Both the position numbers and the translations under genes were made by a program. A DNA stretch of 64,000 nucleotides from Niabella drilacis. GTDB taxonomy: Bacteria > Bacteroidota > Bacteroidia > Chitinophagales > Chitinophagaceae. The stretch is taken from the NCBI RefSeq assembly GCF_900101395.1, contig NZ_FMZO01000002.1, forward strand, positions 62,001 to 126,000, read 5' to 3'. Below the pieces are notes generated by a model, which saw only the letters and a list, made by a program, of their open reading frames with translations, had not been told where the DNA came from and made no database searches. This document shows, piece after piece, positions 1 through 64,000 of the stretch. Position 1 is the first letter of the stretch, and every line of letters begins with the position of its first letter.

Positions 1-119
1 TTACCTGCACCATTTTCGCCCACGATGCCATATACCCTTCCTTTCTGAAAGCAGATGGAAATGTTGTTTAACACCTGGTGGCTGCCAAAACTTTTGGAAA
101 GGGAATCAATGCTGATCAT
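1..119 (-). CDS. ABC transporter ATP-binding protein, N-terminal part (runs off window)
   Basis: Only the first 39 codons lie in the window; the gene continues past its left edge. The visible part begins MISIDSLSKSFGSHQVLNNI and ends in a Walker A motif (GENGAG, next residue starting K), as in the nucleotide-binding subunit of ABC transporters. Its ATG overlaps the TGA of the upstream membrane-protein gene (ATGA arrangement), implying translational coupling. The pair is therefore probably an ABC transporter made of this ATPase and the 305-residue membrane protein. Substrate unknown. The start is fixed by the overlap and by the natural spacing to Walker A (residues 34-40). Confidence 0.9.
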   Translation of the reverse strand, partial: MISIDSLSKSFGSHQVLNNISICFQKGRVYGIVGENGAG

Positions 120-1033
120 GTAAGATAAGTTGCTAACCGGTTAACGGATCTTGAATAAAAAAAAGGGATCAGACCCAGGAGCAGTGGTGGAAAAAAAATG
201 CTGCCCAGGAAGATGAGCGTCTGTATCACCGGGATCTCTCCGGGATAAGCCGTGTATTTGACCAGGATGACCTGGATAATATACAGGTATCCCAATAACT
301 GGATACCTGCAATCAGCCACCATTTGCCAGGGTAAGCGATCAATAGCGCCGCCAGGGGAATGAACGTTAAAAAGGTTGTGTGCAGCAGGGCTGTTTTGAT
401 CTTCTCTTTCAGGAAACCGGCGGGGGTAAAGGCAAAGCTCCACAGGTAAAACAAGGGCTCGGGCCTGGTATAAAAGGAAAGGATCAGCAGGAAATTGACG
501 CCGCAGGCAAACAGGCATAGATGAAAGTTGTCAACAAAGATACCGATGCCGGCAAGCAGGTAAGCTGCCAGGAAAAAGAGCAGGGATTGCCGGAACCCGG
601 TAACGAACTCGAAAGGTTTTTTGCCAAAAGGGGTGGGGATGGCGCTGCGGATAACCGCTGAATAATGGAAAAAGCTAAGTACCAGGGAGGCCGGTAACAA
701 CAACAGCGCTGCAAGAAAATATTGCCGGTATAACAGGAACAATACGAAGGGGGCAACGACGATCAGGTTTTCGGTCATTCGAATACTGCGCAGGGTGTAT
801 GCGGGAAAAATAACCTTCAGGAAATCGGCTCTTTTCCTGTTGCTGAGCTGTAACAGCCAGGATGCGGCCAGCAGCAGGTACAGGTACAACGCAAAGCTTG
901 TTTTTGAAAACAGCAGCCAGGAAAAAAGAAAGAACCCTGTGGCCCCTAAAAGCCATCCCCACAGGGGCGACAGGCCAAAGTCCTGTATATGCCGGTTAAG
1001 CAACCGGAATTGTAACCGAAAATAAAAGCTCAT
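116..1033 (-). CDS. Multi-pass membrane protein, probable ABC transporter permease
   Basis: This is a 305-residue, very hydrophobic protein with about seven or eight predicted membrane segments (for example around residues 28-60, 88-125, 150-190, 220-265 and 270-292) and short basic loops. No catalytic motif is visible. The function is inferred from position: its stop codon overlaps the start of an ABC ATPase gene, the usual arrangement for a permease and its motor. It also starts directly after the DinB-family gene, so the three genes probably form one operon read from about 1.6 kb leftwards. Substrate unknown. The general call as a membrane protein is secure; the permease role is inference. 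Confidence 0.7.
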   Translation of the reverse strand: MSFYFRLQFRLLNRHIQDFGLSPLWGWLLGATGFFLFSWLLFSKTSFALYLYLLLAASWLLQLSNRKRADFLKVIFPAYTLRSIRMTENLIVVAPFVLFLLYRQYFLAALLLLPASLVLSFFHYSAVIRSAIPTPFGKKPFEFVTGFRQSLLFFLAAYLLAGIGIFVDNFHLCLFACGVNFLLILSFYTRPEPLFYLWSFAFTPAGFLKEKIKTALLHTTFLTFIPLAALLIAYPGKWWLIAGIQLLGYLYIIQVILVKYTAYPGEIPVIQTLIFLGSIFFPPLLLGLIPFFYSRSVNRLATYLT

Positions 1034-1564
1034 TTATTGCGCATTCAGCAATGGGAAATACCGGTCTTCAATGATCCTGAAATGATGTGCCTGGTGTCCC
1101 ACGATCGTAAAACCCATTGCCAGTACAGACATTTCCGATTTATAGGTATGCCCGGTAGCCAGCAGCTGTTCATCGCTCAGGTTTTTGTAGAACGCAAGCG
1201 TACTTTGACGCAGCGCCACCAGCTCATCCAGCAGGGACTCAAGCGTGCGCTCACCGGCCGCTGAATTTTCGGCAAACAGGTTCTCATCAAAGGATTGTAC
1301 CGGAGTACTGTCCTTCCTGGCAAAACGCAATGCGCGGTAAATAAACACCCGTTCTGTATCGGCGATATGTAAAAGAATCTGCTTGATCGTCCACTTGCCC
1401 GGTGCATATACATCATCGCCCAGGCTGCTGATCTTTTCTTTGTCCAGTTGGTAAATATCCAGGATACTTTTTTGAATGGCAGGCACAAGCTCCAGGTCGT
1501 CCGGCACCTGGCTAATATAGCGGTCAAAGTATTCCGGCATCGGGTCAATGGCTGATTTATTCAT
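1034..1564 (-). CDS. DinB/YfiT-family putative metal-dependent hydrolase
   Basis: This 176-residue protein has the DinB four-helix-bundle pattern. An N-terminal helix carries GKWTIKQILLHIADTE, giving the first metal-ligand His. A C-terminal helix carries GHQAHHFRIIEDRYF, giving the other His ligands. Members of this superfamily (DinB/YfiT, related to bacillithiol and mycothiol S-transferases) bind a divalent metal, and most have no proven substrate. The stop codon directly abuts the ATG of the membrane-protein gene, so it is the first gene of a probable three-gene operon. A good Bacteroidota -7 box lies about 30 bases upstream of the start. Confidence 0.85.
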   Translation of the reverse strand: MNKSAIDPMPEYFDRYISQVPDDLELVPAIQKSILDIYQLDKEKISSLGDDVYAPGKWTIKQILLHIADTERVFIYRALRFARKDSTPVQSFDENLFAENSAAGERTLESLLDELVALRQSTLAFYKNLSDEQLLATGHTYKSEMSVLAMGFTIVGHQAHHFRIIEDRYFPLLNAQ

Positions 1565-1593
1565 CTTATCAGGATTTAAAATGAGTGGGGGTA

Positions 1594-1601
1594 CAAATAT
1601 A
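1594..1601 (-). promoter_or_regulatory. Candidate -7 promoter box for the DinB/ABC operon
   Basis: Read on the minus strand the sequence is TATATTTG, an exact match to the Bacteroidota -7 consensus TAnnTTTG, about 30 bases upstream of the DinB ATG. No clear TTTG -33 element was found at the usual distance, so this is a single-element match. Confidence 0.4.
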
Positions 1602-1900
1602 ACTTAAAGAAGGGTTCTGTACATCATTAAAGTCATTGGGTTACGAAGGCAGAAAGACCAAGACACACGAAGGGCAACGCGTTTTGCCACAGATACACCG
1701 ATTGTTGATGCTTCTCTGGCAAAGATCCTTACTGTTTGAGCAGTTCTCTGACTTTAATTCAGCAATAACCTAAGACCTTCCTTGTTTCAGTGCTTCAGTG
1801 GCAAACATAGGAGGCACTAATACGCCAGACATAACAAAGGTGATAGTGCCCCTGGCCTGGCTGCTGGCCCGGCCTTCTGTTACTGCGCTGGCAACGCTCA
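1602..1900. other. Intergenic stretch without recognised gene
   Basis: About 300 bases between the DinB operon promoter and the palindrome at the end of the trans-sulfuration gene. No open frame of convincing length or composition, RNA gene or mobile-element end was recognised. Confidence 0.5.
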
Positions 1901-1926
1901 CCTGTTAGGTCTTAAGACCTAACAGG
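1901..1926. terminator. Perfect 26-base palindrome overlapping the stop codon of the trans-sulfuration gene
   Basis: The left half is CCTGTTAGGTCTT (1901-1913) and the right half AAGACCTAACAGG (1914-1926), exact reverse complements with no spacer. The TAA stop of the minus-strand gene (1912-1914) sits at its centre. As RNA it can fold into a strong hairpin from either strand, so a terminator role is plausible, but no long T-run follows. It adds an unusual tail (about AGRSIPVRS) to the protein C-terminus. Confidence 0.5.
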
Positions 1927-3081
1927 TATTGACCGCCCCGCAGCGATGCGCAGGGCCCGCTCCAGGTCCTGGATCAGGTCCTCCGGATCCTCCAGCCCTA
2001 CGGAAAGACGTACCAGGCTGTCTGTAACACCCGACTGGTGGCGGATGGCAGCCGGGATGGATTTATGGGTCATTTCACTGGGCAGACAAACCAGGCTTTT
2101 GACACCACCCAGGCTTTCCGCCAGCTGAAAGTAACGGGTTGCTTTTACCAGCTGCGTGGCGGTTGCTTTTTGGTCTGCCTGCAGGTCAAAGCTGACGATG
2201 CCGCCAAAGTATTTTTGCTGTTGTTTTGCAACGGCATGATTGGGATGGGAGCGGAGCCCCGGGTAATAAACATTCCTGACCAGCCCCTGCGTTTGCAGAA
2301 ATTCAGCAACGGCCTGTGCATTGTTTGAATGCTGAACAATACGCAGGGATAAGGTTTCAATTCCGCGGATGGTGAGCCAGCTGTCAAACGGCCCCAGTAT
2401 GGCGCCGGAGGCATTTTGAATAAATTTGATCTGTGCTCCGAGGTCGTCATTTTTTGTAACCACCAGCCCGGCGATCACATCACTGTGTCCTGCAAGATAT
2501 TTAGTGGCACTATGTACCACGATATCGGCTCCCAGCTCCAGTGGCTTCTGGGCGGCCGGTGAGGCAAAGGTATTGTCCACGCAAAGCAGGATATTATGTG
2601 TTTTCGCAATGGCCGCAATGGCGCGGATATCCGAGATTTTCAATGTGGGGTTTGTGGGTGTTTCGATCCAGATCAGTTTCGTTTTTGGGGTAATGGCTTT
2701 GGCCACCTGTTCCGTATTGGTGGTATCGGTATAATTTACCCGGATGCCAAATTTTTGATAGATATGAGTGAACAGCCGGAAGGCGCCGCCATAGATATCA
2801 TCCACGGCGAGTATCTCATCTCCTGCGTTCAGCAGTTTTACAACGGCATCAATTGCCGCCAAACCACTGGCAAAAGCGAACCCGCTGCTGCCGCCCTCCA
2901 ATGTTGCAATCAGCTGTTCCAGTGTGGCGCGTGTAGGATTGTTGGTGCGCGAATAGTCATAGCCGCGGTGCAGGCCCGGGGCCTCCTGTACAAAAGTAGA
3001 GGTCTGGTAAATAGGCGTGGAAATGGCGCCGGTCAGTTCATCTACAGGAATGCTGTGTAAGATCTTTGTTTGCTCTTTCAT
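1912..3081 (-). CDS. Trans-sulfuration enzyme, cystathionine gamma-synthase/lyase family (metB-like)
   Basis: A 389-residue PLP enzyme of the Cys/Met metabolism family. Diagnostic segments are YDYSRTNNPTRATLEQLIA near residues 41-59 and SATKYLAGHSD with the PLP-binding Lys at about residue 194. The ATG at 3081 is chosen although the frame stays open further upstream: the upstream part would run through the SAM-riboswitch terminator, and the family normally begins as here (MKEQTKILHS). An S-box leader directly upstream points to methionine biosynthesis, so cystathionine gamma-synthase or a sulfhydrylase role is favoured. A gamma- or beta-lyase cannot be excluded from sequence alone. The last nine or so residues are encoded by the palindrome at 1901-1926 and are not typical of the family. 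Confidence 0.9.
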   Translation of the reverse strand: MKEQTKILHSIPVDELTGAISTPIYQTSTFVQEAPGLHRGYDYSRTNNPTRATLEQLIATLEGGSSGFAFASGLAAIDAVVKLLNAGDEILAVDDIYGGAFRLFTHIYQKFGIRVNYTDTTNTEQVAKAITPKTKLIWIETPTNPTLKISDIRAIAAIAKTHNILLCVDNTFASPAAQKPLELGADIVVHSATKYLAGHSDVIAGLVVTKNDDLGAQIKFIQNASGAILGPFDSWLTIRGIETLSLRIVQHSNNAQAVAEFLQTQGLVRNVYYPGLRSHPNHAVAKQQQKYFGGIVSFDLQADQKATATQLVKATRYFQLAESLGGVKSLVCLPSEMTHKSIPAAIRHQSGVTDSLVRLSVGLEDPEDLIQDLERALRIAAGRSIPVRS

Positions 3082-3157
3082 TTTTTTTGTTTTTAACTGT
3101 GAAGAATACACCTGAAAAATCCATCCGGAAAAACAAAAGAAGCGATGCCGGGGACGC

Positions 3158-3192
3158 AAAAAAAATGCGCTCCCGACAAGTCAGAAGCGCAT
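3158..3192 (-). terminator. Intrinsic terminator of the SAM riboswitch
   Basis: On the minus strand ATGCGCT (forward 3186-3192) pairs with AGCGCAT (forward 3165-3171) across a 14-base loop and is followed by a run of T residues (forward 3158-3164). It lies between the aptamer and the start codon, as expected for SAM-induced premature termination. Confidence 0.85.
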
Positions 3193-3230
3193 CCAGTTAT
3201 TTTGTCAATAAATGAAAAGGCTTTTTCTAA

Positions 3231-3330
3231 CTTATCTTTCCACAATTGTGGTTGAAGGTGGCACCTTCCCGCGCAATGCGGAGGTTGCCAAGACGTCATC
3301 GGGTCAAGTCCCTCGGTCTTTCTGGATAAG
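3231..3330 (-). promoter_or_regulatory. SAM-I (S-box) riboswitch aptamer
   Basis: The minus-strand sequence matches the S-box consensus in order. CTTATC (5' side of P1) is followed by AGAAAGACCGAGGGACTTGA, CCCGATGA, TTGGCAACCT, AAGGTGCCA and finally GAAAGATAAG (3' side of P1). P1 is formed by forward 3325-3330 with 3231-3236. SAM-I riboswitches bind S-adenosylmethionine and usually switch off methionine-biosynthesis genes when SAM is high. The terminator at 3158-3192 and promoter at 3351-3383 complete the device. Recognition is by eye but the match is strong. Confidence 0.95.
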
Positions 3331-3350
3331 AATACTTTCAAGAACTATGG

Positions 3351-3383
3351 CAAAATTATAGACTATTTGAGGAGACTTCCAAA
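3351..3383 (-). promoter_or_regulatory. Bacteroidota-type promoter of the riboswitch transcript
   Basis: On the minus strand TTTG (forward 3380-3383) is followed by 21 bases and then TAATTTTG (forward 3351-3358). This fits the Bacteroidota promoter TTTG-N19..21-TAnnTTTG. The predicted start lies just upstream of the aptamer P1 helix. Confidence 0.8.
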
Positions 3384-3849
3384 TTTCCGGGGATTTTTTT
3401 TGAATGTGATGGAGTGCAACCCACCGGATCAGGTCTGCTAACCGGCAGACGTCGGGATCTTAATCATTACTGCTGTGCAGAAACATCGTGTTTACAGAAC
3501 GCTTAATATTGGGATCAGGGCCCCCGGATGGCGCCCCGTAGAGGCATTGTGCAGGAACCGGTTGTTACCTATGCACCATATGGGTAATCGATAAAAATAC
3601 CTGTACAGAAGCACGGGTGTGCGACGCAAGGAAGCTGCCATTTGTACTGCAGCAGGGCTCATAAGAATGTACCGGGTCTGTTTAAAAACCTTGTTTTGTT
3701 TCGTGATGGGGCCTTCGCCTTTTGAAGGGGTTACATGAAGTTCTGCCGAATGTAATCAAAAACTTTATTTATTTTTTTAATAAAGACTGATGACTACTGC
3801 TTAAATAATCGCCTTTTGTTGACTTTATTTAAAAAAATACTAAAAAAAT
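3384..3849. other. Intergenic stretch without recognised gene
   Basis: About 470 bases between the divergent promoters of the S-box gene and SusC pair 1. No coding frame, RNA or repeat was recognised. The right part becomes very AT-rich, as expected for a promoter-proximal region. Confidence 0.5.
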
Positions 3850-3880
3850 TTTGTTTACGCATTTTTTTCGATAACATTTG
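3850..3880 (+). promoter_or_regulatory. Candidate promoter of SusC/SusD pair 1
   Basis: TTTG (3850-3853) is separated by 18 bases from TAACATTTG (3872-3880), a near match to the Bacteroidota -7 box with one extra base. It would give a leader of about 240 bases before SusC. No recognised structure was found in that leader. Confidence 0.4.
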
Positions 3881-4125
3881 TCTCGCTATTCTCTATTTTT
3901 TCAATAAACCCTCGAAACCTACAATGAACCCTCTAAATCAAACGTAGTTCCTTCTTTTGCCTGGTAAAAAAAGGAATGCTCTGAAGCATGTAGAAATAGA
4001 TACCTGAGAATGTAAAACGTTATTGTTTGTACGGTGGCGTTCTGCCCGCCTGTTGCCATTCGTGCCCCTTTTTTTGCTGCCCTCAAACGGATCCCATTCT
4101 TTAAACTTTAAAATCACGAGCGCTT

Positions 4126-7100
4126 ATGCAAACAAGATTCCAGAAGTATGTTGCAGGCTTCCCGTTGCTGCTGTGTTGCCTGTTGTTAAAACCGGGTACG
4201 CTGCAGGCGGCAACGCCTGCGGCCCATTATCATCTTCCGCTGTTGATCCGGGCAATGCCTGTTGAGGGGAAGGTGACCGACTCCGCCGGCAATCCCGTAG
4301 CCGGTGCTACTATTAAGATAAAAGGAACATCCACTGCGGTTGCCACAGCCGCAGATGGTTCGTTCAGGATCAATGTGAACGCCGGCGATGTGCTGGAAAT
4401 AACCGCCATCGGGTATCAGCCCCGGGAAATTACGGCAGGTAATGAAACCACGCTCCAGATACGGCTTTCAGCCGTTGCGGCTGCACTGGACGAAGTAGTT
4501 GTGGTGGGTTATGGCACACAAAGGCGTTCTAATTTAACAGGTGCTGTTACCAGTGTCAGTACAAAGAAACTTACTGATATACCGGCAACCAATATGTCGA
4601 ACACGCTGGCGGGCCGGGCCCCCGGGGTAACGGTCACCAACTCTTCCGGTCTTTCGGGTGCCAGCTCCAGCATCCGCATCCGGGGGGCCAATGGCGAGCC
4701 CCTGTATGTGATAGACGGCGTTATCAAGAGCAAGGCTGAGTTTGATGCGCTGGATCCGAACGAGATCGATCAGATGAACGTATTAAAGGATGCGGCGACG
4801 GCCTCTATATATGGTTCAAGAGCGGGGAATGGCGTTGTAGTGGTTACCACAAAAAAAGGTACCGTGCAGAAACCTGCTTTGCATTTTCAAACCTCTTTTT
4901 CGGGATCCACTCCTACAAGAACGCTGCTGAGCGATCTGACCACGGCCACGGATGAACTGATCTATCAGAACCGGGTAGTGCAGTTCAATAACGAGTACAA
5001 CAAGAGGAACGATCCGCTGCCCAATGGTGAAACCGAGTTCAATTATTTTAAGGACAAGAACTATAATGTGAATGACTGGGTGTGGCGCAACCCAACCGTG
5101 CAAAAGTACCTGCTCGATATTTCGGGGGGCAGCGAAAAGCTGAATTACTATAATATGATCAGCTATACCGGGGAGAATGGTTCTTATGAGAACCTGGGGT
5201 ATAAAAAATTTAACCTGCGTTCGAATATCACGGCAAAGATCACCGACGATATCAGGCTGAATATGAATATTGCGGCGGCACAGCAAAACTCCGATAAGTT
5301 TTACTGGCCCTTTTCTCCGGATGATGATTATGATGTATCGGATTTTTACCGCGTAACCTTTAACTGGCCCAAGCTATATCCCTTTTATATCAATGCAGAC
5401 GGCGCGCCGGCGGATCATATAACGGACTACCCGGTGCAAACCCCCATGGGCAGCTGGCAGGCCTGGAGCGTGATCGACCAGGTGATGGGCGACCGCTATA
5501 TCAAAACCAGGAAACGGCAGCTGAATACGATTGCAACCCTGGACATTAACCTGCACAAGATCACCCGGGGGCTGGCGGCCAAGATCGTGGGCAATTACGA
5601 AGCCAATGATTTCTTGCGGAAATGGTACATGACCTTCCAGAAGAATTATGTATTTATACAGGGCGATCCCAATAACCGGTTTGTACCCGGCCCGCCGGAT
5701 CCTAACAAGACCAATACCTTTAATTTCAGCCAGCAGGCCCCCTTTTTACGATACCGGCAGGACAATGGCTGGAAGTACCAGTTCAATGCCTTCCTGACCT
5801 ATAACCGCAGTTTTGGTAAACATGCCATCGATGCCCTTGCGGTGTTTGAGCAGCGGCAGGATCATTTTTACCGGTCCATTGCTACTGCCTATAACCCCAT
5901 TGCCGATATTGACCAGTTCTTTCCCTATTCTGCCGATCCTGCAGACCGGTTTGCCGACGGGCTGGAAGGGCTGGGGGCCGCGCAGTCCTGGATCGGGAGA
6001 CTGAATTACAACTATGCCAGCCGCTATATCGTAGAGGCATCGCTCCGGTACGATGGCAACAGCGCCTTTGCCAAAGGACACAAATGGGGCGCTTATCCGT
6101 CCGTATCACTGGCCTGGCGGCTTTCGCAGGAGTCTTTCTTTAAAGACCATGTCGCTTTCCTGAATGAGCTGAAGATACGGGCTTCTTATGGTACCACGGG
6201 GAACGACCTGGATTATACCGCCATTGCAGACCCACAAACCATCCAGGGATTTTATTACCGGGAAACCTATCAGAACAGTACGCCCTATGTGTTTGGCGAC
6301 CGGTTGTACAAGACCATCCGGCCCAGCCCGGTGCCGGTACCTGGTTTGACCTGGGCTACAGTAGAAAATAAGAATATTGGTCTGGACTTTGCCACGTTGA
6401 GCAACCGGCTTTCGGGAAGACTGGATTTTTTCGGCAACCGGATGAAGGATATCCTGGCGTCACGGGTAGTAGCGATCCCCGACGTGTATGGCGCCATGCC
6501 GGCACCGGAGAACTACGCGGTACGCTCCTTCAAAGGCGCGGAGGTGGACTTGCAGTGGAACGATAAGGCGGGGAAAGAATTTACCTATGGGGTGTATGCA
6601 AATATGGGTTATGCCCGCGATCGCTGGGATGTGCTGGATGAACCGGTGGCCTACGGCCCGGATGGTGTGGAGCATTTCCGTACCCGCATCGGCCAGCCCG
6701 AGGACCGCATCTATGGCTTTAAGGCGCTGGGGATTGTGCGTACACAGCAACAGCTGGATGAGCTCATCGCCAAAGGCTATAATTATTACGACCGGCCTCC
6801 GTACATGGGTGCCATCATTTATGAGGATGTAAGAGGCGATGGTTTTACACCCGGTGCCGACGGAAGGATCGATGGGAATGATGTGCAGCTGCTGAGCAAG
6901 AACGGAAAACCGAGGGTCAATTATGGGTTTGGGTTCAGTGTATCATGGAAGGGATTTTCGCTGGATGCGCACTTCCAGGGAGTAACGGCTTATGATGTAA
7001 TGATCAGTAACCAGGATGGACCGGGCATCCGCCAGTGGGGCGGCAATTTCCGCGTCTATTATCCCATCTGGGCCAGCGATGTGTGGACCCCGGAAAACCC

Positions 7101-7395
7101 GGATGCCAGGTACCCGCGGGTGGTGGGACAGAACTGGCTGGAATCCGGCAGCGACGGCTCCACCTTTTGGATCCGGAATGGTGCGTATATGCGTTTGAAG
7201 AACCTGAACATTGCCTATGCGCTTCCGGCCCGCTGGATCAGCCGCATGAAGCTGACCAATGCCCAGGTGTTTGTAAACGGGACCAACCTCTTTGCCGTTT
7301 CAAAGCTGAAGGAGTTCCAGGACCCCGAGCAGAAGAACTACGATTCGTACCCGGTGATGCGGACCCTTACTGCCGGATTGAACCTAACCTTTTAA
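4126..7395 (+). CDS. SusC/RagA-family TonB-dependent outer-membrane transporter (no STN domain)
   Basis: A 1089-residue protein. In order it shows a signal peptide (residues 1-29), a carboxypeptidase-regulatory-like domain (about 46-120), the SusC hallmark DEVVVVGYG (123-131), a plug with LYVIDGV and a C-terminal beta-barrel ending in LNLTF, the usual aromatic end for barrel insertion. It would form the outer-membrane channel that, with the SusD lipoprotein 18 bases downstream, imports a glycan or other oligomer using TonB energy. It lacks the N-terminal STN domain found in the other SusC here, so it is not expected to signal to an ECF sigma factor. The substrate cannot be told, and no polysaccharide-degrading enzyme lies next to it. 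Confidence 0.95.
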   Translation: MQTRFQKYVAGFPLLLCCLLLKPGTLQAATPAAHYHLPLLIRAMPVEGKVTDSAGNPVAGATIKIKGTSTAVATAADGSFRINVNAGDVLEITAIGYQPREITAGNETTLQIRLSAVAAALDEVVVVGYGTQRRSNLTGAVTSVSTKKLTDIPATNMSNTLAGRAPGVTVTNSSGLSGASSSIRIRGANGEPLYVIDGVIKSKAEFDALDPNEIDQMNVLKDAATASIYGSRAGNGVVVVTTKKGTVQKPALHFQTSFSGSTPTRTLLSDLTTATDELIYQNRVVQFNNEYNKRNDPLPNGETEFNYFKDKNYNVNDWVWRNPTVQKYLLDISGGSEKLNYYNMISYTGENGSYENLGYKKFNLRSNITAKITDDIRLNMNIAAAQQNSDKFYWPFSPDDDYDVSDFYRVTFNWPKLYPFYINADGAPADHITDYPVQTPMGSWQAWSVIDQVMGDRYIKTRKRQLNTIATLDINLHKITRGLAAKIVGNYEANDFLRKWYMTFQKNYVFIQGDPNNRFVPGPPDPNKTNTFNFSQQAPFLRYRQDNGWKYQFNAFLTYNRSFGKHAIDALAVFEQRQDHFYRSIATAYNPIADIDQFFPYSADPADRFADGLEGLGAAQSWIGRLNYNYASRYIVEASLRYDGNSAFAKGHKWGAYPSVSLAWRLSQESFFKDHVAFLNELKIRASYGTTGNDLDYTAIADPQTIQGFYYRETYQNSTPYVFGDRLYKTIRPSPVPVPGLTWATVENKNIGLDFATLSNRLSGRLDFFGNRMKDILASRVVAIPDVYGAMPAPENYAVRSFKGAEVDLQWNDKAGKEFTYGVYANMGYARDRWDVLDEPVAYGPDGVEHFRTRIGQPEDRIYGFKALGIVRTQQQLDELIAKGYNYYDRPPYMGAIIYEDVRGDGFTPGADGRIDGNDVQLLSKNGKPRVNYGFGFSVSWKGFSLDAHFQGVTAYDVMISNQDGPGIRQWGGNFRVYYPIWASDVWTPENPDARYPRVVGQNWLESGSDGSTFWIRNGAYMRLKNLNIAYALPARWISRMKLTNAQVFVNGTNLFAVSKLKEFQDPEQKNYDSYPVMRTLTAGLNLTF

Positions 7396-7413
7396 ATTTA
7401 AACCAGTAGTCAA

Positions 7414-9177
7414 ATGAAAAAGATATTCCTGTTTTTATGCATCATCCTTTTGGGCGTCCGCTGTTCCAAAGTGCTGGATATAGAAGATGTAAACAACTAC
7501 CAGCCGGAACAGGTCTGGAACGACCCCCAGCAGGCCAACGCTTTTGTGGCCAATCTTTACAATAAGTTCGGGAACTGGAGTGTGGCGGCAGACCGTAACA
7601 GTGAGCAGCTTTCCGGTATCCCTTTTGGTGAAGATGCCATTACGGTAACCGGCGCTTCCACTGCTTTTTGGGACTATGGCAATGTGCGGCTGGCCAACCT
7701 GGCCATCCGTGATGTACAGGCCGGCACACTAAGCCAGGCCGAAAAAGATGGCATCCTGGCTCAGGCCTATTTTATGCGTGCCTATACGTATTTTTCAATG
7801 GTGAAAGAATATGGTGGTGTGCCGATTGTTAAAACACCGCTGGACCGGTACCAGGACGACCTGGACCTGCCGCGTAATTCTACAAAAGAATGCTTTGAAT
7901 TTATTGTAGAGGACCTGGATAAGGCCCTGACGCTGCTGCCGGCAAAGATCGATGTTACGGCTACCGATTGGGGCCATATCGATGGCAATTTTGCGCAGGC
8001 ATTTAAGGCAAAAGTGCTTTTGTATAAGGCCTCACCACAGTTCAACCCCGGCAATCCCTGGGATAATGCCTACTGGGACAATGCGTATATGGAGAACAAG
8101 AAAGCTTATGAAAGCCTGAAAAGCCAGGGGTATGGACTGATCGAGGATTATGGCAAGATCGCCCTGTCTGAAAAAAATGCAGAGATCGTTTTTCCCGTCA
8201 TCAATAAGTTCCCGGGAAAAACGGCCGGCTGGGATTTTGGTGCAAGGCCGGGCTCGCTGAGCAGGGGCAATGCATCTGCGTGCCCCACCTGGGAGTTTGT
8301 AAAAGCATTTCCGATGAAGGATGGTAAATTGTACAATGACCCCGCAGGTATCTACCATCAATCAGATGCCGACTTTCTGCAGGCATACTGGAAGAACCGG
8401 GATCCCCGTTTTGAAAAATCCATTCTCTGGAATGCCCGGCTGTTCCCTGTTGCAGGTACCCCCAAAGGTTATAAACAGTATACCAGTGTGGGCATCGCTT
8501 CAGCCAATGATAATTTTGGTGTGAATCCGCATGTGGGAGACAAATCCACCAACAACAATACCTATACCGGTTTCTTTATCCTGAAGAACTGCAACCTGAA
8601 TCTTACCCAGCCCAATGTACAGCAGTATGATATTGATTTTGTGCTGATGCGCTTTGCAGAAGTGATGCTGAACTATGCAGAAACTGCCAACGAAACAGGG
8701 CATACCGCGGTGGCGCTGGCACTGCTCAGGGAAATACGGAAGCGCGCCGGAATTGAACCGGGAGCCGGCAATACTTATGGTATTACGGCAGCTTCGAGGG
8801 AACAGGTGCGGCTGGCGATCATGAATGAGCGGAATATTGAACTTTGTTTTGAAGGCCATCGCTTCAATGACCTGCGTCGCTGGAGGATGTTCAGCCTGCT
8901 GGACGAGAAGACGAAGAACGGCGTGGAGGCCATTGCTATTAATACCAATGGTTCAGAAATGCCCATACAGCAGGCACAGCAGCAGGCCAGCACCTTTAGC
9001 CTGTCTGAGGACAATTTTAAGTACTCCGTGGTACAGGTACCGCAAACCGGCGTACAAAAGAACATCGTTCCGGATAAATATTATTTTTACCCGATAGCCC
9101 AGAGTATCATCAATAAAACGACGAAGCTGGAGCAAAATAAAGATTGGGGTGGTTCTTTTGATCCCACGCTGCATTAA
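7414..9177 (+). CDS. SusD/RagB-family nutrient-binding lipoprotein
   Basis: A 587-residue partner of the SusC upstream. The N-terminus is a lipoprotein signal peptide with the lipid-accepting Cys at residue 17 (GVRCSKVLD). The alpha-helical SusD core includes AQAYFMRAYTYFSMVKEYGG, a typical TPR-like stretch, and the C-terminal RagB region contains NERNIELCFEGHRFNDLRRW, the strongest SusD signature. It acts as the surface lid that captures substrate for the SusC pore. Its TAA stop overlaps the stop of the decayed EamA gene on the other strand. Confidence 0.95.
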   Translation: MKKIFLFLCIILLGVRCSKVLDIEDVNNYQPEQVWNDPQQANAFVANLYNKFGNWSVAADRNSEQLSGIPFGEDAITVTGASTAFWDYGNVRLANLAIRDVQAGTLSQAEKDGILAQAYFMRAYTYFSMVKEYGGVPIVKTPLDRYQDDLDLPRNSTKECFEFIVEDLDKALTLLPAKIDVTATDWGHIDGNFAQAFKAKVLLYKASPQFNPGNPWDNAYWDNAYMENKKAYESLKSQGYGLIEDYGKIALSEKNAEIVFPVINKFPGKTAGWDFGARPGSLSRGNASACPTWEFVKAFPMKDGKLYNDPAGIYHQSDADFLQAYWKNRDPRFEKSILWNARLFPVAGTPKGYKQYTSVGIASANDNFGVNPHVGDKSTNNNTYTGFFILKNCNLNLTQPNVQQYDIDFVLMRFAEVMLNYAETANETGHTAVALALLREIRKRAGIEPGAGNTYGITAASREQVRLAIMNERNIELCFEGHRFNDLRRWRMFSLLDEKTKNGVEAIAINTNGSEMPIQQAQQQASTFSLSEDNFKYSVVQVPQTGVQKNIVPDKYYFYPIAQSIINKTTKLEQNKDWGGSFDPTLH

Positions 9178-9944
9178 TCAGCCAGCAGGCTGGCTTTCTG
9201 TCCGCCGATGATCTGAACGGCGCTGAGATAGGCGTAGAAGGGCACCAGCGTGCCCAGGATGATGATGAACAGGGTATAGCTGTAAGTGTATTCATCCCAG
9301 ATCCCGGTTATCTGCCAGGGCGTTTTTACAACGGAAATGGCCAGGCCGCCAATCAGCATTCCCCAGCCAATAACCGTTACCGCACTGTATTTTTTTTAAA
9401 GGGACACCGGCTGCAGCGTATAAATGGCCAGGGCTATGGCGGAGGCAATGCCCAATATAAGAGCAGTTCCTGAGATATTCAGGGTATGGACATTGCCATG
9501 GGTCACCAGCAAAAAAGTACCGGACACGGCCATGAGGATCGCAAGACACCCGGGCCATGCAGGTGCTTTTTTGTTTTTAAGTGCCAGGTACCCTGCAATG
9601 ATTACCGGACCTGCATATTGCAGGATGGTAGCCGTAGCAGCATTGGAATGCCGGATGGCGGCGAAATAAGTGTATTGCACCGTCAGCATGCCGGTAAGCC
9701 CAAATGATAACAGCTGGAGCCTATCTTTTTTAGTTCGCCATATTTTAAGGAGATCACTGTCTTTCTTTATCCCGGAAAAGGCCAGCAACAGGATGCCGGA
9801 AACCAGCATGCGCACGGCCATCAGCCATTCTACGTTTATATTCCGTTGCTGGAAGAGGAACTGGCTGAAGGTTCCGGAAATGCCCCACAATGAAGCGGCA
9901 AGCAATGCCAGGACAATTCCCCTCTTGGTCCGTTTTTCACTCAT
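9174..9944 (-). pseudogene. EamA-family permease, disrupted (in-frame stop and missing C-terminus)
   Basis: The first 182 codons (9944 to 9396) encode an EamA/DMT drug-metabolite permease: RGIVLALLAASLWGISGTFS, then repeated membrane helices. After YTLQPVSL there is a TAA, but the same frame continues directly as KKYSAVTVIGWGMLIGGLAI for 73 more codons with clear EamA similarity. One substitution (TTA to TAA) would explain the break. The second part also ends early (GGQKASLLAD then stop), at the SusD stop codon, lacking the final helices expected for a protein of about 290 residues. The start at 9944 is supported by a TACTTTTG -7 box at 9980-9987 on the same strand. Both defects suggest a non-functional gene; a sequencing error could explain only the first. 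Confidence 0.8.
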
Positions 9945-10105
9945 GATCCTGATATGTGTTGTAAAAATGAAAGAAGCTGCAAAAGTACGCGCAGGTGTCC
10001 TGATGAGGTCCCTGTTTTTACAGCTTTTAAAAAAGAATTCAAAAAGGGGGTACCTGTGGTCCGAAAGGGACAGGAAGCAATAGCCCCTCAAGTTACGGAG
10101 GATGA

Positions 10106-11086
10106 TCAGTAATGTAATTGCTCCAGTTCTGTGAACAGTCCTTTAAGATCCTGCTTCATGAGGTTGATATTGGACTCCAGCTGATCGTACATGTCTGCCC
10201 GGTTGTTGAGCTGCCCGGCCGAATATTTTCCACCGTTGCCGAAATAAAGCTGCGTTTTTTTGAGCTGCTTCTTCGAGGGATTGTGCGCTACCTGCCCAAA
10301 GCTGATCCATTTTTCAATCAAAAGCTCTCTTAATGATCCTGCACCTTGTTGAGCGGGATTTTTATAATTGAGATAATACCAGACAGAAGGCGGAAAGATC
10401 GATGAGGTAGCCTGCCCCTTCCAGATCTCCTTTAAGGCATTTCTTTTGTGATGAAATTCAGTGCCTGATTTATTTAACAGGATGAGCAAGCCCAGCGTGG
10501 CTTCGGCAACGCCCGTACCCACACCGATATAATCGCCGGAGTTGCCACTGTTCAGCAGGGCGCCGGTCGAAATAGCGCCCGTGGCGCCCACTACAATAGC
10601 GCCCACCGTCAGCTTTGATTCGAGCGCATCCTGTTTGCCGCTTAAATAGTTGGCGATCTGGCTGGCACGCTCTTCCTCGCAATCCATTTCGGAGGAAACG
10701 GCTGAAACTTCGAGGGAAGAAATATTGATGCGGTTCGCTATTTTCTGGGACAGCTCCAGCAGGTGCAGCCGGCTTTCTGCTGAAGGCTGCATACGATATT
10801 TCTTTTGGGCATCCGCATAGCGCCCCAGGTCATCCAGTACACCGATGGCGTGTGCCATATTGAGACTTTTGAAGCTGAATTTGGAAAGAAGGGCTGTGTC
10901 AATGATGATCTCGTGGATGGGCCTGGGCATATCAGCAACCGTATAGGTATAGACATTCTGTTGATTGCAATTGCTTTTTTCCAGCTGTGCCCGCAGCGCC
11001 GTATTTTTGATGCCGCTGCAGGAAACGGCAGCGGCAATGCCTGCGGCTGCAAGAAACATTCCTGTGTACTGTTTTGCTTTTTTCAT
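10106..11086 (-). CDS. Predicted lipoprotein of unknown function
   Basis: A 326-residue protein beginning MKKAKQYTGMFLAAAGIAAA and followed by VSCSG, a lipoprotein signal peptide with Cys at about residue 24. A Gly/Ala-rich hydrophobic segment (LTVGAIVVGATGAISTGALL) and another (GVAEATLGLLILL) lie in the middle, and the C-terminal third is helical and charged. No family was recognised. The frame stays open to an ATG at 11140, but that codon lies inside a consensus -7 box, so the start at 11086 is preferred. Confidence 0.7.
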   Translation of the reverse strand: MKKAKQYTGMFLAAAGIAAAVSCSGIKNTALRAQLEKSNCNQQNVYTYTVADMPRPIHEIIIDTALLSKFSFKSLNMAHAIGVLDDLGRYADAQKKYRMQPSAESRLHLLELSQKIANRINISSLEVSAVSSEMDCEEERASQIANYLSGKQDALESKLTVGAIVVGATGAISTGALLNSGNSGDYIGVGTGVAEATLGLLILLNKSGTEFHHKRNALKEIWKGQATSSIFPPSVWYYLNYKNPAQQGAGSLRELLIEKWISFGQVAHNPSKKQLKKTQLYFGNGGKYSAGQLNNRADMYDQLESNINLMKQDLKGLFTELEQLHY

Positions 11087-11137
11087 GCCGGCTATGGTTG
11101 TTTGATGGTCGGATTCTGTAAGATAAAATTTGTACTT

Positions 11138-11145
11138 CAAAGGTA
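11138..11145 (-). promoter_or_regulatory. Candidate -7 promoter box for the lipoprotein gene
   Basis: TACCTTTG on the minus strand matches TAnnTTTG exactly, about 50 bases upstream of the chosen start. No good -33 element was seen. Confidence 0.4.
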
Positions 11146-11191
11146 ACCTTAAAATGTAAAGAGCGGTCTCGGCCCCGGGCTTTTAAGCGCA

Positions 11192-11920
11192 TCATGGCTC
11201 CGTCTTTTGCAAAGCGAGGAAATAAGCCGGCGCTTCCAGCATGCGGCTGCCATACCAGCTGAACAGGGTTCCATCGGCCAGCAGGATCTTTGCCCCCGGG
11301 AAAAGCCGCTGCAGTGCCACCCTGTGTTTTTCTTTAAACGGATAGGGCTCTGAAGCCAGCAGGAGGTATTCGGGGGCAAGAGCCTGCAATTCGGGCAGGT
11401 TTACAACAGGGTACCGGCGCCGGGGGGCATAAAGGTTTTTGAAGCCGGCCCGTTGCATCATATCACTGATAAAAGTATCTCCCCCTACCGTCATCCAGGG
11501 GTCCTTCCAGATCAAATAGGCGGCCGTTTTTTGCGCAGGGATCCTGAGGGCTGCAAATGCCTTTTCTATAGCAGAGATCAGTGCCGCCGCATTGGCAGTA
11601 CGCAGGGTGGCAGTGCCAACGGTGCGGATCATGCTGATAGCCTCTGTGTAATTATTTACATCTGTTACCAGTACGGGAAAGCGATCCTGCAATGCCTCCA
11701 CCTGCTCCTTTATATTTTCTTCTTTATTGGCGATGATCAGATCCGGCTGAAGGGCGGTGATTTTTGCCATGTCCAGGGTCTTGGTGCCGCCTATCCTTGT
11801 TTTGGTCCGGAACCATGTTTGCGGATGAATGCAGAATTTAGTGATGCCGGTTACCTCCTGTTCCAACCCCAGGGTGTACAACAGCTCTGTTATGGAAGGA
11901 ACAAGGGATACGAGTTGCAT
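11192..11920 (-). CDS. BtuF/FepB-like helical-backbone metal or cobalamin-binding protein, apparently cytoplasmic
   Basis: A 242-residue protein starting MQLVSLVPSITELLYTLGLE, the opening of type III periplasmic-binding-fold proteins (BtuF family), followed by IGGTKTLDMAKITALQPDLI and GGDTFISDMMQRAGFKNLY. These proteins bind vitamin B12, haem or siderophore-type ligands for ABC importers. There is no signal peptide at the chosen start, and the upstream extension is not signal-like either, so it may act inside the cell or rely on an unusual export route. No ABC permease or ATPase is adjacent. Family membership is clear; ligand unknown. Confidence 0.8.
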   Translation of the reverse strand: MQLVSLVPSITELLYTLGLEQEVTGITKFCIHPQTWFRTKTRIGGTKTLDMAKITALQPDLIIANKEENIKEQVEALQDRFPVLVTDVNNYTEAISMIRTVGTATLRTANAAALISAIEKAFAALRIPAQKTAAYLIWKDPWMTVGGDTFISDMMQRAGFKNLYAPRRRYPVVNLPELQALAPEYLLLASEPYPFKEKHRVALQRLFPGAKILLADGTLFSWYGSRMLEAPAYFLALQKTEP

Positions 11921-12078
11921 GGTTCTGAAGCTGATTTGGAAATGGGAGCATTTGGAAATTCGAAAATGAAGGAACAACAGGCTTTCGGAAATAAAATCAG
12001 GTCAGCCTGTCGGCCGCCTGCTTGTCCGGTAGGTGGGCTGCAAAACAGGAAATATGAAACCTCAAATTTGAAAGGTTC

Positions 12079-12822
12079 CTATTTCTCCGCCGTATAAATA
12101 CAGCAGATCCCCAGTGTAAGCGCGGTATACCGGGCCTTTGAAAAGCCCACTTTTTCAAGGATCGCTGTAAAATCCTTACGTTCCGGAAAGGCACGGGCCG
12201 ATTGATTCAGGTATTGATACGCTTCCTTATTCTGTTTTAACAGGCCGGCGATCTGCGGCGCCACCACATTCATATAAAGCTGGTACAGTCCTTTGAAAAT
12301 ACCCGGGCGGGGGCGCGAAAATTCGATGATCAGCAATTGCCCTCCCGGTTTTAATACGCGATGCATTTCGGAAAGCCCTTTTTCCAGGTGTTCAAAATTG
12401 CGCACACCAAATGCGGCCATAGCGGCATCAAAAGAATGATCGGGAAACCGGAGGTTTTCGGAATCGCCCTGCTCCAGTGTTATCCTGTCGCTTAATCCTT
12501 CTTTTGCGATCTTCTGGCGGCCCACTTCCAGCATCTGGGCAGAAATGTCAACGCCGGTGATGTGCCGGGGGGCCAGCATCCTGCAGGCACGCAGCGCCAT
12601 GTCACCGGTTCCGGTGGCAATATCCAGTATCTGCTGCGGCTGGTATTTTTTGAGCATCCCGATGGCTTTTTTGCGCCAGGCTACATCAGTGCGGCCGGAG
12701 AGTACCCGGTTAGTGAGGTCGTACCGGGGGGCGATCCGGTCGAACATTTCTGCTACCTGTTCTTTTTTCGATTTTCCGGATTCTTTATACGGGATGATAT
12801 GATCGTGCGAAAATTCAGTCAT
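12079..12822 (-). CDS. ubiE: Demethylmenaquinone methyltransferase UbiE/MenG
   Basis: A 247-residue SAM-dependent methyltransferase. FDRIAPRYDLTNRVLSGRTD is the UbiE signature, ILDIATGTGDMAL is SAM motif I, and FGVRNFEHLEKGLSEMHRVL with KPGGQLLIIEF covers the later motifs. It catalyses the last C-methylation of menaquinone in the respiratory chain; in Bacteroidota this is the main quinone. The start at 12822 gives the usual N-terminus. An exact -7 box (TACCTTTG, 12829-12836) sits only six bases before the ATG, which would give an almost leaderless mRNA. Confidence 0.95.
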   Translation of the reverse strand: MTEFSHDHIIPYKESGKSKKEQVAEMFDRIAPRYDLTNRVLSGRTDVAWRKKAIGMLKKYQPQQILDIATGTGDMALRACRMLAPRHITGVDISAQMLEVGRQKIAKEGLSDRITLEQGDSENLRFPDHSFDAAMAAFGVRNFEHLEKGLSEMHRVLKPGGQLLIIEFSRPRPGIFKGLYQLYMNVVAPQIAGLLKQNKEAYQYLNQSARAFPERKDFTAILEKVGFSKARYTALTLGICCIYTAEK

Positions 12823-12910
12823 AAACTGCAAAGGTAACAAGAATTAGGCAGTGATGCGCAGCGGATCCCGGAAGGAACCCCGGCAGGGAACGCTTCCTGT
12901 TTTGAACGGT

Positions 12911-12956
12911 AAACGGGCCTGCATCCGTATTTATTATTAAGGATGCAGGCCCGTTT
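12911..12956. terminator. Strong hairpin terminator after the sigma/FecR/SusC/SusD locus
   Basis: Sixteen-base perfect arms, AAACGGGCCTGCATCC (12911-12926) and its reverse complement (12941-12956), enclose a 14-base AT-rich loop. It lies directly after the SusD stop in the direction of transcription and before ubiE, so it probably ends the Sus operon. The flanking T content is modest. Confidence 0.75.
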
Positions 12957-12992
12957 GTTATCGGATCCTGTAGAAAATGATCCGGTACAGAC

Positions 12993-14936
12993 TTAGTAGA
13001 TCCAGCCCGGAGTTTTTTTCAGGCTCGGGTTTTTTTCTATTTCTGCGCTTGGTACGGGGAAAATGCTGAAGTCGTTCGTGGAGGACCACTGTATGGTACC
13101 ATTGCCATTGCTTTGCTGCCCGTTGCAGGTGTGTGCTGCCGGTATGTAGCCCATATATTTGGAATACTTTGTCTGGCGCAAGGTGCCCCAGCGCAGCTCT
13201 TCGTAAAAGTTAACGCCTTCGTTCATGAGTTCCCTTCGGGATTCATCGCGGATCTTGGTCATGGCATCCTCCAGGTTGGAGAAGGTATAGGCCGGCATTT
13301 CTACGGATGTCCGGGCCCGGACGAGGTTCACTTTCTGAGCGGCTCCATCCAGGTCGCCCTGTTGTGCCAGCGCCTCGGCCCACATCAGCAGAACATATGC
13401 ATAACGGAGGATGGGTTCGTCGATCGGGTTATCATTGATATAATCCGCTTCGTAACCTTTCATAACGAACTTGCGGTGACGAAAAGCAAATTCCGCTTCG
13501 CTGGTTCCGTCCTGGCGCAGATCAAAAGGGGAGGAGATCCCCATCGTGGTCTGTGCTGCAACCGATTGGTTAGTGGCCCCCACCGGCCAGCGGTAAACGT
13601 AGGGAACGGGGGTCAGGTTGCCATTGGTGGCCTGGTTGGCATCGGTACCCAAATATTGATCGCCGTAGGGAACGATGAGGTTGGCATAGAAACGCGGGTC
13701 GCGGTTTTGCCATGCTTTCTTAAGACGGGCCTCATTGCCCTCCGCGAGGTACCTGCTCTTGGTGGCCAGCGGCGATAGTTTATTGTTGATCAGGGTAGCC
13801 ATGGCCGTGCTTACAATGGGCTGGCCGTTCGCTTCCTTATCCCGCAGGAAGTATACAAGCCGGTCTTTTTCAGGAGTGGCAAAATAACCGGGGATCACGT
13901 TTTCCCAGTTAAACGGGGTTCCGTCCTTATATTCATACAGATCAACCATTGCAGGGGGCGCACTGTATTGGGAAAAACCGGTTGATCCTGTTTTATCCCC
14001 TGCGGATCTTGTTCCTGCCATCAGCTGCATCCGCGATCCATAGCCCGGTTTGGCGATGTTCTGAAGGGAGAAGATCATTTCCACGCTTGCCTCGTTTGCT
14101 TCTGTAAACAATGCTGCATATCCTGCCTGGAAAAGATCGTAGCCGCAGCTTTGCACTTTTGCAAAATCATCGGCTGCTTTTTGTAAAAGGGGTTTATCAA
14201 TGGTTGTGCCTTCAACGACGCCGGTATTATTGTTGTAATTGTATTTGGCGCCCTGCATCAGGTATGCCCTGCCCCTCAGCGCATATGCAGCTCCCTTGGA
14301 TGCCCGTCCTTTTTCCCGGTAACGGTTCGGGAAGTTGGGCTCGTTGATGCAATCTGTAAGATCCTTAATGATCTGGTCCCATACTGCTGCTTCTGACGAT
14401 TGTGTTTTGGTGGCTTCCTCCACCGATGCCAGTGGCTCGGTATAAAGAGGAACACCGGTTCCGTAGCGCCCGTAAAGTTCGTTCAGACGCATATAATAAT
14501 AGGCCCGGAGAAATTTGCTTTCGGCCAGCAGCCGGGTGCGGGTTTCATCGTCTACTCCGCCGCCGCCGGGCTGGGAGAGGTTGAAGATCCCGTCATTGGC
14601 CCGGTGAACGCCTTCATAAAGTGTTTTCCACATGGTTGAGAAGAACTGGTCTCCGGAACCGGCCGTGCCATTCATATAGGGGATCGAACGATAGGCTTCC
14701 CCTGTCATTCCCAGGCATTCAAACGGGATGACCGTTAATCCATAAGTGGCAGAGCCATAAACGCCCCAGCCACGCAGGTTTGCATAAATGCCGGCAACGC
14801 CCTGGTTGGTTAAAGCCGCGTTGGTCCACATGTTGCCGGAAGCAACAGAATTATAGGGTGCTGTATCCAGTATTTTTGTACACGCCTGCGATGTACAGAG
14901 CGCTGCAAAAAATAAAGAATAGATGAACTGTTTCAT
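12993..14936 (-). CDS. SusD/RagB-family nutrient-binding lipoprotein
   Basis: A 647-residue SusD homologue. The signal peptide ends in a lipobox with Cys at residue 19 (SQACTKILD). The SusD core shows LLAESKFLRAYYYMRLNELY and the C-terminal region IRDESRRELMNEGVNFYEEL, the characteristic RagB signature. It starts 24 bases after the SusC stop and is the last gene of the sigma/FecR/SusC/SusD set. It should bind substrate at the cell surface and close the SusC pore. Substrate unknown. It is longer than the SusD of pair 1, mainly in the middle loops. Confidence 0.95.
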   Translation of the reverse strand: MKQFIYSLFFAALCTSQACTKILDTAPYNSVASGNMWTNAALTNQGVAGIYANLRGWGVYGSATYGLTVIPFECLGMTGEAYRSIPYMNGTAGSGDQFFSTMWKTLYEGVHRANDGIFNLSQPGGGGVDDETRTRLLAESKFLRAYYYMRLNELYGRYGTGVPLYTEPLASVEEATKTQSSEAAVWDQIIKDLTDCINEPNFPNRYREKGRASKGAAYALRGRAYLMQGAKYNYNNNTGVVEGTTIDKPLLQKAADDFAKVQSCGYDLFQAGYAALFTEANEASVEMIFSLQNIAKPGYGSRMQLMAGTRSAGDKTGSTGFSQYSAPPAMVDLYEYKDGTPFNWENVIPGYFATPEKDRLVYFLRDKEANGQPIVSTAMATLINNKLSPLATKSRYLAEGNEARLKKAWQNRDPRFYANLIVPYGDQYLGTDANQATNGNLTPVPYVYRWPVGATNQSVAAQTTMGISSPFDLRQDGTSEAEFAFRHRKFVMKGYEADYINDNPIDEPILRYAYVLLMWAEALAQQGDLDGAAQKVNLVRARTSVEMPAYTFSNLEDAMTKIRDESRRELMNEGVNFYEELRWGTLRQTKYSKYMGYIPAAHTCNGQQSNGNGTIQWSSTNDFSIFPVPSAEIEKNPSLKKTPGWIY

Positions 14937-14960
14937 ATCAATATCATTTGAATTCGTTAA

Positions 14961-17900
14961 TTAAAAAGTAATGTTCAGACCTCCGGAAATGATGCGGGGG
15001 ATGGGGTAAGACTGGAACCCTCCGCCACCGATCTCGGGATCCACACCCGGAAAGTTGGTGATGGTGAACACATTCTCCGCCGAAGCAAACAAGCGCACCC
15101 TGTTTGCATATGCTTTGGTGGTCCAGGGTTTCGGGAAGGTATAGCCGATCTGCAATGTTTTTAATTTTACGTAAGAAGCATTATACAGGTCGTTTGTGTT
15201 GCTGCGGTACGCAGAGGCTATGTTCCCGATGCGCAGATAGGGCGCATTGATATTGGCATTGGGATCAGTGGCCGGGTCATAATTGGGATCGGTTGCGGCT
15301 TTTTGAGGATCGCTGTAATAATAAATGTTACGGGCATTCAGCGCTACAATGGTTCCTTCCTGCCAGCTGGAGCTGCTCATGGAGTTAAACCCGCGCTCGT
15401 AAATATAGTAGTACATGCCGAGGTTCCCCGCCCAGGTCATATTGAGGTCAATGCCCTTCCAGGCGGCTGAGAGGTTTAAGCCAAAAGAGAATTTGGGCAT
15501 GGAAGACTTGCCTGTAAAAAAGCGGTCGTTATCATTGGTGCCATACATGCCATCCCCGTTGAGGTCGGCATAAATGGCTTCACCGTACCACAGGCCCCCG
15601 TTCTGGCCCACGCTCTGGTTGTTGAAATTATACCGGGGCTTTCCGTTCGCATCTTTTTGTGCAAGCATGGCCTTTACCCAATCCAGGTCGGCCTTGGTAC
15701 GGATCATGCCGTCCAGCGGTCCGCCGTTGGGATCGGGGGTTACGCCGTCTGCTAAATAAATATTACCGTTGCCCTGGTGCCGTTGCCAGATGTAGTATTC
15801 ATTATAGGGATGGCCTTCCACGCGTATGGTATTGCCCGATACATCGGCTACATCCCCGCGGTTGGTAACCCATGTGCGGTTACCTGTTTCATCCGTAACC
15901 CAGCCTTCCGTGAATTTTCCTTTGTATTGGGTAATGATATTTTTGTTAACCGAAAAGTTTGCGTTCACGCTGTATTGAAATTCTTTGACCCTGTCTCTCC
16001 AGCCCAGCGAAAATTCGAAACCGCTGTTACGCATGTCCGATGTATTTGTGGTGGGAGCGCCGATGGTTCCCATGGTCAGGTATACGGAAGGTGCGGCAAG
16101 GATTCCCTTTGTGAGGCGGGAGTAGTAATCGGCTTCCAGGGTGAGGCGGTTGTTCAGGAATGCCGCTTCAATACCGATGTCGGCAGATGTAGCGGACTCC
16201 CAATGCAGCAGCGAGTTGGCAATTTTGCCTTTACGCAGCCCGTCATAAACATTTCCGTCGAAGGAGTAGTTAACGGATCCGTAAGTAGCCTGCCACTCGT
16301 AATAGCCTGAGGTGGTATTACCCAGCTGTCCCCATGAGCCTCTCAGTTTCAGATTGGAGAGAACATCTTTTGTGCCCTCCATGAATTTTTCCTCGCTGAT
16401 ACGCCAGCCTGCGGAGAATGAAGGGAACATACCCCAGCGGTAGTCGGGGCCAAAGCGGGAAGAACCATCCCGGCGTACGTTGGCCTCAAACAAATAACGC
16501 TGCTTGTATGCATAGTTCAAACGCCCGAAATAGGAAACCACCGCATAATCCTGTTCGGCAGTGCCGCCTAACGTGGGAGGGAGCTTATCAAGTGCGGCTG
16601 TAAAATCCGGCAGGCTCAGGTCCAGTAACCCTGTGCGGGTGGCACTGAATCCTTTTACATTCCAATAATATCTTTCCGCTCCCAGCAGGCCCGTAATGCT
16701 ATGATCTCCGAAAGATCTCATATAGTTCAGGGTTGCGGTTGCCGTATTGTTGGCGTACCGGGTTGTACCGCGTGTGGTGGTGGCGTCGCTGCTGCCCACG
16801 CCGGGCTTTATTTCCCCGGTACGGAAGTTCTTCTTATCCACTTTTTTGCTGTAGGTGGCAGTTTCGCTGAATAAGGTCTGGTAGTTGTACCGCACCTGTG
16901 CAGAAAGCCCTTTTGTTATATCCACTCCTGCATACCAGGTGGTATTCAGCCTCGTGTCATCGTAGGAGCCGCCCCTGCTTACAACCGTTGCCAGCAGGTT
17001 GTTGGATGAAGAATTGTCTACAGCAATACCATACATTCCATCATAATAAGGCGTCATGGCGGGGGTATTCTGGAACATATAGGTGAAGTCTGTATTCCCC
17101 GGCTGCGTCCTTTCGAAGGTGGCATAGGTTTGCGTACCTACTTTCAGGAATTTGTTGATCCGGGTTTCAAGGTTCACGCGGCCCTGGTAGTTTTTTAAAC
17201 CGGTATTTTGCAGGGTGCCGGGGTTATTTAAATGACCGAACGAGAGCAGGTAGGTGGTATTTTCGCTACCCCCGGAAACAGATACCGTATGTTTTTGTGA
17301 GGTACTGGGCAAGAAAAGATAGTCGGACCATTGTGTGCTGGGATAAGCCAGGTAGTTGGGTACACCATAGGGGTTATCTGTGCTGTTGGGATCTTTTCCT
17401 TCTGCGGCCCTCCATTCATCAATGGCCTCCTTTGTATATTTGGTGGTGGCATCCCATTTGGCATTGGTGTACCAGCGATTGGCCATTTCCATGTACTCGG
17501 CATAATTGTCTTCAAAGCGGAAGGCTTTACCACTCATTTTGGTATTGGACAGCAAACCGGTATAGGTGATCCTGGGTGCCTGGCCCTTCTTTCCCTTTTT
17601 GGTGGTGATCAGCAATACCCCGTTTGCGCCACGGGAGCCGTAGATGGCGGCGCTGGCCGCATCCTTTAAAAACGAGATGGATTCAACATCTTCACTGTTA
17701 ACAGAGTTGATGCTTGCTTCGGAACCGTCAACAATGACCAGGGGCGAAAGGTAGCTGCTGTTAAAGGTGCCAACACCCCGGATGCGGATACTGGCCCCAT
17801 CGCTGCCGGGCTTCCCCGATCCCTGGTTAACGGATACCCCGGAGGCCAACCCCGAAAGGGACGAAGATAAATTCATGGTGGCGCGGCTTTCCAGCTTATC

Positions 17901-18611
17901 TGCAGACACTGTGGCAACAGCGCCGGTCAGGTTGACCCTTTTCTGAACGCCGTATCCTACCACTACCACTTCTTCCAGTTTATTCTCCACCGGGGCAAGT
18001 ATGATATCGAAACTGTCCTGGTCTGCAATGGTTATTTCTTTTGTTTCGTATCCTACAATAGAGAATACGAGTACATCACCCGGGTTGGCACTAACAGAAA
18101 AACGCCCGGTTTCCGAAGTGGTTACGCCGTTTGCAGTGCCTTTGATCGTTACCGAAACGTTTGCCAGCGGTAAACCGGCAGGATCCTTTACCACACCGGT
18201 GATGGTGCGTTTGGCAACAGCTGTGCTATCCGCGCCGGATTCGCGGGCTATAACAATGATCCGGTTGTTGGGGAGCTGTTTCCAGGCAAGGGCGGCATCC
18301 TGGAGCACTTTGTTCAATACCTCGCTGATAGTGGCATCTTTTGCATAAACGGAGGTGAAGTAGCGCTTTGGCACCACATCGCTGCTAAAATAAAAACGGT
18401 AGGGTGATCTCTTTTCAATTTTCTTGAATATCTCGGTCAGCGACACATGCTCCTCCTTCAGGCTGATCGTGTTTTGCCCGTAATTTGTGGCAGACAGCTG
18501 TAATCCGAGAAGTAAAAAGGCCAGAGATAACTTCATAATCAATAGGGTTTTCCCCAAGCGCAGGTGCATACGGCTTCCACCCCGCGCTTGATGGCAAGTA
18601 CTTTTTTGCAT
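14961..18611 (-). CDS. SusC/RagA-family TonB-dependent transporter with STN signalling domain
   Basis: A 1216-residue protein. After a long cationic N-region and signal peptide (about residues 1-45) comes an STN domain (about 50-122, SLTEIFKKIEKRSPYRFYFS), a carboxypeptidase-regulatory-like domain (135-208), the SusC box EEVVVVGYG (213-221), the plug and a barrel ending SGGLNITF. STN domains contact FecR-type anti-sigma factors, and the FecR and ECF sigma genes lie immediately upstream in the same direction, so transport is probably coupled to induction of this locus. The first ATG is kept because family members commonly begin MQK with such an N-extension. Substrate unknown. Confidence 0.95.
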   Translation of the reverse strand: MQKSTCHQARGGSRMHLRLGKTLLIMKLSLAFLLLGLQLSATNYGQNTISLKEEHVSLTEIFKKIEKRSPYRFYFSSDVVPKRYFTSVYAKDATISEVLNKVLQDAALAWKQLPNNRIIVIARESGADSTAVAKRTITGVVKDPAGLPLANVSVTIKGTANGVTTSETGRFSVSANPGDVLVFSIVGYETKEITIADQDSFDIILAPVENKLEEVVVVGYGVQKRVNLTGAVATVSADKLESRATMNLSSSLSGLASGVSVNQGSGKPGSDGASIRIRGVGTFNSSYLSPLVIVDGSEASINSVNSEDVESISFLKDAASAAIYGSRGANGVLLITTKKGKKGQAPRITYTGLLSNTKMSGKAFRFEDNYAEYMEMANRWYTNAKWDATTKYTKEAIDEWRAAEGKDPNSTDNPYGVPNYLAYPSTQWSDYLFLPSTSQKHTVSVSGGSENTTYLLSFGHLNNPGTLQNTGLKNYQGRVNLETRINKFLKVGTQTYATFERTQPGNTDFTYMFQNTPAMTPYYDGMYGIAVDNSSSNNLLATVVSRGGSYDDTRLNTTWYAGVDITKGLSAQVRYNYQTLFSETATYSKKVDKKNFRTGEIKPGVGSSDATTTRGTTRYANNTATATLNYMRSFGDHSITGLLGAERYYWNVKGFSATRTGLLDLSLPDFTAALDKLPPTLGGTAEQDYAVVSYFGRLNYAYKQRYLFEANVRRDGSSRFGPDYRWGMFPSFSAGWRISEEKFMEGTKDVLSNLKLRGSWGQLGNTTSGYYEWQATYGSVNYSFDGNVYDGLRKGKIANSLLHWESATSADIGIEAAFLNNRLTLEADYYSRLTKGILAAPSVYLTMGTIGAPTTNTSDMRNSGFEFSLGWRDRVKEFQYSVNANFSVNKNIITQYKGKFTEGWVTDETGNRTWVTNRGDVADVSGNTIRVEGHPYNEYYIWQRHQGNGNIYLADGVTPDPNGGPLDGMIRTKADLDWVKAMLAQKDANGKPRYNFNNQSVGQNGGLWYGEAIYADLNGDGMYGTNDNDRFFTGKSSMPKFSFGLNLSAAWKGIDLNMTWAGNLGMYYYIYERGFNSMSSSSWQEGTIVALNARNIYYYSDPQKAATDPNYDPATDPNANINAPYLRIGNIASAYRSNTNDLYNASYVKLKTLQIGYTFPKPWTTKAYANRVRLFASAENVFTITNFPGVDPEIGGGGFQSYPIPRIISGGLNITF

Positions 18612-18672
18612 ATATTTGTTTTGAGTTGATGAAACAACCCCCTGGAAGTTGGCGCTTCCGCGGGCATTACCT

Positions 18673-18697
18673 GAGGAGAATGTTCTATATTCTCCTC
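18673..18697. repeat. Inverted repeat between FecR and SusC genes
   Basis: GAGGAGAAT (18673-18681) and ATTCTCCTC (18689-18697) form nine-base arms with a seven-base loop, in an AT-rich gap of about 160 bases. It could be an operator or an attenuating hairpin in front of SusC. There is no T-run in the minus direction. Confidence 0.35.
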
Positions 18698-18770
18698 TCT
18701 TCTTTATTAGGATCCTTATTTGTTTTTATTCATATATTTTTTATTTTTTAATTCACGAATCATTATGCAG

Positions 18771-19832
18771 TTACCGGATGAAGATGGAATCCTTCTGCCG
18801 GTAGTAGTCGATGGGTTTTGACAGGTCCAATATCCTCAGGATCTCATTCAGATCTGCATCGCTGAAGACCCCGTTATAGCGGTATTGCTTGGTCCTGTCA
18901 GACTTAAATACTATGGTCACATTAAAGACCTGCTCCAGCTCTTTCGCTATTTCAATAAAAGGTTTATCGGCAAAAACCAGCCGGTCTTTAATCCAGGAAG
19001 TTTCAGCAACGAGGCTGTCTACTACCGTGATCGAATCGATCTTTACAGTGCTGCTTTTATTTTCTGCACCGCGTTTGTCCCTGTGTTTAATTTCCTGGTG
19101 CTGTGCTACGAGCTTCTGTCCAGGTTTTAACACAAAATTCCCCTCTGCCTCATCCTTAAGGTGTATGGATACTTTTCCTTTTATCAGGGCTGTTTCAAAA
19201 TAGCCGTCCCGGAATGACCGGACGTTAAATACGGTTCCCAGAACGGTAATATCCGCGGTATTGGTATGAATGATAAACGGGTGCTCCGCATCGTGCGCCA
19301 CATCAAAGTAGGCTTCACCTTCCAGGGTCACTTCCCGTTGATCCTTTTTGAAATTTTCATCGTATTTCAACCGGCTGTTGGTGTTCAGCATTACGACCGT
19401 ACCGTCCGGTAATTTTACGGTTGATTTGGACCCCTTTGCCGTAGCAGTTTCATTGCCGGTGGGGACTGCCTGTTTTTTGCCCCGCAACGTCACAAATGTA
19501 AGCCCTGCAGCCAGTATGAACAGGGCTGCAATGGCGATCCTGTATGCCAGGCGGGGTGACTTGAGGCGCTCCTGACGGGCAGGCGATGCCGGGCTATGGA
19601 GCCTCAATCCCCTGAGCTCCATATGCATGAGATCGGATAAATAGGATTGTTCAGCCAGCTCCTTTTCCTCTTCTTCCAGCCGTGCCGGTTTGATCATCTC
19701 ATCATAGAAGAATTGAAGCTCAGGGTGCCGGTTCAGGATCGACTCCAGCTCTTCCAGCTCTTCAGAAGAGGCGTCGCCGGATAGTTTCCGGCCCAGTAAC
19801 CTGATCAATCTATGCTCCATCTTTTTGTCCAT
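18771..19832 (-). CDS. FecR-family anti-sigma factor (inner-membrane)
   Basis: A 353-residue protein. The N-terminal cytoplasmic part (about 1-94) is helical and acidic, one membrane helix spans about residues 96-116, and a periplasmic FecR domain follows (TVKLPDGTVVMLNTNSRLKY). The C-terminal DUF4974-type domain (LVFADKPFIEIAKELEQVFN) ends the protein. FecR proteins hold an ECF sigma factor inactive until the STN domain of the paired SusC reports substrate. The gene order sigma, FecR, SusC, SusD supports that circuit. It starts about 40 bases after the sigma gene, so the two are probably co-transcribed. Confidence 0.95.
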   Translation of the reverse strand: MDKKMEHRLIRLLGRKLSGDASSEELEELESILNRHPELQFFYDEMIKPARLEEEEKELAEQSYLSDLMHMELRGLRLHSPASPARQERLKSPRLAYRIAIAALFILAAGLTFVTLRGKKQAVPTGNETATAKGSKSTVKLPDGTVVMLNTNSRLKYDENFKKDQREVTLEGEAYFDVAHDAEHPFIIHTNTADITVLGTVFNVRSFRDGYFETALIKGKVSIHLKDEAEGNFVLKPGQKLVAQHQEIKHRDKRGAENKSSTVKIDSITVVDSLVAETSWIKDRLVFADKPFIEIAKELEQVFNVTIVFKSDRTKQYRYNGVFSDADLNEILRILDLSKPIDYYRQKDSIFIR

Positions 19833-19875
19833 CCATCCTGTAAGACTACAAAAAATGGAAGGACCCTTAGTGGAT

Positions 19876-20436
19876 TCACGACTTTTTTTTCAAAAGATAG
19901 GCGTCCAGCACCCGGCGTAGTGTTTTCAGAGCGGCTGAGATATGCGCTTCGAGCGTTTTTTGGGAGACCTGGAGGATCTGGGAGGCCTCTTTATAGGAGA
20001 GCCCTTCTTCTTTTACCAGGAGGTAAGCCTGCCGGCATTTTGGAGGCAGGCCGGCAACCGTCATTTTTATGATCCTTGAGATTTCAAGCGTTATTAAATG
20101 GTCATCCGGCATTTGGGAAAGTCCGCCGTCGCTGATTGTTTCACTGATCTCCCGGAAAATGATTTTCCTGCGTTTCAGGTAGGTGAGGGCCGTATTTCTT
20201 GCTGCCGTCAGCACATAGGACTTCAGGTTTTCTACATAAGCAAGCTTGTTATCCATTGTCCAGATACTGATCATTACATCGGAAACGATCTCCTGGGCCA
20301 GGCTGTCGTCACCAACAATGCTTGCTGCAAATTTATAAACGGAGGGATGAAAATAAAGGTAAAGCTTCTTGTATGCAGCCTGATCCCTTGCGTAAGCCAC
20401 GCGGTTTTGCAGGTATAACAAGTGCACTTTGTCCAT
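19876..20436 (-). CDS. ECF RNA polymerase sigma factor (Bacteroidota FecI-like)
   Basis: A 186-residue sigma-70 family protein. Region 2 lies at about residues 12-80 (KLYLYFHPSVYKFAASIVGD, then QEIVSDVMISIW). Region 4 lies at about 120-172 (LPPKCRQAYLLVKEEGLSYK, then EASQILQVSQKTLEAHISAA), a helix-turn-helix that reads the -35 element. The start at 20436 gives the normal length. With the FecR and STN-SusC genes next in line it should form a cell-surface signalling system that activates the SusC/SusD genes. Confidence 0.95.
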   Translation of the reverse strand: MDKVHLLYLQNRVAYARDQAAYKKLYLYFHPSVYKFAASIVGDDSLAQEIVSDVMISIWTMDNKLAYVENLKSYVLTAARNTALTYLKRRKIIFREISETISDGGLSQMPDDHLITLEISRIIKMTVAGLPPKCRQAYLLVKEEGLSYKEASQILQVSQKTLEAHISAALKTLRRVLDAYLLKKKS

Positions 20437-20592
20437 ACTCCTTCGGTTTGTTTTTGGAAGATTTAGGCAAATTAACAATTTATCAGGGAACCTCGTTGCG
20501 AATTGCTGCGCGATCGATTGCGCGCAGATGAAATAATAAAGCGGATGCTGCTCTCTGCATCCGCTTCAAAGATAGCTGCAAAAGCAGATCAT

Positions 20593-21633
20593 TTAACGGC
20601 GGGCTCTTCTTCCACCCCGGCCGGCCGGCATACCTGCCTGGCGGGGCAGCCGGTTTACATTTGTCATTTGTTCCTGCCGCTGCCCGATCATGCCATCATT
20701 GACGGACTGTACCGGGCGGGTATTATTGCGCTCCACCTGTTTGAATTCCCTGGGCTGGGGCTGCCTGCCGGTTTGAGGCTGTTGTACCACGGGCCTGTAA
20801 ACGTTCAATGCTCCTTTTTGAGGGATATTACTATTCCGGCTGCCCCTGTTTCCTTTCCCGGGCGTACTATGGGCGGTACCGCTGTTGTAGCCCGTACTAC
20901 GGCTGTTGTCAGCGCTCCTGTTGTTTTTGGCTATCTCCCGGATGGATACGCGGCTGATCTGTGTACTGGTATATTTTTGTACGTCGGCCACTTCCGGTCC
21001 CCGTGAATAATAATTATTGTGGGCCCTGGTGGTGTTGAAGTTATTGATGATCGTAATATTGTTGTGGATATTGCTGACCACCGCCGGGCGCTGTATGGCC
21101 CCCGTAAGGTTCCGGTCATAAATATGTCCCCGTTCAACAACGTTCCAGTAAACAGAATGGGGCCGCCAGGTATTAAAGGCTACGTTTACCGCGATACCCG
21201 GCATAAGAGGTGCCCAGCAATAGTAATTGCCTGTATAACCCCAGGTGACCCAGGCAGGCGACCAGTCGTAGCCCGGAATCCAAAGCCAGCCATAGAGATC
21301 GTCATACAGCCAGCGTCCATAGTGAAAAGGAGCCCATCCCCATCCATAGTCCGATGCCCAGGCCCATCCCTCATCTGAGTAGACCCAGTGACCACCGGTA
21401 GCATAGGGGCGAAAATCGGCAGCCAGGGAAGGATGCCATACCTGCCCGTAGCCGGGATAGTTGATCCATGTGCCATAGGGAGCAAGATCATCATAAAATG
21501 TCTGGTAGGTGATGGGGCCCGCTGGGGATGCCACCTGTGCCTGGGTCCGGTAGGCGGTGGCGCAGCTGCTAAACAGGATTCCAAGCAGCAGCAGCCTTAT
21601 GAATGCCTGGATTTTTTTTGTTTTCATGTTCAT
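20593..21633 (-). CDS. Secreted Trp/Tyr/Gly-rich protein, DUF6600-like
   Basis: A 346-residue protein beginning with a signal peptide and likely lipobox (LLLGILFSSCATAYRTQAQV). Residues of about 45-175 are extremely rich in Trp, Tyr and Gly, with repeats of the type YGTWINYPGYGQVWHP, GWAWASDYGWGWAPFHYGRW and YGWLWIPGYDWSPAWVTWGY, as in DUF6600 proteins. The C-terminal half is low-complexity, rich in Asn, Arg, Gln and Pro, and ends in a cluster of Arg. Family function is unknown; an envelope location is likely. It is transcribed divergently from the GntR-like regulator. Confidence 0.75.
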   Translation of the reverse strand: MNMKTKKIQAFIRLLLLGILFSSCATAYRTQAQVASPAGPITYQTFYDDLAPYGTWINYPGYGQVWHPSLAADFRPYATGGHWVYSDEGWAWASDYGWGWAPFHYGRWLYDDLYGWLWIPGYDWSPAWVTWGYTGNYYCWAPLMPGIAVNVAFNTWRPHSVYWNVVERGHIYDRNLTGAIQRPAVVSNIHNNITIINNFNTTRAHNNYYSRGPEVADVQKYTSTQISRVSIREIAKNNRSADNSRSTGYNSGTAHSTPGKGNRGSRNSNIPQKGALNVYRPVVQQPQTGRQPQPREFKQVERNNTRPVQSVNDGMIGQRQEQMTNVNRLPRQAGMPAGRGGRRARR

Positions 21634-21774
21634 ACATTTAATTGGGTTTGAAATGCATTGTACTATACTTGACGGTGATTGCTTTGTAAATCTTTCGTGC
21701 GGGGGGAGGCTTTAATGCGAAGGAAATGTTATAGATTTTCCCTACTTTTATTTGCCAAGTTATCGATTACTGAA

Positions 21775-22797
21775 ATGAGCATTTTAAAGCATATTGAACT
21801 GGACGTTTTATCAGCTACGCCTAAATACCAGCAGCTGGCCCAATCCATCATCAACGCTATCGCCGATGGCACTCTCCGCAAGGATGAGGTACTACCGTCT
21901 ATTAATGAGCTGAGCTATGAGTTCGAGATCTCACGCGACACAGCAGAGAAGGCCTATAAACATCTGAAGCGGATGGGCGTACTGGGGTCCGTACCCGGTA
22001 AGGGCTATTTTGTAAAAGCCGGCGAATTCCAGAGTTCACTGAAAATATTCCTGTTATTTAATAAACTGAGCACGCATAAAAAGATCATTTATGATGCATT
22101 TGTAAAAACGCTGGGACCAACGGCCCTGATCGATTTTTATATTTATAACAATGATTTCAACTTGTTTAAAAAGCTGACCTCCGGTATCGAAAAACAGTAC
22201 ACGCATTTTGTGATCATTACGCATTTCCTGGAAGGAGGTGAGGGGGCCTCTGAGGTCATTAACGCCCTGCCCAAGGAGAAACTGATCCTGCTGGATAAAC
22301 TGGTGCCGGGGGTCACCGGCGATTTCAGCGCAGTGTATGAGAATTTTGAAGAAGATATCTACCAGTCGCTCGAAAAAGCGCTGGAGCGCCTGAAACACTA
22401 TGAAACGCTGAAGCTCATTTTGCCGGAATATTCTTATTTCCCGGTGGAGATCACAAAAGGGTTTAAGCGCTTCTGCCAGCAGTATGCCTTTAACGGCGAG
22501 ATCGTGCATCATATTCGGAAAGAGGAGGTAGCTTCCAAGGAAGTTTATATCTGCCTGATGGAGGATGACCTGGTGACCCTGGTGGATAAGATCATGGCGG
22601 CCCGGCTGGAGATCGGAAGGGATGTGGGGGTGATCAGCTACAACGAAACACCCCTGAAACGATTGATCCTGCAGGGGATCACTACCTTTTCCACCGATTT
22701 TGCCGCCATGGGCGAGGAAGCGGCAAAGCTGGTGCTCAGCGGCGAGAAACAGCAGGTGCCGGTACCTTTTCATCTTCGATTGCGCCCTTCCCTGTAA
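21775..22797 (+). CDS. GntR-family transcriptional regulator with LacI-type ligand-binding domain
   Basis: A 340-residue regulator. The N-terminal winged helix (about residues 1-75) contains KYQQLAQSIINAIADGTLRK and LPSINELSYEFEISRDTAEK, typical of GntR. The rest resembles periplasmic-binding-protein-like sugar-binding domains (for example VGVISYNETPLKRLILQGIT near the end). Bacteroidota regulators of this type usually respond to sugars. The ATG at 21775 is preferred over an earlier in-frame codon at 21679 because the GntR domain starts there. The stop lies 10 bases before engB. Its target genes cannot be seen. Confidence 0.85.
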   Translation: MSILKHIELDVLSATPKYQQLAQSIINAIADGTLRKDEVLPSINELSYEFEISRDTAEKAYKHLKRMGVLGSVPGKGYFVKAGEFQSSLKIFLLFNKLSTHKKIIYDAFVKTLGPTALIDFYIYNNDFNLFKKLTSGIEKQYTHFVIITHFLEGGEGASEVINALPKEKLILLDKLVPGVTGDFSAVYENFEEDIYQSLEKALERLKHYETLKLILPEYSYFPVEITKGFKRFCQQYAFNGEIVHHIRKEEVASKEVYICLMEDDLVTLVDKIMAARLEIGRDVGVISYNETPLKRLILQGITTFSTDFAAMGEEAAKLVLSGEKQQVPVPFHLRLRPSL

Positions 22798-22802
22798 ATT
22801 TG
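22795..22802 (+). promoter_or_regulatory. Candidate -7 promoter box of engB
   Basis: TAAATTTG matches TAnnTTTG and overlaps the last codons of the GntR-like gene. The predicted transcript start would fall at or next to the engB ATG. No strong -33 element is visible. Confidence 0.4.
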
Positions 22803-22807
22803 CAGTT

Positions 22808-23440
22808 ATGGAAATTGTATCTGCGGCGTACGTAAAGAGCAGTGCTGAATATACGCAATGCCCCAAAGCCGACCGGCCGGAATTTGCATTTATCGGCCGG
22901 AGTAATGTGGGAAAATCGTCCCTCATCAATATGCTGTGCAATAAAAAGGCATTGGCCAAAACATCGGCGGCACCCGGGAAAACACAACTGATCAATCATT
23001 TTGAAATAGCATCCGGTAGGCGCGATAAAGCGGGGAAAATGGTCAAATCCTCCTGGTACCTGGTAGACCTTCCCGGTTATGGCTATGCAAAAGTTTCACA
23101 AAAACAGCGGAAAAGCTGGTCGATGATGATCGAGCGCTATATCCTGAAAAGGGAAAACCTTGTGAGCTTATTGGTACTGATCGACAGCCGGCATGAGCCA
23201 CAGAAGATCGATCTTGAATTTATCAATCAATTGGGGGAATGGGGCATCCCTTTTGCGCTGGTGTTTACCAAGGCGGACAAGAATAAGCCGGGCGCCACTA
23301 CCCGGAATGTAAATGCTGTCCTGGATGTACTGAAGGAGAGCTGGGAAGCACTGCCACCGCATTTTATTACCTCCGCTATGGACCGGCTCGGAAGGGAGGA
23401 GGTGCTGGCATATATTCAAACGCTTAACGGGGAGGTGTAA
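22808..23440 (+). CDS. engB: Ribosome-biogenesis GTPase EngB (YsxC/YihA)
   Basis: A 210-residue GTPase with G1 GRSNVGKSS (residues 30-38), G3 DLPGYGYAK and G4 TKADK, the EngB set. It assists assembly of the large ribosomal subunit and is usually essential. The ATG at 22808 gives the standard N-terminus. The sequence TAAATTTG at 22795-22802 matches the -7 promoter box and ends five bases before the ATG, implying a very short or absent leader. That box also overlaps the end of the GntR-like gene. Confidence 0.95.
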   Translation: MEIVSAAYVKSSAEYTQCPKADRPEFAFIGRSNVGKSSLINMLCNKKALAKTSAAPGKTQLINHFEIASGRRDKAGKMVKSSWYLVDLPGYGYAKVSQKQRKSWSMMIERYILKRENLVSLLVLIDSRHEPQKIDLEFINQLGEWGIPFALVFTKADKNKPGATTRNVNAVLDVLKESWEALPPHFITSAMDRLGREEVLAYIQTLNGEV

Positions 23441-23598
23441 GGTTAAGGCGATGTTGTTTCTCTAAGAAGTAGTTTCAGGTTTAACGTTCAATGTTTCAGT
23501 TAGGCCTGTTTTGTTACTCAATGAGTTTTCTTTTGTTTCAGGTTCAACGTTTCAGTTTCAGATCTGTGTTTCACCTCTCATAGATTACTCTTTTATTT
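23441..23598. other. Intergenic spacer with short TTTCAGGTTTAACGTT-type repeats
   Basis: Between engB and the tandem array. It holds degenerate repetitions of GTTTCAGGTT(T/C)AACGTT (23472-23488 and again near 23535). The 17-base form recurs on the same strand at 26195-26211, upstream of the MutS-like gene. No gene seen. Confidence 0.5.
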
Positions 23599-23614
23599 GA
23601 GTCCCGATAGTTAC

Positions 23615-23915
23615 CGCATGCGCGTCAGGTTAATTTTAGGAATAGTGGTCAAAGGCAAAAGCGGCAGCGCAGCGTTGCGCTCATTAGCAACGAACAGGAG
23701 ATGGAACAGAGGTGCAGCGCACCGGTAATATAATTCTCTCCCGAAAAGATTCCCGCCGCGCTGCGGCTACGGGTAAGTCCCTGGAAGTTCCTGTTACCAT
23801 TATTTGCGGCGCGCTGCGCCTGCTATCAAAAGATGAGGTCCCTTTCGGCCTCCAAAGGCTTATTCATACTACATTTTATGGCAATAGACCTGTTTTTTAT
23901 CCTGACGCGCATGCG
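23615..23915. mobile_element. MITE-like element, copy 1 (301 bases)
   Basis: Terminal inverted repeats CGCATGCGCGTCAGG (23615-23629) and CCTGACGCGCATGCG (23901-23915) are perfect over 15 bases. They are flanked directly by ATAGTTAC on both sides (23607-23614 and 23916-23923), which looks like an eight-base target-site duplication. No transposase is encoded. The interior has short GC-rich hairpins such as GGTGCAGCGCACC. This is the layout of a miniature non-autonomous transposable element. Confidence 0.75.
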
Positions 23916-24051
23916 ATAGTTACCGGGGCGGTACATTACACTAAGCGTAAAACAGATCTGACATCAAACTTTAAACAGTAGACCAGAAACACCCCCCTTT
24001 GCCGATCAGCGCGATCAGCTTTAGCATTCGGTTTTGAGTCCCGATAGTTAC

Positions 24052-24352
24052 CGCATGCGCGTCAGGTTAATTTTAGGAATAGTCGTCAAAAGCAAAAGCT
24101 GCGGCGCAGCGTTGCGCTTATTAGCAACGAACAGGAGATGGAATGGAGGTGCAGCGCACTGGTAATATAAGTCTCTCCCGAAAAGATTCCCGCCGCGCTG
24201 CGGCTACGGGTAAGTCCCTGGAAGTTCCTGTTACCATTATTTGCGGCGCGCTGCGCCTGCTATCAAAAGATGAGGTCCCTTTCGGCCTCCAAAGGCTTAT
24301 TCATACTACATTTTATGGCAATAAACCTGTTTTTTATCCTGACGCGCATGCG
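24052..24352. mobile_element. MITE-like element, copy 2 (301 bases)
   Basis: Same structure as copy 1: inverted repeats at 24052-24066 and 24338-24352, flanked by ATAGTTAC at 24044-24051 and 24353-24360. Because flank and spacer are also repeated, it arose by tandem duplication rather than by a separate insertion. Confidence 0.75.
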
Positions 24353-24487
24353 ATAGTTACCGGGGCGGGACATTACACTAAGCGTAAAACAGATCTGACA
24401 TCAAACTTTAAACAGTAGACCAGAAACACTTTCTTTGCCGATCAGCGCGATCAGTTTTAGCATTCGGTTTTGAGTCCCAATAGTTAC

Positions 24488-24776
24488 CGCATGCGCGTCA
24501 GGTTGATTTTAGGAATAGTCGTCAAAAGCAAAAGCTGCAGCGCAGCGTTGCGCTTATTAGCAACGAACAGGAGACGGAATGGAGGTGCAGCGCACCGGTA
24601 ATATAAGCCTCCCCCGAAAAGATTCCCGCCGCGCTGCGGCTACGGGCAAGTTTCTGGAAGTTCCTGTTGCCATCGCCTGCTTGTTATCAAAAGATCCGGT
24701 CTTTTTTTGCCTCCAAAGGCTTATTCATACTACATTTTATGGCAATAAACCTGTTTTTTATCCTGACGCGCGTGCG
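24488..24776. mobile_element. MITE-like element, copy 3 (diverged, 289 bases)
   Basis: The left inverted repeat (24488-24502) and left ATAGTTAC (24480-24487) are intact. The right repeat (24762-24776) has one change, and the following sequence (AAGCTTCGGGATCGGG) is unrelated to the spacer and lacks ATAGTTAC. An internal segment is shorter than in copies 1 and 2. The element ends about 80 bases before the MutS-like gene stop. Confidence 0.7.
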
Positions 24777-24856
24777 AAGCTTCGGGATCGGGATTCACAT
24801 TTCCATATTTTCATATTCCCACATTCCCCAGTTGCTTCAAAAGATCATAAGCGATA

Positions 24857-26173
24857 CTACAACCGTTCCAGCAGATCGATCACCTTTTCCTTTTTTAAAA
24901 TAAAATACCCAAGGCGGTCCTTGCTGATGCCTTCTTTCAGCTGGTAGCTAAAGGAAAGCGTATCACCATTAACCGTTGTTTCAAAATGTTTAAAGGCAAT
25001 ACTTTTTTCCTCCGCAAGATCTTCGCCGATCTCGTAAAGGTGTGTAGACAGTACAAAGAGCGAGGTTTTTACTTTGAGCAGCCCTTTGATCACCGCCAGC
25101 GAACAACGCATGGCATCCTGTACATTGGTGCCTTTAAACAATTCATCGATAAGCACCAGCCATTTTTGACCGTTGCTCACTTTTTCAACGGTGTTCCGGA
25201 TGCGTTGTACTTCATTAAAGAAAAAGCTTTCGCCCCGGATGATATTGTCCACAACATTGATGTTGCTGATCAGTCCGTCAAACAATGTAAGCTTCATGGA
25301 TGCGGCCGGCACGCCCATGCCGATATGGGCCAGGAATACAGCGGCTCCCACAGATTTGATCAGGGTGCTTTTCCCGGCCATATTGGCCCCGGTAAGGAAC
25401 AGGAAATTATTGTCCTGGTTGATCTTAAGATCATAGGGTACCGGGGCCTGCAGTAAAATATGGTAGAGTCCTTCGGCTTCAATAACCGGTGCGGCCTCTG
25501 CTGTAAACTCCGGGAAGGACAGGTTATAATGCTTTATGGCCATAGCCATGGAATACCAGGCGTCCAGCCTGCTGTAGATGTCCATGAACTCCTGCACCGC
25601 ATGCTTGTGCACTTCCCGCAGCTGGCCGGCAAAATACAGGTTCCTGCTCATGGAAAAGGGCTGGTCCTTTACCGTTTCCGACAGCTGGTCAAATGCTTCA
25701 ATACGCAGCAGCTGTTCAATCCGCTCGAGATAGATGGCAAAGCTTGCAGGCAGTTCCACTTCTTTCAGCAGGACTGCGATCTGCCGCATGCTCCTGAAAA
25801 AGTCGGCAAAGTGGTTGATGGAAAAACGGACCATCGTATAATCAGCGTGGTGCAGTACCCTGTAAATGGCGGCATCTACCACATTGGGGCTGTTGCTTAC
25901 CCGGTCCAGCGCGTAATCCAGGAAACGGTCCATTACCAGTATGGTGCCGTTGGTGATATCTTCCGGCCATTCGTCTATATGGAGGATGAGCTTCCGGAGA
26001 ATGGTTTGAGTGCCGCGGATCTTGTCGATATCGGAAAAAGGGTGGGAAAAAAAATGCCGGAGCCATTCCCTTCCGCCAAAAGTGCGGGTAAAGTTCAGTT
26101 TATGAAAAATGGAGTAATCCTCTTCCTGGTGAAAGATGGCGATGTCGTTAAATGAGATACCGTCGATCTGCAT
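24857..26173 (-). CDS. MutS-related ATPase without mismatch-recognition domains
   Basis: A 438-residue protein. The C-terminal half is a MutS-type ATPase with Walker A TGANMAGKST (residues 261-270) and Walker B LVLIDE (339-344) followed by LFKGTN, then STHLYEIGE. The N-terminal half is a helical lever/clamp-like region. The mismatch-binding domain of true MutS (with the Phe-x-Glu motif) is absent, and the length is about half that of MutS. Such proteins are common in Bacteroidota and are thought to act in DNA metabolism, but not in canonical mismatch repair. Start by the first ATG of a well-conserved opening. Confidence 0.9.
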   Translation of the reverse strand: MQIDGISFNDIAIFHQEEDYSIFHKLNFTRTFGGREWLRHFFSHPFSDIDKIRGTQTILRKLILHIDEWPEDITNGTILVMDRFLDYALDRVSNSPNVVDAAIYRVLHHADYTMVRFSINHFADFFRSMRQIAVLLKEVELPASFAIYLERIEQLLRIEAFDQLSETVKDQPFSMSRNLYFAGQLREVHKHAVQEFMDIYSRLDAWYSMAMAIKHYNLSFPEFTAEAAPVIEAEGLYHILLQAPVPYDLKINQDNNFLFLTGANMAGKSTLIKSVGAAVFLAHIGMGVPAASMKLTLFDGLISNINVVDNIIRGESFFFNEVQRIRNTVEKVSNGQKWLVLIDELFKGTNVQDAMRCSLAVIKGLLKVKTSLFVLSTHLYEIGEDLAEEKSIAFKHFETTVNGDTLSFSYQLKEGISKDRLGYFILKKEKVIDLLERL

Positions 26174-26291
26174 AGTTCTTGTTTATGGTTCCCGGTTTCA
26201 GGTTTAACGTTGGATTTCGGATCCCGCCGCGGTGGGCTTACTGTTCTGTTCCCATGCTTCTGTTTTCAAGTTTGACTCAACCCTTTAACCC

Positions 26292-27653
26292 TTACCGGTC
26301 AAATAATAATCGTTGTCCCTTTACAGACTCATTCCACTGCCCCTTTCCATAAACTAAATTTCCGTTGATGAAGGTATGGGTAATGCTTGCCGGAAATTCA
26401 AAGGGAGTGCCTTTGCCATCTATGTCCTCAAAAGGGCTCCAGCCGCATTTGTATAAAATATTTTCTTTTTTTACGGCAAGGGGTGCCTGCATATCTGCAA
26501 TTACCAGGTCGGCCTGGTACCCTTCACGGATATAGCCGCGGTTTTTGACCTGGAAACAGTCGGCTACCGCATGGCTCATTTTTTGCACCACTTTTTCCAG
26601 GCTGATCCTTCCCTGTTTTACATAGTAAAGCATCAGCGGTAAGGAATGCTGTACCAGGGGTACACCGGCATGTGCCTTGAGGTAGGGCTCCTGTTTTTCT
26701 GCAAGGGTGTGCGGGGCATGATCAGTGGCGATCACATCCAGGCGGTCATCCAGCAACGCATTCCAGAGCGCTTCCCGGTTGTGGGGGGCTTTAATAGCGG
26801 GATTGCATTTGATAAAATTACCCTGAACGGTGTAGTCTGCCGCCGTAAAATGCAGGTGGTGCACACAGACTTCGGCCGTGATCCGTTTATCTTTAAGCGG
26901 AAGCATATTGGTGAACAGCTGTAGTTCCTTTTCTGTGCTGATGTGCAGGATATGGAGGCGGGATCCATGTTTTTTGGCCAGCTGCACTGCATAGAAGGAG
27001 GATTCAAAACAGGCTTCTGCGTTCCGGATCACCGGGTGGTCGGCCGCGGTGAGCGTTCTTCCCGATTCAACAGCCGCCTGCATATTGGCTTTAATGATGC
27101 GCTCATCCTCACAGTGTGTGGCGATCAGCATTTCGCTTTCCGCAAACAGCTTTTCCAGTACCAGCGGGTTATCTACCAGCAGGTTGCCTGTACTGGATCC
27201 CATAAAAGCCTTAATGCCACAAATGCGGTCTTTATAGGCGTTGGCAGCCAGTGCATCGGCCGCATTCTGGTTGTTGGTACCTATAAAGAATGAGTAGTTG
27301 GCCAGGGATGTTTGACGCGCTGTTTCATACTTTTCTTCCAGCAGCTCCAGGGTGAAGGCGGGAGGAACAGTGTTGGGCATTTCCATAAAGCTGGTAACGC
27401 CGCCGGCCACCGCAGCCTTGCTTTCTGTATAAATGGTAGCTTTATGGGTCAGCCCGGGCTCACGGAAGTGGACCTGGTCATCGATCACACCCGGAAGGAG
27501 GTATTTCCCTTCCCCGTTTATTTCGGTTGTGCTGCCGTTGAAAGTAATAGCGCCTGCGATCTTTTCTATTTTCTCATCCCGGATCAGCACATCCGCAGCT
27601 ACTGTTTTACCTTCATTTACAACGTTTATGTTCCTGATCAGGAATGTTTGCAT
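26292..27653 (-). CDS. pyrC: Dihydroorotase
   Basis: A 453-residue class I dihydroorotase, the third step of pyrimidine synthesis. Visible active-site elements are IDDQVHFREPGLTHK (residues 57-71), GIKAFMGSS with the likely carboxylated Lys148, His180 (ATHCEDE), His237 (ILHIST) and Asp311 (ATDHAPH). The usual D-x-H-x-H metal motif reads D58-D-Q60-V-H62, so the first His ligand is replaced by Gln. I recall this variant from other Bacteroidota dihydroorotases, so it may not mean loss of activity. Transcribed in the same direction as the MutS-like gene, about 120 bases upstream of it. Confidence 0.9.
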   Translation of the reverse strand: MQTFLIRNINVVNEGKTVAADVLIRDEKIEKIAGAITFNGSTTEINGEGKYLLPGVIDDQVHFREPGLTHKATIYTESKAAVAGGVTSFMEMPNTVPPAFTLELLEEKYETARQTSLANYSFFIGTNNQNAADALAANAYKDRICGIKAFMGSSTGNLLVDNPLVLEKLFAESEMLIATHCEDERIIKANMQAAVESGRTLTAADHPVIRNAEACFESSFYAVQLAKKHGSRLHILHISTEKELQLFTNMLPLKDKRITAEVCVHHLHFTAADYTVQGNFIKCNPAIKAPHNREALWNALLDDRLDVIATDHAPHTLAEKQEPYLKAHAGVPLVQHSLPLMLYYVKQGRISLEKVVQKMSHAVADCFQVKNRGYIREGYQADLVIADMQAPLAVKKENILYKCGWSPFEDIDGKGTPFEFPASITHTFINGNLVYGKGQWNESVKGQRLLFDR

Positions 27654-27758
27654 GGTTTTTGAATTGAGTGCAACAATATAGTAGGTGAAATTTCCCTAAA
27701 ATCGTTCGAAATTAATCATTTGGCGGCAATCCTGTTATAATAAACTTATGGATGGCCT

Positions 27759-27766
27759 TATCTTTG
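27759..27766 (+). promoter_or_regulatory. Candidate -7 promoter box before the 27.8-28.0 kb leader
   Basis: TATCTTTG matches TAnnTTTG exactly. The predicted start (about seven bases downstream) falls at the left arm of the long-range inverted repeat beginning at 27776. No clear TTTG at the -33 position. Confidence 0.4.
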
Positions 27767-27775
27767 CTACTATTA

Positions 27776-27955
27776 GAAGCCGTTTAAAAGCAGATTTAGT
27801 AAAAAAACATTGAGGTATAAAGAAATAACCCGGAGGTCGCAGTTCTAAATGGAGCTTAATTTTTTTATGCCCGCCTGAACGATCATCCGGGCAGGTTTTT
27901 TGAAGCCTTTAATGTTTATTACGCGTTTTTTATGAATTGAATTTTAAACGGCTTC
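27776..27955 (+). ncRNA. Candidate structured leader or small RNA (about 180 bases) with alternative hairpins
   Basis: GAAGCCGTTTAAAA (27776-27789) and its perfect reverse complement (27942-27955) would pair the ends of a 180-base RNA. Inside, CCCGGA (27829-27834) can pair with TCCGGG (27886-27891). Alternatively TGCCCG (27868-27873) pairs with CGGGCA (27888-27893), followed by GGTTTTTT, which resembles an intrinsic terminator. The two pairings are mutually exclusive, as in an attenuator. No known RNA family was recognised. It could be the leader of the outer-membrane protein gene starting at 27996 or a free RNA. Confidence 0.4.
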
Positions 27956-27995
27956 ACCGGCTGGAAAGAAATCATTAAACCATTATCTGATTTTT

Positions 27996-29708
27996 ATGCA
28001 AATCAAAAATCTCCTGAAGCTTGCTTTGATCCTGCTGCCTTTTTATGGAAGTGCGCAAACTGATAACATTGAATTGAGCGACAAGCAGAACCGGCTGATC
28101 GACCGGTTGGATATCAAGCTCCGGGGCGATTCTGTATTGCAGTTCACCACCGTAAAACCCTATGGCCGCAAGCGCGCAACAGAGCGGGTGGAGCGGATCG
28201 ATTCATTGGATAAAGCCGGGGGGCTGGAGGGTGTACTGACCCCCATCGACCGGTATAATATCCGGAGCATGATGATGAATAACTCGGACTGGACCACGAA
28301 CTATGCCGACTCTTTTCACCGGAAGCCCATCCTGGGCGCTTTTTTTAAGAATCCTGCGCATCTGTATTCGGTAGATAAACGTGATCAGTACAGCCTGATC
28401 ATAGATCCTGTGATCAATTTTGAACTGGGTAAAGCTACGGGTACCAAAACCTTTGTGAATACACGAGGGGTCCGTTTTCGCGGGCAGATCGATCAGCGGG
28501 TAGGTTATTACCTGTATTTCTCCGAGAACCAGGAGCGGGATCCCCTGTATGTGCAGGATTACAATAAAGCGCATGTGAGTGTACCGGGCATTGGCTATTA
28601 CAAGGGATTTAAAGGAGATGGATTTGACTACTGGGATGTACGCGGCGGCGTAACCTTTCATGCCGGGAAGTATATCGATTTCCAGATCGCTCATGATAAA
28701 TTTTTCATCGGCGATGGCTACCGCACGCTTTACATCAGTGATTTCAGCGCTCCCTACCCATTCTTAAAACTGGGTGTGCAGGCCGGGAACTTCCAGCTGA
28801 CATCCGTGGCCGCGCAAACGATCGCCCCGTTTGATAATTCATACTTCGGCAGTGACTCCACCCGCCCGCGGAACTACATGATGTTCCACTACCTTACCTG
28901 GCAGCCTACCAACTGGCTGAAGCTGGGCTTTTTTGAAAGCACCATGTACAACAGCAAAAAGAATGGCGGATTACAGGTAGGCTATCTGAACCCATCGATG
29001 TTTAACCGGGCGTATTCCTCGTATACAGGTAACAGCGCCAAATCCAGCATCGGGCTGGATGTGAAGGCTAATTTTGCAAAACATTTCCAGGCCTACGGGC
29101 AATGGCTGATCAATGAATTTGTGGTAAGCAAAGCGTTTAAGTCGGGTGGACCCTGGGTAAATAAATTTGGTTACCAGGTCGGGGCCAAATATGCCGATGC
29201 CTTTACTATCAGGAACCTGGACCTGCAGGTTGAAGGCAATTTTGTGCGTCCGTTTACCTACACGGATAAATGGGCCCAGAATAATTTCATACATTATAAC
29301 CAGCCTCTGGCACATCCGCTGGGGGCCAACTTCAGGGAGTTTGTCGGGATCGCCAACTATCAGCCGCTTCCACGCCTGTACCTGAAAGCGATGCTGGTAC
29401 TCTATAACAAAGGGCTGGATACTACCAATTATAATACCGCCTGGGCTTCTCCAAGTTATGGGGGGGATCTTTTCCGGAATTATTCGGACGGCCGTGAACA
29501 GGAAGACGGATATTATATCGGAGGCGGGATCAGCAACAAGGCTATGATCGGCTCACTGACGGTTTCCTATGAGATCCTGCAAAACCTGTTTTTTGACGTA
29601 ACGGGTATGTATCGTAAGTACCAGGTAGCAACAGTGCCGGATAATACCACCAAATGGCTCTCCGTTGGGTTGCGGTGGAATATGGCACGCCGCGATTTTG
29701 TATTCTAA
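27996..29708 (+). CDS. Outer-membrane beta-barrel protein, RemB/Wzi-like
   Basis: A 570-residue protein with a signal peptide (about residues 1-20, ending YGSAQ) and a long run of alternating aromatic/hydrophobic strands typical of a barrel, ending in NMARRDFVF with C-terminal Phe. The region VRFRGQIDQRVGYYLYFSEN and SIGLDVKANFAKHFQAYGQW resemble Bacteroidota outer-membrane proteins annotated as capsule-assembly Wzi-like or gliding-motility RemB-like. Both names are family-level guesses. It stands alone on the plus strand after a leader with a possible attenuator. Confidence 0.65.
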   Translation: MQIKNLLKLALILLPFYGSAQTDNIELSDKQNRLIDRLDIKLRGDSVLQFTTVKPYGRKRATERVERIDSLDKAGGLEGVLTPIDRYNIRSMMMNNSDWTTNYADSFHRKPILGAFFKNPAHLYSVDKRDQYSLIIDPVINFELGKATGTKTFVNTRGVRFRGQIDQRVGYYLYFSENQERDPLYVQDYNKAHVSVPGIGYYKGFKGDGFDYWDVRGGVTFHAGKYIDFQIAHDKFFIGDGYRTLYISDFSAPYPFLKLGVQAGNFQLTSVAAQTIAPFDNSYFGSDSTRPRNYMMFHYLTWQPTNWLKLGFFESTMYNSKKNGGLQVGYLNPSMFNRAYSSYTGNSAKSSIGLDVKANFAKHFQAYGQWLINEFVVSKAFKSGGPWVNKFGYQVGAKYADAFTIRNLDLQVEGNFVRPFTYTDKWAQNNFIHYNQPLAHPLGANFREFVGIANYQPLPRLYLKAMLVLYNKGLDTTNYNTAWASPSYGGDLFRNYSDGREQEDGYYIGGGISNKAMIGSLTVSYEILQNLFFDVTGMYRKYQVATVPDNTTKWLSVGLRWNMARRDFVF

Positions 29709-29883
29709 CCCGCAGGTACCAGGGGTAACGGGCCGGGCTCAATATTGGCCGGTGGGGCTGATGGAATGCCGCCGAACGGAGCGCCGGCGCGGCTTTTGCG
29801 CAACCAGCAGGAGATCAGAGAAAAGAAGTTTTGCATCGGGTTTTTTAGCAAAACGATTTGCCGGATTCATATTATCTTGAGTT

Positions 29884-30483
29884 ATGAGAATACTCTTGCT
29901 GGCGATTGTTTGGTTTGGGATGCTTCCCGTGAGGGCGCAAACTGCTGAGATCCGGTGGTCGCCATCGCGTGTATTGCGTGTATCAGATTTTGCGATCGTA
30001 AAAGCAGGCCGCCCGCGCCCGCCCAGCCTGGGCCGCAATATGGCCGTAACCCGTACCGGGTTTGTTTATTCCATTACCCGGGGCTCCGGCACCGGTAAAG
30101 GAACGGTGATGATCCGCATTTACGCGCAGATGGATCCTGCACATTCCTTTATCCTGGAAAAAGTGATAAAAGGAGACGCTGCAGACCGCGCATACCTGTT
30201 CAATCATGAACAAAAGCACTTTGATATTTCGGAGATCTATGCCCGGGAGCTATCGCGCTTTTTGCGGACACAGTCACGGGGCAACCCAACAATGGACCAC
30301 ATCACCAAAGAAGCAAACCGGCTGTTTACGGAGCTTAATGCTTTTCAAAAAAAGTACGATGCTGCAACCAATAATGGCCGCAACAAAGCAATGCAGGCAC
30401 ACTGGAACGCTATTATTGCGCAGCGGCTAAAGGCGCTGGAATCCTATGCTGCAAAGGATTATATGCTTTCTGGGTACCGCTGA
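29884..30483 (+). CDS. Secreted DUF922-like putative zinc protease
   Basis: A 199-residue protein with a signal peptide (MRILLLAIVWFGMLPVRAQ). It carries FNHEQKHFDISEIYARELSR, an H-E-x-x-H-like variant (HEQKHFD) as found in DUF922 proteins, which are thought to be metal-dependent peptidases. The rest is helical. No substrate is suggested by the neighbours. It is convergent with the small membrane-protein gene, whose stop lies seven bases away. Confidence 0.65.
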   Translation: MRILLLAIVWFGMLPVRAQTAEIRWSPSRVLRVSDFAIVKAGRPRPPSLGRNMAVTRTGFVYSITRGSGTGKGTVMIRIYAQMDPAHSFILEKVIKGDAADRAYLFNHEQKHFDISEIYARELSRFLRTQSRGNPTMDHITKEANRLFTELNAFQKKYDAATNNGRNKAMQAHWNAIIAQRLKALESYAAKDYMLSGYR

Positions 30484-30490
30484 TGCGGGG

Positions 30491-30922
30491 TTAAAAGATA
30501 GACCCGGGCTGGCTGGAGCCTGCCAGGGCCATGTTCAGATCAGTATGGAATTGCTCAAACTTTTGTTTATTGGCCGATTTGTAAAGGGCCTTTATCAGGA
30601 GGAATAGCAGGATAAAGCCCAGTCCTCCAACACCGCCTATTACCGGTACTCCAAGGATCAATGTAAAGATCAGTGAAATGATAAGGACGCTTGCCACGAG
30701 GGCTGCAATGGTAATGAGAACGGGAGGAATAAAGTCGGTAATGATCAGGGTATTATTTTTTACAGGCCGTACAATATGCTTCATATTACCAGAGGGGAGG
30801 ATCAGGTGCTGCGGGCCGAAGAGGTTAAAAACAGCTTTCCTGATTTTAGCGCCGGGATAGTGGGGCAACAGATGATCGAACAGAGATTCCAGTGTTTTCC
30901 CGGTGGGGTTGGCAATTTTCAT
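30491..30922 (-). CDS. Small membrane protein of unknown function
   Basis: A 143-residue protein with a soluble N-terminal part (residues 1-65, including SLFDHLLPHYPGAKI) and two or three hydrophobic segments at about 66-112 (FIPPVLITIAALVASVLIIS and a Gly-rich second helix). The short tail is charged. No family recognised. It stands alone on the minus strand; 140 bases separate it from the cystathionine beta-synthase gene end. Confidence 0.65.
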   Translation of the reverse strand: MKIANPTGKTLESLFDHLLPHYPGAKIRKAVFNLFGPQHLILPSGNMKHIVRPVKNNTLIITDFIPPVLITIAALVASVLIISLIFTLILGVPVIGGVGGLGFILLFLLIKALYKSANKQKFEQFHTDLNMALAGSSQPGSIF

Positions 30923-31060
30923 ACAAAGTGATTTTTAATTTTGATGCCAAAGGTAGGGGTTTCCCGTTAAGGTTTTGGGTTAGCGCTTTAAAGTTTGAGG
31001 ATGACCCCGTTGTTATACATCCTGTTGCCTGCTTATTTTCATCTTATAAAAGTACCGTAT

Positions 31061-32419
31061 TTATTTGGCCACACTCTGCACAATGTCGTACTTGGTAACA
31101 ATATGATAATTCCCTGCTTCATCCTGCGCCAGCACAGCTCCGTTTGCCTTGCTGATGAGCGATCCGATGCGCTCTACCGGTGTATCGAAGGCCACGATGG
31201 GGTAGGCGGGCTCCAGGATGTTCTGCAGACTTTCGTTTTTAATGTTCGGATCCGAAAAGATCTTCTGGAACAGGCCCCCTTCGCTTACCGCGCCCACAAC
31301 GGCTCCATTGTCCATCACCGGTATATGCTCGATATCATATTTGCGCATCAGCTCAACGGCCTCAGATACGGCGGCGGTTGAAGGTATGGTCACCAGCTGC
31401 CGGTTTTTGCGGCTGCTGATAATGTCCTTAAATGTTTTTACTTCCAGGAAGCCGCGTTCCATCATCCACTGGTCGTTATAGATCTTGGCTACATACCGGC
31501 TGCCATGGTCATGGAAGATGCATACCACAAGATCGTCTTTGGTCAGGCTGTCTTTTAACTGTAACAGTCCCTTGATACAGCTCCCGGCGCTGTACCCGCA
31601 AAACAGTCCTTCTTCTTTCGCCAGCTTCCGGGCCATTACGGCGCCATCTTTATCAGTTACCTGGGTGAAGGCGTCGATCACGCTCATGTCGTAGTTCTTC
31701 GGTACAAAGTCTTCGCCAAACCCTTCACTGAAGTAGGGATATACTTCATTCAGATCCTCTTCCCCCGTATTAAAATACTTGGTCAGGAGCGATCCGTAAG
31801 CGTCTACGGCCCATACCCTGATGTTGGGATTTTGCTCCTTCAGGTATTTTGCCGTACCGGTTATGGTGCCACCCGTTCCGGCTGTGCATACGAGATGGGT
31901 GATCTTTCCCTCCGTCTGCCGCCATATTTCAGGCCCCGTGGTTTCATAGTGCGCCTGGCGGTTGGCCAGGTTATCATACTGGTTCATATGATAAGCGTTG
32001 GGTGTTTCCTTTGCCAGGCGCGCTGCAACGCTGTAATAGCTCTGCGGATCTTCCGGTTCCACGTTGGTGGGGCACACGATCACTTCGGCACCCATGGCCT
32101 TCAGCACGTCTGCCTTTTCCTTGGATTGTTTGTCTGTGGTAACAAAAATACATTTGTACCCTTTTACGATGGCACCCAGGGCCAGTCCCATCCCTGTATT
32201 GCCGCTGGTGCCTTCAATGATGGTTCCTCCGGGTTTTAAATGACCTTCAGCTTCTGCCACTTCGATCATCTTAATAGCCATACGGTCCTTAATGCTGTTG
32301 CCGGGATTAAAATAATCTACTTTGGCAACCACGGTGCAGGGTAATGCTTTTGTGATCCGGTTCAGGCGGATTAAAGGCGTATTGCCAATGGTTTCCAGTA
32401 TATTATTTTTAATCTCCAT
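31061..32419 (-). CDS. Cystathionine beta-synthase (PLP domain plus two CBS domains)
   Basis: A 452-residue fold-type II PLP enzyme. The PLP Lys is in NPGNSIKDRMA (Lys44) and the substrate loop is EGTSGNTGMGLALGA. The phosphate-binding loop is CTAGTGGTITGTAKYLK. Residues of about 335-450 form two CBS domains (IPVMDNGAVVGAVSEGGLFQ). The domain layout is that of cystathionine beta-synthase rather than plain cysteine synthase, which lacks the CBS pair. With the S-box-controlled trans-sulfuration enzyme at 1912-3081 it would connect homocysteine and cysteine. The stop of the S41 protease gene lies two bases upstream of its start, so the two may be co-transcribed. Confidence 0.9.
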   Translation of the reverse strand: MEIKNNILETIGNTPLIRLNRITKALPCTVVAKVDYFNPGNSIKDRMAIKMIEVAEAEGHLKPGGTIIEGTSGNTGMGLALGAIVKGYKCIFVTTDKQSKEKADVLKAMGAEVIVCPTNVEPEDPQSYYSVAARLAKETPNAYHMNQYDNLANRQAHYETTGPEIWRQTEGKITHLVCTAGTGGTITGTAKYLKEQNPNIRVWAVDAYGSLLTKYFNTGEEDLNEVYPYFSEGFGEDFVPKNYDMSVIDAFTQVTDKDGAVMARKLAKEEGLFCGYSAGSCIKGLLQLKDSLTKDDLVVCIFHDHGSRYVAKIYNDQWMMERGFLEVKTFKDIISSRKNRQLVTIPSTAAVSEAVELMRKYDIEHIPVMDNGAVVGAVSEGGLFQKIFSDPNIKNESLQNILEPAYPIVAFDTPVERIGSLISKANGAVLAQDEAGNYHIVTKYDIVQSVAK

Positions 32420-32420
32420 C

Positions 32421-34010
32421 TTATTTTGTTTTTAAATGATCAACGGCTTTCAGTACCATGGAGTCGGTCAGGTTAAGGATCTGGTAATACCCGGAATCCC
32501 TCCATTTGAAACGGGCAAGGTAGGCTTCCATCCGGTTGGATACCCGCAGCTTTTCAGCCTCCGGAATATGGGTTAAATTTACAGTATCTTTTTGAGCCCG
32601 GGTTACAAACAGCGGCCACATGGTTTTTCCGGGGTCAAAATCCTGGGAAAAAGAGCGGGGCGATGTATAGGGCTCCATTACTTTTTGATGATCGAGGTAA
32701 TAATGGAATACGAAATCTGTAACGGCTCCATTAAAAAATAAGCGGTTAACCTCCTTGGAGATCCGCGAGGTATCCAGGCCTACAAAGATATCGGGCATAA
32801 TGCCTCCGCCTCCGTAAAGGATGCGCCCCGAAGGGGTTTTATATTGCTTGCCGTTGTTGACCTTATTGCTGTCTGCAAAATAAGCCTGGCCGTTGGCATA
32901 CCGTTCCCAGATATCATCCATATACACTTTCTTCCCTTTATTGTAAGGGCGCTGGATGCTTCTGCCCAGCGGCGTGTAATAGCGGGATACGGTCAGTTTT
33001 AATGCGGCGCCGTCGCTCAGCGGAAAGATCTCCTGCACCAGCCCCTTGCCAAAAGTTCTGCGGCCAATGATGGTAGCACGGTCCCAGTCCTGCAGGGCAC
33101 CGGTCAGGATCTCACTGGCACTTGCCGACAGCTCATCTACCAGCACTGTCAGCTGGCCGGTCTCAAAAACTCCCGGCCGTTTGCAGCGGTACTCTTTTTT
33201 GGGGCTGTTGGTTCCTTGTGTAAAGACCACCAGCTTATCACCGCTCAGGAATTCATCGGCGATCTGGATGGCCTGGTCCATATAGCCGCCGCCATTGCCC
33301 CGCAGATCCAGTACCAGTTCCGTGAGGCCCTGTTTTTTTAGTTGCTCCATCGCTTCCATAAACTCGCGGTAGGTATTGGAGCCGAATTTATCCAGCTTGA
33401 TATAACCCGCCTTCTGATCGATCATATAGGATGCAACCAGTGTAGGTGTGGGAATATTATTGCGGACCACCGGAACGGTAAGCAGGGCTTTGTTGCGCAG
33501 GATCTGGAGATTTACGGTTGTGCCTTTTTCGCCCCGGATCAGGTTGCGGACCGTGGCGCTGGTCGTTTTTTTACCGGCCAGCAGGGAGTCGTTTACCCGG
33601 ATGATCTGGTCGCCTATTTTAAGCCCGGCCTTTTCGCTGGGGCCGTCCTTTAATACGTAAGTGATGTTTACAGTGTCCCGGATCTGGTTGTACTCAACCC
33701 CGATGCCTTCAAACTTCCCTGAAAGCTCTTCGTTGGCTTCCTTCAGATCAATGGGGGGCAGGTATATGGAGTGTGGGTCCAGCTCATTCATCATTTCCCG
33801 GATTGCGTTGGCCTCCAGGGTGTCGATCTTTACAGAATCGACATACTTTTGGCGGATGATCTCCAGCGCTTCTTCCAGTGAGGTGCTGCGGCCGGATTTT
33901 GCAAAACCTCCATTGGGTTGTGCTCCCCGCAGTTTATAACCGATAAACATTCCAATAATCATTACCAGGGAGAATAACAAGGGCAGCCAGACCTCAAATT
34001 TCTTTTTCAT
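32421..34010 (-). CDS. S41-family C-terminal processing peptidase (CtpA-like)
   Basis: A 529-residue protease. An N-terminal membrane anchor (residues 7-27) is followed by a helical domain and a PDZ domain (about 90-175, YVLKDGPSEKAGLKIGDQII). The S41 core follows, with LVLDLRGNGGGYMDQAIQIA and the catalytic Ser in ELSASASEILTGAL, and a Lys in RRTFGKGLVQEIFPL. Such proteases act in the periplasm on exported proteins. The extra C-terminal part after the S41 core is common in Bacteroidota homologues. Confidence 0.9.
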   Translation of the reverse strand: MKKKFEVWLPLLFSLVMIIGMFIGYKLRGAQPNGGFAKSGRSTSLEEALEIIRQKYVDSVKIDTLEANAIREMMNELDPHSIYLPPIDLKEANEELSGKFEGIGVEYNQIRDTVNITYVLKDGPSEKAGLKIGDQIIRVNDSLLAGKKTTSATVRNLIRGEKGTTVNLQILRNKALLTVPVVRNNIPTPTLVASYMIDQKAGYIKLDKFGSNTYREFMEAMEQLKKQGLTELVLDLRGNGGGYMDQAIQIADEFLSGDKLVVFTQGTNSPKKEYRCKRPGVFETGQLTVLVDELSASASEILTGALQDWDRATIIGRRTFGKGLVQEIFPLSDGAALKLTVSRYYTPLGRSIQRPYNKGKKVYMDDIWERYANGQAYFADSNKVNNGKQYKTPSGRILYGGGGIMPDIFVGLDTSRISKEVNRLFFNGAVTDFVFHYYLDHQKVMEPYTSPRSFSQDFDPGKTMWPLFVTRAQKDTVNLTHIPEAEKLRVSNRMEAYLARFKWRDSGYYQILNLTDSMVLKAVDHLKTK

Positions 34011-34167
34011 TCGTATGATTTATGCCAGGTCTGCAAAATAGCCAATCTTTACTGTTTATTTTAGAAATCAAATCATTTTCTGATTATTTTATAAATAAGC
34101 TATTTTTGATACGTATATCGGGGAGGAAAGCTCTCCTGGTAACGATCAGTACTAAACTCCTGTCCAA

Positions 34168-35010
34168 ATGTCAAAAGTGCAACTTATCGCAGATGCGGGG
34201 TCTACGAAGGTAGAATGGTGTCTTCTAAACAACGGGAAAACGAAAACAGTTCTGACCAGCGGGGTGAGCCCTTATTTTTTGAACGGTGACCAGATCGTAA
34301 CATTGCTGGAAACAGCGCTGCTTCCGAAGCTGAAAAATGTGGTCATCGAAGAGGTCTTTTACTACGGAACCGGTTGCCTGAACCCGGATAACCGGAAAAT
34401 GGTGCAGAAAAGCCTGCGCCGTTTGTTCAGGGAGGCAAAAATACAGGTATGGCATGATGTGGAGGGCGCTGCCCGCGGGCTCTGCGGCCGCACCAAAGGC
34501 ATTGCCTGCATCCTGGGCACAGGCGCCAGCGCCTGTTATTACGACGGGCGAAAAATTCAGAAGAACAGTCCCGGCCTGGGCTATGTGCTGGGCGATGAGG
34601 GAAGCGGGGCCTACCTGGGCCGGAAAGTGATCCAGTACTTTCTCTACAATACATTTGATGAGGACCTGCGTGCCCGCTTTGATGCCGCCTATGTGACCAA
34701 CGCTACCGAAATACTGGAGCGGGTATACAAGCAACCCCTGCCGAACCGGTACCTGGCCAGCTTTGCAAAGTTCCTGGCAGACAACCGGGGGCATTATATG
34801 GTGGAGAATATTATTGAAGATGGTTTAAATGATTTCTTTTTTACGCACCTTTGCAAATTCCAGGAAGCCTGGAAATACCCGATCAGCTTCGTTGGAAGTA
34901 TTGCATTTGGTTTTAAAGATGTATTAAAGGAACTTTGCAGCAGCTACAGTTTTGAGCTGGGTAAGGTGCTTCAAAAGCCTATGAAGGGGCTTATTGAGTA
35001 TCATTCCTGA
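34168..35010 (+). CDS. BadF/NAGK-type amino-sugar kinase
   Basis: A 280-residue ASKHA-fold kinase. The phosphate-1 motif is LIADAGSTKVEWCLL, then GIACILGTGASACYYDGRKI (phosphate 2) and LGYVLGDEGSGAYLGRKVI. The family phosphorylates N-acetylglucosamine or N-acetylmuramic acid (NAGK, MurK). With the MurQ etherase gene directly downstream, a role in peptidoglycan amino-sugar recycling is likely: making the 6-phosphate that MurQ cleaves. Specificity for GlcNAc or MurNAc cannot be told. Confidence 0.85.
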   Translation: MSKVQLIADAGSTKVEWCLLNNGKTKTVLTSGVSPYFLNGDQIVTLLETALLPKLKNVVIEEVFYYGTGCLNPDNRKMVQKSLRRLFREAKIQVWHDVEGAARGLCGRTKGIACILGTGASACYYDGRKIQKNSPGLGYVLGDEGSGAYLGRKVIQYFLYNTFDEDLRARFDAAYVTNATEILERVYKQPLPNRYLASFAKFLADNRGHYMVENIIEDGLNDFFFTHLCKFQEAWKYPISFVGSIAFGFKDVLKELCSSYSFELGKVLQKPMKGLIEYHS

Positions 35011-35038
35011 AAATTTTAAAAAGAAATTAATCGGCTAT

Positions 35039-35866
35039 ATGGCAGGAGAAAAGATTACGGAGCAGGCCAGCAGATATGATCACCTTGAAAAAATGTCCGT
35101 ACAGGAATTGCTGACCTCTATAAACAGTGAAGACCAGGCGGTGCCCTTAGCCGTGCAGAAGGTGATCCCCGATATAGAAAGACTGATTGAGGCGATCGTT
35201 GAAAATATGATTGGCGGCGGACGCCTGTTTTATATTGGTGCCGGCACCAGCGGGCGCCTGGGTATTTTGGATGCCAGTGAGATACCGCCTACTTACGGGT
35301 TACCGGCAGGTGTCGTTATTGGTATTATTGCCGGTGGCTGGAAAGCCATTACCACTCCTGTTGAAAATGCGGAAGATGACGAAGAGCAGGGCTGGAAAGA
35401 CCTGGAAGCGCATGGCGTGAATGAAAAAGATGTGGTGGTAGGGGTTGCCGCCAGCGGCTCAACGCCCTATGTGATCGGTGCTTTGCGCGAATGTCAGAAA
35501 AGGGGGATCGTTACCGGCAGCATCAGCTCTAACCCTAATGCACTGGTAAGCGCTGTTGCCGACTACCCGGTGGAGGTGATCGTGGGGCCTGAATTTGTTA
35601 CCGGCAGTACCCGGATGAAAAGCGGTACCGCGCAAAAGCTGGTGCTGAACATGATCTCCACAACCGTAATGATCCAGCTGGGAAGAGTAGAAGGGAACCG
35701 GATGGTGAACATGCAGCTTACAAACGAGAAGCTGGTAGACCGGGGTACAAAAATGGTAATGGAAAAAACCGGGTTGCAGGATTATGAGCGGGCCAAACAG
35801 CTGTTGCTGGAAAACAAAAGTGTAAAGAATGCCGTAATGGCCTATAGCCGGGCAGAGCTGCACTAA
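35039..35866 (+). CDS. murQ: N-acetylmuramic acid 6-phosphate etherase
   Basis: A 275-residue SIS-domain protein with the MurQ signature: ITEQASRYDHLEKMSVQELL at the start, FYIGAGTSGRLGILDASEIP, GVAASGSTPYVIGAL and GSTRMKSGTAQKLVLNMIST. It cleaves the lactyl ether of MurNAc-6-phosphate, giving GlcNAc-6-phosphate. The ATG at 35039 is preferred over a TTG at 34994 because homologues begin here; it lies 28 bases after the kinase stop. The two genes form a cell-wall recycling pair closed by the terminator at 35887-35914. Confidence 0.95.
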   Translation: MAGEKITEQASRYDHLEKMSVQELLTSINSEDQAVPLAVQKVIPDIERLIEAIVENMIGGGRLFYIGAGTSGRLGILDASEIPPTYGLPAGVVIGIIAGGWKAITTPVENAEDDEEQGWKDLEAHGVNEKDVVVGVAASGSTPYVIGALRECQKRGIVTGSISSNPNALVSAVADYPVEVIVGPEFVTGSTRMKSGTAQKLVLNMISTTVMIQLGRVEGNRMVNMQLTNEKLVDRGTKMVMEKTGLQDYERAKQLLLENKSVKNAVMAYSRAELH

Positions 35867-35886
35867 AAGATCTTTATCATAACGAC

Positions 35887-35914
35887 AAAAGGAAGAGTGG
35901 ATGCTCTTCCTTTT
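35887..35914. terminator. Bidirectional hairpin terminator between murQ and rpsT
   Basis: AAAAGGAAGAG (35887-35897) and CTCTTCCTTTT (35904-35914) are perfect 11-base arms around TGGATG. The T-rich end suits the plus strand and the A-rich end suits the minus strand, so it can end both convergent genes. Confidence 0.8.
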
Positions 35915-35936
35915 CTTATTAAAAGAAATATCTTAA

Positions 35937-36197
35937 TTAAGCAGCCGCTGTAGCAGCGTTTACTTTCTTAGCCAGCTTGCTTTTCAAATTGGCAGCCTTA
36001 TTGCGGTGAATAACCCCTTTCTTGGCCAATTTGTCGATCATGCTTTCAACAGAGGATAATTGCTCCTTTGCTGCACTACCTTCTGCCGCTCTCAGGGTTT
36101 TAATGGCATTACGGGTGGTTTTACCATAATATCTGTTTCTGTCGCGACGCTTTAAGGCCTGACGTGCATGTTTCTTTGTAGCTTTATGATTCGCCAT
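35937..36197 (-). CDS. rpsT: 30S ribosomal protein S20
   Basis: An 86-residue, strongly basic helical protein starting MANHKATKKHARQALKRRDR and containing KKGVIHRNKAANLKSKLAKK, the S20 hallmark. It binds 16S rRNA in the small subunit. Monocistronic, with its own promoter at 36218-36251 and a terminator directly downstream. Confidence 0.97.
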   Translation of the reverse strand: MANHKATKKHARQALKRRDRNRYYGKTTRNAIKTLRAAEGSAAKEQLSSVESMIDKLAKKGVIHRNKAANLKSKLAKKVNAATAAA

Positions 36198-36217
36198 TGA
36201 TCTCTTTTTTTGGACGG

Positions 36218-36251
36218 CAAAAGTAACGGAAATAAATCAATTATCGGCAAA
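36218..36251 (-). promoter_or_regulatory. Bacteroidota-type promoter of rpsT
   Basis: On the minus strand TTTG (forward 36248-36251) is followed by 22 bases and TACTTTTG (forward 36218-36225). The -7 box is an exact match and the spacing is close to the preferred 19-21 bases. It lies about 20 bases upstream of the rpsT ATG. Confidence 0.65.
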
Positions 36252-36431
36252 ATCTTCATTTTTTCTTTCCGGAAATACCGGAACAGGCCGGCCAATCTCT
36301 AAACATACCTTAAAATTGGAAAAATAGAGCACGGGGATTGCGTAAATATTGCGTATCTTGTGGGGCAATTTTTGAAAGGTTTTCCGGTAAAGGTATAATA
36401 AGATAAATAATATATAAATAGCTGATTTACA

Positions 36432-39173
36432 ATGAAGGATTTTTCGTACATTACAAGCTCCTCGCCTGAATTTATTGAAAACATGTACAGGGAGTTTGTG
36501 ACCAACCCTGATAGCGTAGACACCGAGTTGAAAAAATTTTTTGAGGGTTTTGATTTTGCAGTGGGAAACGGCCTGGCTCAAAAGAACGGAGCGCCTGCCG
36601 CCGCATCAGCAACCGGGGGATCTGACTGGAGAAAGGAAATAGCTGTATACCGGTTGATCTTAGGTTACCGGAATAAGGGTCACCTGCTGGCGGATACCAA
36701 CCCGATCAAACAGCGGAAAGACCGCGGAGCCAACCTGGACCTGCCTTTTTTTGGCCTGTCCGAGGCGGATCTGGATACGGAATATGAGGCCGGTAACCTG
36801 ATCGGCCTGGGCACAACAACGCTGAAGAATATCCTGCTGCACCTCAAAAAATGCTATGCGGGTCATGTAGGGATCGAATTCAAATATATCAGTGATCAGA
36901 AAAAGGTAGACTGGCTGACCAATGAAATGGAAAAGAAGTTTACCAATCCGCTTCCGTTGGAGCAGAAGAAACGCATTTTGCAAAAACTGAATGAAGGGGT
37001 AATGTTCGAAAAATTCCTTCATACCAAATATGTAGGGCAAAAGCGCTTTTCGCTTGAAGGGGGCGAAACCACTATTGCAGCCCTGGATGCCATTATTAAC
37101 AAGGCGGCCACCCTGGAGGTAAGAGAAGTAGTGATCGGTATGGCGCACCGCGGACGGCTGAATGTGCTGGCCAATATCCTGGGGAAGACCTACGAGCAGA
37201 TCTTCAGTGAATTTGAAGGTACGGGTGAAATTAACCAAACCATGGGAAGCGGGGATGTAAAATATCACCTCGGTTTTGGAAGTGTGATCCAGGCCACCAA
37301 TGGAGAAACCGTACATCTGAAATTAATGCCCAATCCCTCGCACCTGGAGGCTGTGGACCCTGTGGTACTGGGCTTTGCCAGGAGCAGCGCCAATATCCTG
37401 CATGACGAGCGTTATGAAAGCGTGTTGCCGATCCTGATCCATGGAGATGCGGCAGTAGCGGGGCAGGGTGTGGTATATGAACTGCTGCAGATGTCAAAGC
37501 TGAATGGCTTTTATACAGGAGGAACGATCCATTTTGTGATCAATAACCAGATCGGGTTCACCACCGATTTCTCCGATGCCCGCAGCGCAGATTATTGCAC
37601 TTCCCTGGCGGCGATGGTACAGTCGCCCGTGCTGCATGTGAACGGAGACGATCCCGAGGCTGTGGTAAAATGTGCAGAGATTGCCGCCCGTTACCGGAAC
37701 GAATTTCATGCAGATGTATTTATTGATATGGTCTGCTACCGCCGCCATGGCCATAATGAAGGGGATGATCCCAAGTTTACCCAGCCGGCCATGTATGCCC
37801 TGATCGATAAGCATGCCAACCCCAGGGAAGTATATGTAAAATATTTGCTGGATAACGGCGAAGAAGATGCAAAGGAACTGGCAAAAGAAATGGAGAAAAA
37901 GTTCTGGGCCGATCTCCAGGATCGCCTGGATGAGGTAAAGCAGAAGCCATTGCCCTATACGTACCAGGAACCGGAGCTTCAGTGGAAAAGTCTCCGGAAA
38001 GCAACCAGCACCGATTTTGATGAAAGCCCGGATACTGCTATCAGCAAGGAGTTGTTTAAAACCGTATTTGATGGCCTCATGGCCATCCCGGAAGGATTTA
38101 CCCCATTAAAAAAAGTAGCCAAGCTGCTGCAGGATAAAGTGAAGTTGCTCGAAACGGAGCAGAAGGTGGATTGGGCTACCGGTGAATTAATGGCTTTTGG
38201 CAGCCTGCTGATGGATGGTTTTGATGTGCGTATGACCGGTCAGGATGTAGGGCGCGGTACCTTCAGCTCCCGCCACGCCATATTAAGAGATGAGGTTACG
38301 GATACCGCATATAACCGGTTGAGCGACTTACCCACCGATAAAAAATTCCGCATCTTTAATTCCCTGCTGAGCGAGTACGCGGTACTGGGTTTTGAATACG
38401 GCTTCGCCCTGGCATCGCCCAATGTACTGGTACTTTGGGAGGCCCAGTTTGGTGATTTTGTGAACGGCGCCCAAACCATGATCGACCAGTTCATTACCAG
38501 CGCAGAACAGAAGTGGAACCGGATGAACGGGCTGGTAATGTTATTGCCGCATGGTTTTGAAGGGCAGGGGCCGGAGCACAGCAGCGCCCGCATTGAGCGA
38601 TTTTTACAATCCTGCGCAGAGATGAATATCGTGGTAACCAATATTACTACATCGGCCAACTATTTTCATGCCTTGCGCCGGCAGTTAAAATGGCCGTTCC
38701 GTAAACCGCTGGTAAATTTTGCCCCCAAGGCCAACCTGCGGCATCCCGGCAGTTATTCCTTAAAAGAGGAGTTTACAGACGGGAAATTCAGGGAGCTGAT
38801 CGATGATGCGTATGCGGATGACCCCGTGGCGGTAAAGACCGTATTGTTCTGTTCCGGTAAGATCTACTTTGACCTGGCGGAAAAACAACAGAAAGACAAC
38901 CGGAAGAATGTAGCGGTTGTCCGCCTGGAGCAATTATACCCGCTTCCCAAAAAACAATTGGATGCCCTGTATGCAAAATACAAGAATGCTGTTTGGTATT
39001 GGGTGCAGGAAGAGCCATTGAACATGGGCGCTGCCTCATTCCTCCAGATGAACCTGAAAGATATTAACTATGGTATCATTGGCCGCAAGCCCAGTGCAGC
39101 ACCGGCTTCCGGGTTTATGAAAGTACATAAAGCGGAACAGGAAGAGATCATCAATACCGCCTTTTCAATGTAA
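36432..39173 (+). CDS. sucA: 2-oxoglutarate dehydrogenase E1 component
   Basis: A 913-residue thiamine-diphosphate enzyme. Typical parts are the E1o N-terminal segment (SPEFIENMYREFVTNPDSVD), GMAHRGRLNVLANILGK, HGDAAVAGQGVVYELLQMSK, the TPP motif NQIGFTTDFSDARS and MLLPHGFEGQGPEHSSARIE. It decarboxylates 2-oxoglutarate in the TCA cycle and passes the succinyl group to the E2 lipoyl arm. The E2 gene lies about 1 kb downstream but is separated by a response-regulator gene on the opposite strand, and sucA has its own terminator. Confidence 0.97.
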   Translation: MKDFSYITSSSPEFIENMYREFVTNPDSVDTELKKFFEGFDFAVGNGLAQKNGAPAAASATGGSDWRKEIAVYRLILGYRNKGHLLADTNPIKQRKDRGANLDLPFFGLSEADLDTEYEAGNLIGLGTTTLKNILLHLKKCYAGHVGIEFKYISDQKKVDWLTNEMEKKFTNPLPLEQKKRILQKLNEGVMFEKFLHTKYVGQKRFSLEGGETTIAALDAIINKAATLEVREVVIGMAHRGRLNVLANILGKTYEQIFSEFEGTGEINQTMGSGDVKYHLGFGSVIQATNGETVHLKLMPNPSHLEAVDPVVLGFARSSANILHDERYESVLPILIHGDAAVAGQGVVYELLQMSKLNGFYTGGTIHFVINNQIGFTTDFSDARSADYCTSLAAMVQSPVLHVNGDDPEAVVKCAEIAARYRNEFHADVFIDMVCYRRHGHNEGDDPKFTQPAMYALIDKHANPREVYVKYLLDNGEEDAKELAKEMEKKFWADLQDRLDEVKQKPLPYTYQEPELQWKSLRKATSTDFDESPDTAISKELFKTVFDGLMAIPEGFTPLKKVAKLLQDKVKLLETEQKVDWATGELMAFGSLLMDGFDVRMTGQDVGRGTFSSRHAILRDEVTDTAYNRLSDLPTDKKFRIFNSLLSEYAVLGFEYGFALASPNVLVLWEAQFGDFVNGAQTMIDQFITSAEQKWNRMNGLVMLLPHGFEGQGPEHSSARIERFLQSCAEMNIVVTNITTSANYFHALRRQLKWPFRKPLVNFAPKANLRHPGSYSLKEEFTDGKFRELIDDAYADDPVAVKTVLFCSGKIYFDLAEKQQKDNRKNVAVVRLEQLYPLPKKQLDALYAKYKNAVWYWVQEEPLNMGAASFLQMNLKDINYGIIGRKPSAAPASGFMKVHKAEQEEIINTAFSM

Positions 39174-39184
39174 CAGGAAATAGC

Positions 39185-39213
39185 GGGCGGAATAGAAATT
39201 CCGCCCTTTTTTT
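39185..39213 (+). terminator. Intrinsic terminator after sucA
   Basis: GGGCGGAAT (39185-39193) and ATTCCGCCC (39198-39206) form nine-base arms with an AGAA loop, followed by seven T residues (39207-39213). Textbook rho-independent terminator. Confidence 0.9.
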
Positions 39214-39239
39214 ATCTATTCAAAACTAAACATGAGCGT

Positions 39240-39887
39240 TTATAGGAGTTTCTGGTTCAGTGCTTTTACAACAGCCTCTGAAACAGAATTCACCTGCAGC
39301 TTTTCATACACGTTCTTGATATGGGTATTTACCGTATGGATGCTCAGGTTACAGGCTGAAGCCACCATTTTACGGGTATAACCTTTTACCAGCAGGTTGA
39401 GGATCTCCTTTTCCCTTCCGGTTAGTTCCAGCTCCTCATTGTTTTCAAAGAAGACGTTTTTCTGAAAAGCAGTTAATACTTTTTTGGCAATAGAAGCAGT
39501 CATGGCTGCGTCCCCGTTATATACATCCTCGATGGCCTGAAGCAGCTGGGCCGGAGGTGATTTCTTCAGAATATAACCGGAAGCACCGGCACAAATGGAA
39601 GCAAAGATCTTATTGTCGTCCTCATAAACCGTTTGCATCAGCACCTGTATCTTCGGGAAATTGACCTTTATGATCTTTACGCCCTCGATCCCGTTTACGT
39701 TGGGCATATCAATATCCATCAATACAACATCCGGATCGGCTTTCCGCACATCCGTGATCACATTACTGCAATCAAAAAAGGTTCCCGTGCAGGTCATATG
39801 GGGCGATGCGTTGATCAACATACTTAAACTGTCCCTCCTGTACGCATTATCATCAAAAACAGCCACACGTATGGTTGTTATATTCAT
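39240..39887 (-). CDS. NarL/LuxR-family response regulator
   Basis: A 215-residue two-component regulator. The receiver domain has acidic residues at about 12-13, the phospho-accepting Asp58 (VVLMDIDMP) and a conserved Lys in YILKKSPP. The C-terminal LuxR helix-turn-helix (about 148-212) contains LTGREKEILNLLVKGYTRKM and LSIHTVNTHIKNVYEKLQVN. No histidine kinase gene lies nearby, so its partner is elsewhere. It sits between sucA and sucB on the opposite strand, with no sign that it controls them. Confidence 0.9.
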   Translation of the reverse strand: MNITTIRVAVFDDNAYRRDSLSMLINASPHMTCTGTFFDCSNVITDVRKADPDVVLMDIDMPNVNGIEGVKIIKVNFPKIQVLMQTVYEDDNKIFASICAGASGYILKKSPPAQLLQAIEDVYNGDAAMTASIAKKVLTAFQKNVFFENNEELELTGREKEILNLLVKGYTRKMVASACNLSIHTVNTHIKNVYEKLQVNSVSEAVVKALNQKLL

Positions 39888-40231
39888 ATTATAAAATTAA
39901 GGTATTAAAAACAGTTGCCTATCGCCAATTTGTGTGATATTTTGGAGGGGAGCATCGAGGATCCGGATCTGAGATTTTGGGGCAGGAGGCACCTGGTCCG
40001 GGCATACGACGTTCAGGGTATGGGATACCTGTGCAGGCAGGGAGCTTTAGTGCCAACAGGAATGCTGGCACTAAAAACCGGATGCTGAGCGCCCGGTTCT
40101 GGATTCTGAAATCCGGATTCTCAATGCTCAGGTCCCAATTCTCAAACCAGACCGCTCAAATCTCAGATCAGCCTTCAGAATTTACAATTTTTTACCGTAC
40201 TTTGCCATACCTTTTTAAAAAGCATTTTTTT
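39888..40231. other. Intergenic region before sucB
   Basis: Divergent control region of the response regulator and sucB, about 340 bases. The only structure noticed is an inverted repeat at 40046-40075. The part 40090-40190 is made of degenerate TCTCA/TTCTCAA-like repeats without coding potential. Confidence 0.5.
40046..40075. repeat. Inverted repeat upstream of sucB
   Basis: TTTAGTGCCA (40046-40055) and TGGCACTAAA (40066-40075) are perfect ten-base arms with a ten-base spacer. It could be an operator or a hairpin; function unknown. Confidence 0.4.
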
Positions 40232-41485
40232 ATGGCAATTGATATAAAAGTTCCCACTGTAGGGGAGTCGATTAGTGAAGTGACCCTGCTGAAATGGGTA
40301 AAAAATACAGGGGAATATGTAGAACGGGATGAGGTGATCGCAGAACTGGAGAGCGAGAAAGCTACTTTTGAAGTGAATGCGGAAAAAGCGGGGGTATTAA
40401 CCACCAATGTTGCCGAAGGGGATACGTTAAATATAGGTGATACCATTGCCTCCATTGACGATACCGCCGCTAAACCGGAGGCTGCGCCGGAGCAGGCGCC
40501 CACCGATAAAGTGCCTGATGAAGCAAAGAAACCGGCGCCTGATCCTGAAAAGGCAAAACCGGCGGCTACCCCGGGTAATGCAGGAGCCCCGGCCGTAAAA
40601 GCCACCCCGGTAGCTTCGGCCATTATTGCGGATAAGGGTGTAAACCCTAAAGATGTAACTCCCTCCGGCTTTTCGGGAAAGATCGTAAAAGAGGATGTAC
40701 TCGCCGCCCTGGCCAACCCCGGGCGCAAAGCCTTTGTTGCCGGTGGTGAACTATACAGCCGCAACGAGCGGGCGCAGAAAATGACCAGCCTGCGCAAGAC
40801 CATCAGCCGCCGCCTGGTGGAAGCAAAAAATACCACGGCCATGCTCACCACCTTTAACGAGGTGAACATGAAGCCGATCATGGATATACGGGCCAAATAC
40901 AAAGACAAGTTTAAGGAGGCGCATGGCGTAGGCCTGGGCTTTATGAGCTTCTTTGCCAAAGCCTGTGCCGTTGCGCTTGCAGAATGGCCTTCCGTTAATG
41001 CATATATTGATGGGGACCAGATCCTTTTTCATGACTATGCTGATATCAGCATTGCAGTAAGCACACCACGGGGGCTCACCGTTCCGGTGATCCGCAACGT
41101 GGAGAGCCTGAGCATGGCCGGAGTAGAAAAAGCCGTACTGGACCTGGCTAAAAAAGCACGCGACAGCAAATTAACGGCAGAAGATCTTACCGGGGGCACT
41201 TTTACCATTACCAATGGTGGTGTGTTTGGTTCTCTCATCAGTACCCCGATCATCAACCTGCCGCAAAGCGCTATCCTTGGTATGCACAATATCGTGGAGC
41301 GCCCCATTGCAGAGAACGGGCAGGTGGTCATCCGCCCGATGATGTACATTGCGTTAAGCTACGATCACCGGATCGTGGACGGACGGGAATCGGTTAGCTT
41401 CCTGGTGCGGGTAAAAGAATTGCTGGAAAACCCGACCCTGTTGCTGATTCAACAGGATCCGATAAAAACATTACTGGAGCTATAG
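40232..41485 (+). CDS. sucB: 2-oxoglutarate dehydrogenase E2 component (dihydrolipoamide succinyltransferase)
   Basis: A 417-residue E2 subunit. The lipoyl domain comes first (residues 1-77) with the lipoylated Lys43 in [11 protein letters not shown]. An Ala/Pro/Lys-rich linker follows, then the E1/E3-binding domain (about 115-155, [17 protein letters not shown]). The catalytic domain has the active-site His379 and Asp383 in [12 protein letters not shown]. It transfers the succinyl group to CoA. The ATG at 40232 gives the conserved start [17 protein letters not shown]; the frame is open further upstream but without E2 similarity. The hairpin at 41484-41516 begins at the stop codon. Confidence 0.95.
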
Positions 41486-41516
41486 ATCTGTGAGGTTTTT
41501 AAAAGCTCACAGATCT
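41484..41516 (+). terminator. Hairpin terminator overlapping the sucB stop
   Basis: AGATCTGTGAG (41484-41494) pairs with CTCACAGATCT (41506-41516), 11 perfect bases around GTTTTTAAAAG. It starts inside the TAG stop codon and ends nine bases before the next gene. There is no trailing T-run, but the stem is strong. Confidence 0.6.
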
Positions 41517-41524
41517 GGTTAACG

Positions 41525-42721
41525 ATGTTACCAGATCCGCAAAAAGGATTAGGGCGCTACTACTCCTACCTGAACAGCGCTGTAAAGATCATCGGCTCAT
41601 ACCAGGGCCATGAGCCGCTGGCGCATTTTCTTAAAAACTATTTTTCCCGGGAAAAAAAGTATGGTGGCAGCGACCGTAAACAGGTAACGCAGCTATGCTA
41701 CGCCTATTACCGGCTGGGAAAGGATTTTGCAGACCTTTCTTTTGAACAACGGGTATTACTGGGGTTGCGCCTTTCTTCAAAAGAGATCGCTGCTCCATGG
41801 AATGCGTTGTTGGCCATTTATAAGGTACCGGAAACCTTTTCCGGGGCCGTTTTTCCCTGGAAAGACCAGCTCAGCGGTGGTATTGATCCGGCTGCTTTTG
41901 AGCATTCCTTTTTTGTGCAGCCGGACCTGTTCCTGCGCATCCGCCCGGGAAATGAAGCGCCCGTTATCAAAAAACTGGAGCAGGCTGCCCTTCCTTTTCA
42001 AAAGGAGGGCGATGCATTAAGATTGCCCAACACTGCGAAAGCAGGAGAAGTGCTTGCATTGAATTCAGAGGCCGTTATCCAGGACCTGAGCTCACAAAGA
42101 ATAGCAGGTTTCCTGCACAGGTTTAAGTCCCTGGCCTTGGATGTATCTCAGATCTCCCCCGATGTTCCGGGACCGGGATCCCGGGTCTCAGTATGGGATT
42201 GTTGTGCGGCCAGTGGTGGTAAATCGATCCTGGCGGCGGATGTGCTGGGAACCATCACGCTGACGGTTTCGGATATACGGCCCTCCATTATTGCCAATTT
42301 AAAAAAGCGCTTTCATGAGGCCGGTATAAAAAATTTCCGGTCGCTGGTGACTGATGCCACAAAACCGGATGGGCAGCTTTCCCGTGAGCGCTTTGATCTT
42401 GTAATAGCAGATGTACCCTGCTCCGGAAGCGGAACCTGGAGCCGCACACCGGAACGGCTGCATTATTTCAGTACGGATGAAATAAAAACCTACGCAGGAT
42501 TACAGCGCAGAATCCTGGCCAATGTAACACAGTCTGTAAAGCCGGGCGGTTTTTTTCTTTACATTACCTGTTCAGTATTCCGTGCTGAAAATGAAGACCA
42601 GGTAGCATGGCTGCAACAACGGGGATGGGTGGTAAAGGATCAGCAGGTGCTGGAAGGATATAAGCTGAAAGCAGATACGATGTTCGGGGCATTGCTGCAA
42701 AAAAAAGCTAACTTTATATAA
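41525..42721 (+). CDS. RsmB-like rRNA cytosine-C5 methyltransferase
   Basis: A 398-residue SAM-dependent RNA methyltransferase of the NOL1/NOP2/Sun family. VWDCCAASGGKSILAADVLG is the SAM-binding motif, VIADVPCSGSGTWSRTPERL holds the first conserved Cys (PCSGSG) and FLYITCSVFRAENEDQVAWL the catalytic Cys (TCS). The N-terminal third is helical, as in RsmB. The exact rRNA target cannot be assigned, and the N-terminal NusB-like part is less typical than in E. coli RsmB. Confidence 0.85.
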   Translation: MLPDPQKGLGRYYSYLNSAVKIIGSYQGHEPLAHFLKNYFSREKKYGGSDRKQVTQLCYAYYRLGKDFADLSFEQRVLLGLRLSSKEIAAPWNALLAIYKVPETFSGAVFPWKDQLSGGIDPAAFEHSFFVQPDLFLRIRPGNEAPVIKKLEQAALPFQKEGDALRLPNTAKAGEVLALNSEAVIQDLSSQRIAGFLHRFKSLALDVSQISPDVPGPGSRVSVWDCCAASGGKSILAADVLGTITLTVSDIRPSIIANLKKRFHEAGIKNFRSLVTDATKPDGQLSRERFDLVIADVPCSGSGTWSRTPERLHYFSTDEIKTYAGLQRRILANVTQSVKPGGFFLYITCSVFRAENEDQVAWLQQRGWVVKDQQVLEGYKLKADTMFGALLQKKANFI

Positions 42722-42776
42722 AAGTGTTTCTGTTTTATATTATGATCTGAATTCGTGCTATAAATGACTGGTTAAA

Positions 42777-42935
42777 ATGATTACTTATATTAAGATAAAT
42801 GGGTTTAAGTCATTTCACAAATTTGAAATGGAATTTACACCTTTTACGATTATTGCGGGAGCAAATGCATCGGGCAAAAGCAATTTGTTTGATGCGTTGC
42901 TGTTGTTGTCGAGGATGGCCGATCACAATCAATAG
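42777..42935 (+). pseudogene. N-terminal fragment of an AAA/OLD-like ATPase
   Basis: The 52 codons read MITYIKINGFKSFHKFEMEF, then TPFTIIAGANASGKSNLFDA and LLLLSRMADHNQ before a TAG. This is the start of an SMC/RecF/OLD-type ATPase with its Walker A (GANASGKSN). The remainder, normally several hundred residues, is missing: the homology stops at MAD and the sequence enters a 33-base stretch before another gene fragment on the opposite strand. Too short to be an active ATPase. Confidence 0.75.
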
Positions 42936-42969
42936 CCACCGCTTCCGCAGGTGGCGAGGCGCTGCCTAC

Positions 42970-43170
42970 CTACACAATTTTTCCATCCTTTATAATCAGC
43001 GTGGCATTGGAAACTGTATGTTCGGCATCCTTTACAATGGTTGCATTGGTAAACGCATAGTATTTACTAGGTACATCTGCAACACCGTTGACAGGGAAAG
43101 TTGTTTGCGAAAAACAAAAGACCACAAAAGCAGTTTTAAAAGTAGCAAGCAGCAGCCATTTTTTCATCAC
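42970..43170 (-). pseudogene. N-terminal fragment of a secreted amidohydrolase
   Basis: The 66 codons give a signal peptide (MMKKWLLLATFKTAFVVFCF) followed by FPVNGVADVPSKYYAFTNAT and ATLIIKDGKIV before a stop. This is the usual start of Bacteroidota amidohydrolase-superfamily proteins (imidazolonepropionase-like). The metal-binding barrel that should follow is missing. The break lies at 42936-42969, next to the broken ATPase fragment on the other strand. Confidence 0.75.
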
Positions 43171-43474
43171 GCATTAATTTTGTGAAAAATTAGCTAAATA
43201 AGCGGGAATGTCAAAATAAATAACTTCTTGCCTTATAGCCCCAGTGGCTAAAAATAAAAAGTCACACCCCCCCTTTTGTTTACCAGTTTGCGCATCCTAA
43301 ACGGGTAACGGCGGCAGGGCTTTTCTACCGGCCTCGCGGTTGGCGAGCAGGAAGTAGTGAGAGGTTGCTAAGTCAGGTATCTTACATCAGGCATTGTATA
43401 CATCAACCCTCCCAACCTTTTGACTTCCAGCTTCCGTTGCCATTTCCCTAATAAACATTTATATTGCAAACGAT
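43171..43474. other. Intergenic region without recognised gene
   Basis: About 300 bases between the amidohydrolase fragment and the AraC gene, including a C-tract (CACACCCCCCC near 43263). No convincing promoter pair, gene or repeat seen. Confidence 0.5.
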
Positions 43475-44647
43475 ATGCAGGTGTTCAACTTTTTGCTTAG
43501 TGCCATTGCTTTTTTGCTGCTTGCCTTTGCCTGCCATCTTCTTTATGCCCGGCAGGGAAACTTATTGCTGAACAGGTTATTGTCGGTTCCGCTGCTCATG
43601 CGGTTCGGACAGATCTGCATCTTCCTGCTCATTGTTTCGGGTTACAATCATGTCTATCCATTTTTCCAGGTCGTATTTACACCGCTATTTTTTGTAGCTC
43701 CGGCCTGCTCCTGGTTATATGTACGCTGCTTTGTACGGGCGCAAAACAAGCTAAAGAAATCAGATGCCATTCATTTTATCCCATTTTTGCTGGCGCTGAT
43801 TCACCTTCTGCTACCCGTCAAGTTTGTAAACTGGCATATTGTTTCTGACGAAATTATAGCCGGTGGGCATTTTTCAGTAACCGAAAGCACCGGCTTTTTC
43901 CCCGCCGCATTTTATAGCTATGGACTGGCCGTGCTGGTTGCCGGTTACTTAATAGCCTCCTGGTATATAGTATCGTCATCGGGTATAATTAGAAAAAGTA
44001 AATGGAACGCCCATAAACGATGGTTGTTCTTTTATCTGTCGAGCTCCTCGTTTTTTAAGCTATTGGGATTTGCTGCAGTGCTGTTAAAAATAAGGGGGAT
44101 AGCCTATGTAAACAACCCTGTATTTCTTATTATAAGTTGCCTGGTACTTTTATTTATGATGACTTTTGTACTGTACCAGCCCGGCATTTTATATGGGTAT
44201 ATTTTAATCAATAAGAAAATCGGTACAACCAAAGAGCCAATAGAGGTAGAAGTATCCGTATCTAAAAAAATTGCCGCACCCGCAGCCAAATTAAGCATTG
44301 CCAATCAGGCAACCCATGCAGATGCTATTGCCCGGCTGATGGAAGTGGAACAACCTTTTTTGTCGGCCGATTACCAGATCATACACCTGGCGCAAACCCT
44401 TCAGATACCGGTGCATCACTGCTCGCAAACCATTAACCAGCATTTTGGGAGAAACTTTCGCGACTGGCTGAATGGATACCGGGTTCGGCATTTTATTGAA
44501 TTGTACCGTTTGGCCAATGATCAAATAACGATCGAAGCCGCAGCTTTTCAGTCGGGCTTTAGAAATATTACTACCTTTTATAATGCATTTAAAAAAGAAA
44601 CCGGCCACATGCCAAAAACGTATTTTGAACATATTCTGGCCGAATAA
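43475..44647 (+). CDS. Membrane-bound AraC-family transcriptional regulator
   Basis: A 390-residue protein. The first 245 residues hold about seven membrane helices (FNFLLSAIAFLLLAFACHLL near the start; FLIISCLVLLFMMTFVLYQP near the end). A linker of about 40 residues leads to an AraC DNA-binding domain (about 290-388) with two helix-turn-helices: YQIIHLAQTLQIPVHHCSQT and ITIEAAAFQSGFRNITTFYN. Such regulators sense envelope or membrane signals. It precedes the first beta-helix gene in the same direction, separated by a palindrome, so it may regulate that gene; this is inference. Confidence 0.85.
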   Translation: MQVFNFLLSAIAFLLLAFACHLLYARQGNLLLNRLLSVPLLMRFGQICIFLLIVSGYNHVYPFFQVVFTPLFFVAPACSWLYVRCFVRAQNKLKKSDAIHFIPFLLALIHLLLPVKFVNWHIVSDEIIAGGHFSVTESTGFFPAAFYSYGLAVLVAGYLIASWYIVSSSGIIRKSKWNAHKRWLFFYLSSSSFFKLLGFAAVLLKIRGIAYVNNPVFLIISCLVLLFMMTFVLYQPGILYGYILINKKIGTTKEPIEVEVSVSKKIAAPAAKLSIANQATHADAIARLMEVEQPFLSADYQIIHLAQTLQIPVHHCSQTINQHFGRNFRDWLNGYRVRHFIELYRLANDQITIEAAAFQSGFRNITTFYNAFKKETGHMPKTYFEHILAE

Positions 44648-44961
44648 AAAATATATTTAATAGTAGAAATCATCTCTATCCGCCGTATCTCCGCGCCCCT
44701 ATCCTATTTCAGGTACATCAGAAAATGGTTGCTGAATGCTATTTCGAAAGGCTATCAATTTTGGCTTTATCTTTCTTTTTGTGGAAAAAGAGCTCAAAAC
44801 CCCCACAAATTTCTATAACGATTCAACGGTTATAGAAATTTTAGGGTTGCCAGAGAGGTAATTACGGCGCTCACAGCTATGTTTGCCTTGAACTAAACTT
44901 TACTCTTACCCGCGTTAATCGACGACCGTTTATCAGATTGCAGGCTATAAATCAAAACGAC
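44648..44961. other. Intergenic region before the first beta-helix gene
   Basis: About 310 bases containing the 13-base inverted repeat at 44807-44841. No gene recognised. Confidence 0.5.
44807..44841. repeat. 13-base perfect inverted repeat upstream of the first beta-helix gene
   Basis: AAATTTCTATAAC (44807-44819) and GTTATAGAAATTT (44829-44841) enclose GATTCAACG. It lies between the AraC gene and the beta-helix gene. It could be an operator for a dimeric regulator or the terminator of the AraC gene; the T-run is only three or four bases. Confidence 0.5.
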
Positions 44962-47700
44962 ATGTATAGAAAAACCATACTGCTTTTTTTCTTATTTTTA
45001 TCGGGGATCTTGTTTTTAAATGCACAAACTTTGTTTGTAGATGCAACCAGGCCGGCTGACGGAGATGGCGCTTCATGGGCAACTGCTTATAAAAGCCTAT
45101 ACAATGCGCTGAATGCGGCAAACGCAAATACTGCTATACAGGAAATCCGGGTGGCGGGTGGCGCAACGGGGGCTTCCTACAGTCCGCCTTCCGGCAATGT
45201 CAATCATACTTTTTTGATTTCGAGAGGCGGATTAAAACTAACCGGGGGGTTTGCTGCGGGCGGATCGGCTTCTCCTGTACCCGGGCAAACCTCGGTACTG
45301 GCAGGCGCCGGGTCTCTCTATCATATAATGGTCATTGCCGGGTTACCCGCCAATGCAGGAGCGGTAGAGATCAGCGGCTTTACCTTTCGGGCCGGAAGAG
45401 CCGATGGAAGCGCCAATTTTAGTTACAATGGCGTATCTGTTCCCAATAATTCGGGCGGCGGCATTGCTATTTCCGGGAATGCCAACCTGGAAAAAATTAT
45501 TTTCCGCAATTGTGAAATTGCTGCGAATTACGCTGGCAATACCGGCGCCGGGGTGTACATCCAGGCCTCTGTGCCTCTATTTATGAACTGTGTTTTTTGG
45601 GGCAATTACGCCGATTACGGTGGGGCAGCTTTTAACTACGCTAACGCACATACCCGCTATATTAACTGTACCATTTCGGGCAACCACGATAATCACGGCG
45701 GTGGGGGTATGCGCAATTCAAATTCGGATCCGGTTATTGCCAATACCATTATTTATGGTAACGATGGTGGCATTGCCAATAACGATGGTGCTGCGCCTGT
45801 TATTTCCACCTCGTTGGTGCAGGGGCTTACTTCAACCAGCAACGGCAACCTGAACGGAAATACTACGAATCCATTATTTGAATTACCCCTGGCCATGCCC
45901 ATTAGCACTGCGCCTGGTGAAGAAACTCATGTTGATTACCGTCTGAAGCTGAAAAGCCCCTGTATAAACAAGGCTGCAACTACCCCTTACACTATATATG
46001 GGGGCGACCCGGGCAGCGACCGTGATTTCTGGGGCAGCCCCAGGTTAATATCTGAAACAATAGATATAGGCGCTGCAGAAACATTTGCTGTGTCGGCAAA
46101 CGGTATCATGTATGTAAAGAAGGGCAGTATGGGCGCAGGCGACAGTTGGGCTAACGCCATGGGTGAGCTGGCAGATGCAGTAAGAATTTCCCAAACAAAT
46201 ACGGAAATTAAACAAATTTGGGTGGCTGCGGGAACCTACAAACCTATGTATAGTTATGAAGATGACAATACCGGTGTTGATAAAGGATCCGAAAATGCAT
46301 TCCTAATTGTACGGGGCGTGAAGATATATGGAGGCTTTGCCGGGGGAGAAAGCAGTATTGGCGCAAGAAACTGGAAAGTAAATGAAACCATACTAAGTGG
46401 CGATCTTGACAATAGCAATACATTTTCCAATGGAGATGCTAATCACCTGGTGGTAAGGGTAGGTAGTACGCAAAATGCCATTCTCGATGGATTTACGATT
46501 AAAGGGGCCTATAACACAGGAGTAGAAAATGAAGTATATAAAACAGTAAATGGCAACAAATACATATGGGATGGAACTGGCGGGGCTATCATGGTACACA
46601 TGGGTAGCATGACAGTTAATAATTGTATTATAAAAGAAAATTACGGTAATCAAGGCGGAGCAATCGGCATGTATTGGAACGGCACTGGGGGAGATTTCAG
46701 GACTATTTTTCAAAATTGTACAATTACCAAGAATATAGCGAAGGCAGCGGGGGCCATTTACACCTACGGCACTTATGCCAGTTTCATCAATTGCGCCATT
46801 ACAGATAACGATGCTGTCAGCGGTATTAATGGTATTGAAGCCGCATATGGGAGTTTGTATTTTTTAAATTCAACACTTGCCAATAACGGCGAATCATTTT
46901 TCTATACAGAAGAAGGAGTTGGTGCGCCACAACATGCATTTAGAAACACCATTTTTTGGGATTACCTGATTGTGAACCATAGCTATGCTGCCAATTTCTA
47001 CAATTGCCTTATCAAACAAATCAGCGAAATAGTGGTGGAGGTTGAGAATGTGGATTCCTACGGTCTGAAAGAATGGGATGTTTTCGTGAATTATGCCGCG
47101 GGCAATTATACGCTCAAAACCGGTAGCCCCGCTATTAATGCGGGCGGCAACAGCTACTTTGCCGATTTTGCCAATTCAAAAGATTTGGCCGGAAACCCTC
47201 GTGTTTTTAACAGCACTATTGATTTAGGCGCTTACGAATACCAGGGTGCAGAGGCGCTACCTGTTACGCTTAACTCGTTATCGGCCCTGATCAAAAACGG
47301 GCAACTAATGGTAAACTGGACCACCGAAACCGAAACCAACAATGACCACTTTTTAATACAGGTTTCTGTTGACGGTAACAACTGGAAAACCGTGGAAACC
47401 GTACAGAGCAAGGCCCCGGGCGGTAACAGCAATACCGGACTGAACTATAGTAACGCGATCCCATTAACGGGACTAAGTCTTGGTGCGGGATTTTTACTGT
47501 TGGGTGCAATGGCCGGCCGCCGCCGTTATGGATATGTTCTTGCAATAGCCGTGGTTGCCATGAGTGTGCTGGCCTACTCCTGCAGCAGGCAGGATATCTT
47601 CAAAAATATAGAAAATGGTAAGTTGTTCCTACGCATTGTACAGGTAGATAAAGATGGTACAGAAAAAGTATCAAAAGTAATACAGGTGGTGCGGGAGTAG
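44962..47700 (+). CDS. Secreted beta-helix protein with interrupted C-terminal FN3-like/membrane-hairpin module (copy 1)
   Basis: A 912-residue protein with a signal peptide (residues 1-22, ending LFLNAQ). Two tandem right-handed beta-helix modules of the choice-of-anchor Q type follow; the second begins near IMYVKKGSMGAGDSWANAMG, and each ends in a motif like RVFNSTIDLGAYEYQ. The C-terminal part has LPVTLNSLSALIKNGQLMVN and NNDHFLIQVSVDGNNWKTVE, the fibronectin-like domain common before T9SS sorting tails. Instead of a sorting tail there are two membrane helices (about 835-852 and 856-873) with RRR between them and a lipobox-like YSCSRQ (Cys874). A final 39-residue segment, with LFLRIVQVDKDGTEKVSKVI, resembles the missing last strands. 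The ATG at 44962 is chosen over an upstream TTG because the signal peptide starts there. Ligand unknown. Confidence 0.85.
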   Translation: MYRKTILLFFLFLSGILFLNAQTLFVDATRPADGDGASWATAYKSLYNALNAANANTAIQEIRVAGGATGASYSPPSGNVNHTFLISRGGLKLTGGFAAGGSASPVPGQTSVLAGAGSLYHIMVIAGLPANAGAVEISGFTFRAGRADGSANFSYNGVSVPNNSGGGIAISGNANLEKIIFRNCEIAANYAGNTGAGVYIQASVPLFMNCVFWGNYADYGGAAFNYANAHTRYINCTISGNHDNHGGGGMRNSNSDPVIANTIIYGNDGGIANNDGAAPVISTSLVQGLTSTSNGNLNGNTTNPLFELPLAMPISTAPGEETHVDYRLKLKSPCINKAATTPYTIYGGDPGSDRDFWGSPRLISETIDIGAAETFAVSANGIMYVKKGSMGAGDSWANAMGELADAVRISQTNTEIKQIWVAAGTYKPMYSYEDDNTGVDKGSENAFLIVRGVKIYGGFAGGESSIGARNWKVNETILSGDLDNSNTFSNGDANHLVVRVGSTQNAILDGFTIKGAYNTGVENEVYKTVNGNKYIWDGTGGAIMVHMGSMTVNNCIIKENYGNQGGAIGMYWNGTGGDFRTIFQNCTITKNIAKAAGAIYTYGTYASFINCAITDNDAVSGINGIEAAYGSLYFLNSTLANNGESFFYTEEGVGAPQHAFRNTIFWDYLIVNHSYAANFYNCLIKQISEIVVEVENVDSYGLKEWDVFVNYAAGNYTLKTGSPAINAGGNSYFADFANSKDLAGNPRVFNSTIDLGAYEYQGAEALPVTLNSLSALIKNGQLMVNWTTETETNNDHFLIQVSVDGNNWKTVETVQSKAPGGNSNTGLNYSNAIPLTGLSLGAGFLLLGAMAGRRRYGYVLAIAVVAMSVLAYSCSRQDIFKNIENGKLFLRIVQVDKDGTEKVSKVIQVVRE

Positions 47701-47904
47701 GGCTGAAAGTAGTTGAATGATGGCTTTTCAATGAATATTGCATATTGAACATTGCCTATTGAATATTCTGCTGCTCTGTATAAAATAGCCAACAGTTGAC
47801 ATACTCAATAATCAATTTTCACCCACCAATGTCGGGAGCCTTAAAAACAGTCATAGCTGATATAGCGATTTTCCCTTAATTTCAATAAATAAAACAGAAA
47901 CCTC

Positions 47905-48888
47905 ATGGGACTATTTGACTTTATTAAGAACGAATTTATTGAAGTTATTGAATGGGTGGATACTTCTGCGAACACCCTGGTATGGAAATTTCAGGATAAA
48001 GGGAACAATATTAAGAATGGCGCAAAGCTAACGGTAAGGGAAAGCCAGGTGGTGGTGCTGATGAATGAAGGCGAGTTCGGAGATATATATCAGCCGGGAT
48101 TGCATACCCTCTCTACCAGCAACATGCCCATTACCACCACGTTAAAGTCCTGGAAATATGGGTTTGAGTCGCCGTTCAAAGTTGATATTTACTTTGTTAA
48201 TACCCGTCAGTTTACGGATCTTAAATGGGGCACTTCCGGTCCTGTATTGATCCGCGATGCGGAGCTGGGACAGGTGCGGCTGAAGGCATTTGGTAATTTT
48301 GCGATCCGTATTGCAGATGCCAGGAAATTCATTACCGAATTTGCCGGTACCAATCCTTTTGTGCGTGCAGAAGGAGTGGAGGAAGTTTTACAGGGGATCC
48401 TTTCCAGCCGTTTTGCCGAAGTACTGGCCAAGGCAAAGATCTCGATACTGGAGCTGGCGGCCAATTACCAGGTGCTGGGCGAGCAGTTAAAACCGGAGTT
48501 CCAGAAAGAGCTCGATAGCTACGGGCTCTCACTGGAGAAGTTCTTTATTGAGAATATTTCACTTCCGGAAGAAGTGGAGAAGATCCTCGACAAGAAGACC
48601 GAACTGAACATTCTCAAAGGCAACCTGAATGAGTTTAACCAGATGCAGGGTGGTATAGCACTGGAAAATCTTTCGAATAACGATGCGGCCGGCAATATGG
48701 GCGGCGTGGGTGCAGGCGTGGTGCTCACCAACCTCATGACCCAGGCAACACAGCCGCAACAACCTGCTGCAGAAAATAAAACAAACCTGATGGATGTTTT
48801 AAAGCAGCTTGGAGAGCTGAAAGCGCAGGGGATCATCACCGAGGAAGAGTTTGCCGAAAAGAAAAAAGACATCCTGGCCCGGCTGTAA
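47905..48888 (+). CDS. SPFH-domain protein with C-terminal SHOCT motif (YdjI-like)
   Basis: A 327-residue protein starting MGLFDFIKNEFIEVIEWVDT. The central SPFH/band-7 domain (about 40-235) resembles the virion-core-like SPFH proteins: KLTVRESQVVVLMNEGEFGD, then YQPGLHTLSTSNMP. A Gln-rich linker and a short helical SHOCT motif (DVLKQLGELKAQGIITEEEF) end the protein. No membrane segment. The zinc-ribbon membrane protein 12 bases downstream is its usual neighbour: in Bacillus, YdjI (SPFH) and YdjG (zinc ribbon, membrane) work together with a PspA protein in membrane stress. The analogous role here is inference; no pspA gene is present. Confidence 0.85.
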   Translation: MGLFDFIKNEFIEVIEWVDTSANTLVWKFQDKGNNIKNGAKLTVRESQVVVLMNEGEFGDIYQPGLHTLSTSNMPITTTLKSWKYGFESPFKVDIYFVNTRQFTDLKWGTSGPVLIRDAELGQVRLKAFGNFAIRIADARKFITEFAGTNPFVRAEGVEEVLQGILSSRFAEVLAKAKISILELAANYQVLGEQLKPEFQKELDSYGLSLEKFFIENISLPEEVEKILDKKTELNILKGNLNEFNQMQGGIALENLSNNDAAGNMGGVGAGVVLTNLMTQATQPQQPAAENKTNLMDVLKQLGELKAQGIITEEEFAEKKKDILARL

Positions 48889-48900
48889 TCAAAATATTTT

Positions 48901-49977
48901 ATGCAGGCGTTTGAAGAATATCCCTGTCCCAACTGCGGATCGGAGCTGAACTATGATGCAGCCAAAAGCAGTTTAAAATGTCTCCATTGTGGTGCGGTGT
49001 TCGCCATCCAGAAAAGTACGGAGGTGATCGAGGAGCGCAATATCAGCATTTTTAAGGATGCGGAAACGATCCCTATTGCCCCCATACAGGTTGCGGTATA
49101 CCGGTGCAGCAAGTGTGGGCAGGAAACACAGGAAGCAGGGGATGTGGCTTTTTTTGAATGCCGCAATTGTGGCAATAATGTGGTCAACCCTGCGGCCTAT
49201 ACAACCCGCAGCATCAGCCCCGCCGGCATCATCCCGTTTAAAATATCAAAGCAGGATGCGCTGGACCGGTTTGCGCAGTGGATCGGCAAAGGCTTCTGGA
49301 ATGACAGCGATCTGAAAAAACTTTCGCTGACCGATAAACTGGAAGGGCATTATGTGCCGTTCTGGACCTTCGATTGCCAGACCGGTAATCAATGGAGCGG
49401 TTACTCCGGCAGGTATTATTACGAAACCGTGCGCCGCAGGAATGCCAGCGGCGAGGAAGTAACGGAACAGGTGCGGCATACCAACTGGACCTGGCGTACC
49501 GGATCTTTTGAACTTTTTTTTGACGATGTGCTGGTCTGCGGTAACAAGGCCATCCCCCAGGACCGGATCAATGATATATATCCCTATCTCTTAAATGATG
49601 TGGTGGTCTTTAATGATGAATACCTGCTTGGCTGGAATGCCCGGGCATATGATAAGGACCTGTCTGAAACGTACCGGCTGGCGCGGACGATCATGGACCG
49701 GAAAATAGAACAGGAGGCCATTTCCCGGCTGGCAGAGGATACCTATCGCGATCTGCGGGTGCAAACAGACTATTCCGGGGAAACCTTTAAACAGATCATT
49801 CTGCCGGTTTGGTTGTGCCAGTACCTGTTCAAGGGGAAAACATACCAGTTCATCATCAACGGGCAGACCGGGGTCATCAGCGGTACCAAACCATTGTCGG
49901 TATCCAAAATAGCAACAGCTGTTGTGATTGCCGTTCTGATCATTGCAGCGATATATTTTTTCACAAGATCAGGATGA
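48901..49977 (+). CDS. Zinc-ribbon protein with C-terminal membrane helix (YdjG-like)
   Basis: A 358-residue protein with two zinc ribbons near the N-terminus: CPNCG with CLHCG (residues 9-35) and CSKCG with CRNCG (about 69-97). A central domain of unknown fold follows (TDKLEGHYVPFWTFDCQTGN), with one membrane helix at about 333-354 and a short charged tail. It resembles TFIIB-type zinc-ribbon membrane proteins that accompany SPFH proteins. The ATG lies 12 bases after the SPFH stop, so the two form an operon. Topology suggests a cytoplasmic zinc-ribbon head anchored by its tail. Confidence 0.8.
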   Translation: MQAFEEYPCPNCGSELNYDAAKSSLKCLHCGAVFAIQKSTEVIEERNISIFKDAETIPIAPIQVAVYRCSKCGQETQEAGDVAFFECRNCGNNVVNPAAYTTRSISPAGIIPFKISKQDALDRFAQWIGKGFWNDSDLKKLSLTDKLEGHYVPFWTFDCQTGNQWSGYSGRYYYETVRRRNASGEEVTEQVRHTNWTWRTGSFELFFDDVLVCGNKAIPQDRINDIYPYLLNDVVVFNDEYLLGWNARAYDKDLSETYRLARTIMDRKIEQEAISRLAEDTYRDLRVQTDYSGETFKQIILPVWLCQYLFKGKTYQFIINGQTGVISGTKPLSVSKIATAVVIAVLIIAAIYFFTRSG

Positions 49978-50044
49978 CGGTCAGGGCATCAATGCACCCG
50001 ATAATTTTTGCCATGCAAAATAATAAATAGGTATCTTCACCTGC

Positions 50045-51769
50045 GTGCAACCAACAATAACGTTTAAGTTTCTCTTTTGTTTTCTCTTCTTTAACCTGCT
50101 TCCTTTTACGCACTGCGGGGCGCAGGATCTTGAAACCTTGCTGGCTCCTCTTTCTCCGCCTGAGCGCGTTCGCTATGTGAGCGGGTATATAGAAGTGAAA
50201 AATATTGTCAATACGCCCCGGTTCGATTCCTTCCTTCACCAGGTGAAGGTATTTGCGGAGAAAAAAAAGGACGCATTATTGCTGGACGAGGCCAATTATT
50301 TAATAAATGGCATCCCCATTTTTAAAGAACAGGACAGCGAAACCAGAATAGCGCTGATCAAAAGATCACAGGAAGCTTACCAGCGGAAGAATGACCGGCT
50401 TCATGTCGGAGATTGCCTGGTGGCAATAGGTCAGATACAGTTCGCCAATGAGCAATACGCAGCCGCTTTTGAAAACCTGCTGGAGGCCGCGGAAATTTTC
50501 AAAAAATTAGGATATGCACAGGTACCTAAAATAGGAAAGTACCTGCATGATTTTGCACTGGATTATTTCTTTTTCCGGGAATATGACAAAGCGATCCTGT
50601 ATATGAAGGAATCTGTAAAGTTGCCCGGGTACAACGATAATCTTGATATACAGCGCTACAATACACTGGGCATGTCGTACCTGAAGCTGGATCGGCTGGA
50701 CAGCGCCTACCGGTACCTAGATACGGCCTATCAAAAAGCCAGCGGGTATAAAGACAGTTTCTGGATAGGCCTGAGCGCCGGCAATATAGGCGAAGTGCTG
50801 TATGCAAAGGGCGAATACCAGCGCGCGCTGCGCTATTTTTTGGAAGATTACCGGTTCAATATCCACAGCGATTTCCCGGACGTGCAGCAAAATATCTGTG
50901 TGAACCTGGCTAAAAATTATCTCCGGCTGAATATGTTGGATAAAGCCCACTATTACCTGCAGCTGACCGGGCAGTTCCTCCCCAAATCAAAGACCACAAC
51001 TTTTGGGAACCAGCAATTGCTGGAGCTGGCCAAACTGAATTATTATGATCTGGGTTACCGGTATTACCTGGCATGCAACGATTATAAAACAGCGTTGTTA
51101 TATGCGGACAGCCTGCACCAGGCCGAAAGGATCCGGGATCAGAAATACAATACACTGCAGGTAGAAATGGCATCGGGCAAGCTGGCCTTGCTGCAGTCAA
51201 AAGTGGCGCTTCAAAAAAAAGAGCTGGCACATGAGCAACAGCGCCGGGTGCGGAATATGATCATCGTTTCATTGGTGGTCCTCTTCATCCTATCGCTGCT
51301 TATTTTCCGGAACCGGCAGGTGCTGCTGCGGGCCCGGCTTGAAAGAGCAGCGCATCACCTGAAACTATCCGAACTAAAACTGAATGAGTTTGCTGCACAG
51401 ATCCAGGAGAAATCGAAACTGGTAGCCGACATGAAAGAAAAGCTGGAGCAGCACCCGGGTACGGACAACAGCCTGTTGCAGCAATTGCACCAGGCTACGA
51501 TCCTGACAGACAGCGACTGGATGCGGTTCAAAACACTTTTTGAGCAGGTGCATTCCGGTTTCCTGCTTCGGCTTCGGGAAAAGTACCCCGAAATTTCTCC
51601 CGCCGAAATCCGCTATCTTACGCTGGCCAAGCTCCGTTTTTCCACCAGGGAAATGGCGGCGGCACTGGGGGTTTCTACCCAGAGTATCCGGACCAACTGG
51701 TATCGCATCCGGAAAAAACTGGACCTGCCCGAATCGCTGAATGTGGATGAACTGGTGGCCAATGTTTAA
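50045..51769 (+). CDS. TPR-repeat membrane regulator with C-terminal helix-turn-helix
   Basis: A 574-residue protein with a signal peptide (about 1-27), a TPR-rich periplasmic part (about 100-390), one membrane helix (about 400-420, MIIVSLVVLFILSLLIF), a coiled coil (RARLERAAHHLKLSELKLNE) and a LuxR/GerE-like helix-turn-helix near the end (STREMAAALGVSTQSIRTNW). This is a Bacteroidota pattern for one-component transmembrane regulators that sense envelope ligands through TPRs. The start is GTG at 50045: the nearest upstream ATG in this region stops quickly in another frame. It directly precedes the second beta-helix gene, which it might regulate. Confidence 0.8.
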   Translation: MQPTITFKFLFCFLFFNLLPFTHCGAQDLETLLAPLSPPERVRYVSGYIEVKNIVNTPRFDSFLHQVKVFAEKKKDALLLDEANYLINGIPIFKEQDSETRIALIKRSQEAYQRKNDRLHVGDCLVAIGQIQFANEQYAAAFENLLEAAEIFKKLGYAQVPKIGKYLHDFALDYFFFREYDKAILYMKESVKLPGYNDNLDIQRYNTLGMSYLKLDRLDSAYRYLDTAYQKASGYKDSFWIGLSAGNIGEVLYAKGEYQRALRYFLEDYRFNIHSDFPDVQQNICVNLAKNYLRLNMLDKAHYYLQLTGQFLPKSKTTTFGNQQLLELAKLNYYDLGYRYYLACNDYKTALLYADSLHQAERIRDQKYNTLQVEMASGKLALLQSKVALQKKELAHEQQRRVRNMIIVSLVVLFILSLLIFRNRQVLLRARLERAAHHLKLSELKLNEFAAQIQEKSKLVADMKEKLEQHPGTDNSLLQQLHQATILTDSDWMRFKTLFEQVHSGFLLRLREKYPEISPAEIRYLTLAKLRFSTREMAAALGVSTQSIRTNWYRIRKKLDLPESLNVDELVANV

Positions 51770-51920
51770 ACACCCTGTGCCGGCGATGGGTTGTTTTGTA
51801 GTTGTAATGTGTTCATTATCAGTTTTATTTTTTGTTGTGACGTTTTTGTGACGCTCTGTTTAGGGCATTAATGAGCTGCACGGGTTTATTTTGAAGGGCA
51901 ACAAAACAACTCCCTCTCAA

Positions 51921-54842
51921 ATGAACAATACATCTATTTTGCGCAAATGCTTCCTTGCTTCGTTGATCCTGTTCCGTTTTTTTGCAGCAGCTCAAACACC
52001 CGATGCCAATGGCATCGTGTATGTGAAAAAGAATGCCGGGGGCAATGGCAGCGGTTGGGCATCGCCCACTTCGGAACTGGCCGATGCGCTGAAAGCTGCA
52101 AAGACCAACACAAATATTAAAGAGATATGGGTGGCCAAAGGCACTTACAAGCCCCTCTACCGGGCCAATAATCTGAGTGGAGCAAACCCGGCCGACCGCG
52201 ATAATTCCTTTGTACTGGTTCAAAATGTAAAAGTTTACGGCGGCTTTGATCCGGATAACCAGATGGGTACTTTCGCCACCCGGAACCCCCGCATCGCAGT
52301 TACCACGCTGAGCGGAGATATTGATGGCAACAATAACCTTAGCAACAATGCTTACCATGTTGTTATTGTCGCGGGCGCGGCCGGTACGGCCGAATTGAGC
52401 GGGTTTACCATTACCGGCGGAAATGCCAGCGGTACTTCCCTGTTAACTGTTAACGGGGAAGGCATCACCCGGTACGAGGGAGGGGGAATGAATATAAAAA
52501 ACAGTGCACCTAAAATTACCGGGCTCATTATTGATGGCAATAGCGGCAATCAGTGTGGCGGATTGTATACCTACAATTCGGCCGCAGACATAAGCGAGCT
52601 GATCGTTCGTAACAACACGGCTACTTCCTCTTATGGCGGCGGAATAGCCATCGAAAGCGGACAGACCGCAACCACAAGCGTACGCATTACCAACGCACTG
52701 ATCATCACCAACAGTGCTACAGCCGCATCGGGCAGGGGAGGCGGCATTTATACTGCCAATTACGGCGCGGCCGTACCACAACTGATCAATGTAACAATCA
52801 GCAATAACGCCGCCGCCGCCGGAGGCGGTGTGTACGTTTTGGCCGGTTATGCAAGCATTTACAACAGCATTATATGGGCCAATACTGCAGGTGGCAGTGC
52901 AACCACGCCCGGCGCGGATATACAGGGAGCCAATACGGTACTTAAGAACAGCATAGTGCAGGTATATGGTTCAGCAGATCCCACAAATCTGGTGGGCGCA
53001 AACCCTTTGTTCGCCAACCCGGCAAACGGGGATTACCGGTTATTAAGCACTTCTCCTGCTGTTAATAAAGGCAGCAATGACCTGTTTACCGGTCTGAATG
53101 CCGGCACCAAAGACCTTGCCGGTTATGTAAGAGTATTTGATTATGCCGGCTCCGGTGTAATCGATATGGGAGCCTATGAGAGTCCCTATACACCCGGCGC
53201 CGAGGTTATTATATATGTAAAACCGGTTGCTACCGGTAATGGGGATGGTACCAGCTGGGATGACGCCACCAGTGATCTGCAGGGAGCCATCAATACCATT
53301 GGTGTGCAGAAGGTATTTGTGGCTGTAGGCAATTACGATGTGCCATCGCCCAACAGCTTCATCATGAAGAACGGTGTCGCCATTTATGGCGGCTTCGATC
53401 CCGGGCGCAATATAAAAACACTGGCAAACAACAGGATCATGATGGACACTTCAGGTGTTACGGGCTCCATACTTAACGGCAAACGGGAACGCCCGGTGAT
53501 CTGGAATGTATTTACAGACGCTACCAAAATGAACAGCACGGCGGTATTGGATGGTTTTACGATCACAGGCGGCTACAATAATATCGAAGGGCTTTATGAC
53601 GGCGGTGGCGGCATGCGCAACAGCTATGCCTCGCCAACCATCAGTAATGTGGTTTTCAGAGCCAATGCAGCCTACAATGGAGGCGGAATGCTGAACTTCT
53701 TCTCTGGACCGGTGCTCACCAATACGGCCTTTGTAAAAGATTCGGCTAAGAACCAGGGTGGGGGTATCCATAATTTCTCCTCCGCAACTACCGTTATGAA
53801 TGGTGCAATAATAACCGGTAATTATTCGGCGCAAAACGGTGCCGGCATCACCAATTATGCCACCGGATCGCAAACATTTACGAACCTCTTGATCACAAAA
53901 AATACAGCGGCTAACGCTGGCGGCGGAGTAGAAAATATCAATTCAGCCTCCACATTTTTGAATACGCTTGTAGCCGACAATACACAGGGGGTCGTTGCAT
54001 CTGGCGCCAATACCCCAACCTTCATCAATTGCACCATAGCCCGTAATTACACGCCTTTTGGAGAAACGTCTTTTTATTCGGTTGACGGAAATATACACTT
54101 TATCAACTCAATTGTTTTTGGCACATTCAACGGTAAAAGTAAATATACCGCCCAATACTCATTCATCGAAGGCGTTGACAATACGGATGATGGCAATATA
54201 AGCGCGGCGGGCATCGGACAAGCGCAGATGTTCAACAGCCCGGGCCTGGGCGATTATACCTTGAGGTCCGCAGCGCCGGTCATTGATAAAGGAAATAACG
54301 CGTTGTTTGACGGTCTGGACCAGGATACCAAAGACCTTGCCGGCAATGCACGGCTTACCGGGGCTGTAATTGATATGGGGGCCTATGAATATGATGCAGC
54401 GCTTCCTGTGTTGTTTGGAAGATTCAGTGCGGTTTTAAAGAATGGTCAGCTGATCGTAAACTGGCGTACGGAAAGCGAAACCGGCAACGATCATTTTCTC
54501 ATACAGGTTTCCGCCGATGGTAAGAACTGGAAAACCGTTCAAACGGTAACGAGCAAGGCCCCGGGTGGTAACAGCAATACCGGGCTGGACTACAGCAACG
54601 CCATCCCTTTAACGGGACTAAGTCTTGGTGTAGGATTTTTACTATTAGGTGCAATGACCGGCCGCCGCCGCAGGTATATTCCAGCAATAGCCATGTTTGG
54701 AATAAGCATGCTGGCCTTCTCCTGCAGTAAGCAGGATATTTTCAAACATATTGATAACGGCAGGCTGTTCGTACGCATCGTGCAGGTGGATAAAAACGGT
54801 ACGGAGCGGGTATCGAAAGTGATACAGGCGGTGCGGGAATAA
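51921..54842 (+). CDS. Secreted beta-helix protein with interrupted C-terminal FN3-like/membrane-hairpin module (copy 2)
   Basis: A 973-residue paralogue of the products at 44962 and 54961. After the signal peptide (about 1-25, ending FFAAAQ) come two tandem beta-helix modules. Each opens with a YVK-type motif (IVYVKKNAGGNGSGWASPTS; IIYVKPVATGNGDGTSWDDA) and closes with an IDMGAYE motif. The C-terminal module is the same as in copy 1: LPVLFGRFSAVLKNGQLIVN, NDHFLIQVSADGKNWKTVQT, two membrane helices with RRR(R) between them, then Cys935 in AFSCSKQD and a 39-residue tail with RLFVRIVQVDKNGTERVSKV. The ATG at 51921 is chosen over an upstream TTG. Its last 276 bases are almost identical to those of copy 3. 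Confidence 0.85.
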   Translation: MNNTSILRKCFLASLILFRFFAAAQTPDANGIVYVKKNAGGNGSGWASPTSELADALKAAKTNTNIKEIWVAKGTYKPLYRANNLSGANPADRDNSFVLVQNVKVYGGFDPDNQMGTFATRNPRIAVTTLSGDIDGNNNLSNNAYHVVIVAGAAGTAELSGFTITGGNASGTSLLTVNGEGITRYEGGGMNIKNSAPKITGLIIDGNSGNQCGGLYTYNSAADISELIVRNNTATSSYGGGIAIESGQTATTSVRITNALIITNSATAASGRGGGIYTANYGAAVPQLINVTISNNAAAAGGGVYVLAGYASIYNSIIWANTAGGSATTPGADIQGANTVLKNSIVQVYGSADPTNLVGANPLFANPANGDYRLLSTSPAVNKGSNDLFTGLNAGTKDLAGYVRVFDYAGSGVIDMGAYESPYTPGAEVIIYVKPVATGNGDGTSWDDATSDLQGAINTIGVQKVFVAVGNYDVPSPNSFIMKNGVAIYGGFDPGRNIKTLANNRIMMDTSGVTGSILNGKRERPVIWNVFTDATKMNSTAVLDGFTITGGYNNIEGLYDGGGGMRNSYASPTISNVVFRANAAYNGGGMLNFFSGPVLTNTAFVKDSAKNQGGGIHNFSSATTVMNGAIITGNYSAQNGAGITNYATGSQTFTNLLITKNTAANAGGGVENINSASTFLNTLVADNTQGVVASGANTPTFINCTIARNYTPFGETSFYSVDGNIHFINSIVFGTFNGKSKYTAQYSFIEGVDNTDDGNISAAGIGQAQMFNSPGLGDYTLRSAAPVIDKGNNALFDGLDQDTKDLAGNARLTGAVIDMGAYEYDAALPVLFGRFSAVLKNGQLIVNWRTESETGNDHFLIQVSADGKNWKTVQTVTSKAPGGNSNTGLDYSNAIPLTGLSLGVGFLLLGAMTGRRRRYIPAIAMFGISMLAFSCSKQDIFKHIDNGRLFVRIVQVDKNGTERVSKVIQAVRE

Positions 54843-54960
54843 TATGCTAATGGGTTTAAAGTTACAGGGTTGGGATGCATTCAGACATCAGACATCCAAA
54901 ATCGGACATCTTTAAGCGGCTTCGGACTTTTCGACCCGGATCAACAATTAAATATCAGAC

Positions 54961-57774
54961 ATGAAGATTTTTTTTGTGTGCAAAAAAAGCATTTTTGTAT
55001 GCCTGCTATTGGTTAGCAGCTTATTGCAGGCTCAAACCCCCGATGGTAACGGCATTATTTATGTAAAAGCCGATGGAACAGGCAACGGCAGCAGCTGGGG
55101 CAATGCTACTTCCAGCTTACAGGGGGCTATTAATGCCGCCGGCGTGCAAAAAGTATTTGTAGCTGTGGGAACTTATACTGTTTCATCTGCCGATGCTTCT
55201 TTCAAAATGAAAAATAATGTGGAGATCTACGGCGGTTTTGTTCCCGCAAATAATGTAACTGATTGGAGCACCCGTATTTTGCCGAACAGGAACCCTGTTA
55301 CTGACTGGCCGTATACGGGTTCTGTTCTGAATGGCCTTAATCTACAAACATTCGAAAATTATCCGGTTATTCAAAATACCAGCGATTTGGGTTTGACCCC
55401 TTCGGCGGTATTAGACGGGTTTACCATAGCTGCCGGTGTGAATCTGGGTTATGGCGGGGGTATTTCCAATCAGAATGCATCGCCAACACTCAGGAATTTG
55501 CTGATAACCGGTAATATGGCGGCCAGGGGCGGAGGCATTTACAATTCAAATTCTTCGCCTGTTATTACCGATGTTATTATAAACAATTGCGTAGCTTTTA
55601 CTAATGGTGCTAATACCGGGCTGGGTGGTGCCGTTTATAATATAAATGCTTCGCCGGTTTTTATCAACGTACTCGTTGTAGGAAATCAAACCGATGTTAA
55701 TAACGGAGGCGCCGGGATATACAATACCGGAACAGGAACTACGCAATTTATCAATACCACTATCGATAATAATATCGCCGGAGTAAATGGGGGTGCTCCT
55801 AATGCTATGACGATTAATTCAGGAACGGTCAGCTTTAGCAACTCAATTGTCTATGGGGGTATTACAGGAACGTACAATGCCCGGTATTCCATAATACAGG
55901 GCAATACCGATTTTACCAATGGAAATATTAATGCTTCAGGTTTTACAGCAGGCGATATTTTTGTTGGTCCAATTTTGGGGTACACTATAGATGTCGGAAA
56001 TTATCAACTAAGATCTGTTGCCCCGGCTATTGATGCCGGCAGCAATTCATTGTTCCCTGATTTAACTGTAACTGCGCTGGATTTAGCAGGAAATTCCAGG
56101 GTGAAGAATGGTAATAACCCCGGCGTGATAGACATGGGGGCTTATGAAAGTCAGTATGTACCTGTTGAGCCAACAGCAGGAGTTGTTTATGTAAAACCCA
56201 TCGCAAGCGGAAACGGCAGCGGCAGCGGCTGGGATGATGCGACCTCCGATTTGCATACGGCCATTCATACCGCAGGCGTTGCAAAGGTTTTTGTAGCTGC
56301 GGGGCATTACTATGTAGGGAGTGCCTCCTTTATTATGAAAAACAATGTGGCTGTTTACGGAGGTTTTGATCCGGCGCATAATATTAAAACATTGAGCGAT
56401 CATCGCATTATGCCCGATCCGGCCCATCCGGCACAGGGGTCGGTGCTGGACGGGCAGGGGGCAAGACCTGTTATCTGGAACGTTTTCAACGCAGCAACAG
56501 CAATGAACAATACTGCTGTTCTGGACGGATTTACCATCACCAATGGGAAATCGGGAGAGAATGGAACCGGCGGGGGAATATATAACGAATACGCATCGCC
56601 CACACTCGTCAACCTCGTTATAAGCAATAACAAAGCCAATTACGGCGGAGGTACCTACAACAAAAATTCTTCACCGAAGATGGAGCATATCAGGATTACC
56701 GGTAATTCGGCGCAGTGGGATGGCGGCGGCATCTACAACAAGGCATCGGCTCCTTCTATGATCAATGTTGCCATCATGAACAATAAGGCGAACTATGGGG
56801 GAGGTGTTTTTAATCAAACTGCCCCGGCGCCCGGTATGGTGAATGTGCTGATAACGGGGAACAGCTCTAACAATGACGCCGGCGGCATGTATAATGATGA
56901 TCAGGCAATTCCTGTTTTAACCAATACCACCATCGCGGGAAACAATGCTGCACTTCAGGGTAAAGCAATATACAACCGCAACGCATCTGTTGCATTGTAT
57001 AACTCCATTGTTTATGGAAGCATTGCGGGCGCGGCGTACACGGCGCAGTTTTCTTTAATAGAAGGCAGCAACAGCACCGCCGATGGAAATATAGACGCCA
57101 CAGCGGTTACTCCTGGCGATATTTTTGTTAATCCCTTGGCGGGAGACTATACGTTAAAAGCGGGTAGCAAGGCCATTAACGGAGGTAGCAATCAACACTA
57201 CTGGAATATCATTAACGGAGGCGCTCCGCTTCCTCCTTTGGGAGATGCTGCGTGGGGAACTGACCTTGCCGGCAACCCCAGGCTGGCCGGATCTGCGATT
57301 GATCCGGGTGCTTTCGAGTACCGGGATGGTGCATTGCCGGTGTCCTTTGGCGCGTTCAGTGCCCTGGTAAAAGACGGCCGGCTGCTGGTAAGCTGGACTA
57401 CGGTGAGTGAAGCGAATAACGATCATTTCCTGGTACAGGTTTCCCCGGACGGGAGGAACTGGAAGACGGTGCAAACCGTACAGAGCAGGGCCGCCGGAGG
57501 TAACAGCAATACCGGGCTGGACTACAGCAACGCCATCCCTTTAACGGGACTAAGTCTTGGCGCAGGGTTTTTACTATTGGGTGCAATGACCGGCCGCCGC
57601 CGCAGGTATATTCCAGCAATAGCCATGTTTGGAATAAGCATGCTGGCCTTCTCCTGCAGTAAGCAGGATATTTTCAAACATATCGATAACGGCAGGCTGT
57701 TCGTACGCATCGTGCAGGTGGATAAAAACGGTACGGAACGGGTATCGAAAGTAATACAGGCGGTGAACGGGTAA
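54961..57774 (+). CDS. Secreted beta-helix protein with interrupted C-terminal FN3-like/membrane-hairpin module (copy 3)
   Basis: A 937-residue paralogue. The signal peptide (about 1-25, SSLLQAQ) is followed by two beta-helix modules: the first opens IIYVKADGTGNGSSWGNATS, the second VVYVKPIASGNGSGSGWDDA. The second module is especially close to that of copy 2 (IMKNNVAVYGGFDPAHNIKT against VAIYGGFDPGRNIKT). The C-terminal part repeats the FN3-like segment (LPVSFGAFSALVKDGRLLVS), the membrane hairpin, Cys899 in AFSCSKQD and the 39-residue tail, ending VNG where copy 2 ends VRE. It lies 118 bases after copy 2 and is convergent with the M43 protease gene. Confidence 0.85.
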   Translation: MKIFFVCKKSIFVCLLLVSSLLQAQTPDGNGIIYVKADGTGNGSSWGNATSSLQGAINAAGVQKVFVAVGTYTVSSADASFKMKNNVEIYGGFVPANNVTDWSTRILPNRNPVTDWPYTGSVLNGLNLQTFENYPVIQNTSDLGLTPSAVLDGFTIAAGVNLGYGGGISNQNASPTLRNLLITGNMAARGGGIYNSNSSPVITDVIINNCVAFTNGANTGLGGAVYNINASPVFINVLVVGNQTDVNNGGAGIYNTGTGTTQFINTTIDNNIAGVNGGAPNAMTINSGTVSFSNSIVYGGITGTYNARYSIIQGNTDFTNGNINASGFTAGDIFVGPILGYTIDVGNYQLRSVAPAIDAGSNSLFPDLTVTALDLAGNSRVKNGNNPGVIDMGAYESQYVPVEPTAGVVYVKPIASGNGSGSGWDDATSDLHTAIHTAGVAKVFVAAGHYYVGSASFIMKNNVAVYGGFDPAHNIKTLSDHRIMPDPAHPAQGSVLDGQGARPVIWNVFNAATAMNNTAVLDGFTITNGKSGENGTGGGIYNEYASPTLVNLVISNNKANYGGGTYNKNSSPKMEHIRITGNSAQWDGGGIYNKASAPSMINVAIMNNKANYGGGVFNQTAPAPGMVNVLITGNSSNNDAGGMYNDDQAIPVLTNTTIAGNNAALQGKAIYNRNASVALYNSIVYGSIAGAAYTAQFSLIEGSNSTADGNIDATAVTPGDIFVNPLAGDYTLKAGSKAINGGSNQHYWNIINGGAPLPPLGDAAWGTDLAGNPRLAGSAIDPGAFEYRDGALPVSFGAFSALVKDGRLLVSWTTVSEANNDHFLVQVSPDGRNWKTVQTVQSRAAGGNSNTGLDYSNAIPLTGLSLGAGFLLLGAMTGRRRRYIPAIAMFGISMLAFSCSKQDIFKHIDNGRLFVRIVQVDKNGTERVSKVIQAVNG

Positions 57775-57841
57775 GATCTCAGTATTCAGATCATCAGCCT
57801 TTAAAGGATGGATATTATTATACACTGCGGTCGCATTGCCG

Positions 57842-59830
57842 CTACCCGTTTACTATTTTTATCGCCTTGATGTATTGTTGTATGCCATTCCTGTCAACCC
57901 CCGTAACGCGGATGAACCGGATCGTTTCTTCCTGCCGGGGTTCTGTTGCGGGTTGTTTGTTACAGGTAATAAACAGACAAATGACCAGGGGCGCTATCAA
58001 CCATCGTCTTTTTTTATAACGTCCAAAAGACCGCAGCGAAAATAAAAGCGTCAGCAAGCCCAGTCCCATAGCCAGTTTCCCGTTACGCTCAAAGGTAACG
58101 CTGTATTGTAAAAGGCTGTTAGAAAAACCATCTTTTGCCTTGCTGTCTACCCGGGTAAGTGGTATGAAGTTTTGGCTGTCGGCGGAGGCTTCAATAATAA
58201 AATGGCCGATGTTGGCTTCATGGGTGGTGCTCCATTGCACTTTCAGGGTATTATTCTTCAGCAATGCGCTGATTTCCTGCATATCTAAAGGGGCCGCCTC
58301 TTCAATGCTTACCCAGAAATCTTCGGTTTGTCCATATAGGAGCTGGCTGCCCGCAGTGAAATCGGGGTTGGCGAGAAGGTCGGCCATGACGCGCATCCGC
58401 AGCGGGACGCTCTTTACGGCGGTGCTGAGCTGATCCGGCGGGATGGTTGCTGTATGCGTATAGGCGGCGACATCTGACTGGCTGTTTAATACCAGTTCAT
58501 CATCATTGAACTGTCCGTCATTATTAAAGTCGATCCAGGCTTTACAGGCCTGGGGGTTGGTTTGGGTGGTAACGCTGAGGACCTGGCCTGGGGCTACATG
58601 GAGTGCTTCCCCGATAGTACAGCTGTTGTCCGAATAAGACCGGTAGCCATCCTGGTTATAGCCGTACGATACATAAGACATGTTGCCCAGGGTTACGTTA
58701 CAGGGACCTGCATTGCTCGTGTTCGTGGATCTCAGGATGTTGACCGGTACCTGCACAGCGGCTTTTACGGGTATGGAGGGCGGCGGAATGGTTGCCTGTG
58801 ACGTTAACAGTCCGCTTCTTATTGCCAGGAGCGCTGCCATCATCCGGTCGCTTTGTCCCTGCGTGAACCGGTTCAGACAGGATCCATAACCCATAAGATT
58901 GTTTTGAATGGTGCCATAGGCCGTCTTCGTACAGAGGTTGATGTCGGTTGATGCAGGACAGGGGCCCGAGAGGTCTTTTACGGGGTCGGTATCGCATACC
59001 CGGTCCCCGTCTGTGCTGCAATTTGTATTTTCAGGGCAGCCGGCATCACTACCTTCAAACGTGTGGAACAGGCCAAAGGCATGTCCCATTTCATGGGTCA
59101 GTGTGGGGGTCATATCGTTCATATGCCGGCTCAGGATAACCATGCCTTCGGCGGGGTAAATATGATAGTCGTTCCCTGCATAAGGTAAACTGGCATATCC
59201 GGCAATAGAGCTGGAGCCGGGCGTAACGGCGTTGATCTTCCATACTACCCAGATATTATAGTATTGTTTTTCCGGCCAGGTGCTTAAGTTTTTTACAGCG
59301 GTTTCCGCTGCTCCCGGTGAACCGGACCCGGGATAGGACATCCCGCTGGCATCATAGTCATTCAGCGTACCTCCGTTCAGCCGTTCAATGCCGGTAGTAC
59401 TGCCGCAACCGGGGCTCCTTTTTGCCAGCGCAAATTTTATAGGAGTGCCGGCTCCTTCGTTGCCTGACCCCGGAGCTGCCGAGAAATTGGCATTTAGGCG
59501 GTCGATGGCTGCCTGTATCTGTGTATCGGTCGGGTTAGATGGGGCGCCGGGGTTGGCGTCCCCGGATCTGTAAATGATATGGACCACTACCGGTATTTCA
59601 TAAAGAGGGGCCGATGATATGCTCATGTTCCGCATTGCTTTGCGAAATGTGGCCAGCTCTGTGACTTTTTGCCGGATCCTGCTTTCCGCAAGCGCAGCTC
59701 TTTCCGCGTACCCGTTGTCCTTTTTTAAACGCTGCTGGATACCATCAAAACCGCAGATAATGTTTTGTGCATTGACTGTTGTACCGGAGAGTATCAGGTA
59801 CGCAAAAAGGATGAATCGTTTGGGGCTCAT
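57842..59830 (-). CDS. M43-family (pappalysin-like) secreted metalloprotease with the same C-terminal hairpin module
   Basis: A 662-residue protein with a signal peptide (1-21, ending TTVNAQ). The catalytic domain has LTHEMGHAFGLFHTFEG (zinc His246, His250, His256; Glu247) and a likely Met-turn at NNLMGYGSC, the M43 pattern. A GEVED-type domain follows (ACKAWIDFNNDGQFNDDELV). The C-terminus has the FN3-like part (DMQEISALLKNNTLKVQWST), a hairpin (about 586-599 and 610-622) with YKKRR between the helices, Cys623 in FITCNKQP and a 40-residue tail with RFIRVTGVDRNGIQQYIKAI. The passenger is unrelated to the beta-helix proteins, so the C-terminal module is shared by different kinds of exported protein. 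Substrate unknown. Confidence 0.9.
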   Translation of the reverse strand: MSPKRFILFAYLILSGTTVNAQNIICGFDGIQQRLKKDNGYAERAALAESRIRQKVTELATFRKAMRNMSISSAPLYEIPVVVHIIYRSGDANPGAPSNPTDTQIQAAIDRLNANFSAAPGSGNEGAGTPIKFALAKRSPGCGSTTGIERLNGGTLNDYDASGMSYPGSGSPGAAETAVKNLSTWPEKQYYNIWVVWKINAVTPGSSSIAGYASLPYAGNDYHIYPAEGMVILSRHMNDMTPTLTHEMGHAFGLFHTFEGSDAGCPENTNCSTDGDRVCDTDPVKDLSGPCPASTDINLCTKTAYGTIQNNLMGYGSCLNRFTQGQSDRMMAALLAIRSGLLTSQATIPPPSIPVKAAVQVPVNILRSTNTSNAGPCNVTLGNMSYVSYGYNQDGYRSYSDNSCTIGEALHVAPGQVLSVTTQTNPQACKAWIDFNNDGQFNDDELVLNSQSDVAAYTHTATIPPDQLSTAVKSVPLRMRVMADLLANPDFTAGSQLLYGQTEDFWVSIEEAAPLDMQEISALLKNNTLKVQWSTTHEANIGHFIIEASADSQNFIPLTRVDSKAKDGFSNSLLQYSVTFERNGKLAMGLGLLTLLFSLRSFGRYKKRRWLIAPLVICLFITCNKQPATEPRQEETIRFIRVTGVDRNGIQQYIKAIKIVNG

Positions 59831-59886
59831 AATCGAAAAAGGAAGTACCGGGCTTTTATTTAGTAAAGGGCTGAATAATAGTAATA

Positions 59887-59907
59887 AAGATAAATGTTAT
59901 TTATCTT
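59887..59907. repeat. Interrupted palindrome upstream of the M43 protease gene
   Basis: AAGATAAAT (59887-59895), GTT, ATTTATCTT (59899-59907): nine-base perfect arms about 57 bases upstream of the M43 start. Candidate operator or part of the promoter region. Confidence 0.4.
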
Positions 59908-60105
59908 ATGTGAAACACTGACCCGGTATTTTTCTTTTTGCAGAACCGGTAGCCGGGGGCTGGGGGGAAAATCAAAAAAGGAAGGAGCCGGGTTTGTTCC
60001 CTGCTGACGACCTGTGTGCAGGTGCCGGCAGCTCTTAAAGTACAGGTTTCCCAGGATAGCCAGATGCGGGCACCCCGGATAGCGGAGGAAGGCTGCCGGG
60101 CTGTT

Positions 60106-61179
60106 TTAAAACTGCAGCTGATCAAGCAGTCCCCGCTGGAAGGTATCGTAGAACAGCTCCCAGAACATAATACCACCCAAACTGTGCTGCCGTATATAGG
60201 CCGTTTTGTACCGGAGCGATTCGGGATCATCGCCGGTTACAAAAACCCCGCGTGCGGAATTGAACCAATAGGGCACCCTGGCCTGGTTGTCCCAATACCG
60301 TTGAAACCCGTTTGCAGTGGTCAGGGAATCGGTGTTGAACCGGTAGCCACGCATGTACAGGAACCGGGCCGGCTGAAAAAGCCCGTTATTGGCTGTCGTG
60401 TTCACCTGGAAACTTCGTATATAAAACGGAACACCCACAATGATCTTATGCAGCGGAAATTTGATGGATCTGAAGAATTGTACACACTGGTCCACAGATT
60501 CTTCTCCGGGCAGCGCGGAGTAAAGTGATGACTGGTGACCGGTACGTTCTGAATAGCCGTGCACCAGGTCATAGGTCATCAGGTTAACGAAATCGACCGC
60601 CTTTTCAACTTTCGCCCATTCAACGGATTGGTCCAGGTATTTTTGGAAACCTCCGGCCGCAAAGGTTACGAGTTTTTGTTTGCCCAGCTCCTTCCGGAGG
60701 CTGAGCACCAGCCGGGTAAAATGAGGCCGGTCGGCCGGGGAAAAAGGGTGTCCCGGAACACCGGGCAGGGCCGGGTATTCCCAGTCCAGGTCAATACCAT
60801 CCAGTTCAAATGTCTGCAGGAATTGTTTTACGGAAACAGAGAACAATGTGGTGCTGTCTGCATGGCCAAATGTTCCCGAGCAGGGTTTGCAGCCGCCCCA
60901 TCCTCCCAGGGCGATCAGTGTGCGGATATGCGGGTACTGCTTTTTTACGGTTTTAAAGGCTCGGAGAACCGCGGTGTCCCTGTGCCGGAATACAGCCAGG
61001 CGGCCGGTACTGTCGAGGTGTGCAAAACCATAGATCAGGTGTGTGATCTTCTTAAAATCATACTGCTGTAAGGTAGCACTGTCGCCGGAATAATAGGCTA
61101 CCACTTTATAGTCCTGATGCTGGGCGCGGATCGCGGTACCTGTCAGGAGAAGAAGCAAAAGGAGGATCTGTGATTTCAA
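60106..61179 (-). CDS. GH18 family chitinase-like glycoside hydrolase
   Basis: A 357-residue protein with a signal peptide (about 1-19, TGTAIRAQ). The GH18 catalytic motif is DGIDLDWEYP, with Glu134 as proton donor and Asp130/Asp132 assisting. SALGGWGG-like TLIALGGWGGCKPCSGTFG is the second conserved block, and FVNLMTYDLVHGYSERTGHQ the later one. It probably cleaves chitin or chitooligosaccharides; some GH18 proteins instead act on bacterial peptidoglycan-like glycans. No chitin-binding module. It is read in the same direction as the M43 protease gene, 275 bases upstream of it. Confidence 0.9.
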   Translation of the reverse strand: MKSQILLLLLLLTGTAIRAQHQDYKVVAYYSGDSATLQQYDFKKITHLIYGFAHLDSTGRLAVFRHRDTAVLRAFKTVKKQYPHIRTLIALGGWGGCKPCSGTFGHADSTTLFSVSVKQFLQTFELDGIDLDWEYPALPGVPGHPFSPADRPHFTRLVLSLRKELGKQKLVTFAAGGFQKYLDQSVEWAKVEKAVDFVNLMTYDLVHGYSERTGHQSSLYSALPGEESVDQCVQFFRSIKFPLHKIIVGVPFYIRSFQVNTTANNGLFQPARFLYMRGYRFNTDSLTTANGFQRYWDNQARVPYWFNSARGVFVTGDDPESLRYKTAYIRQHSLGGIMFWELFYDTFQRGLLDQLQF

Positions 61180-61205
61180 TTGGCAAACGTTTTTTCAGGT
61201 GTAAA

Positions 61206-61634
61206 TTAATCATAACTGCCGGCATCATGCGGCCTGTTCTGTTTCAATTGTGCAAATAATTGTAAAACGCCGGGAACCTGTGCCGGTTCCTTTTTATAAG
61301 TTTCCTCATCAAAATAGGCTACTGCCAGGATCTCATTTCCGGGCTGCACCGTTTCCCCGAGCGTATAAAGAAAGCATTCCTGCTCCATGATGATATGAGG
61401 TGCCTCTCCGTAGGCGGGGGCAGTAATATACCCAAAGTACGTCACGTCTTCTGTGTGGATATCGAGGTTCAGCTCTTCCCGGATCTCCCTTTTGAGGGAA
61501 AGAAAGGCGGTTTCCCCGTTTTCAATTTTGCCGCCCGGCAGGTACCAGGCTTTTTTATTTTTGCTGTAGGCCAGGAGCACTTTTTGATCCTGTAATACGA
61601 CTAAACCTGCGGTTTGTAATTGTTTTGTTTGCAT
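61206..61634 (-). CDS. Nudix hydrolase
   Basis: A 142-residue protein with the Nudix box GGKIENGETAFLSLKREIRE followed by ELNLDI, giving the conserved G-x5-E-x7-R-E-x-x-E-E-L pattern that binds Mg2+. Family members hydrolyse nucleoside diphosphate derivatives; the substrate is not evident. The ATG at 61634 (MQTKQLQTAGLVVLQDQKVL) is preferred to one nine codons upstream. Confidence 0.9.
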   Translation of the reverse strand: MQTKQLQTAGLVVLQDQKVLLAYSKNKKAWYLPGGKIENGETAFLSLKREIREELNLDIHTEDVTYFGYITAPAYGEAPHIIMEQECFLYTLGETVQPGNEILAVAYFDEETYKKEPAQVPGVLQLFAQLKQNRPHDAGSYD

Positions 61635-61697
61635 GATCTTTGTCTGTTTCCAATAATACAAAAGGATCTGGAATAGGCAGGGGCTGCAAGCTCCCGG

Positions 61698-62030
61698 TCA
61701 GCGCCCGGCGGTCTTTGAAAAAATATTGATGATCACTACTCCGGCTATAATGAACAAAAGACCAATGATAGCAGGCAGGTCGGGGATCTGCTTAAACGCC
61801 AGCATTCCCACAAGTGTGATCAGAACGATCCCCACGGCCGACCATATGGCATAGGCAATGCCTACGGGTATTGTTTTTAATGTAAGGCTGAGGAAGTAAA
61901 AAGCACCGGCATAACAAACTATGGTAATAATACTGGGAAGCAGTTTTGTAAACTGTTCAGAAGTTTTCAGCATGGATGTGGCGATCGCTTCAAAGACAAT
62001 GGCGAGGAACAGGAAGATATAATTTTTCAT
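61698..62030 (-). CDS. Small multidrug resistance (SMR) family transporter
   Basis: A 110-residue protein with four membrane helices, starting MKNYIFLFLAIVFEAIATSM. The Glu in the first helix (FEAIATS) is the conserved proton/drug-coupling Glu of SMR proteins, and GIAYAIWSAVGIVLITLVG in helix 3 is typical. It would export cationic compounds or guanidinium in exchange for protons. The start at 62030 gives the usual length. Confidence 0.9.
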   Translation of the reverse strand: MKNYIFLFLAIVFEAIATSMLKTSEQFTKLLPSIITIVCYAGAFYFLSLTLKTIPVGIAYAIWSAVGIVLITLVGMLAFKQIPDLPAIIGLLFIIAGVVIINIFSKTAGR

Positions 62031-62143
62031 TGCATACTGTTTGTCTGATGAACGCCGCGGTTTCAATGGCTATCCGCCGGTGTTGGAATGTTGATTGAAG
62101 TATTTGCTTATGCCGCACAGGTCGTTGCCCGGCGGACGGGCTT

Positions 62144-62911
62144 TTAATTATGATCGATCATCCACATCGTAATGCCAAAGCCGGCGTAAGTAGGCTGGTA
62201 GCCGTTATCGCCATAGCCCGGCTGAAAGTCGTAGATCTGGTAATTGCGGTAAACCAGGCCGATCCCTCTTGAATACTTTTCAGACGAAACCTCCATGGAG
62301 CCATAGCCGGGATTGGAAACAGGGGGCGGGAGGTTCATGATCCTGTTCGACTGTTCTATGGTCCAGACATCGCTGTATTGCTGCCCTTCAATAGACTCAT
62401 TGCCCTGGCTCTTGAAGGTAAATTCCCAGGCATTCATCTCTTTGCCTGCCTGAGTTCCAAACGCTGTTTCATAAGGGCCTATTGGCAGGAAGGCATTACC
62501 TTTCCACGAACGTCCGGTAAGTACGGGGTTGGCGATTTTTACAACACGCAGATTGTCTTCAACAACTTCCACGCTGTTTTCGAGAGGGGTGATATAATAC
62601 CGGCCATTATTTGACCAGCCGCCGCTGCCATCCGCATTGCGGATACTGCGTTGTACAATATAGGTCAGTCGTTGCTGATTATCCCTGGTGGTATCCACGA
62701 TGCTGTGCTTTACCTGGTACTGGTGTACTTCTATCTGGCTTCCGCTCTTCACAAATACTGTTGAATCGATGCGGTAGGTAATAGATTTACCTATCTGTAC
62801 GGGAAAATAGTCCTTCACCTGTGATGCAGGTGTAAAGTCGGCCTTCTTTTCCCCGCAGGAAAAGAGCAGCAAAGCCGTGAACAGGAGCAGCAGATCAGAC
62901 AATTTACTCAT
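62144..62911 (-). CDS. Predicted lipoprotein of unknown function
   Basis: A 255-residue protein with a lipoprotein signal peptide (MSKLSDLLLLFTALLLFSCG, Cys19). The mature part is predicted to be mainly beta strands (YFPVQIGKSITYRIDSTVFV, RLTYIVQRSIRNADGSGGWS). No family recognised. It lies 22 bases downstream of mnmA and may be co-transcribed with it. Confidence 0.7.
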   Translation of the reverse strand: MSKLSDLLLLFTALLLFSCGEKKADFTPASQVKDYFPVQIGKSITYRIDSTVFVKSGSQIEVHQYQVKHSIVDTTRDNQQRLTYIVQRSIRNADGSGGWSNNGRYYITPLENSVEVVEDNLRVVKIANPVLTGRSWKGNAFLPIGPYETAFGTQAGKEMNAWEFTFKSQGNESIEGQQYSDVWTIEQSNRIMNLPPPVSNPGYGSMEVSSEKYSRGIGLVYRNYQIYDFQPGYGDNGYQPTYAGFGITMWMIDHN

Positions 62912-62933
62912 TGAGCGCTAAGGTTGTTGTATT

Positions 62934-64000
62934 TCAGATAACGGGTAAGGGAAACTTTCTGCCGGAGCGGATGATACCCCCTCCGATCACATCATCGCCT
63001 TCATAAAATACTGCACTTTGACCGGGGGCAATCCCTTTGGCATCCTGGTAAAAGGACACTTTTATAGCATCGCCTTCCATGTACAGGTTGGACAGGGTTC
63101 CGCTGTCTTTATACCGGATCTTTGTGGTGGCTTCCATTCCGGGCGTTACTGCATCGTACTTGATATAGTTGATCCGGCCTACCAGCATCTCGTTCTTTTC
63201 CAGGTCTTCTTCATCGCCTAAAACCACTGTATTGTTATCCGGGTTGATCTCTGTTACAAATACCGGCCGCCCCAATGCGATATCAAGACCCTTCCGCTGC
63301 CCGATCGTATAAAAAGGATACCCTTTATGTTGGCCCAGCACCTTTCCGTTTTTGTCAATGAAATTACCACCATTTACGCGCTCTTCCAAACCTTCAACCC
63401 GTCTTTTTAAAAAACCGCGGTAGTCATTGTCCGGAACAAAGCAGATCTCATAGCTTTCGCTTTTTTTGGCCAGCTCCGGGTAACCGTAATCCATAGCCAT
63501 TTGCCGGATCTCTGTTTTGTGAAAACCACCCAGGGGCAGAATAGTGCGGGCCAGCAGGTCCTGGTCCACTCCCCAAAGTACATAGCTTTGATCCTTGGTA
63601 TGGTCCACCGCCTTACTGATCACAAAGCGGCCGTTATCGTGCCGGCGCACTTTTGCGTAATGACCGGTAGCAATAAAATCACATCCCAGCGCATCGGCCC
63701 TTTTCAGCAAAGCCCTCCATTTAATATGGGTATTGCACAGCACACAGGGGTTGGGCGTGCGTCCTGCAAGGTATTCTTCCACGAAATCATTCACCACAAA
63801 ATCGCCAAATTCTTCGCGGATATCCAAAATAAAATGCGGGAATCCATGCTGAACCGCCGCCATGCGGGCGTCGTTAAAACTATCCACATTGCAGCAGCCG
63901 GTCTCTTTCTTTCCACCGCCGCTGCCGGTATAATCCCATGTTTTCATGGTAATGCCGATCACTTCATAGCCCTGGTCGTTCAGCATCAGCGCTGCCACTG
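62934..64000 (-). CDS. mnmA: tRNA-specific 2-thiouridylase MnmA (N-terminus outside window)
   Basis: 354 codons are visible; the N-terminal PP-loop lies just beyond the right edge, since the first visible residues VAALMLNDQGYEVIGITMKT normally follow it. The two catalytic Cys are in RTPNPCVLCN and SYEICFVPD. FIATGHYAKVRR and PFYTIGQRKGL are further MnmA hallmarks. The enzyme puts sulfur on the wobble uridine of Lys, Glu and Gln tRNAs. The frame is open to the window end, so this is a partial gene and not a break. Confidence 0.95.
   Translation of the reverse strand, partial: VAALMLNDQGYEVIGITMKTWDYTGSGGGKKETGCCNVDSFNDARMAAVQHGFPHFILDIREEFGDFVVNDFVEEYLAGRTPNPCVLCNTHIKWRALLKRADALGCDFIATGHYAKVRRHDNGRFVISKAVDHTKDQSYVLWGVDQDLLARTILPLGGFHKTEIRQMAMDYGYPELAKKSESYEICFVPDNDYRGFLKRRVEGLEERVNGGNFIDKNGKVLGQHKGYPFYTIGQRKGLDIALGRPVFVTEINPDNNTVVLGDEEDLEKNEMLVGRINYIKYDAVTPGMEATTKIRYKDSGTLSNLYMEGDAIKVSFYQDAKGIAPGQSAVFYEGDDVIGGGIIRSGRKFPLPVI

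Follow-up and report, generated by a model that had tools for sequence, protein, structure and literature searches.

The window analysed here, a 64,000-nt stretch of Niabella drilacis DNA (GCF_900101395.1, contig NZ_FMZO01000002.1, positions 62,001-126,000), holds four ORFs whose predicted products are exported and share a C-terminal module. Each ORF is present with the ends given in the initial annotation, with ATG codons at 44962, 51921, 54961 and, on the minus strand, 59830, and by eye each of the four proteins begins with an apparent Sec signal peptide ending in AQ. The passengers differ, as had been claimed: on the basis of ORFs and domain matches, three are choice-of-anchor-Q proteins (44962..47700, 51921..54842 and 54961..57774, all on the plus strand), and the fourth, at 57842..59830 on the minus strand, is an M43 metalloprotease (Peptidase_M43) that also carries a GEVED domain. 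The last ~148 residues can be aligned throughout all four proteins, which bears out the earlier description of a common module, and run in the order strands A-E, hydrophobic helix, R/K loop, second hydrophobic helix, strands F-G and stop. Read from the alignment, a segment of two helices stands between strands A-E and strands F and G of a predicted FN3-like domain.

In the second protein, where the assignment draws on alignment and a structural model, strands A-E lie at 54396..54599, helix 1, an RRRR loop and helix 2 (together a putative internal lipoprotein-type signal) at 54600..54722, and strands F-G, as part of a predicted lipopeptide beginning with a Cys, at 54723..54839, all on the plus strand. 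Strands of the first protein were assigned by alignment to this modelled tail, which places A-E at 47251..47454, helix 1, basic loop and helix 2 at 47455..47580, and the predicted lipopeptide from the putative lipobox Cys, with strands F-G, at 47581..47697 (plus strand). By alignment, the same three parts occupy 57328..57531, 57532..57654 (with an RRRR loop) and 57655..57771 in the third protein, on the plus strand, and 58091..58294, 57965..58090 (with a KKRR loop) and 57845..57964 in the metalloprotease, on the minus strand.

The proposal that the module is common to unrelated passengers, and not the property of one family, is upheld by the four window proteins together with the Pfam matches of further copies. 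Eight further copies from the genome were scanned, six of which have a Pfam match (beta-helix-type, NHL, RCC1-like or DUF285) and two of which have none. There are 33 module matches in this genome, 31 of them near-full-length, a recurrence far from chance, and the module is present in 14 of the 16 other Niabella genomes searched. Short Niabella ORFs that had been considered as stand-alone lipoproteins were read instead as partial or decayed copies of the module, and a search of a plasmid collection returned nothing useful.

Conserved residues around the second helix

The counts below come from an alignment of 49 tails, a selection of the copies that were read. Left out were the near-duplicates L023, L026, L028 and L065 (L001-L004 being the window's own copies), the divergent L030 and L033 and the early-frame-stop copies L070/L071, in all of which the Cys is present, and L072, which stops after 44 aa; the alignment covers read copies, as distinct from other Niabella copies seen in search tables alone. 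Helix 2 ends in a Cys that is invariant (49/49) at a mean column identity of 45%, the residue at -1 is S, A, G or T in every tail, and K or R stands at +3, counting the Cys as +1, in 48 of the 49, giving a C-x-K/R motif. Every row has at least two K/R in the loop, the nine residues that end at its last K/R contain on average 3.7 K/R and 0.02 D/E, and the hydrophobicity of helix 2 is about that of helix 1. A basic n-region, a hydrophobic core, a small residue and an invariant Cys are the features of a lipobox-type signal, which the fused form would carry internally and not at the N-terminus. From the Cys, itself counted, to the end of the protein there are only 38-42 residues, in keeping with the earlier remark that no sorting tail follows the module, and the most conserved residues of the module's second half (the Cys, the K/R and strands F-G) come after helix 1.

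The initial annotation had described the insert as a two-helix membrane hairpin. The two hydrophobic helices and the basic loop between them are indeed present, but helix 2 resembles a lipoprotein signal with an invariant lipobox-like Cys, and its counterpart in the two-gene form described below is the N-terminal signal of a small lipoprotein gene. The Cys did not figure in the earlier description, and its invariance changes how the hairpin is viewed. Nor does PLTG belong to the module: it occurs in only 4 of 49 tails (the window trio and L052) and in 3 of 30 copies in this genome, which rules it out as a sorting motif.

Surface and outer-membrane lipoproteins of Bacteroidota offer a parallel to the C-x-K/R motif. 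SusD-type lipoproteins of the same genome have K/R at +3 in 21 of 22 cases (the readable ones of 30 loci, out of 73 matches), but so do 4 of 11 other lipoprotein candidates, and the residue is therefore no proof of surface export. The surface lipoprotein export signal of Capnocytophaga is given in PMC5080379 as C-X-K-(D/E)2-X at the mature N-terminus, with a Cys and, at +3, a K where the module has K/R. Its acidic pair is not conserved in the module, an acid being found at +4 in 6 of the 49 tails, at +5 in 23 and at both in 1; in SusD of this genome the figures are 2/22 at +4 and 0/22 at +5. The module also differs from these lipoproteins in that its signal would be internal, and in that its mature lipopeptide would supply just two strands, the rest of the same domain belonging to the passenger.

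Fold, contiguous relatives and the two-gene form

Structure prediction points to a seven-strand FN3-like sandwich that takes in both halves as a single domain, in agreement with the earlier suggestion that the strands after the insert complete a single fold. In the AlphaFold2 model of a window tail, pLDDT is 87-97 for strands A-E, 89-95 for F-G and 49-63 for the insert, and residues 2..148 of the model align with a single contiguous solved FN3 domain, 3mpc_A, which covers both halves (88/96 residues, Z 9.0, rmsd 2.6). Similarly, when the two-gene form is translated past its stop, residues 7..129 of the resulting model align with 6zzc_D (86/90 residues, Z 9.5, rmsd 2.6). Both models are single-chain predictions from split-tail alignments, one of them mixed with contiguous relatives. 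Foldseek alone returned weak E-values (best 1.0e-3), and a PDB sequence search with the module gave no significant match.

Kinship with the Bacteroidota FN3-like domain of the 'LPV...YYRLKQVD' type had been proposed from the outset, and strand for strand the two are the same domain. The contiguous domain, however, has no break between E and F and is followed by a further tail, whereas the Niabella module is split and tailless. The E-F point is uninterrupted in all 28 non-Niabella loci of a phylum search, read by eye. In one tree, of 101 columns, with long branches and a bootstrap that had not settled, 48 of the 49 fused rows form one group (100/99) and L172 falls among the contiguous domains. 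Its controls were 20 of the 28 contiguous loci and 8 other contiguous loci; the remaining 8 failed the pattern and are contiguous by eye. Neither holding all fused rows together (p-AU 0.72) nor holding all split forms together (p-AU 0.62) was rejected.

Five genomes from two other genera encode the two halves separately, in adjacent genes that share a strand with 3-100 nt between them. For three of the five pairs the reading frames differ, so that read-through or sequencing error is unsupported as their origin. Gene 1 encodes a secreted protein that ends after strand E, and gene 2 a lipoprotein-like protein of 51-64 aa with its own N-terminal signal peptide, which aligns with helix 2, and a mature part that corresponds to F-G; helix 1 is absent. 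This form is rare: 5 of the 379 genomes of the family have a clear match to gene 2, in a search that more divergent pairs would escape. L245 proved to be an unrelated lipoprotein.

Secretion and lipoprotein-processing machinery

The module had been placed outside the usual T9SS tail model, and the genomic survey concurs. At a cut-off of 200 bits, SprA is found in none of the 17 Niabella genomes, seven of which have a 16.7-19.3-bit match to a short internal stretch, as against 40 of 42 other genomes, of relatives. TIGR04183, the T9SS tail, has 0-2 matches per Niabella genome (over its low curated cut-off in 12/17, best E 4.8e-7), and a variant of this tail is ruled out by the two results together. 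No TIGR04183 match at E 1 was obtained in the four window proteins, of the 27 NCBIfam families with matches in the 49 tails 25 are listed, TIGR04183 not being one of them, and Pfam Por_Secre_tail gave one weak match among the tails (E 0.041). The module is no required substitute for T9SS, since two of the 17 Niabella genomes (G008 and G016) have neither module nor SprA, and another genome (G024) has SprA and the two-gene form together. A single Niabella genome can have dozens of proteins with the one-gene form, in a genus where no type IX translocon could be detected.

LspA substrates normally carry N-terminal signals, which speaks against cleavage at an internal one. Eleven of the 17 Niabella genomes gave a single LspA match. 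G008, G012 and G016 have an additional full-length copy (two of these three lack the module), G003 and G013 have a fragmented gene, and G014, which is 74% complete, gave no match. No LspA paralogue tracks the module, and a dedicated LspA is thus unsupported. A dedicated rhomboid fares no better, with 4-7 matches per Niabella genome versus 1-7 in other genomes, and no protease for removal of helix 1 was identified, rhomboids being no more numerous.

Proposed anchoring by a lipidated F-G peptide

The reading we favour, and consider probable though far from assured, is that a lipoprotein signal embedded between strands E and F splits the FN3-like domain and that the lipidated F-G part serves as a non-covalent C-terminal lipid anchor. 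The passenger would be exported by Sec until helix 1 halted transfer, leaving the R/K loop in the cytoplasm; helix 2 would then insert as the signal peptide of any lipoprotein does, bringing its Cys to the periplasmic side of the membrane, and processing of that Cys by Lgt and LspA (signal peptidase II) would yield a lipidated peptide of 38-42 residues with strands F and G. By associating with strands A-E, this peptide would complete the passenger's FN3 sandwich, and the passenger would thus be lipid-anchored C-terminally by strand complementation and not by a peptide bond. In the two other genera, each half has a gene of its own beside that of the other half, and helix 1 is missing. Counting against this scheme, a cleaved passenger would retain helix 1, loop and helix 2 and would be expected to be held in the inner membrane; loss of helix 1 after cleavage, and transport to the outer membrane or the cell surface, would be additional, putative steps. 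The evidence seems to us evenly balanced on the proposition of a non-covalent C-terminal anchoring system in which ordinary lipoprotein machinery lipidates the two-strand F-G peptide and this then fills out the FN3 domain of an exported passenger, encoded either by two adjacent genes or by one gene whose extra TM helix restores the topology that an internal lipoprotein signal requires.

A plain inner-membrane hairpin anchor, in which both helices stay, without lipid or cleavage, and the FN3 domain folds around the hairpin in the periplasm, is unlikely. All 49 tails have the pair of hydrophobic helices and the basic loop that it would call for, and the E-F loop of the predicted domain could hold such an insert; it leaves unexplained, however, the invariant Cys, the small residue before it and the K/R two after it, as well as a two-gene form that lacks helix 1 and in which helix 2 is represented by an N-terminal lipoprotein signal. 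Recognition by Lgt would fit the same sequence features if the protein were lipidated and left uncleaved, with diacylglycerol added to the internal Cys, no cut by LspA, and two helices plus the lipid holding the protein. The LspA search, which showed no paralogue adapted to internal sites, agrees with such an outcome. It nevertheless appears distinctly improbable given that all 49 tails retain a small residue at -1 and that in the two-gene form F-G is produced from the start as a protein of its own.

C-terminal helices followed by an Arg cluster are known from GlyGly-CTERM/rhombosortase systems, where they serve surface anchoring. A sorting signal of the GlyGly-CTERM, MYXO-CTERM or exosortase-like kind, with an intramembrane protease cutting close to where helix 1 begins and the remainder discarded, is very doubtful here, for although the helix and R/K cluster recall such tails (for MYXO-CTERM, PMC11980579) and three window copies have PLTG, that motif is confined to 4/49 tails, a conserved Cys, K/R and F-G after helix 1 would be needless in a discarded tail, and the numbers of rhomboids, the sorting-type protease family surveyed, are ordinary. 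MYXO-CTERM, of the myxosortase system, is likewise a C-terminal anchor with a helix, an Arg cluster and an invariant Cys for which lipidation is predicted (PMC11980579). In tails of these kinds the Cys precedes the helix and an Arg-rich region ends the protein, whereas in the module the Cys follows a second helix and leads into F-G. In 49/49 tails helix 2, the Cys and 37-41 more residues come after the R/K loop, a layout unlike that of GlyGly-CTERM, MYXO-CTERM or exosortase tails.

A weakly similar database model is NCBIfam NF058595 ('invert_tail', lipo-invert putative C-terminal anchoring domain), whose name suggests that its curators suspect a C-terminal lipoprotein-like anchor. It matches 23 of 49 tails weakly at E <=0.1 (best 2.3e-4), and in seven members shown singly the match, at 13.8-19.0 bits and below the curated cut-off of 37, spans helix 1, loop, helix 2 and Cys (model positions within 5-85 of 113), which makes for a similar-looking layout. 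Nine further fused tails scanned singly gave no NF058595 match at E 1, and the two-gene lipoproteins had none. Donor-strand complementation, including that in type V pili of Bacteroidota, also completes a beta-sandwich with a strand from another chain and involves lipoprotein precursors. The module would differ in supplying one lipidated two-strand peptide per passenger, and there is no sign of polymerisation. Literature searches returned no paper on an internal lipobox or lipoprotein-signal cleavage at an internal signal peptide, on a split FN3 domain with lipoprotein strand complementation, or on lipo-invert.

Known lipoprotein processing places the lipid at a protein's N-terminus. If anchoring by a lipidated F-G peptide is true, a protein would gain its lipid anchor at the other end, through a lipidated fragment that finishes its beta-sandwich, and signal peptidase II would not be confined to N-terminal sites but could cut internally as well. 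Through the two-gene pairs the anchoring idea can be tested directly, and a split FN3 domain with a lipid handle could serve as a tagging tool. For Niabella, the anchoring, if real, would show what form FN3-bearing exported proteins take in a genus of the Chitinophagaceae in which no type IX translocon was found.

A shared C-terminal module with a putative internal lipobox

The four proteins listed by the initial annotation (44962-47700(+), 51921-54842(+), 54961-57774(+) and 57842-59830(-)) are all present as open reading frames, and each opens with an apparent Sec signal peptide (judged by eye) whose last residues are ...AQ, in agreement with the Bacteroidetes Q-rule (PMC5837995). The common C-terminus claimed for them is borne out, as their last ~148 residues align as a single module. 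Strands A-E of an FN3-like domain (LPV...W.T..E.NN..F.I..S.DG...........SkA..GNS...L.Y) lead into a hydrophobic helix, a basic loop and a second hydrophobic helix, after which come strands F-G ((F)xRIxQVDKDGxxxYSKxI) and, directly, the stop, leaving no sorting tail, as had been noted. The passengers, or exported proteins ahead of the module, likewise differ as described, with a choice-of-anchor-Q domain in the first three and an M43 protease plus GEVED domain in the fourth. A Pfam scan of eight further copies from the same genome matched the passenger in six (beta-helix-type repeats in two, NHL, DUF285, and RCC1-like in two, one of these under cut-off) and found no match ahead of the module in the other two. 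A recount over 49 aligned fused tails found PLTG in a fourth tail, L052, beyond the three in the window. Between the tandem modules at 54396-54839 and 57328-57771, the first 60 residues are identical at 128/180 nt and the next 80, from where strand E ends to strand G, at 234/240 nt, a pattern that suggests a recent gene conversion within the anchor part.

The initial annotation described the insert as a two-helix membrane hairpin. The two hydrophobic helices and basic loop stand, but helix 2 reads as a lipoprotein signal, closed by a Cys that was overlooked and that is invariant in the 49 aligned tails; by eye, it is also found in all 30 copies read in the N. drilacis genome (including these four) and in one further copy. 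All 49 tails have S, A, G or T directly ahead of the Cys, and at +3 (Cys as +1) 45 tails carry K, 3 carry R and 1 carries D. The nine residues up to and including the last loop K/R contain on average 3.7 K/R and 0.02 D/E. Judged from sequence, the composition of helix 2 and its Cys is that of a lipoprotein signal peptide. For comparison, the same genome holds 73 SusD-like genes, 30 of them given as loci; K/R occupies +3 in 21 of the 22 with a readable mature N-terminus, and in 4/11 other lipoprotein candidates (a small set from the window and Niabella loci), at least one of those four looking like SusD. The Capnocytophaga surface signal is C-X-K-(D/E)2-X (PMC5080379); its K is matched in the module tails, but its acidic pair is absent as a conserved feature, with acidic residues at +4 in 6 tails, at +5 in 23 and at both in 1. 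Mature SusD-type lipoproteins of N. drilacis (L178-L207) start C-x-K/R in the 21 of 22 just noted, often followed by (F)LD, possibly a genus-specific surface export signal unlike that of Capnocytophaga.

The two-gene form and predicted closure of the FN3 fold

Two other genera, g9 (G024, G202, G323) and g76 (G091, G245), include five genomes in which the two halves of the module are adjacent genes on the same strand; these are the 5 of 379 family genomes with a clear match to gene 2. Gene 1 encodes a secreted protein (by eye, beta-helix-like in g9 and hydrolase-like in g76) that ends directly after strand E, and gene 2 a lipoprotein-like protein of 51-64 residues, in which the signal peptide lines up with helix 2 and F-G makes up the mature part. 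The stop-to-ATG gaps measure 27, 26, 64, 100 and 3 nt. In three of the five pairs the genes lie in different reading frames, so the pairs are not one broken gene. The two-gene arrangement is the strongest single evidence for helix 2 as a putative lipoprotein signal, and helix 1 would then be explained, since in a fused gene an extra helix would be needed to return the chain to the cytoplasm ahead of the second signal.

Modelled as one chain, the halves of both the fused and the two-gene form are predicted to make up one domain. An AlphaFold2 model of the window tail built from 49 rows has a mean pLDDT of 80.7, with ten-residue blocks at 87-97 in A-E, 49-63 in the insert and 89-95 in F-G. Single uninterrupted FN3 domains cover both halves of this model by VIA-align, including 3mpc_A (88/96 residues, Z 9.0, rmsd 2.6, model 2..148) and 8fn9_D (92/100 residues, Z 8.7); with Foldseek alone, the best E-value was 1.0e-3. 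For the two-gene form, joined into one chain by reading through the stop and modelled from an alignment that included contiguous and fused relatives, the pLDDT was 78.5, and 6zzc_D covers it over 86/90 residues (Z 9.5, model 7..129). The proposal that the strands after the hairpin complete an FN3-like fold is thus upheld in prediction by models and structure alignments, which point neither to an incomplete fold nor to another known domain.

Distribution, origins and known families

The N. drilacis genome has 33 module matches, 31 of them nearly full-length. A search of named genomes gave 37 loci, of which the strong full-length ones belong to Niabella species, together with three MAG contigs (two labelled Ferruginibacter, one Chitinophagaceae). 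Among 196 genomes, N. drilacis included, 14 of the 16 other Niabella had a best match of E <= 3.5e-48, and the best match outside the genus was E 2.5e-19. Across 395 genomes drawn from the phylum, with at most nine candidates scored per genome, the whole module was spanned, among the matches listed, only in the two Niabella genomes, and all others listed end at or before model position 74, after strand E. Read by eye, all 28 non-Niabella loci of this draw are contiguous: no hairpin interrupts the way to a YYRLKQVD-like strand, and the sequence extends at least 137 residues from the domain start. Fused forms outside Niabella were found in G374, G466 and G333.

In one tree, 48 of 49 fused rows group together (100/99) and the five two-gene rows form another group (95/98), with L172 among contiguous domains; a single origin is not rejected, either for the fused rows as a whole (p-AU 0.72) or for every split form together (p-AU 0.62), and L172 may or may not have arisen independently. 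This locus (2384-2848(-), from G333) is a fused split FN3 with a lipobox that keeps a YRLKLVNLDG strand. Elsewhere, N. drilacis locus L036 (G000:C39:1-14000) carries five module-bearing matches in ~9 kb, at 3244, 4683, 6199, 9216 and 11290, three of them (L021, L023, L026) with near-identical tails. Open frames with the Cys and F-G, lacking a whole A-E half in the same frame, are putative partial or decayed copies (L031 648-953(-), L165 2279-2479, L167 1751-2029(-), L168 1735-2133, L169 2152-2376).

Pfam gave mainly weak A-E matches to F5/8 type C domains (in 31/49 and 26/49 tails, with a best E of 3.1e-5; the member shown fell under the cut-off) and none to the gene-2 lipoproteins. NCBIfam NF058595, a 'lipo-invert putative C-terminal anchoring domain', weakly matched 23/49 tails (best E 2.3e-4), scoring 13.8-19.0 bits against a cut-off of 37 in seven members shown singly, whose Cys falls near its position 72, as judged from aligned ends; nine other fused tails had no match. 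These weak matches suggest that curators have modelled a tail that may be similar in layout. The literature covered by the search held no paper on a lipo-invert tail, an internal lipobox or a split FN3 lipoprotein. Beyond an NF058595-type tail, the additions would be the split FN3 domain, its two-gene form and a connection with the missing SprA.

Predicted processing and type IX secretion

On the best reading, Lgt and LspA would act on the internal Cys at the end of helix 2, and the lipidated F-G peptide would then complete the FN3 domain. Against this reading, the passenger would keep helix 1, loop and helix 2 after cleavage, and no candidate for their removal was found, the rhomboids being ordinary and LspA lacking a matching paralogue; in Niabella the passenger may hence remain in the inner membrane, and be lipid-bound only in the two-gene form. 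Besides the usual signal peptidase II match, G008, G012 and G016 each have an additional full-length one in a frame of 173-176 aa; the module is missing from two of the three.

SprA, the translocon of the type IX secretion system (T9SS; PMC10202324), was over cut-off in 0/17 Niabella genomes versus 40/42 others. Each Niabella genome has 0-2 matches to the TIGR04183 sorting tail (best E 4.8e-7), which pass the curated cut-off in 12/17 genomes; the others have from 7 to at least 81. The module is not a strict T9SS replacement, because the Niabella genomes G008 and G016 have neither it nor SprA and G024 has the two-gene form together with SprA. In Niabella, where no translocon was detected and TIGR04183 tails are few, an FN3-like domain that elsewhere stands ahead of a T9SS-type tail bears a putative lipobox insert.
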